Below are positions 1 through 25,038 of a DNA stretch of 25,038 nt, piece by piece. The position numbers and the translations under genes are program-made. This stretch comes from a virus: the IMG/VR virus record IMGVR_UViG_3300047564_002836, positions 1-25,038 of that record; one strand, written 5' to 3'. Within the stretch, counting starts at the first letter, position 1. Each line of letters starts with the position of its first letter. The notes beneath the pieces were generated by a model. The model did not search any database, was not told where the DNA came from, and saw only the letters and a program-made list of their open reading frames with translations.

Positions 1-960
1 GATTTACTTAGAAAGAACAAACCATTCATCCAAGCGGAGACCATCGCTTATGTATCATCATCTTGGAGTGGTGTTTACTACAACGAAGCAAGTTGTAGTA
101 GAGATGTGGGCTTCCTAATTGATGCAGTAGCAACTGACCTTCTATATGGTGGACAGGAAAGAAGTGTAACCGCCGGTTCATTCTACTACCTATTCCCATC
201 CAGAGCAACCAACGCTGGTGTTCCATCGGAACAAAACCAATTGGACCCAACGGTGACTGGTATCAGATACGCTGGCAGATTGAGTAGTAAGGTAGTTCAG
301 AATCCAAAGTATGAATCTCCTTCCGCATCGGTTTGGATTGCTAGAGATTTGTTACTCCTTAATAGAACACTCATCCAAAAGGAAACCATCACATTCTTGA
401 GTTCAAGCTGGTCAACCCTTCAATACAACGAAGTGAGTTGTTCTCGTGACTTAGGATTCATTATTGATGCAGTAGCAACGGACTTGATTTATGGTGGTAA
501 CGAAAGAAGTATTGAAGCGGGTTCAATCTACTACCGAATCCCATCAGTAGCAATCGCTGAATCTTACACCGATAATGGTGAAGTTGGACAGAAGAAACAA
601 ACTGTGGATGGTATCAATTTTGCAAAGGGTATCACCGAAAAGATTGTAAACAATGTAGTTCTTACTCCACCAACTACGAGAACGAGAGAAGCAGCTCAAA
701 GATTGTTGGCATCTAAAGAAACCTTAAAGCAACAGGCAATTGGATACACCAACGGAGCATTCCCATATTTGGTTTACAATGAAGCAAGTTGTAGTAGAGA
801 TACTGGGTTAATTGTAGATGCATTAGTTACCGATTTATTATATGGTGGTAACGAAAGAGGTATTGCAGCCGCATCTTCATACTACAATGGTCAGTATGGT
901 TCGGCAGCAGCGGTAGTAAATGACCAAAGAACCGAAACTTTGGAAACCAACCGATACCTT
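1..960 (+). repeat. Three tandem helical protein repeats (YNEASCSRD type)
   Basis: Units run about 1-345, 346-702 and 703-960. Each has a conserved Cys in YNE(A/V)SCSRD followed by a hydrophobic helix and LLYGGNER or LIYGGNER. The similarity is at protein level; the DNA copies have diverged. The third unit is shortened and runs into the C-terminal domain. More units may lie left of the window. Confidence 0.8.
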
Positions 961-1296
961 CGTACCAGAGCAGAGTTTATCGCAGCTGGTGCTCCATTGG
1001 AATCATTTGGTTCATTGATTGTAGCAACTGGTATTGACTATTCGTATAATGGTAGTGGTGTGACCTTTAAGGCACTTCCACCAAACCAAGGTGGTAGTGG
1101 TGTACCAAATCCTGATTTTGAAATCACCGAATTAGGTGGTGGTAGAATCTTCTTTACCTCTGGTAACCAAGATGGTGACTTCCGAATTGGTACAGGTTTG
1201 AGTATTAATCAGGCAACTGGTACACTTGTGGGTAGAACATTTAGTAAATCTCTATTCTCATTGGTAACTCCATTCTCACTTGCTTTGGAAGGATAA
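1..1296 (+). CDS. T4-like marine phage virion structural protein (3' part)
   Basis: The reading frame is open from base 1, so the gene begins left of the window and the ATG at 106 is internal. The visible 431 residues hold three repeats of about 115-119 residues, starting near 1, 346 and 703. Each carries a motif like YNEASCSRDxGxxIDA, then a TDLLYGGNER-type stretch and a paired aromatic (FYY, YYR, SYY). From about 961 a different C-terminal domain follows, ending in GDFRIGTGLSINQATGTL and GRTFSKSLFSLVTPFSLAL. From memory, both the helical repeat and this C-terminal signature occur in structural proteins of marine T4-like phages (cyanophages and relatives). The exact role in the particle is not known to me; a neck, baseplate or fibre-linked component is an inference from the fibre genes that follow. 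The next gene starts 28 bases after the stop. Confidence 0.75.
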   Translation, partial: DLLRKNKPFIQAETIAYVSSSWSGVYYNEASCSRDVGFLIDAVATDLLYGGQERSVTAGSFYYLFPSRATNAGVPSEQNQLDPTVTGIRYAGRLSSKVVQNPKYESPSASVWIARDLLLLNRTLIQKETITFLSSSWSTLQYNEVSCSRDLGFIIDAVATDLIYGGNERSIEAGSIYYRIPSVAIAESYTDNGEVGQKKQTVDGINFAKGITEKIVNNVVLTPPTTRTREAAQRLLASKETLKQQAIGYTNGAFPYLVYNEASCSRDTGLIVDALVTDLLYGGNERGIAAASSYYNGQYGSAAAVVNDQRTETLETNRYLRTRAEFIAAGAPLESFGSLIVATGIDYSYNGSGVTFKALPPNQGGSGVPNPDFEITELGGGRIFFTSGNQDGDFRIGTGLSINQATGTLVGRTFSKSLFSLVTPFSLALEG

Positions 1297-1298
1297 GA

Positions 1299-1306
1299 TA
1301 TTTATA
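1299..1306. promoter_or_regulatory. TATTTATA motif, candidate late-promoter-like element
   Basis: TATTTATA lies in the short gap before the gene at 1325, 18 bases before its ATG. The same octamer precedes the genes at 2256 and 14516 at similar distance. It is the reverse complement of the T4 late promoter core TATAAATA, so either it is a variant acting on the + strand or the match points left. It is listed because of its repeated placement, not because activity is shown. Confidence 0.35.
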
Positions 1307-1313
1307 GTAATAA

Positions 1314-1318
1314 AAGGA
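1314..1318 (+). promoter_or_regulatory. Ribosome binding site AAGGA for the gene at 1325
   Basis: AAGGA sits six bases before the ATG at 1325, a normal Shine-Dalgarno spacing. It is the clearest such site in the window. The starts at 13136, 14516 and 15200 have only A/T-rich leaders, and the AGGAA before 2256 is 15 bases away. Confidence 0.6.
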
Positions 1319-1324
1319 TAAGAA

Positions 1325-2200
1325 ATGGCAGATGTTTTTGTACCACTAAATAGGTTCCAGTCAGTTGTAAGTGAACTGACTGGTGAAGAAGATAACATAT
1401 ATAATACACCAGCTGGAGTATCAACAATTGTACTATCAGCTCAACTAACTAACACTGGAACCCAAACTAATCCAGTTACAATTTTTATTATATCAAATCA
1501 AAAATTGCCTGTACCAAATTTTAGTGGATTGGAATTAACTGGAAGTTTTGTATCTGCATCTGCACTTCTTACTGCAAATGAGGGGTTTATAACATCAGAA
1601 GTGGGTTCGTACATTCAATTTTTAAATAATTTATCAGAAGACCCGTTCCCATATTCTGCATCTTATTATGAACCAAATATTTTGGCTGATTTAAGAGCCG
1701 TATCATATGATATAGCAAATAACAAAACAATCCGAACTACAAAAAGAGTTAAAAGAGGATATTTTGATAAAAATGGTGATTCAATCATTCCAACTGGACA
1801 AGTTTCGGCATCGGTAGATGCATTAGAATATGCTAGAGAATTAGCATTACAGGTTATAAAAAATGAATCAGTTACTGGTTCTGTAAATGTTAGTAGATTA
1901 TATCAATCTTCGGTTACACAATCGTTTGACACAACTTATACAACTACGGGTTCTTTATTGAGTGGTTCATCATATTTAATTAGTGGATTATATCAAGTTT
2001 TAATTAATAATATTGAATCACCAATTTTGGTTGACCAAGCACCGGTTGATTTAATTAGAAACGTAGAGATACCAGCCGGAGACTCACTTTCCCCAGTTGT
2101 TGCTGGTAAGTTAGTATTGGAAGAAAGCTATGGTTTGGTAGTTTCTGCATCTACGGATGTTAGAGTAATTCTTTCAATATTAGAATCAGCAAACGAATAA
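1325..2200 (+). CDS. Phage structural protein, beta domain with helical insert
   Basis: A 291-residue protein starting MADVFVPLNRF after a good AAGGA site. The N-terminal part (about residues 20-60, YNTPAGVSTIVLSAQLTN) and the C-terminal part (about 240-291, VEIPAGDSLSPVVAGKLVL then VRVILSILES) together resemble the whole 110-residue product at 14856-15188. The centre (about 100-235) is an added region with a likely helical segment (LADLRAVSYDIANNKTIRTT and LEYARELALQVIKNE), which recalls the helical repeats of the gene before it. Small proteins of the shorter type are known to me from T4-like cyanophage structural clusters, but their function is not established. It lies 55 bases before the giant fibre gene, so a role in attaching or assembling that fibre is plausible but inferred. 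Confidence 0.7.
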   Translation: MADVFVPLNRFQSVVSELTGEEDNIYNTPAGVSTIVLSAQLTNTGTQTNPVTIFIISNQKLPVPNFSGLELTGSFVSASALLTANEGFITSEVGSYIQFLNNLSEDPFPYSASYYEPNILADLRAVSYDIANNKTIRTTKRVKRGYFDKNGDSIIPTGQVSASVDALEYARELALQVIKNESVTGSVNVSRLYQSSVTQSFDTTYTTTGSLLSGSSYLISGLYQVLINNIESPILVDQAPVDLIRNVEIPAGDSLSPVVAGKLVLEESYGLVVSASTDVRVILSILESANE

Positions 2201-2205
2201 AAAAT

Positions 2206-2224
2206 TTAGGGATTAAATCCCTAA
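2206..2224 (+). terminator. Hairpin between genes, possible terminator
   Basis: TTAGGGATTAAATCCCTAA is a perfect inverted repeat, realistically a 7-bp stem with a 5-base loop, starting five bases after the TAA of the gene ending at 2200. It is followed by TCTATATTTAT, which is T-rich but not a clean T-tract, so it may be a weak terminator or an mRNA-end stabiliser. Confidence 0.5.
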
Positions 2225-2228
2225 TCTA

Positions 2229-2236
2229 TATTTATA
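2229..2236. promoter_or_regulatory. TATTTATA motif before the first giant fibre gene
   Basis: TATTTATA lies 19 bases before the ATG at 2256, directly after the hairpin at 2206-2224. It sits within a small inverted repeat CTATATTTATAG (2226-2237). The hairpin-then-motif order would suit a terminator followed by a fresh phage promoter for the giant gene. Orientation is uncertain because it is the reverse complement of the T4 late core TATAAATA. Confidence 0.4.
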
Positions 2237-2255
2237 GGAAAGTTAAAAATTACGG

Positions 2256-5200
2256 ATGGCCAAGAGTAATTTGTTAAGTGGTAGGGTCAAACCACAAGAC
2301 CCGAAGAATGTTTCACCTGATAGGTATGAGTTCTTAGACCTTCAGAACGCTGAACCCAATTTTGGGGTTCCGGATTTTAGTGCCTCTCTTTCGGGTTCCC
2401 CAGCCATTTTAGTATCAGATGACCAAGGTAATAGAGGGTTTGTTCGTAGTTTAGATTTAGATAGAGCAAGTGGTGCATTTACTGGTTCTTTTAGTGGTTC
2501 ATCCGAATTAAGTGGTTCATTTACGGGTTCATTCACAGGTTCCGCTGAATTAACAGGTTCACTTTTTGGGTTTGTTGGTGGTAACGCATCTTTAACCGGC
2601 TCATTCACCGGTTCATTTAGTGGTGAGGTAAACGCTGAAACTGTTGTAGCAAATGAAATTACCGCATCTTTCTTTGGTTTAGCAACCCTTAGTGGTTCAT
2701 TCTCTGGTTCATTTGCAGGCGATGTTAGTGGTTCACTCAGCGGTTCATTTTTAGGTGACGGTAGTGGTTCATTTAGTGGTTCATTTCAAGGTGATGGTTC
2801 AGAACTTCGTGATGTAAAAATATTAGAATCTGGTTCGGCAAGAGCTCAAATTTCACCTGATGGTGGATTAAATGTAAATACCAATACAACTATATTAGGA
2901 AACCTTTATGTTTCTGAATCAATTTATGCAGAACAACTTATTGTATCTTATATATCATCATCAATTATTTACTCTTCGGGTTCAAACATTTTTGGTGATG
3001 CGTTAAGTGATAAGCAGGAATTTACGGGTTCTGTTCAAGTACAAACTGAATTAAAAGTAGGTTTTGTAACCGCATCATCATATACTGGTTCATTTACTGG
3101 AGCTTTTCAAGGTGATGGTTCTCAACTAACAAATCTACCCGCATCAGAACAATCAATTAGTGCTACTCGTATTGGAAGCGGTTCAGTAACTGCATCCGCT
3201 GACCCTAATGCTGGAATTCTTATTAATTCAAAACTTCAAGTAACTGGTTCGGCTGAATTTAAAAGTAGTGTATCTGCTTCAATTTTTACTGGTAGTGGTG
3301 CTGGGTTATATGATATACCACGTTCTGCGTTAACCGAAGATGCATTACTATCGGCATTTATAGCGAGTGGTAGTGTAACCGCTTCTGTATCTCCAAACTT
3401 TGGATTCCGAGTTGAATCCGCTCAAAGTGGTTCACAAATTACTGGTTCTGTTAGAGTTAGCGGAAGTATTTTTGTAAGTGGAAGTGGAATCATTCAAGCT
3501 TTTTCTGGTTCATTCTTTAGTGGCAGTGGTGAGGGGTTATCCAACATCCCACGTTCAGCAATTTCAGATTTAGATACATCAAGAATTTTTTCTGGTTCTG
3601 TAACTGCATCTGTATCTCCAAACTTTGGCTTTAGAGTTGAATCATTAAATAGTGGTTCTGAATTTACAGGTTCGGTTGATGTAAGTGGTAGTATTTTTAT
3701 ACCAAGTGGTAGTGGTGTATTTAGTGGTAGTGGTGCGGGTTTATTTGATATACCTCGTTCGGCACTTACCGAAGATGCATTATTATCATCTCTTATTTCA
3801 AGCGGAAGTGTAACTGCGTCTGTATCTCCAAATTTTGGCTTTAGAGTAATATCGGTAGGTAGTGGTTCGCAATTTACAGGTTCAATAAATGCAAGTGGAA
3901 GTGTTTCCTCATCTTTATTTAGAGGAGATGGTAGTGGATTATTTAATATTCCATTATCAGCTCTTTCTGAATTAGTAGAACAGGCATTTCAAATAGCAAC
4001 TGGTTCTGTAACTGCCTCTGTTGATTCTCAAAGAGGATTTGTAGTTAAATCATTTGATAGTGGTTCCGAATTTACCGGCTCTGTTAAAATTAGTGGAAGT
4101 TTAATAGTAGGTGATAATATATCAAGTAGTATTGTTTCTACTAATATATTAAATGTAAACCAAGTATCAGCTTCATTTTTTAGTGGTAGTGGTAGAGATT
4201 TATTTGATATTCCTCGTTCGGCTTTAACTCAAGATGCATTAATTACATCATTAATATCAAGTGGTAGTGTAACCGCATCGGTAGACCCTGCATATGGATT
4301 CCGATTTGAAGGTAAATTAAATACTGCTGGTGAATTTTCTGCACAATTTAGTTCAAGTGTTAAAATATCAGCATCATTGGATGTAAATGGTGGTATCACT
4401 GGTAGTAGTGGACTTTTTGGGTTAATATCGGCATCAAATATATATGGAACAAATATATCTGGTTCATTCGAGGGTGATGGTAGTAGATTAACAAATTTAC
4501 CTGATACTGAATTTGCAGTTCAAGCAAAAAGGATAGCAACTGGTTCATTGACTGCTTCGGTAAAAGAAGCAGTAGGTTTTGTAGTTGAAGGAATTAATGA
4601 TTTCTTCCAACCTGTAAAATCTGAATTTAGTGGTAGTGTATTTGTAAGTAGTAGTATATCCGCATCTTTATTTAGAGGTGATGGTAGTGGGCTATTTAAT
4701 ATTCCATTTTCAGCACTATCGGAAGAATTGGCTAGAATTTCAAGTGGTTCGGTAACCGCATCCGCTATACCAGACCAAGGATTTGTTGTAGAGTCGGCTA
4801 ATAGTGGTTCAACATTTACTGGTAGTTTATTTGTAAGTGGAAATGTTGTAATACCTTCTGGTAGTGGATACTTTAGTGGTAGTGGTGAAGGGTTATTCAA
4901 CATTCCAAGAACGGCACTTACACAAGATGCTCTTATTTCATCATTCATCGCAAGTGGTAGTGTAACCGCTTCAGTATCACCAAACTTTGGATTCCAAGTA
5001 AAATCTGCGGAAAGTGGTTCTGAGTTTACTGGTTCCGTTGATGTTAGTGGCAGTGTAATAGCACAATTTTTTGTTGGTGATGGTTCACAACTTATTAATG
5101 TTCCATCAACGGTAGCACCTCAAATAGCAAGTGGTAGTGTAACCGCATCAGTATCTCCACAATTTGGATTCCGAGTTGAATCAGCAGTTAGTGGTTCTCA

Positions 5201-8200
5201 ACTAACGGGTTCGTTAAGAGTTAGTGGTTCAATATTTTTAGGTAGTGGTTCTCTCTTTAGTGGTAGTGGTGCTGGATTATTTGATATCCCTCGTTCCGCT
5301 ATTTCTGATTTAGATACATCAAGAATCTTCTCTGGTTCGGTAACCGCATCTACTTCACCTAACTTTGGATTTCAAGTATTTTCATTTGAAAGTGGTTCTA
5401 AATTTAGTGGTAGTCTTTACATAGATTCATCATCATTTATAGTAGCGGATGGTAGTAATTTAAGAAATATTCCTCGTTCAGCACTTACTGAAGATGCACT
5501 ACTTTCATCATTCATCACATCAGGTTCAGTAACCGCATCTGTTTCACCTGTATTTGGATTCAGAGTTGAATCTGCTGACGGTGGTTCTGAGTTTAGTGGA
5601 AGTGTTGATATAAGTGGAAGTATATCGGCATCTTTATTCGTTGGAGATGGTAGTGGTTTGTTTAATATCCCACAATCAGCTTTATCAGAAGAGGTATTTA
5701 GAATTGCAAGTGGTAGTGTAACCGCTTCAGTATCACCAACATACGGATTCAGAGTTGAATCAGAAGCTAGTGGTTCTGAATTTACTGGAAGTGTAGATTT
5801 AAGTGGAAGTTTGACTGTAACCGCTGGTATTATTAGTGGTGATGGTAGTGGTTTAACAAACATTCCATTAGCAGCACTTTCTGATGCAACTATAGTAGCA
5901 ACCAAAATATCAAGTGGTTCTGCAACGGCATCAATTGACCCAATAAACGGATTTGTATCAAATGTTGGCGGAAAATTTAGTGGAAGCTTTATTGTATCAT
6001 CATCTGCGAGAGCATTAACTCAATCTGAAATTGGAACATTCTTCTACATTACAAATGATGGGAGTAGTAACTATGTTTTCTCTGGTTCAATTGAAGGAGT
6101 AGACCCAATTTTAACATTAGTAAGAGGTATAACTTACACATTTGATGTTGATGCAAGTGGACACCCATTTTGGTTCCAAACTACCGCTGGTGGATACAAT
6201 AGTAATAACGTAATATTAGATGGTGTAATAAACGCTGGTGATGATAGTGGTTCTATTACTTTTGCATTAACTGGTTCTTTACCAAACACAATTTACTATG
6301 TTTGTCAAAACCACTCTTCAATGGGTGGCACCATTAATATAATTGATGCATTATATCAAGACCCATATATCACATTTATTGGTGATACCCTTATTAGTGG
6401 TGGATTAGAAGTCCAATCATCAGTATCGGCATCAATGTTTACTGGTAGTGGTAGAGGATTATATGATATTCCGTTCTCCGCTCTTTCAGAAGATGCACCA
6501 AGAATTGCAAGTGGTTCGGTAACTGCATCTGTTTCTCCTGATTTGGGATTTGTTGTTCTATCTACGGATAGTGGTTCAACATTTACAGGTTCACTTTTTG
6601 TAAGTGGTAATATAGTAATACCTTCTGGTAGCGGATACTTTAGTGGTAGTGGTGAAGGATTATTCAACATCCCACGTTCAGCTTTAACTCCGGATGCATT
6701 AGTATCCGCTCAGATTGCAAGTGGAAGTGTGACCGCATCAGTAACACCTGATGAAGGATTTAGAGTAATTTCCGTAGATAGTGGTTCACAATTCAGCGGT
6801 TCACTATTTGTAAGTGGTGGAATAATTCAATTAGAAAGTGGTTCATTCTTTAGTGGTAGTGGTGAGGGTTTATTTAACATCCCACGTTCAGCTTTAACTC
6901 CGGATGCATTAGTTGCGGCATTAATTGGTAGTGGTTCAGCAACTGCTTCGGTAAGTAGTGGTGATACATTTATTGTAACAACTGCAAAAACAGGTTCGGA
7001 AATTGGTTCTGAATTTACTGGTTCGGTTTCAGTTAGTGGTTCAATTACCGCATTTACTTTTATTGGTGATGGTTCTCAACTTACAAATGTTCAAGCAGCA
7101 GCATCTCCACTTATCGCAAGTGGTTCGGTAACCGCATCTGCGGAAAGTGCAGAAAGATTCCAAGTAATTACTGCAGCAACTGGTTCGCAAATTGGTTCTG
7201 AATTTACTGGTTCGGTTGAAATAAGTGGAAGTATAAATGTAGTGAGTGGAATTATTAGTGGTGATGGTAGTGGTATTACTAACATTAACATTGCAAACTT
7301 AGCAATTGATTCATCTCGTATCTTCACTGGTTCTGTAACTGCATCGGTAGATAAAGATGGGTTTTTTAGAGTAGAAAACCACGATGAAAATATCAACTTT
7401 GGTTCGGTAACATCTGAATTCAGCGGTTCAGTATATGTATCGGAATCAATTTATGCGAGGTTCTTTGTTGGTGATGGTTCCCAGCTACAAAATGTACAAG
7501 CATCTGCTGCACCAAGAATTGCATCTGGTTCAGTTACTGCATCTGTATCTCCAAACTTTGGATTTGTAGTTCAATCGCCACAAAGCGGTTCTGAATTTAC
7601 TGGTTCGGTTAATATTAGTGGAAGTATATCTGCATCTTTATTTATTGGTGATGGTAGTGGATTATTCAATATCCCACCCGAATCTATTGAAGGTCTTGAG
7701 TTATTCAAAATTAACTCGGGTAGTGGTGTAGCAATTATTGACCCAACTAAATTAGATGTTAATGTACCAATCACCGCAGCTCGTTATGATGGTGATGGTT
7801 CTGGACTTTTCAATATTCCTGCGGAATCACTTGTAGATTTACAATTAGATAGAATTACATCTGGTTCGGTAAGTGCAATTATTTCACCAAATAAAGGATT
7901 AGAAGTAAATACCAAAGTTCAGATATCTCAATCTTTAAATGTTAGTGGTGGGTTATTTGTAACTGGTGGTAACATTGTAGCAGCTAGTGGTTCCGCATAT
8001 TTTGGTGATGGTAGTGGATTGACTAATATCACAATTGCAAATTTAGCATTTGAAACTTCACTCCTACAATCGGGTTCTGCAATTGCACAAATATCACCAA
8101 ATTTAGGATTACAAATCAATATATCAACATCTATTGATGGTAATTTAACTGCAACCACAATTACGGGTTCGGAATTTGTATTTTCACCATTAATAAGTGG

Positions 8201-11200
8201 TGGTTTATTAGGAACCTACACATTCCAAGGTGAAGGACCAACTGCATCTGCGGACTACGATATTCTTAGATACGATGAAGCTAGAGGATACTACGTTCCA
8301 CAACCTGAATTCTCACTAACCGAAACTGTAGCATTTAGTAATGTTTCAACTCTAACAATTGTTCACAATTTAGATATTGAATTCCCAGTAGTTCAGATTT
8401 ATGAAACTGGTTCAATGGCTCAAATTATACCTGATTTGATTGAAACATTAGATGCGGATACAATCAGAGTAACATTTGCAGGAAACACAAGCGGACATGT
8501 AGTAATCGGTAGTGGTGGTTCGGTAATTAGTGGAACCATTCAGGGTGATAGGGTATTGGGAACTGTAAACTCTGCATCATATGCTGTAATAGCTGAAACT
8601 GCAAGAACTGTAACTGGATTTGATTCTGCATCATTAGCAGCATTATCATCATCATTGGGTGATACTACACAATATGTAAGAAATAACCAAACCTCTTCAA
8701 TGGCGGTATTCTCCGCAGTGAGTGCATCTTACGCTTTGACAGCATCTTACGCATTAAATGCTGGAGCTGGTGGAGGTGGAACTGATTTGTTTGTTTACTA
8801 TACCAGTTCATTAGTAAAAACTGAAACTGCTAAAATTAACTTTAGTGGTAGTGGTGTGGTGGTTACTCCATCTGGTTCGGATGGTGTGTTGGTAACAATT
8901 ACTGGTGGTGGTGGAGCTGGTGGAACTTCCGATACCGCATCTTATATTCTTTCATCCGATGTTGATGGTCCATTGGGAATGGATAGTATTACTTTTGCTT
9001 TATCCGCAATTACAGCATCGTATGCATTAAATTCGGCTGGTAGTGATACATCATCATTCCTTAATGTAAACACCGACCAAACTATAAACGCATCATTAAC
9101 CATTAGTGGTTCATTGGGTGTAACTGGTAGTGTTTATTTGGGAAGTTTACCTTCTGGGTCAGCAGATGATGTTGTAGTTTGGAATAGTACAACTAAAAAA
9201 TTAGAAAGAAGAAACATCGCAGCAGCTCAAGGTTCTTCTGGTTCTTCTGGTACTGCCGGTTCGGAAGGAACATCTGGTTCATCTGGAACTTCTGGAACTT
9301 CGGGTTCATCTGGAACTTCTGGAACCAATGGTTCTTCGGGTTCATCTGGTTCTAGCGGTTCAAGCGGAAGTAGTGGTTCTTCGGGTTCGTCTGGTTCAAC
9401 TGGCTCTTCGGGTTCAAGTGGAAGTAGTGGTTCAAGTGGAAGTAGTGGTTCTTCGGGTTCAAGTGGAAGTAGTGGAACTTCTGGAACTTCTGGTTCTTCT
9501 GGTTCAAGTGGAAGTAGTGGAACTTCTGGAACATCAGGTACATCGGGTACATCAGGTTCATCTGGTTCTTCGGGTTCATCTGGTACAACGGGTTCATCTG
9601 GTACAACGGGTTCATCTGGTACAACTGGTTCAAGTGGAACAAGTGGAAGTAGTGGAACCAGCGGAACATCAGGTACTTCAGGTACATCGGGAACTTCTGG
9701 TTCTTCTGGTACAACTGGCTCAGCTGGTACAAGTGGAACTTCAGCAACAAGCGGAACAAGCGGAACCTCTGGTACTTCTGGTACTTCTGGTACTTCTGGT
9801 ACAAGTGGAACCAGTGGTAGTAGTGGTAGTAGTGGAAGTGGTGGAACTTCGGGAACTAGCGGTTCTTCTGGTACAAGTGGAAGTAGTGGAACTTCTGCAA
9901 CCAGTGGTACAAGCGGAACTACTGGTTCTTCGGGTACATCGGCTACAAGTGGAAGTAGTGGAACTTCCGGAACTTCTGGTTCAACTGGTTCTGGTGGTTC
10001 AAGTGGTAGTAGTGGTAGTGGTGGTAGTAGTGGAACATCTGGAACTTCTGGTACAAGTGGAAGTGGAGGAACATCTGGTTCTTCAGGTACTTCAGCAACC
10101 AGCGGTAGTGGTGGTTCGGCTGGTACTAGCGGTAGTGGTGGAACCAGTGGAACATCTGGTTCAAGTGGAACTTCGGGTTCTTCTGGTACGTCTGGTTCAA
10201 GTGGAACTGGAGGTACTGGTGGTTCTGCTGGTACAAGTGGAACTTCGGGAACTTCAGGCACTTCTGGAACATCTGGAACTTCTGGTACAACTGGTTCATC
10301 GGGTACAACTGGTTCAAGTGGTACAACGGGTTCTTCGGGCTCATCTGGTTCAAGTGGAACTTCTGGTAGTGGTGGTACGGCCGGTACTTCGGGTACATCA
10401 GGTTCCGCTGGTTCGTCTGGTACAACTGGTTCAAGTGGTACTACTGGTTCGTCTGGTACAACTGGTTCGAGCGGTACAAGTGGTAGTAGTGGTTCATCAG
10501 GTAGTAGTGGTTCATCGGGTAGTAGTGGTTCATCTGGTACAACAGGTTCATCTGGTACGACTGGTTCAAGTGGAACCAGTGGAAGTAGCGGTTCATCTGG
10601 TACAAGCGGTACTGATGGAACTTCTGGTTCATCTGGTTCATCTGGTTCTTCTGGTACGACCGGTTCATCTGGTTCAAGTGGAAGTTCGGGTACCTCTGGT
10701 TCATCTGGTACAAGCGGAACTGATGGAACATCAGGTTCAAGTGGAAGTAGTGGAAGTAGTGGAACAACAGGTTCATCTGGTACAACTGGTTCAGATGGTT
10801 CATCCGGCTCATCGGGTTCATCTGGAACTTCTGGAACCGATGGTACGAGCGGAAGTAGTGGAACTTCAGGTTCATCTGGCTCAACTGGTTCTGCTGGAAC
10901 AAGCGGCTTAGATGGTACATTCTTCGGAAGTTCAGGCACAAGCGGTAGCAGTGGAAGTAGTGGTACTTCGGGTTCATCTGGTTCCTCTGGTACAACTGGT
11001 TCTGCTGGAACATCTGGTTTAGATGGTACGTTCTTCGGAAGTTCGGGTACTTCTGGTTCAACTGGTACTTCAGGTTCGTCTGGTACAACTGGAACTTCGG
11101 GTACAACTGGAACTTCTGGTTCTTCTGGTTTAGATGGTACATTCTTTGGAAGTTCTGGTACAAGCGGTAGTAGTGGAACTGCTGGAACTTCAGGTTCATC

Positions 11201-13118
11201 TGGAACAACTGGAACTTCGGGTAGTAGTGGTTTAAATGGTACATTCTTTGGAAGTTCGGGTACTTCAGGTTCAACTGGAACCTCTGGTTCATCTGGTTCA
11301 TCTGGTGGTAATGGAACTTCGGGTTCAGCTGGTTCGTCTGGTTCATCGGGTTCTTCTGGCTTAAATGGTACATTCTTTGGAACTTCAGGTACGTCTGGAA
11401 CTTCTGGTAGTTCTGGTTCAACTGGAACTTCTGGTTCAACTGGAACTAGTGGAACAACTGGCTCTGCGGGTACAAGCGGACAGGATGGTACATTCTTTGG
11501 TTCAAGTGGAACTGCTGGTTCTTCTGGAACTTCGGGTTCTTCTGGAACATCATCTACCGCTGGTACTTCTGGTATAACTGGTTCAGCGGGAACAAGTGGT
11601 TTAGATGGTACATTCTTTGGAAGTTCAGGTACAACTGGTACTTCGGGTACAAGCGGAAGTGGAACATCGGGTTCATCTGGTTCTTCGGGTACAAACGGAA
11701 CAACTGGCTCTTCAGGTACAAGCGGACAAGATGGAACCTATTTTGGTTCTTCGGGTTCTTCGGGTACTTCTGGTGCTGGAACCTCTGGTTCTTCTGGTTC
11801 AACTGGAACCGATGGTACATCTGGTACAAGCGGTTTAGATGGTACATTCTTTGGAACTTCTGGAACTTCAGGTTCAGATGGAACAAGTGGAACTTCTGGT
11901 GCTGGAACATCGGGTTCCTCTGGAAGTACTGGGACAAGTGGAACAAGCGGACAGGATGGAACATTCTTTGGAAGTAGTGGAACCTCTGGTTCAAGTGGAA
12001 GTAGTGGTTTAGGTTCAGATGGTACTTCAGGTACTACTGGAACTTCGGGTTCTTCTGGTTTAGATGGAACCTTCTTTGGTTCTTCAGGTACCTCTGGTTC
12101 ATCTGGTACTACTGGAACAACTGGAACTGGTGGTTCGTCTGGAACAACTGGAACTTCGGGTTCTTCTGGTTTAGATGGAACATTCTTTGGTACAAATGGT
12201 TCTTCGGGTACATCGGGTTCAAGCGGTTCATCTGGTTCAAATGGTACTTCTGGAACAACTGGAACTTCGGGTAGTAGTGGTTTGGATGGTACATTCTTTG
12301 GGTCATCGGGTACTGCTGGTTCATCGGGTACAACTGGAACTTCTGGGACAGGTGGTTCATCTGGCACCACAGGTACTTCGGGTTCGTCTGGTTTAGATGG
12401 TACATTCTTTGGGTCATCGGGTACATCATCAACTTCGGGCACTTCGGGTACTTCCGCAAGTGGTACATCAGGTACCTCTGGATTAGGTACAAATGGTTCT
12501 TCTGGTACAAGTGGTGATGGAACTTCTGGTTCATCTGGTACTAATGGTGTAAATGGTACTTCTGGATTGGATGGTACTTCTGGATTAGATGGGAGTTCGG
12601 GTATAAATGGAACCTCTGGTTCATCTGGAGTGAGTGGAACTGCTGGTAGTGGTGGTTCGTCCGGTACATCGTTAAACGTAAACGGAACTACCGATAATGG
12701 TGTCCTTACATTTATCAACTCAAGCGGACAATTACAAGTAGAACCTAACCTCACATTTGATGGTTCAGTATTGACTGTAACCTCACATGTATCACCTGTA
12801 ACTTATAGAGAAACATACTCAAACTTAGGAACGGGCGGTTCAGTAACGGTAGATTTATCAACCGCAAACAACTTTACGAGAACTGCGAATGGAAACTCAA
12901 CATTCACATTCTCAAATCCTCCATCAGGTAAAGCATTTGGTTTTACATTGGCCCTTACAAACGGAGGTGCGTACACTATCACTTGGCCAGGTAGTGTAAA
13001 TTGGGCTAGTGGAACAGCACCACTATTGACTTCAAGCGGAGTTGATATTTTGGTGTTCTATACTTATGATGGAGGAACCTCATACTACGGATTCCTCGTA
13101 GGTAGAGATATGAGTTAA
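2256..13118 (+). CDS. Giant modular tail fibre protein with Gly-X-Y rod
   Basis: A single uninterrupted frame of 3620 residues starting MAKSNLLSGRVKPQDPKN. Modules in order: a short N-terminal segment; GSFTG/GSFSG repeats (about 72-185); about 24 beta-repeat units of some 76 residues (about 190-1980) built on SGSVTASVSPNFGFRV, GSEFTGSVDVSGS and GDGSGLFNIPRSAL; a cupredoxin-like domain among these units (about 1253-1365); an HNLDIEFPVVQIYE domain (about 2020-2090); SASYALTASYALN segments; a Gly-X-Y region (2326-3472); and a C-terminal beta domain with GGAYTITWPGSVNW and VDILVFYTYDGG (about 3473-3620). The C-terminal module and repeat styles are typical of marine phage tail fibres. It most likely forms a long, probably trimeric, host-contact fibre; oligomeric state and receptor cannot be seen. 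The only cysteine I find is in the cupredoxin-like domain. The spacing from AGGAA to the ATG is long (15 bases). Confidence 0.85.
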   Translation: MAKSNLLSGRVKPQDPKNVSPDRYEFLDLQNAEPNFGVPDFSASLSGSPAILVSDDQGNRGFVRSLDLDRASGAFTGSFSGSSELSGSFTGSFTGSAELTGSLFGFVGGNASLTGSFTGSFSGEVNAETVVANEITASFFGLATLSGSFSGSFAGDVSGSLSGSFLGDGSGSFSGSFQGDGSELRDVKILESGSARAQISPDGGLNVNTNTTILGNLYVSESIYAEQLIVSYISSSIIYSSGSNIFGDALSDKQEFTGSVQVQTELKVGFVTASSYTGSFTGAFQGDGSQLTNLPASEQSISATRIGSGSVTASADPNAGILINSKLQVTGSAEFKSSVSASIFTGSGAGLYDIPRSALTEDALLSAFIASGSVTASVSPNFGFRVESAQSGSQITGSVRVSGSIFVSGSGIIQAFSGSFFSGSGEGLSNIPRSAISDLDTSRIFSGSVTASVSPNFGFRVESLNSGSEFTGSVDVSGSIFIPSGSGVFSGSGAGLFDIPRSALTEDALLSSLISSGSVTASVSPNFGFRVISVGSGSQFTGSINASGSVSSSLFRGDGSGLFNIPLSALSELVEQAFQIATGSVTASVDSQRGFVVKSFDSGSEFTGSVKISGSLIVGDNISSSIVSTNILNVNQVSASFFSGSGRDLFDIPRSALTQDALITSLISSGSVTASVDPAYGFRFEGKLNTAGEFSAQFSSSVKISASLDVNGGITGSSGLFGLISASNIYGTNISGSFEGDGSRLTNLPDTEFAVQAKRIATGSLTASVKEAVGFVVEGINDFFQPVKSEFSGSVFVSSSISASLFRGDGSGLFNIPFSALSEELARISSGSVTASAIPDQGFVVESANSGSTFTGSLFVSGNVVIPSGSGYFSGSGEGLFNIPRTALTQDALISSFIASGSVTASVSPNFGFQVKSAESGSEFTGSVDVSGSVIAQFFVGDGSQLINVPSTVAPQIASGSVTASVSPQFGFRVESAVSGSQLTGSLRVSGSIFLGSGSLFSGSGAGLFDIPRSAISDLDTSRIFSGSVTASTSPNFGFQVFSFESGSKFSGSLYIDSSSFIVADGSNLRNIPRSALTEDALLSSFITSGSVTASVSPVFGFRVESADGGSEFSGSVDISGSISASLFVGDGSGLFNIPQSALSEEVFRIASGSVTASVSPTYGFRVESEASGSEFTGSVDLSGSLTVTAGIISGDGSGLTNIPLAALSDATIVATKISSGSATASIDPINGFVSNVGGKFSGSFIVSSSARALTQSEIGTFFYITNDGSSNYVFSGSIEGVDPILTLVRGITYTFDVDASGHPFWFQTTAGGYNSNNVILDGVINAGDDSGSITFALTGSLPNTIYYVCQNHSSMGGTINIIDALYQDPYITFIGDTLISGGLEVQSSVSASMFTGSGRGLYDIPFSALSEDAPRIASGSVTASVSPDLGFVVLSTDSGSTFTGSLFVSGNIVIPSGSGYFSGSGEGLFNIPRSALTPDALVSAQIASGSVTASVTPDEGFRVISVDSGSQFSGSLFVSGGIIQLESGSFFSGSGEGLFNIPRSALTPDALVAALIGSGSATASVSSGDTFIVTTAKTGSEIGSEFTGSVSVSGSITAFTFIGDGSQLTNVQAAASPLIASGSVTASAESAERFQVITAATGSQIGSEFTGSVEISGSINVVSGIISGDGSGITNINIANLAIDSSRIFTGSVTASVDKDGFFRVENHDENINFGSVTSEFSGSVYVSESIYARFFVGDGSQLQNVQASAAPRIASGSVTASVSPNFGFVVQSPQSGSEFTGSVNISGSISASLFIGDGSGLFNIPPESIEGLELFKINSGSGVAIIDPTKLDVNVPITAARYDGDGSGLFNIPAESLVDLQLDRITSGSVSAIISPNKGLEVNTKVQISQSLNVSGGLFVTGGNIVAASGSAYFGDGSGLTNITIANLAFETSLLQSGSAIAQISPNLGLQINISTSIDGNLTATTITGSEFVFSPLISGGLLGTYTFQGEGPTASADYDILRYDEARGYYVPQPEFSLTETVAFSNVSTLTIVHNLDIEFPVVQIYETGSMAQIIPDLIETLDADTIRVTFAGNTSGHVVIGSGGSVISGTIQGDRVLGTVNSASYAVIAETARTVTGFDSASLAALSSSLGDTTQYVRNNQTSSMAVFSAVSASYALTASYALNAGAGGGGTDLFVYYTSSLVKTETAKINFSGSGVVVTPSGSDGVLVTITGGGGAGGTSDTASYILSSDVDGPLGMDSITFALSAITASYALNSAGSDTSSFLNVNTDQTINASLTISGSLGVTGSVYLGSLPSGSADDVVVWNSTTKKLERRNIAAAQGSSGSSGTAGSEGTSGSSGTSGTSGSSGTSGTNGSSGSSGSSGSSGSSGSSGSSGSTGSSGSSGSSGSSGSSGSSGSSGSSGTSGTSGSSGSSGSSGTSGTSGTSGTSGSSGSSGSSGTTGSSGTTGSSGTTGSSGTSGSSGTSGTSGTSGTSGTSGSSGTTGSAGTSGTSATSGTSGTSGTSGTSGTSGTSGTSGSSGSSGSGGTSGTSGSSGTSGSSGTSATSGTSGTTGSSGTSATSGSSGTSGTSGSTGSGGSSGSSGSGGSSGTSGTSGTSGSGGTSGSSGTSATSGSGGSAGTSGSGGTSGTSGSSGTSGSSGTSGSSGTGGTGGSAGTSGTSGTSGTSGTSGTSGTTGSSGTTGSSGTTGSSGSSGSSGTSGSGGTAGTSGTSGSAGSSGTTGSSGTTGSSGTTGSSGTSGSSGSSGSSGSSGSSGSSGTTGSSGTTGSSGTSGSSGSSGTSGTDGTSGSSGSSGSSGTTGSSGSSGSSGTSGSSGTSGTDGTSGSSGSSGSSGTTGSSGTTGSDGSSGSSGSSGTSGTDGTSGSSGTSGSSGSTGSAGTSGLDGTFFGSSGTSGSSGSSGTSGSSGSSGTTGSAGTSGLDGTFFGSSGTSGSTGTSGSSGTTGTSGTTGTSGSSGLDGTFFGSSGTSGSSGTAGTSGSSGTTGTSGSSGLNGTFFGSSGTSGSTGTSGSSGSSGGNGTSGSAGSSGSSGSSGLNGTFFGTSGTSGTSGSSGSTGTSGSTGTSGTTGSAGTSGQDGTFFGSSGTAGSSGTSGSSGTSSTAGTSGITGSAGTSGLDGTFFGSSGTTGTSGTSGSGTSGSSGSSGTNGTTGSSGTSGQDGTYFGSSGSSGTSGAGTSGSSGSTGTDGTSGTSGLDGTFFGTSGTSGSDGTSGTSGAGTSGSSGSTGTSGTSGQDGTFFGSSGTSGSSGSSGLGSDGTSGTTGTSGSSGLDGTFFGSSGTSGSSGTTGTTGTGGSSGTTGTSGSSGLDGTFFGTNGSSGTSGSSGSSGSNGTSGTTGTSGSSGLDGTFFGSSGTAGSSGTTGTSGTGGSSGTTGTSGSSGLDGTFFGSSGTSSTSGTSGTSASGTSGTSGLGTNGSSGTSGDGTSGSSGTNGVNGTSGLDGTSGLDGSSGINGTSGSSGVSGTAGSGGSSGTSLNVNGTTDNGVLTFINSSGQLQVEPNLTFDGSVLTVTSHVSPVTYRETYSNLGTGGSVTVDLSTANNFTRTANGNSTFTFSNPPSGKAFGFTLALTNGGAYTITWPGSVNWASGTAPLLTSSGVDILVFYTYDGGTSYYGFLVGRDMS
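2470..2812 (+). repeat. GSFTG/GSFSG short protein repeats at the fibre N-terminus
   Basis: The translated stretch holds at least ten GSF(T/S)G or GSL-type units, such as TGSFTGSFTGSAELTGS and SGSFSGSFAGDVSGSLS, with the larger spacers FVGGNAS and EVNAETVVANEITASFF. The short protein at 14516-14845 carries the same TGSFTGSFTGSFKG pattern. A beta-solenoid or trimeric beta-spiral is a reasonable structural guess. Confidence 0.75.
2823..8200 (+). repeat. About 24 beta-repeat units in the fibre shaft
   Basis: Each unit starts with a (S/T)GSVTAS motif, continues with SPxFGFRVESAxSGSEFTGS and a VSGSI strand, then (G/S)GDGSGLFNIPRSALSE, and ends in an RI or LI pair before the next unit. Mean spacing is about 228 bases (76 residues), ranging from about 48 to 115 residues except where the cupredoxin-like domain adds more. 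The first unit contains the YISSSIIYSSGSNIFGD segment seen also in the second giant fibre (near 15775-15830). End units (from about 7720) are more divergent, suggesting internal units expanded or were homogenised. Confidence 0.85.
6012..6347 (+). other. Cupredoxin-like domain within the fibre shaft
   Basis: Residues about 1253-1365 break the shaft repeat pattern. They carry ILTLVRGITYTFDVDASGHP, then SGSITFALTGSLPNTIYYVC and QNHSSMGGTINI. His1303, Cys1350, His1353 and Met1356 stand where type 1 copper ligands occur in cupredoxins; the C-x2-H-x2-M spacing is that of amicyanin. Whether copper is bound is unknown. From memory, similar YYxCxxHxxMGG stretches occur in some other marine phage structural proteins. 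Confidence 0.7.
8313..8520 (+). other. HNL-type beta domain of phage fibres
   Basis: Residues about 2020-2088 contain LTIVHNLDIEFPVVQIYE, then MAQIIPDLIETLDADTIRV and TFAGNTSGHVVIG. From memory this pattern (HNL, then V-Q-V-Y, I-P-D, T-V-T-F, S-G-x-V-V-I) is a common small module in tail fibre and baseplate-attached proteins. It ends the shaft repeats and precedes the segment with ASYALTASYALN. Confidence 0.6.
9231..12671 (+). repeat. 1147-residue Gly-X-Y rod, Ser/Thr-rich and proline-free
   Basis: Residues 2326-3472 place Gly at nearly every third position with Ser, Thr or Ala between (GSSGTSGSSGTTG style). No proline was seen. Occasional Gly-to-Ala or Ser changes keep the register, as in GTSATSG at about 9738, 9891, 9937 and 10089. 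Three parts are visible: a nearly pure part (9231-10904), a part with regular DGTFFG breaks (10905-12410), and a tail with GLDGTSG, GINGTSG and GDGTSG. It could form a collagen-like triple helix or a polyglycine-II bundle; sequence alone does not decide. Confidence 0.9.
10905..12410 (+). repeat. 14 modules of about 37 residues marked by (D/N)GT(F/Y)FG
   Basis: The break motif starts at 10905, 11016, 11127, 11229, 11358, 11478, 11598, 11724, 11832, 11949, 12057, 12168, 12279 and 12390. Five of the 13 spacings are exactly 111 bases (37 residues); the others are 102-129. The usual form is G(L/Q)(D/N)GTFFG, with one TYF copy at 11724. Each break adds one residue to the Gly-X-Y register, and modules starting at 11598, 11724, 11832 and 11949 also carry a one-residue deletion (GSG, GAG or GLG) that restores it. 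Confidence 0.9.
12672..13115 (+). other. C-terminal beta domain of the first giant fibre
   Basis: Residues about 3473-3620 start with the junction LNVNGTTDNGVLTFINSSG and PNLTFDGSVLTVTS, then SGKAFGFTLALTNGGAYTIT and a VDILVFYTYDGGTSYYGF end. The junction is repeated after the Gly-rich rod of the second giant fibre (GTTDNGVITL, NLTFNGTLLTVTG), so the same adapter follows both rods. The TITWPGSVNW and VDILVF parts are familiar from tail fibre C-termini in other phages. Confidence 0.7.
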
Positions 13119-13135
13119 TAATAGTTATAGAATAT

Positions 13136-14026
13136 ATGGCAACAATAGCAAGAAGATTAGTCCCATCAGAAGAAGGTGCAGCAGTTCCATTCCAAATTGG
13201 AGTAACGGTAACCGCAGGTCAAACCTTTACACTTCCAATTGCGGACTATGGTGCACTGGTTCCCAACTTTGTGGTGAATTGGGGTGATGGAAATGAAAGT
13301 ACAGTTACATCATCAACCGATGCGGATAGAATACACACTTATGCATCATCTGGAACCTATACAATAACCATCTCTGGTTTGATGCCATCATTCAAAGTGA
13401 ATAACAATTCAGCTATTAGATTACTCATAACTTCAATTATTGATTTTGGTAGAGTGGGATTGAGATTGTTGGACTTTTATGGATGTTCTAGCATTACATC
13501 AATTCCTGCATCCGGTACAATGGCAGCTGGATATCAAGGTTTGAATGAGATTGTATCATTTGCTGGTTTTATGAGGGGAACCTCAATATCAACAATTCCA
13601 TCGGATTTGTTTCAATATGCAACCAGAGTATCCGTTTTTTCCGATATTTTCTCATTTACAACAATTACTTCTATTCCTTCGGGATTATTTGATAATTGTG
13701 GTGATGCAACTTCATTTGCATCGGCATTCAACCAATGTACTTCATTGAGTTCATATCCATCGGATTTGTTTGATAATTGTCCAAATGTGGTAAACTTTTC
13801 ATCAACATTCCGAAACTGCCGTTCACTAACCGCACCACTTCAATTTACCAATAATACTGCGGTAACTGTATTTACTAATGTGTACAATATGGTTTCTTCT
13901 ACAAACTCAATGGCTGGAACTGCACCTGAAATTTGGTTAAGAGTTCCAACTCCAGTGGGAACCGATGCATTTAACAATTGTTTTGGATTATCAAACTACG
14001 CAGCAATACCTTCTAACTTCAAATAA
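13136..14026 (+). CDS. PKD-like plus BspA-type leucine-rich repeat protein, possible adhesin
   Basis: A 296-residue protein starting MATIARRLVPSEEG, 17 bases after the giant fibre gene, with no clear ribosome site. Residues about 21-82 look like a PKD-type beta domain: VNWGDG at 48-53, then RIHTYASSGTYTITISG. Residues about 115-296 hold BspA-like (DUF285-like) leucine-rich repeats, for example CSSITSIPAS, STIPSDLF, ITSIPSGLFDNC, SFASAFNQCTSLSSYPSD and FSSTFRNCRSLTAP. Such repeats are known in surface proteins that bind other cells or matrix. No signal peptide is visible, as expected for a virion part. The place between a fibre and a chaperone gene suggests a tip or accessory host-recognition protein; this is inference. 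Confidence 0.75.
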   Translation: MATIARRLVPSEEGAAVPFQIGVTVTAGQTFTLPIADYGALVPNFVVNWGDGNESTVTSSTDADRIHTYASSGTYTITISGLMPSFKVNNNSAIRLLITSIIDFGRVGLRLLDFYGCSSITSIPASGTMAAGYQGLNEIVSFAGFMRGTSISTIPSDLFQYATRVSVFSDIFSFTTITSIPSGLFDNCGDATSFASAFNQCTSLSSYPSDLFDNCPNVVNFSSTFRNCRSLTAPLQFTNNTAVTVFTNVYNMVSSTNSMAGTAPEIWLRVPTPVGTDAFNNCFGLSNYAAIPSNFK

Positions 14027-14028
14027 AG

Positions 14029-14475
14029 ATGATGTATTTAAGAATTAAAGATGGAGTTATTACTTATCCATATTCAGTTCAACAATTGAAAGTGGATGAG
14101 TATAATACATCCTTTCCAAAAGATTTGACAACTCAAATATTAGAAGAGTGGGGAGTTTATAAAGTTAGCAGAACTCCAAAACCAAACGATTACACAAAAA
14201 CAATAACCGAAGGAACTCCACAATTAGTAGATGGTTCTTATGTTCAGATTTGGGATGAAGTGGATGCAACTCAATCGGAAATTGATGCAAGAATAGAAGA
14301 TAAGTGGGAAGAGGTTAGACTATTGAGAAACGAACTACTTTTAGAGTGTGATTGGACCCAATTGGCGGATATCCCAACCGAAACAAAAGAGTTGTGGCAA
14401 ACTTATAGACAGGGGTTAAGAGATATAACATCACAATCAAATCCATTCTCAATTGTATGGCCTGTAAAACCATAA
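14029..14475 (+). CDS. Tail fibre/tail assembly chaperone-like protein (Phage_tail_APC type)
   Basis: A 148-residue protein starting two bases after the previous stop, so probably translated with it; the second ATG at 14032 is an equally possible start. The N-terminal part has DGVITYPYSVQQLKVDEYNT and EEWGVYKV. The C-terminal half has the signature VRLLRNELLLECDWTQLADI, then ELWQTYRQGLRDI and NPFSIVWPVKP. This matches the pattern (R-N-x-L-L, D-W-T-Q, W-x-x-Y-R-Q-x-L-R-D-I) of phage tail assembly chaperones, which in many phages follow the fibre gene they serve. Here it may serve the fibre or the LRR protein just upstream; the client is inferred. Confidence 0.8.
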   Translation: MMYLRIKDGVITYPYSVQQLKVDEYNTSFPKDLTTQILEEWGVYKVSRTPKPNDYTKTITEGTPQLVDGSYVQIWDEVDATQSEIDARIEDKWEEVRLLRNELLLECDWTQLADIPTETKELWQTYRQGLRDITSQSNPFSIVWPVKP

Positions 14476-14492
14476 AGAAAGATAAACTTTTA

Positions 14493-14500
14493 TATTTATA
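14493..14500. promoter_or_regulatory. TATTTATA motif before the second fibre cassette
   Basis: TATTTATA within TTTTATATTTATACAAAAG, 15 bases before the ATG at 14516. It is the third copy of the motif also found before 1325 and 2256. It marks the start of the second cassette of three genes, which is consistent with a promoter there, but activity and direction are unproven. Confidence 0.35.
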
Positions 14501-14515
14501 CAAAAGTAGTTCAAA

Positions 14516-14845
14516 ATGAGAATAGATAATCCCAGTTTTTCGGGCTCAATTACACAAGCACCCTCCGCTTATGCTGCATTGAGTGGCTCATTTACTGGTT
14601 CTTTCACAGGTTCATTTAAGGGTGAAATTGAAGTAACGGAAGCTGCTTTTGAACGATTGACCGTAACAAGGGAACTTACATTAGGTTCTTTTTCAAATGA
14701 TATACAACTAATAACCGGCTCAATGTTAATGAGTGGTTCAGTAGAGTTAGATGGTAATATAAATGTTATAAACGGAGGACAAGTACAAGTAGAAGGAGTA
14801 AATGTTTTGGATTCAGCCATAGCATTTGCAATAGCATTAGGATAA
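14516..14845 (+). CDS. Small GSFTG-repeat structural protein
   Basis: A 109-residue protein starting MRIDNPSFSGSITQAPSAYA. It contains LSGSFTGSFTGSFKG, the repeat found at the N-terminus of the first giant fibre, then beta-strand-like stretches (ITGSMLMSGSVELDGNINVI, GGQVQVEGVNV) and a hydrophobic end, SAIAFAIALG. The function is unknown. It could be a detached fibre N-terminal piece acting as an adapter for the giant fibre two genes downstream. The end segment is too short to call a membrane anchor. No good ribosome site precedes it; the next gene starts ten bases after its stop. Confidence 0.65.
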   Translation: MRIDNPSFSGSITQAPSAYAALSGSFTGSFTGSFKGEIEVTEAAFERLTVTRELTLGSFSNDIQLITGSMLMSGSVELDGNINVINGGQVQVEGVNVLDSAIAFAIALG

Positions 14846-14855
14846 AAAATAAGAA

Positions 14856-15188
14856 ATGGCAAATACTTTTAAAAATAGTGTAACTGGTTCAATTGGAACA
14901 ACAACCACAACAGTATATACGGCACCAAGCCAAACTGTGGCAACTGTAATTGGTGTAAATGTGGCAAATGTAATTTCACAAAATATTAGTGTAAGTGTTA
15001 TCATAGTTGATACTTCGGCATCACAAACACGATATTTAGTGAAGGATGCTTTAATAGTTCCTGGCAGTTCCACTGTATTGGTTGGGGGTGACCAAAAATT
15101 GGTTTTAGAAACAGGTGACTTGTTGAGGGTGGTTTCATCCGCAGCGGTATCGGCTGATGTTGTAGTTTCTGTTTTAGAAATATCATAA
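14856..15188 (+). CDS. Small beta-domain structural protein, relative of the gene at 1325
   Basis: A 110-residue protein starting MANTFKNSVTGSIGTTTTTV. It has YTAPSQTVATVIGVNVAN, VSVIIVDTSASQTRYLVKDA, and GSSTVLVGGDQKLVLETGDL ending VVVSVLEIS. This is a compact beta-sandwich-like pattern recalling small conserved proteins in T4-like cyanophage structural clusters. Its two halves correspond to the ends of the 291-residue product at 1325-2200 (YNTPAGVSTIVLSAQLTN; VAGKLVLEE and VILSILES), which has a long middle insert. It precedes the second giant fibre by 11 bases, as the longer relative precedes the first. The role is unknown; a fibre-attachment or fibre-base part is inferred. Confidence 0.7.
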   Translation: MANTFKNSVTGSIGTTTTTVYTAPSQTVATVIGVNVANVISQNISVSVIIVDTSASQTRYLVKDALIVPGSSTVLVGGDQKLVLETGDLLRVVSSAAVSADVVVSVLEIS

Positions 15189-15199
15189 AGTTCTGATTG

Positions 15200-18100
15200 A
15201 TGAGTATAGGTAAAAGTCCTAATGGTTTAAATCAGATTTCCGCTAGCAAGATTGAATTATTTGTTAGCGGAAGTTCTGTTGTAGGGTTTACATCCGAAAG
15301 TGTAAACATAGTTGGTAAGGTATCTGCATCAGCAGTTCAAACATATGAAATTGGAACTCCACAATCCCAAACTTTGGATATTAAATCCAATACTAAAATT
15401 ACAGGTTCTCTAAATGTATCTTCATCTCTAAATGCAGCAACTGCATTTATAAGTGGAACGGTATCCGCTTCATTTTTTAAAGGAGATGGTTCTCAAATAT
15501 TTAACATTCCAGCTTCAGCAATTGGTGATATTGATAGATTAAAATCGGGTTCAGTAGAAGCTGTTCTTTCACCAAATAAAGGTTTAGAAGTTAAAACCGG
15601 TGTAACTGTAAAAGATTTCTTAATTGTAACGGGTTCATCTCAACTCAAAGGTAATGTAAGAGCTGAAGATGGAGTTGCTGTAACTGGAAGTTTGGGAGTT
15701 TCTGGAAACGCTAATATTGTTGGTAATCTAAATGTAGGTGGAAAGATTACTGCAACTGAAATTCACACAACTTACATTTCATCATCGGTATTATTTTCAT
15801 CTGGTTCAAACAAATTAGGTGATAATGTATTAGATATTCAACAAATTACTGGTTCTTTAAGAATTAGTGGTAGTGTATTTGTTGATGGAAACACAATTCC
15901 AACGGATGAAACTACAAATGAAGTATTGGTAATTAACCAAACTACAGGTAGAATTAGTAGAAGATTTGCAGCTGCAACTTCTGGTACATCTGGTACATCG
16001 GGTAGTAGTGGTTCTTCTGGTTCAAGCGGAAGTTCTGGTAGTGGTGGTACAAGCGGTAGTGGTGGAACATCTGGTTCAGGTGGTACAAGCGGAACATCTG
16101 GTTCTGGTGGTACATCTGGTAGTGGAGGTACTTCTGGCTCAAGCGGTAGTAGTGGTACTTCTGGTAGTGGGGGTTCTTCTGGTACTTCTGGTAGTGGAGG
16201 TTCAAGCGGAACAAGCGGAAGTGGTGGTTCATCTGGTACAACGGGTACTGGTGGTACTTCTGGTAGTGGTGGAACCTCTGGTTCGGGTGGTTCATCTGGA
16301 ACAACTGGTTCAGCAGGTACGAGCGGAAGTGGTGGAACTTCAGGTAGTGGTGGTACAAGTGGAACTGGTGGTTCTGCTGGTACAAGCGGTAGTGGTGGAA
16401 CCTCTGGTTCTACTGGAACCGCTGGTTCATCTGGTAGTGGTGGAACATCTGGAACTGGTGGTACAAGCGGAAGTGGTGGAACCTCTGGTAGTGGCGGTAC
16501 ATCTGGTATAACTGGTGCTGGTGGTACTGCTGGTACAAGCGGTAGTGGGGGTACGAGCGGAACTTCTGGTTCGGGTGGTACTTCTGGAACCTCTGGTTCG
16601 GGTGGTACTTCGGGTGTAAGTGGAGCTGGTGGTTCGGTTGGTACATCTGGTACTTCAGGTAGTGGTGGTACAAGCGGAACATCTGGTTCTGGTGGTACAT
16701 CTGGTAGTGGTGGTACATCTGGTAGTGGTGGTACTTCGGGTACATCATCAACCGCAGGTACGGGTGGTACGGCTGGTACTTCGGGTAGTGGTGGTACAAG
16801 CGGAACTTCTGGTTCAGGTGGTACTTCTGGTACAAATGGAACCGCTGGTAGTGGAGGTACGACTGGTTCTGCTGGTACATCTGGTAGTGGTGGTACGACT
16901 GGTTCTGCTGGTACATCTGGTAGTGGCGGTACTTCAGCAACCGCAGGTAGTGGTGGTACTTCGGGAACTGGAGGAACCTCCGGAACTGGTGGTTCTTCGG
17001 GTACAAGAGGAACCGCTGGTAGTGGTGGTACAAGTGGAACTGGTGGTACATCGGGCACTGGGGGGACATCTGGTAGTGGGGGTTCTTCGGGTACAGCAGG
17101 AACCGCTGGTAGTGGTGGTACTTCGGGTACATCTGGTAGTGGAGGAACTTCAGGTACTTCTGGTAGTGGTGGTACATCGGGTAGTGGTGGTACATCTGGT
17201 ACATCTGGTTTATTATCTCTTACTGGAACAACCGATAATGGTGTAATTACTCTTAATGGAACTGCTCCAAACGCAACTGTTGAGCAAAATCTTACTTTCA
17301 ATGGAACTTTATTGACAGTAACTGGTAATGCAACCATTACTGGTGATTTGACCGTAAGTGGAACTACAACATATATTAATACAACAACTCTTAATATTGG
17401 TGATAACATCATCACCCTAAATGCGGATGTAACTGGAACACCATCTCAAAATGCTGGTATTGAAATTGAAAGAGGAACTTCCGCAAATGTTTCATTCTAT
17501 TGGAATGAATCAACCGATAGATGGTATGCGGATAACACATTGGAAGTAAATGGTAATGTAATTTTAAGTGGTACAATTGATACGGGTCAAGGTGCTACTG
17601 AAGTTTACCTAATGAACCAAAACATTAGAACCACAGACAATGTTCAATTTAGTACTGTTAATGCATCAAACTTTAGAGATGGAACTGGTACATATAATGT
17701 AAACTTAGGTAGTGGTGGTTCGGAAGGTAGAGGTTTAGTTGCGGGTTATAGTGGTGGCTCATATGGTGGTATTGGTTACAACATCAGACATACTGGAACT
17801 GGTGCAACTTATACATCACCATTGGGAGATACTGCAACATATTTGTTATTTAATCAAGGATTTACTTTTTACAATGATGGTGGTACAACCGCTGGTAGAA
17901 CCACATCTCTTACTCAAATAGGTAGATTAGATAATGTAGGTACGTTTACAATTCCTGGTAATTTAGTAGCAGCTCAAGTTAATACTGGACAAGGTTTGAC
18001 AGAGGTTTATTTAATGGACCAAAATGTTCGTACAACTGATGGTGTAACCTTCGCAACAGTAAACACTGGGCAGGGTGCTAATGAGTTGTACGCTATGAAC

Positions 18101-21100
18101 CAAAATGTTAGAACTACCGATAATGTAACATTTGCTAATATAACAGGTAACAACTTTATATTACCACAAAATCCAGTTGGAACAACTTATGGTAATGGTG
18201 TATCAACTACACCATCATATATGATTTCTCAAACTGTTGGTGATAACGATGGTTGGAGATTGTATGGTGAAACATCTACAACTAATGCCGTTAGAATGGT
18301 ATTTGAATTGGTTGATGATATTGAAACTGCATTTACGGACCAATGGGTATTCAGAAATAAACAAACATATTCATCTTATACGGCTAGAAACGAATTCCAA
18401 ATTTCTGGTGATGGTGATGCGCAGGCTCGTTCATCAATGAGAGCACCAATTTTCTATGATTCAGCGGATACAAACTATTATATTGATGCTAACTCAAATT
18501 CAAGATTAGTAAATCTTGGTTTGGGTGGTGTAACTCCTGATTTGAGATTAAGTGTGAGTGGTGATATCCATATGAGTGGATACATCTATCAAGGTGGAAC
18601 TGCTGGTGTTGTTAATAGTTGGGGTTCAAGAACTTTGGTAAGTAGTGGTAACTATGTATCAAATGCTCGTTCTTTCCGATTTGATAACGTAGGATATGGT
18701 TCAACTTGGGCATTAGATATAAACTCTAGCGGAAATGTTATAGCTAGTGTTGATATGAGAGCTCCAATCTTTTATGACCAAAACAATACTGGATATTATT
18801 TAGACCCAAATGGTACATCAAATCTAGTTAATGCTGACTTTAACGGTACTGTAACTTTAAGAAGTGGTAATGAATTAAGATTTTATACATCTGCAGGAAG
18901 TTTAAGAGGATATATACAGGCAACTGATACGGATGATAATCACTTAATAATTGCAACCTCTGGTGGTGAAGATATTGTATTTAAAGATGGTGGAGTTGCT
19001 GGTAGTGTTAATATGGTTATTAGAGGTAATGGTACTGTTCAGGCATATGATGACTTTAGAGCACCAATTTTCTACGATTCCGCAGATACTGGATATTATG
19101 CAAACTTAAATGGATTCTCACAACAAAGATGGCTTCGTTTATTAGGTGATTGGGCTTCAAGTGGAGTACATTCAGAAACATTAACAATCAGAGGAACATA
19201 TCCATCCATTACTTTAAGAGCAACAAATGGTTCTCAACCTGTGTGGTTATTCCACAACGATGCTGGTTCAACTTTATACTTCTACAACCAACAGGGTTCG
19301 GTAGATGGTGAATCTTGGGATTGGAGAGGATATGTAAATAATAATGGTACGGTTGGTGCAAGAACTGATATGAGAGCACCAATTTATTATGATTCTGCTG
19401 ATACTGGGTATTATGTAGACCTTAATACAACTGGAACTGCTGGTAGATTTAGAGGAGAAATTCTTATAGGTCCAAATACTTCTGGAAGGTATACTAGAAT
19501 TGGTGGAAATGGCGGTGCAACCGATGAGGCAACACTATCATCATCAAATGGAAACTTACACATTGATAGTAAAATGGGTAATGGTTTATATTTAAACCAC
19601 TATTCCAATGGAGATATCTATATGAATAATGGTGGTGGATATGCATTCTCATATACTTCATTAAGAGCGCCAATTTTCTACAACTATTCTGATACAGCAT
19701 ATTATTTAGATGCGGATTCATATTCACGTCTTAATAGAATAGTATTAAACCAAGCAAGAGTTGATTCAAGTAGATACCCAATTGGACATACCGATGTGGG
19801 TGAGGCAATATTTGAGTTTGACCCAACTTGGACAAATGACCAACTTCAAGCATACTTTAATAGTGGTAACGTAAGTTGGGTGGCTGATTCATCTGCACCT
19901 GGTGGATATGCGATATCTATTGCTGGTGCTGTAAACGTAGGTGGTGTTTATGGTAGTGGTTTCCCATACATAGCGGTTGACCAAGACGATGTATTCTATA
20001 TGGAGGTTTGGATAAAGAGTGTATCTGGAACAAACACCCACTATATGGGTTCTATTGATTTTAACCACAACTTTAGTTCATTGGGTGGTAACCCTGGTTC
20101 ATTTGGTTATTGGGTAATGTCAAACTCAAATCCTGGCAGTAGCTGGACAAAATATAGTGGATATATTGGTGGATTTGGTAACTCAACGGGTCAATTTGAA
20201 ACTGGAACTAAATATTGGACTCCACAAGCACTATTCAACTACACTGGTGGTGGAACATCATACATTAGTGGTTGGAAGGTAATTAAAGTAAACGTACCTG
20301 GTAATAGAACATTCAGAGGTAATGTAACGGCACCTATCTACTACGATTCAAACCAAACTTACTTTGGTGATTTTGGTTCAGAAATCAGAATGCCATACGC
20401 TAATGGTGGGACAATGAGATTCAGAACCAATACCCATTGGGATTCTCAATCTGGTATTGATTTGATTGGCGGAGCTGGTGAATTCAGAATGAGTTCGGAT
20501 AGTGGTAACTTAAACCTAAGAATAGATGGTTGGATTATAGGATATGATTATGTTCAATCATTAGGGGCAGTTTATGGTACAATTTACTATGACCAAAATG
20601 ATACATCATACTACGGAGATTTTAATTCACAAAGTAGATTAAATACTTTAAGAACAGCAGGATATGTTGTAGTTGGTGGAACATTTGAAAACAATGCATA
20701 TAATTCAACTACTGGTGCACGATTAATGTTTGGTGGTGGAGATGGTGATGCTCAAAGTAATTACTATATCGGAACCAATCTTAATAACTATAATGGTAAT
20801 TACAACAAATTAGACCTTCGTTGGCACACCGGTATCCGTATGGGTGCTCAACCTTCATATGGTGGTATCCGTATTTTTAATAATGAAGATTTAGATTCTC
20901 GTATTGCATCATTTGGTGAAACAGATGCAAACGTAAGAATTGATAATATATTGTATGTATTTGGTGATGCAAGAGCACCAATTTTCTATGATTATAACGA
21001 TACAACTTATAGAGTTGACCCTAATGGTAATTCAACATTAGTAAACACATTTGCTAGTAGATACTTTACTCTTTACAATAACTTTGGTGATACGATAAAC

Positions 21101-24100
21101 AACGCACCTTGGTATGGATTAGGTGGTTCAAATATTGGCGGACCATTTGGTGGACTAATGGTTCAGGTTGCTGGGTATTATGGTTTAAGATTACGTTCAG
21201 CAAATGTTATCCTTGAATTAGATAGTCCAAACTATTCTACTAGTTGGGCATGGTTTAGTGCACCTGTTGCTGTAAACAATCAAATAAGAGCTCATTCATT
21301 CTATGATTATAACGATACTGCATATTATTTAGACCCTAACAGTACTTCGGTATTAAACTACACACGTCTTAGAAACTTATATGATTGGGAAGAGAGAAGA
21401 TATACTTCTCCTCAAGGTGGTACATACACAACTTCTACATCTTCTATAACCGGAGCAATACAAATTTTCTTACCAGCAGATAGAAGACGTTCATACACTA
21501 TGTTGAGATTAACGGTTAAAGTTTATGAATATAATACTGGTAATTCTCATACATTTAATGTTGGTGGATACAACTATGGTGATGGACAATGGTATAATGT
21601 ATTTGCAACTCAATTAACCGATGGTGGTAAAGGTCAATTACTTGTTAGATTTGGTGATAATGGAAGTAGACAGTGGATTACCATTGGTGAAGCCGGTACG
21701 GGATGGACTTACCCACAAGTTCACATCACCGATGTTCAAGTTGGATATAGTGGATTTTCTACAAACTGGGGACAGGATTGGGTAGTTGACTTTGGTAGTA
21801 TACCTGGTGGTCAAAACCAATCAAGAAGTGCATCATTAATATTGACTAGTAATAATGCTAGTAATTTTGCATTTCCAATGTATGCTACTATTTACTATGA
21901 TGCAAACAATACGGCATATTATGGTGATTTTGCATCAACATCTCGTATAAACGCCATTGTTTATGATAATTTATATTGGGCAGGTGACCAAACTTATGGT
22001 TTTATAGGTAGAAATGTATATGCTGATACTGTAAATGGTAGAGGTGGTGACCCATTGGAATTAAACTACTATGATGGTGGTGATGTTTACATCGGCCCCG
22101 GTGGTGGTAATAAAAATTTAAGAGCTAATCTTTACTATGATTATGCTGATACTGGATATTATGTAGACCCTAACTCAACTACACAACTTCATTATGTATT
22201 GGCAAATAACTGGTTTAGAGCACAAAATGATACCGGATTTTATTTCCAAACATATGGATATGGAATTTGGTCAGCTCACTCTGCTGGTAATGGGTATGGT
22301 AATGTTGCAACTTATGGAACTGGTAGAAATGGTTGGAGTGGTTATGGTATAGGTTCTCGTTGGGTATTAATGAGTACCGGTGGTGATAACATTGGTATTC
22401 ACGATAATAACCGAACTTGGATGTATTATTGGGATGGTGGATATCACCGATTCAATTATGGATACGTTCAGGCCGAAGGTTCAATGAGAGCACCTTTATT
22501 CTATGATTCAAATGATACTAACTACTATGTAGACCCGACTGGAAACTCCCGTTTATCTCATGGTAGATTTACTGGTTCTGGTGGTTACTACTCATTATTG
22601 TTAGGACCTGATACTCTTTCAACTAATGGTTCAACATCGGTTTATCCTGATTCAGACCGATATGGTTTAGTTCTAAACGCACCATACTATCCACACCTAT
22701 ATATCAACGCATATGCGGATAATGGTAACACAACACATGGTGCTGTATTATCAATGACAGGTAACTTAACTTCAGGTGGATATAGAAGATTTGTAATGGG
22801 TATTGCAAACCGAAATCCAAATGAGATGTCATTTGGTTGGCATGATAATAACTATAATCCTCACTATGGAGTTGGTATTAACTGGTCTTATCCAGCATCT
22901 GTATGGTACGATACTTCACACAACTGGTACACCAGAGGTAGTGTTTATACCTATCAAGTTTATGATAGAGATGATACATCATATTATGTAAATCCACAAG
23001 GAACATCAGTTCTTAACTACCTTTACACTCGTAGAATTGAATTCTTCTACCCTGGTGGTGATTCTGGTTTGGGAACTCAGGCATATGCAATCTATCAAGA
23101 ACAAGGTGGTTGGTCATATCCATATCCCGACCTTCGTATTGCATACCACGTTGGTATTAAGTTAGGTGCAAACTCATCATATCAAGGTATCCGATTCTAT
23201 ACGGATTATGATATGAGTGGGCAGGTTATGTCTGTAAACAATGGTTCTGACCCATTGGGTGGTGGAAACGTATATGTAAACAGTTCATTACAGGCAGGTT
23301 CATCTTTAAGAGCACCAATCTTCTACGATTCAAATGATACTGGATATTTTGCAAATCCAAATGGACGTTCTCGTTTAGTAGAGATTGATTATGGTGATGG
23401 TTCATACTACTTCAGAGGTGGTTCTTGGGGTTGGAGACACCAAACTCCAAGTGGATACATTGAATTCGGACCTGCTAACTCATCACACGCTCACATCTAT
23501 ACTGACCGTTCAAACTTCTACTACAACGTAGATGATTCTTACCTAAATGGTAGAAGAATCATTATGGAAAACCGTTGGGTTGGAAATACATACTACGGAA
23601 CAGGTGGTGATGTTTACGCAACCATTTGGTATGATGCAAACAATAGTGGATACTATTCAGACCCTGCATCAACCTCTCGTTTGAATGCAATTTCCGCAAA
23701 CAATATATACATCAACCCAGGTTATATGTTATATGGTGATCCTGGTGGATGGACTGGAGAATACTATAAAATACAATGGCATTCATCTCACCTATACGCT
23801 CAAGTATATGGTAATGGATACTTCATTATGAGGTATGGTTCTGATGGATTAGAATCCCATCAGTTCGCAAGGGATGGAAACTATTGGAACCGATATATGG
23901 GTTGGATGAGTAACTACATCAACCAAAATGTCAGAACGGATGCTGGACCTACTTTCCAAGAAGTTTATACAAATGGGTGGTTTAGAAACAACAATAACAA
24001 CCAAGGATTATACAATCAGGCAAATGGAAACCACTGGTCTTCGGATGCAACGTATTGGAAAGCGGGTAATAACAATTCTGGTGCTGGTGGTATTCAACTG

Positions 24101-25038
24101 AGATACCAACATGAAGGTGCATTAAAAGGATATGTTTATTGGGATGGTAGTGGATTTGGATTACTCAACTCATCGGGTAACTGGCAACTTCGTATGGATC
24201 CTGGTAATGGAAATATGGAGTTTTATCGTGTTACTTATCTGAACGATTCAAGAGCATACATTTGGTACGATAGAGATGATACGAATTGGTATTCCGACCC
24301 TAATGCTAATTCTAACTTTGCAAGATTTACTCAAAGAACCCATGCTTCAATGAATAGGGGTTACCATTGGATTACTCAAAGAGGTGATTACACTGGTGAT
24401 GTAAACTATTGGACTGGTACTTTTGGATGGGGAACATCTGCTGGAACATGGGCAAATGCTTGGAAAGCTGGTTTTTCTGGTTGGGATATTTGGGGAGGTG
24501 GTACTGACCACCCACAAGGTGGTGGATATGTTCACGCTCAAGGTATCGTATCCGGTCAACACTACGCAACTTCCGATGGCGGTGCCGCATATGGTTGGAT
24601 GATGGTAGGTGCTCACGATGCTGGAAACCGTTGGTGGTTGAGAGGTAAGTGGGGAGGAACTACTCGTCCTTGGGTTGAAATGATTACTACCGATAACATT
24701 GGTTCACAAGATGTAAACACATCTCAGTTTTTAAGACAATTTAATGTTGTTTATGGTGATAACTGGAATGATGTTTACACTGCTAGCGTATTAAGATTTG
24801 GACAAGGACACAACATTAGTGGAGCAAACGGACCGCAAGCAATAGGTGCATACACATATGGTTCATACATGTCATTCAGATTTTTGGGAAGTTCAATGTT
24901 CCAATTCTGGATGCCTGAAAACTCATTCAATGGTGAACGTACTGGTGCCATCCACTACCGAAGTGGTTGGAACGGAAGCTGGAGTAACTGGTATAGATTA
25001 CTTTGGTTAAGGCCAGACCATACCGATGGTAATGGTAA
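15200..25038 (+). CDS. Second giant modular tail fibre (5' part, runs off the right edge)
   Basis: The frame opens at ATG 15200 (MSIGKSPNGLNQISASKIEL) and stays open to the last base, giving 3279 residues without a stop. Modules: one shaft-type unit (KSGSVEAVLSPNKGLEV, YISSSVLFSSGSNKLGD; about 110-250); a Gly-rich rod (262-670); the TTDNGV junction; a LNIGDNIITLNADVTGTP and WNESTDRWYADNTL module; three NQNVRTTDNVTF repeats; then 16 copies of a RAPIFYDSADTGYYVDP-like motif separated by beta-rich segments; and, at the edge, HYRSGWNGSWSNWYRLLW, like knob regions of tail fibres. I saw no cysteine in the visible part. It most likely encodes a distal host-binding fibre. Fibres with the RTTD motif often end in a self-cleaving chaperone domain (Peptidase_S74), but the true C-terminus is outside the window. 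The ATG has no clear ribosome site (TTCTGATTG before it). Confidence 0.85.
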   Translation, partial: MSIGKSPNGLNQISASKIELFVSGSSVVGFTSESVNIVGKVSASAVQTYEIGTPQSQTLDIKSNTKITGSLNVSSSLNAATAFISGTVSASFFKGDGSQIFNIPASAIGDIDRLKSGSVEAVLSPNKGLEVKTGVTVKDFLIVTGSSQLKGNVRAEDGVAVTGSLGVSGNANIVGNLNVGGKITATEIHTTYISSSVLFSSGSNKLGDNVLDIQQITGSLRISGSVFVDGNTIPTDETTNEVLVINQTTGRISRRFAAATSGTSGTSGSSGSSGSSGSSGSGGTSGSGGTSGSGGTSGTSGSGGTSGSGGTSGSSGSSGTSGSGGSSGTSGSGGSSGTSGSGGSSGTTGTGGTSGSGGTSGSGGSSGTTGSAGTSGSGGTSGSGGTSGTGGSAGTSGSGGTSGSTGTAGSSGSGGTSGTGGTSGSGGTSGSGGTSGITGAGGTAGTSGSGGTSGTSGSGGTSGTSGSGGTSGVSGAGGSVGTSGTSGSGGTSGTSGSGGTSGSGGTSGSGGTSGTSSTAGTGGTAGTSGSGGTSGTSGSGGTSGTNGTAGSGGTTGSAGTSGSGGTTGSAGTSGSGGTSATAGSGGTSGTGGTSGTGGSSGTRGTAGSGGTSGTGGTSGTGGTSGSGGSSGTAGTAGSGGTSGTSGSGGTSGTSGSGGTSGSGGTSGTSGLLSLTGTTDNGVITLNGTAPNATVEQNLTFNGTLLTVTGNATITGDLTVSGTTTYINTTTLNIGDNIITLNADVTGTPSQNAGIEIERGTSANVSFYWNESTDRWYADNTLEVNGNVILSGTIDTGQGATEVYLMNQNIRTTDNVQFSTVNASNFRDGTGTYNVNLGSGGSEGRGLVAGYSGGSYGGIGYNIRHTGTGATYTSPLGDTATYLLFNQGFTFYNDGGTTAGRTTSLTQIGRLDNVGTFTIPGNLVAAQVNTGQGLTEVYLMDQNVRTTDGVTFATVNTGQGANELYAMNQNVRTTDNVTFANITGNNFILPQNPVGTTYGNGVSTTPSYMISQTVGDNDGWRLYGETSTTNAVRMVFELVDDIETAFTDQWVFRNKQTYSSYTARNEFQISGDGDAQARSSMRAPIFYDSADTNYYIDANSNSRLVNLGLGGVTPDLRLSVSGDIHMSGYIYQGGTAGVVNSWGSRTLVSSGNYVSNARSFRFDNVGYGSTWALDINSSGNVIASVDMRAPIFYDQNNTGYYLDPNGTSNLVNADFNGTVTLRSGNELRFYTSAGSLRGYIQATDTDDNHLIIATSGGEDIVFKDGGVAGSVNMVIRGNGTVQAYDDFRAPIFYDSADTGYYANLNGFSQQRWLRLLGDWASSGVHSETLTIRGTYPSITLRATNGSQPVWLFHNDAGSTLYFYNQQGSVDGESWDWRGYVNNNGTVGARTDMRAPIYYDSADTGYYVDLNTTGTAGRFRGEILIGPNTSGRYTRIGGNGGATDEATLSSSNGNLHIDSKMGNGLYLNHYSNGDIYMNNGGGYAFSYTSLRAPIFYNYSDTAYYLDADSYSRLNRIVLNQARVDSSRYPIGHTDVGEAIFEFDPTWTNDQLQAYFNSGNVSWVADSSAPGGYAISIAGAVNVGGVYGSGFPYIAVDQDDVFYMEVWIKSVSGTNTHYMGSIDFNHNFSSLGGNPGSFGYWVMSNSNPGSSWTKYSGYIGGFGNSTGQFETGTKYWTPQALFNYTGGGTSYISGWKVIKVNVPGNRTFRGNVTAPIYYDSNQTYFGDFGSEIRMPYANGGTMRFRTNTHWDSQSGIDLIGGAGEFRMSSDSGNLNLRIDGWIIGYDYVQSLGAVYGTIYYDQNDTSYYGDFNSQSRLNTLRTAGYVVVGGTFENNAYNSTTGARLMFGGGDGDAQSNYYIGTNLNNYNGNYNKLDLRWHTGIRMGAQPSYGGIRIFNNEDLDSRIASFGETDANVRIDNILYVFGDARAPIFYDYNDTTYRVDPNGNSTLVNTFASRYFTLYNNFGDTINNAPWYGLGGSNIGGPFGGLMVQVAGYYGLRLRSANVILELDSPNYSTSWAWFSAPVAVNNQIRAHSFYDYNDTAYYLDPNSTSVLNYTRLRNLYDWEERRYTSPQGGTYTTSTSSITGAIQIFLPADRRRSYTMLRLTVKVYEYNTGNSHTFNVGGYNYGDGQWYNVFATQLTDGGKGQLLVRFGDNGSRQWITIGEAGTGWTYPQVHITDVQVGYSGFSTNWGQDWVVDFGSIPGGQNQSRSASLILTSNNASNFAFPMYATIYYDANNTAYYGDFASTSRINAIVYDNLYWAGDQTYGFIGRNVYADTVNGRGGDPLELNYYDGGDVYIGPGGGNKNLRANLYYDYADTGYYVDPNSTTQLHYVLANNWFRAQNDTGFYFQTYGYGIWSAHSAGNGYGNVATYGTGRNGWSGYGIGSRWVLMSTGGDNIGIHDNNRTWMYYWDGGYHRFNYGYVQAEGSMRAPLFYDSNDTNYYVDPTGNSRLSHGRFTGSGGYYSLLLGPDTLSTNGSTSVYPDSDRYGLVLNAPYYPHLYINAYADNGNTTHGAVLSMTGNLTSGGYRRFVMGIANRNPNEMSFGWHDNNYNPHYGVGINWSYPASVWYDTSHNWYTRGSVYTYQVYDRDDTSYYVNPQGTSVLNYLYTRRIEFFYPGGDSGLGTQAYAIYQEQGGWSYPYPDLRIAYHVGIKLGANSSYQGIRFYTDYDMSGQVMSVNNGSDPLGGGNVYVNSSLQAGSSLRAPIFYDSNDTGYFANPNGRSRLVEIDYGDGSYYFRGGSWGWRHQTPSGYIEFGPANSSHAHIYTDRSNFYYNVDDSYLNGRRIIMENRWVGNTYYGTGGDVYATIWYDANNSGYYSDPASTSRLNAISANNIYINPGYMLYGDPGGWTGEYYKIQWHSSHLYAQVYGNGYFIMRYGSDGLESHQFARDGNYWNRYMGWMSNYINQNVRTDAGPTFQEVYTNGWFRNNNNNQGLYNQANGNHWSSDATYWKAGNNNSGAGGIQLRYQHEGALKGYVYWDGSGFGLLNSSGNWQLRMDPGNGNMEFYRVTYLNDSRAYIWYDRDDTNWYSDPNANSNFARFTQRTHASMNRGYHWITQRGDYTGDVNYWTGTFGWGTSAGTWANAWKAGFSGWDIWGGGTDHPQGGGYVHAQGIVSGQHYATSDGGAAYGWMMVGAHDAGNRWWLRGKWGGTTRPWVEMITTDNIGSQDVNTSQFLRQFNVVYGDNWNDVYTASVLRFGQGHNISGANGPQAIGAYTYGSYMSFRFLGSSMFQFWMPENSFNGERTGAIHYRSGWNGSWSNWYRLLWLRPDHTDGNG
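15983..17209 (+). repeat. 409-residue Gly-rich triplet rod of the second fibre
   Basis: Residues 262-670 keep Gly at every third position but differ from the first rod: hexads such as GTSGSG and GGTSGTSGSGG dominate, so many triplets are G-S-G. There are no FF breaks and no proline was seen. Register-keeping Gly replacements occur (GTSSTAG, GTSATAG) and one charged residue, Arg in GTRGTAG. It ends at LLSLTGTTDNG, the same kind of junction as the first fibre. Confidence 0.9.
17216..17560 (+). other. Junction and LNIGDNIITLNADVTGTP module
   Basis: After the rod come GTTDNGVITLNGTAPNATVE and NLTFNGTLLTVTG, parallel to the first fibre's post-rod segment. TYINTTTLNIGDNIITLNAD, GIEIERGTSANVSFYWNES and TDRWYADNTL follow. 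The latter pattern recurs, from memory, in many marine phage structural proteins and is used here as family evidence. Confidence 0.7.
17575..18140 (+). repeat. Three GQGxxEVYxMxQNVRTTDxVxF repeats
   Basis: Copies begin near 17584, 17989 and 18067, the last two almost adjacent. A fourth, diverged copy (YINQNVRTDAGPTF) lies near 23920. The QN(V/I)RTTD pattern is common in fibres that carry modular distal domains. Confidence 0.75.
19772..20297 (+). other. Possible carbohydrate-binding jelly-roll domain in the fibre
   Basis: Residues about 1525-1700 of the second fibre sit in the long 663-base gap between two RAPIFYD copies. The stretch has AIFEFDPTWTNDQ, DDVFYMEVWIKSV, SSWTKYSGYIGGF and QALFNYTGGGTSYISGWKVI. 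This strand order, with a W-T-K-Y and an N-Y-x-G-G-x-x-Y-I-x-x-W close, resembles CBM-type jelly rolls seen in some fibres. Assignment is by pattern only. Confidence 0.45.
21383..21820 (+). other. Fibre domain with ITGAIQIFLP and GGYNYGDGQWYN
   Basis: Residues about 2062-2207, inside the 594-base gap. It has SSITGAIQIFLPADRRRSYT, KVYEYNTGNSHTFNVGGYNY, WYNVFATQL, VRFGDNGSRQWITIGEAG, and PQVHITDVQVGYSGF. From memory this combination (GA-I-x-L-P, V-Y-E-Y, GGY-Y, R-F-G-x-D/N-G, I-G-E, Y-P-Q-V) is a recurrent module of marine phage tail fibres. Function unknown; receptor binding is likely but not shown. Confidence 0.6.

Follow-up and report, generated by a model that had tools for sequence, protein, structure and literature searches.

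The window, which is the whole of virus record IMGVR_UViG_3300047564_002836 (25,038 bases), is probably a genome fragment, and its plus strand contains an ORF at 2256..13118 for a giant tail-fibre protein of 3620 amino acids. The frame at 1-1296 resembles short tail fibre, baseplate-wedge, and other structural proteins of cyanophages (138 records, none of which covers 80% of the frame), and the N-terminus of the fibre resembles proteins of Synechococcus phages S-PRM1 and S-CAM9 (6 records). From these resemblances, we identify the record as tail DNA from a relative of T4-like cyanophages. Directly after the nearly cysteine-free fibre, an open frame at 13136-14026 has six cysteines, weak PKD matches, and a match to PHROG 9915. 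Further genes encode a tail assembly chaperone-like protein (14029-14475; PF16778, E 1.9e-16), which also matches tail fiber assembly PHROGs, and a second giant protein (15197-25036), whose 3280 residues include no cysteine and whose ORF runs off the record.

The fibre consists of a repeat shaft, a cupredoxin-like domain, more shaft, a long Gly/Ser/Thr collagen-like region, and a C-terminal end domain, where the regions distal to the shaft were named by reading the sequence. The shaft unit is mostly 59-77 amino acids long: spacings measured with two shaft motifs fall in this range in 13 of 18 and 16 of 22 cases. A sequence-only reading of this DNA had proposed that a cupredoxin-like domain at 6012-6347 (fibre residues 1253-1364) breaks the shaft repeats. 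Indeed, the largest spacing in both motif lists (199 and 202 residues) is the one that holds the domain, which stretches a single shaft unit to some 200 residues; the remaining long gaps (up to 161 and 127 residues) are sites where the simple motif went undetected. By its first and last strands in a structural model, the domain spans residues 1262-1363 (6039..6344, plus strand). It is preceded on the same strand by a shaft segment (SGSATAS...FSGSFIVSSS) and linker at 5913..6038, and followed by a linker and resumed shaft (DALYQDPYITFIGDT ... GSGRGLYDIP) at 6345..6470. Similar segments flank the domain in four other loci (L047, L072, L061, and L075).

Four residues of the domain, all encoded on the plus strand, are predicted to bind copper, and each is present in the translation as had been claimed. 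They are His1303 (6162..6164), the first ligand, which belongs to a GHPF motif; Cys1350 (6303..6305), the thiolate ligand; His1353 (6312..6314), the second histidine; and Met1356 (6321..6323), the axial ligand. A residue count over all 3620 amino acids bears out the statement that Cys1350 is the only cysteine of the fibre. Histidine occurs six times (1303, 1353, 1709, 2037, 2081, and 3511) and methionine seven times (1, 1356, 1394, 2054, 2149, 2242, and 3619). From composition alone, the chance of finding His at +3 and Met at +6 of the only Cys is about 3e-6, although this figure is post hoc. The C-x2-H-x2-M spacing is, as proposed, that of amicyanin, in which the corresponding residues are Cys92, His95, and Met98 (available part of PMC12723479).

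The cupredoxin assignment is strongly supported by profile matches to blue copper proteins, a confident AlphaFold2 model, and Foldseek matches. A profile of 40 copies of the domain was searched against PDB sequences at E<=10 and matched 37 distinct sequences, 32 of which are copper proteins. Rusticyanin is the best match (E 9e-4), and nitrite reductases, plastocyanin, amicyanin, azurin, and auracyanin are also found; the five others are LptD (twice), two antibody chains, and a putative adhesin. In the rusticyanin alignment, GHPF is aligned with GH-x-F, and the Cys, second His, and Met are paired with those of YYVCQIPGHAATGM. With amicyanin (1aac), profile positions 69-98 pair with chain positions 75-104, and since the two stretches are of equal length, the Cys, His, and Met fall on amicyanin residues 92, 95, and 98. 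By this profile, the domain is homologous to known members of the cupredoxin superfamily, and His1303, Cys1350, His1353, and Met1356 supply the superfamily's His...Cys-x(n)-His-x(n)-Met ligand set.

AlphaFold2, given an alignment of 87 sequences, predicts a cupredoxin fold with a pLDDT of 90.7 and a pTM of 0.84. Model residue n corresponds to fibre residue 1252+n, and the model has eight strands (E10-15, E21-25, E34-37, E41-47, E53-56, E79-85, E93-98, and E105-111), so the prediction is a Greek-key beta-sandwich of about eight strands, like those of the cupredoxin superfamily. His51 (His1303) lies directly before strand 53-56, Cys98 (Cys1350) ends strand 93-98, and the loop that precedes strand 105-111 contains His101 and Met104. 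Judged by strand positions and sequence register, this arrangement would fit a type 1 copper site.

Comparisons of the model with solved structures point in the same direction. Foldseek found 35 PDB matches at E<=0.001, and the 50 matches listed, from 1329 at E<=10, are all copper proteins, with moderate TM-scores among those listed (0.40-0.58 by query length). Among them is an azurin with an altered ligand loop, given in the entry title as CAAHAAM, which has the same C-x2-H-x2-M length. VIA matched 96 residues of the model to Hyphomicrobium nitrite reductase (Z 10.2, 3.0 A) and 96 to rusticyanin 2cal (Z 10.0, 2.3 A). Many further VIA matches are first domains of two-domain laccases. These laccase domains are not known to have a T1 site, and a shared fold alone is therefore no proof of a copper site. 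Fold and ligand set together are secure as far as sequence and prediction allow. Proteins of Pithovirus LCPAC and Marseillevirus LCMAC in BFVD, most of them named "beta-sandwich", have a similar predicted fold (E 4e-10 to 2e-7).

Searches with single sequences gave weak results. No Pfam match of the window copy reaches the cut-off; the best is PF25489, at 14.9 bits versus a cut-off of 27 (E 0.026). Pfam matches of 40 single members are weak, mixed, and all below cut-offs: Copper-bind appears in nine (best 0.0023), PF25489 in four, and DUF4352, which is not a copper family, in three, with the best single E-value (1.1e-4). The weak match seen most often, in 11 of the 40 members, is the NCBIfam amicyanin family (best E 7e-4). 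NCBIfam gives no match up to E 1 for the window copy, which therefore does not pass the curated amicyanin model TIGR02657. A phmmer search with a single copy also matched an antifreeze repeat protein (query 24-94; E 7e-6 for the whole sequence), which we judged compositional because its best stretch has an i-Evalue of 4.1 and ends before the Cys, and because the profile search does not list it.

Conservation of the ligands was assessed in several sets of copies. The first comprises 106 unique copies, most of which came from scans that used the ligand motifs as seeds, and 104 of the 106 keep all four ligands. One copy (L117) is scored as lacking the first His, but a His adjoins the column, and we read its absence as a probable alignment shift. 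From this set, 86 copies were combined with the window copy into an alignment of 87 non-redundant sequences, leaving out a duplicate of the window copy, L117, L118, the ligandless second copy in L046, copies shorter than 80 amino acids, and copies more than 92% identical to one kept. Only six of its 93 well-filled columns are invariant, namely His51, Pro52, Tyr96, Cys98, His101, and Met104; six columns drawn at random would include all four ligands with a chance of about 5e-6. These copies are as little as 27% identical to the window copy, and still keep the full quartet.

This invariance is partly built in, since the scans were seeded on the ligand motifs. We therefore also consider a scan in which the ligands were masked. 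It found 191 stretches, of which 160 encode relatives; the best 80 of the 160 were kept, some of them on contigs already in the seeded set. The masked profile located 85 domains in them, and all 54 unique ones contain GHPF and CxxHxxM. The masked set is free of seeding bias but closer in kind, at 54-85% identity to the query. Taken together, the 87-copy alignment and the masked set lead us to reject a chance origin of the motif, and homologues do not freely lose the His, Cys, and Met residues, which are kept beyond chance.

The same data bear on the idea that the domain is a plain decorative beta-sandwich whose motif persists only through recent descent. Other phage structural proteins do carry Ig-like decoration. 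However, identity falls to 27% while the codons of the Cys and both His ligands vary synonymously; for example, among the 86 rows readable once L050 is set aside, His1303 is encoded by CAT in 59 and CAC in 27, and Cys1350 by TGT in 53 and TGC in 33. With every unique copy from the ligand-masked search also retaining the motifs, we regard mere decoration as very improbable. Because such divergent copies keep the four ligands, and do so in tail proteins, a bound metal, most likely copper, would seem to be part of the domain's function.

Exceptions to ligand retention are few. A motif count over 131 copies in 115 ORFs found the quartet in 130; the second copy in L046 has none of the four, and no other relative of it was found in the viral collection at the sensitivity used. 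A profile scan of six complete phage genomes gave 17 places at E<=0.05. All four ligands are present in 14, one of which has Gln in place of the Pro after His, and the three places without the quartet are the weakest of the 17 (E 1.2e-3 to 0.017). The weak ligandless relatives (L138, L139, L141, and the second L046 copy) reside on phages that also carry ligand-bearing copies. Their existence suggests that the metal site is dispensable to the fold, and therefore makes ligand retention elsewhere more telling.

These relatives also help to weigh a structural role, in which another metal, such as zinc, or a packed empty site would stabilise the loop with no copper chemistry. Free copper is scarce in the cytoplasm, the compartment in which phage proteins fold, and this counts against copper and favours a structural lock of this kind. 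Fibres are also known to carry structural metals, as iron in T4 gp37 (available part of PMC11705849). However, the ligandless relatives, few and weak as they are, suggest that the fold would need no ligands, and the T1 quartet is in register with that of blue copper proteins, which would not be expected if a structural metal were freely chosen. We consider a lock of this sort quite unlikely.

Among solved proteins, the closest core is not that of amicyanin, on whose spacing the sequence-only reading had drawn, but that of rusticyanin; only the ligand loop has the amicyanin length. Rusticyanin, a free electron carrier and not a fibre module, leads both the profile search and the Foldseek search (E 3e-5), and VIA aligns it over 96 residues at Z 8.9-10.0 and 2.2-2.4 A, with its GH-x-F and YYVCQ stretches in register with the phage domain. 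Its ligand loop is longer (Cys138, His143, and Met148; available part of PMC517927), whereas that of the phage domain is C-x2-H-x2-M, and it has Ser86 after its His (PMC12723479) where the phage domain has Pro. Amicyanin, by contrast, shares the short loop, and its Cys92, His95, and Met98 pair with the phage ligands, but its best row in the profile search (E 0.065) scores below rusticyanin's. Amicyanin also has Asn54 after His53, whereas Pro occupies this position in 87 of 87 aligned phage copies, and it serves as an electron carrier from methylamine dehydrogenase (available part of PMC12723479). The phage site thus combines a rusticyanin-like core (GH-x-F and YYVCQ), an amicyanin-length loop, and a Pro after the first His. 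A His-Pro pair starts the T1 site in multicopper oxidases such as CueO. Because Pro follows the first His, the second sphere of the phage site is predicted to differ from the second spheres of both amicyanin and rusticyanin. In amicyanin, the N54S substitution raised the Em (available part of PMC12723479), and by analogy the copper potential of the Pro-bearing phage site may be unusual.

Such a site could have a redox use, shuttling or buffering electrons at the host surface and thereby triggering or protecting the tail. The site might, for example, sense the redox state, quench superoxide, or exchange electrons with a protein of the host surface. The invariance of all four ligands in 87 copies, including the axial Met, is what an electron-transfer site would be expected to show, and the Pro might raise the potential, as extrapolated from amicyanin N54S (PMC12723479). 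However, where neighbouring genes were tested, their family matches are tail proteins or unknown, and none is redox-related. We also know of no partner protein or electron path, and we view redox use as unlikely.

The domain is a widespread module of cyanophage tail proteins and is not peculiar to one fibre. A tblastn search with it matched 353 phage records, named for Synechococcus (267), Cyanophage (53), Prochlorococcus (23), Marine (6), and one each for Actinomycetia, uncultured, Phage, and Pelagibacter; 343 of the 353 have cyanophage names, and no enteric phage is named among them. One scan of viral contigs yielded 45 loci from 80 stretches, and another at least 547 relatives from 599 stretches, of which the best 80 were kept. 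No match to the domain was found in the plasmid search. A scan of cellular genome contigs, whose only seed held the ligand motif, gave four loci from 22 stretches, too few for a statement on cellular origin. Two copies (L115 and L116) occur in contigs binned as Ilumatobacteraceae and Euryarchaeota MAGs, and these contigs may be phage DNA.

The window copy matches PHROG 677 (baseplate wedge tail fiber protein connector) at C-terminal positions 306-411 of 412 (E 4e-23), so that the end of this gp9-like protein of cyanophages is the same domain. In phage Syn9, the domain ends a 406-amino-acid gp9/gp10-like baseplate protein with all four ligands kept, whereas in the window it is inside a 3620-residue fibre. 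The Syn9 protein has 1455 matching records, 287 of which cover at least 80% of it. Among the matches listed, all 12 full-length ones are cyanophages, and enteric T4-like phages match only about the first 40-60 residues. With only cyanophages among the full-length matches listed and no enteric name in the tblastn results, the domain belongs, within the collection searched, to aquatic lineages.

Other contexts likewise mark the domain as a movable module. Of the 131 copies, 34 have a collagen-like run on each side, 18 form the C-terminal tip of a collagen-like chain, 11 are C-terminal without a collagen-like run, and five have such a run on one side only. Shafts of the SGSVTAS/GSGxGL type, as in the window fibre, contain 16, and the other 47 match none of these classes. 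In total, 29 copies are at a C-terminal tip and 57 adjoin collagen-like runs. Cysteine is sparingly used around the module: in 115 distinct ORFs, including the window's own, many of them near-identical and some cut by locus ends, there are 135 Cys in 12,977 residues inside the domains and 172 in 93,169 residues elsewhere. All 10 ORFs of at least 2000 amino acids have as many Cys as domains and none outside them (three in L061; two in L047, L052, L072, L075, L106, and L107; one in L051, L053, and L104). Shorter ORFs often have further Cys, up to 19 in L060 and L063.

Metal sites in tail fibres, including those of marine phages, have been proposed before, in the form of HxH motifs in T4 gp37 and alterophage R22Y (available part of PMC11705849). 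Those motifs bind octahedral iron (PMC11705849), whereas the phage domain would use Cys, His, His, and Met in a cupredoxin fold; the six His of the window fibre include no HxH pair. The published proposal for iron is parallel to the idea of a metal Trojan horse (PMC11705849), in which fibre copper would be offered to, or mistaken by, a copper-uptake or copper-binding receptor on the host surface. Placement at the C-terminal tip in 29 of 131 copies counts in favour of such a lure, but the window domain is within the shaft and not at a tip. T1 sites hold copper tightly, which also counts against this idea, and we know of no host receptor. We consider this explanation decidedly unlikely.

Given the sequence, the family, the invariant ligands, the predicted fold, and the module contexts described here, our first choice for the role of copper is display at the site of host contact, with redox use, a lock by another metal, and a copper Trojan horse coming next. 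In this preferred explanation, residues about 1262-1363 would fold as a cupredoxin domain in which His1303, Cys1350, His1353, and Met1356 make up a type 1-like metal site. Each chain would hold one copper ion, or three per fibre level if the fibre is trimeric. T4-like aquatic phages would plug this display module into fibrous tail proteins, where it would lie within a shaft, separate or terminate collagen-like runs, or form the C-terminal end of a gp9-like baseplate protein. Where the virion touches its host, copper would give the module a rigid, metal-dependent contact surface, and the fold would not suffice without the metal. That copper is the metal at the predicted site is very probable, whereas the trimer, the exposure, and the role in host contact are tentative. 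We judge the explanation as a whole, in which a modular display domain with a type 1-like site uses copper to make the host-contact face, to be somewhat probable.

The cupredoxin fold and its site are already known; in the open papers searched, we found no report of the two serving phage fibres and baseplates as a conserved module, although automatic database annotation may exist. The word "cupredoxin" is absent from the text of a paper on the A-1(L) tail (PMC10966104). In the available parts of PMC2984593 and PMC3037559, plastocyanin is treated as the petE gene, and PMC3037559 reports a proteomic study of the virions of three cyanophages. Should the site hold copper, blue-copper domains would be present on the host-touching parts of an abundant group of phages from marine and fresh waters, the idea of metal use by phage fibres would widen from iron to copper, and many "hypothetical protein" and gp9-connector C-termini would gain meaning. 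Hundreds of cyanophages and other aquatic phages might even carry several copper-loaded type 1 sites per virion, on baseplate and fibre proteins, as a redox- or copper-gated switch for host contact that works in infection, which we regard as doubtful. Such a switch would make the virion a copper metalloprotein assembly and tie infection to copper or redox conditions in the water or at the host surface.

A further copy is at the C-terminus of a protein of Synechococcus phage S-H9-1 that is annotated as a subtilisin-like serine protease (L123, 4312-6318).
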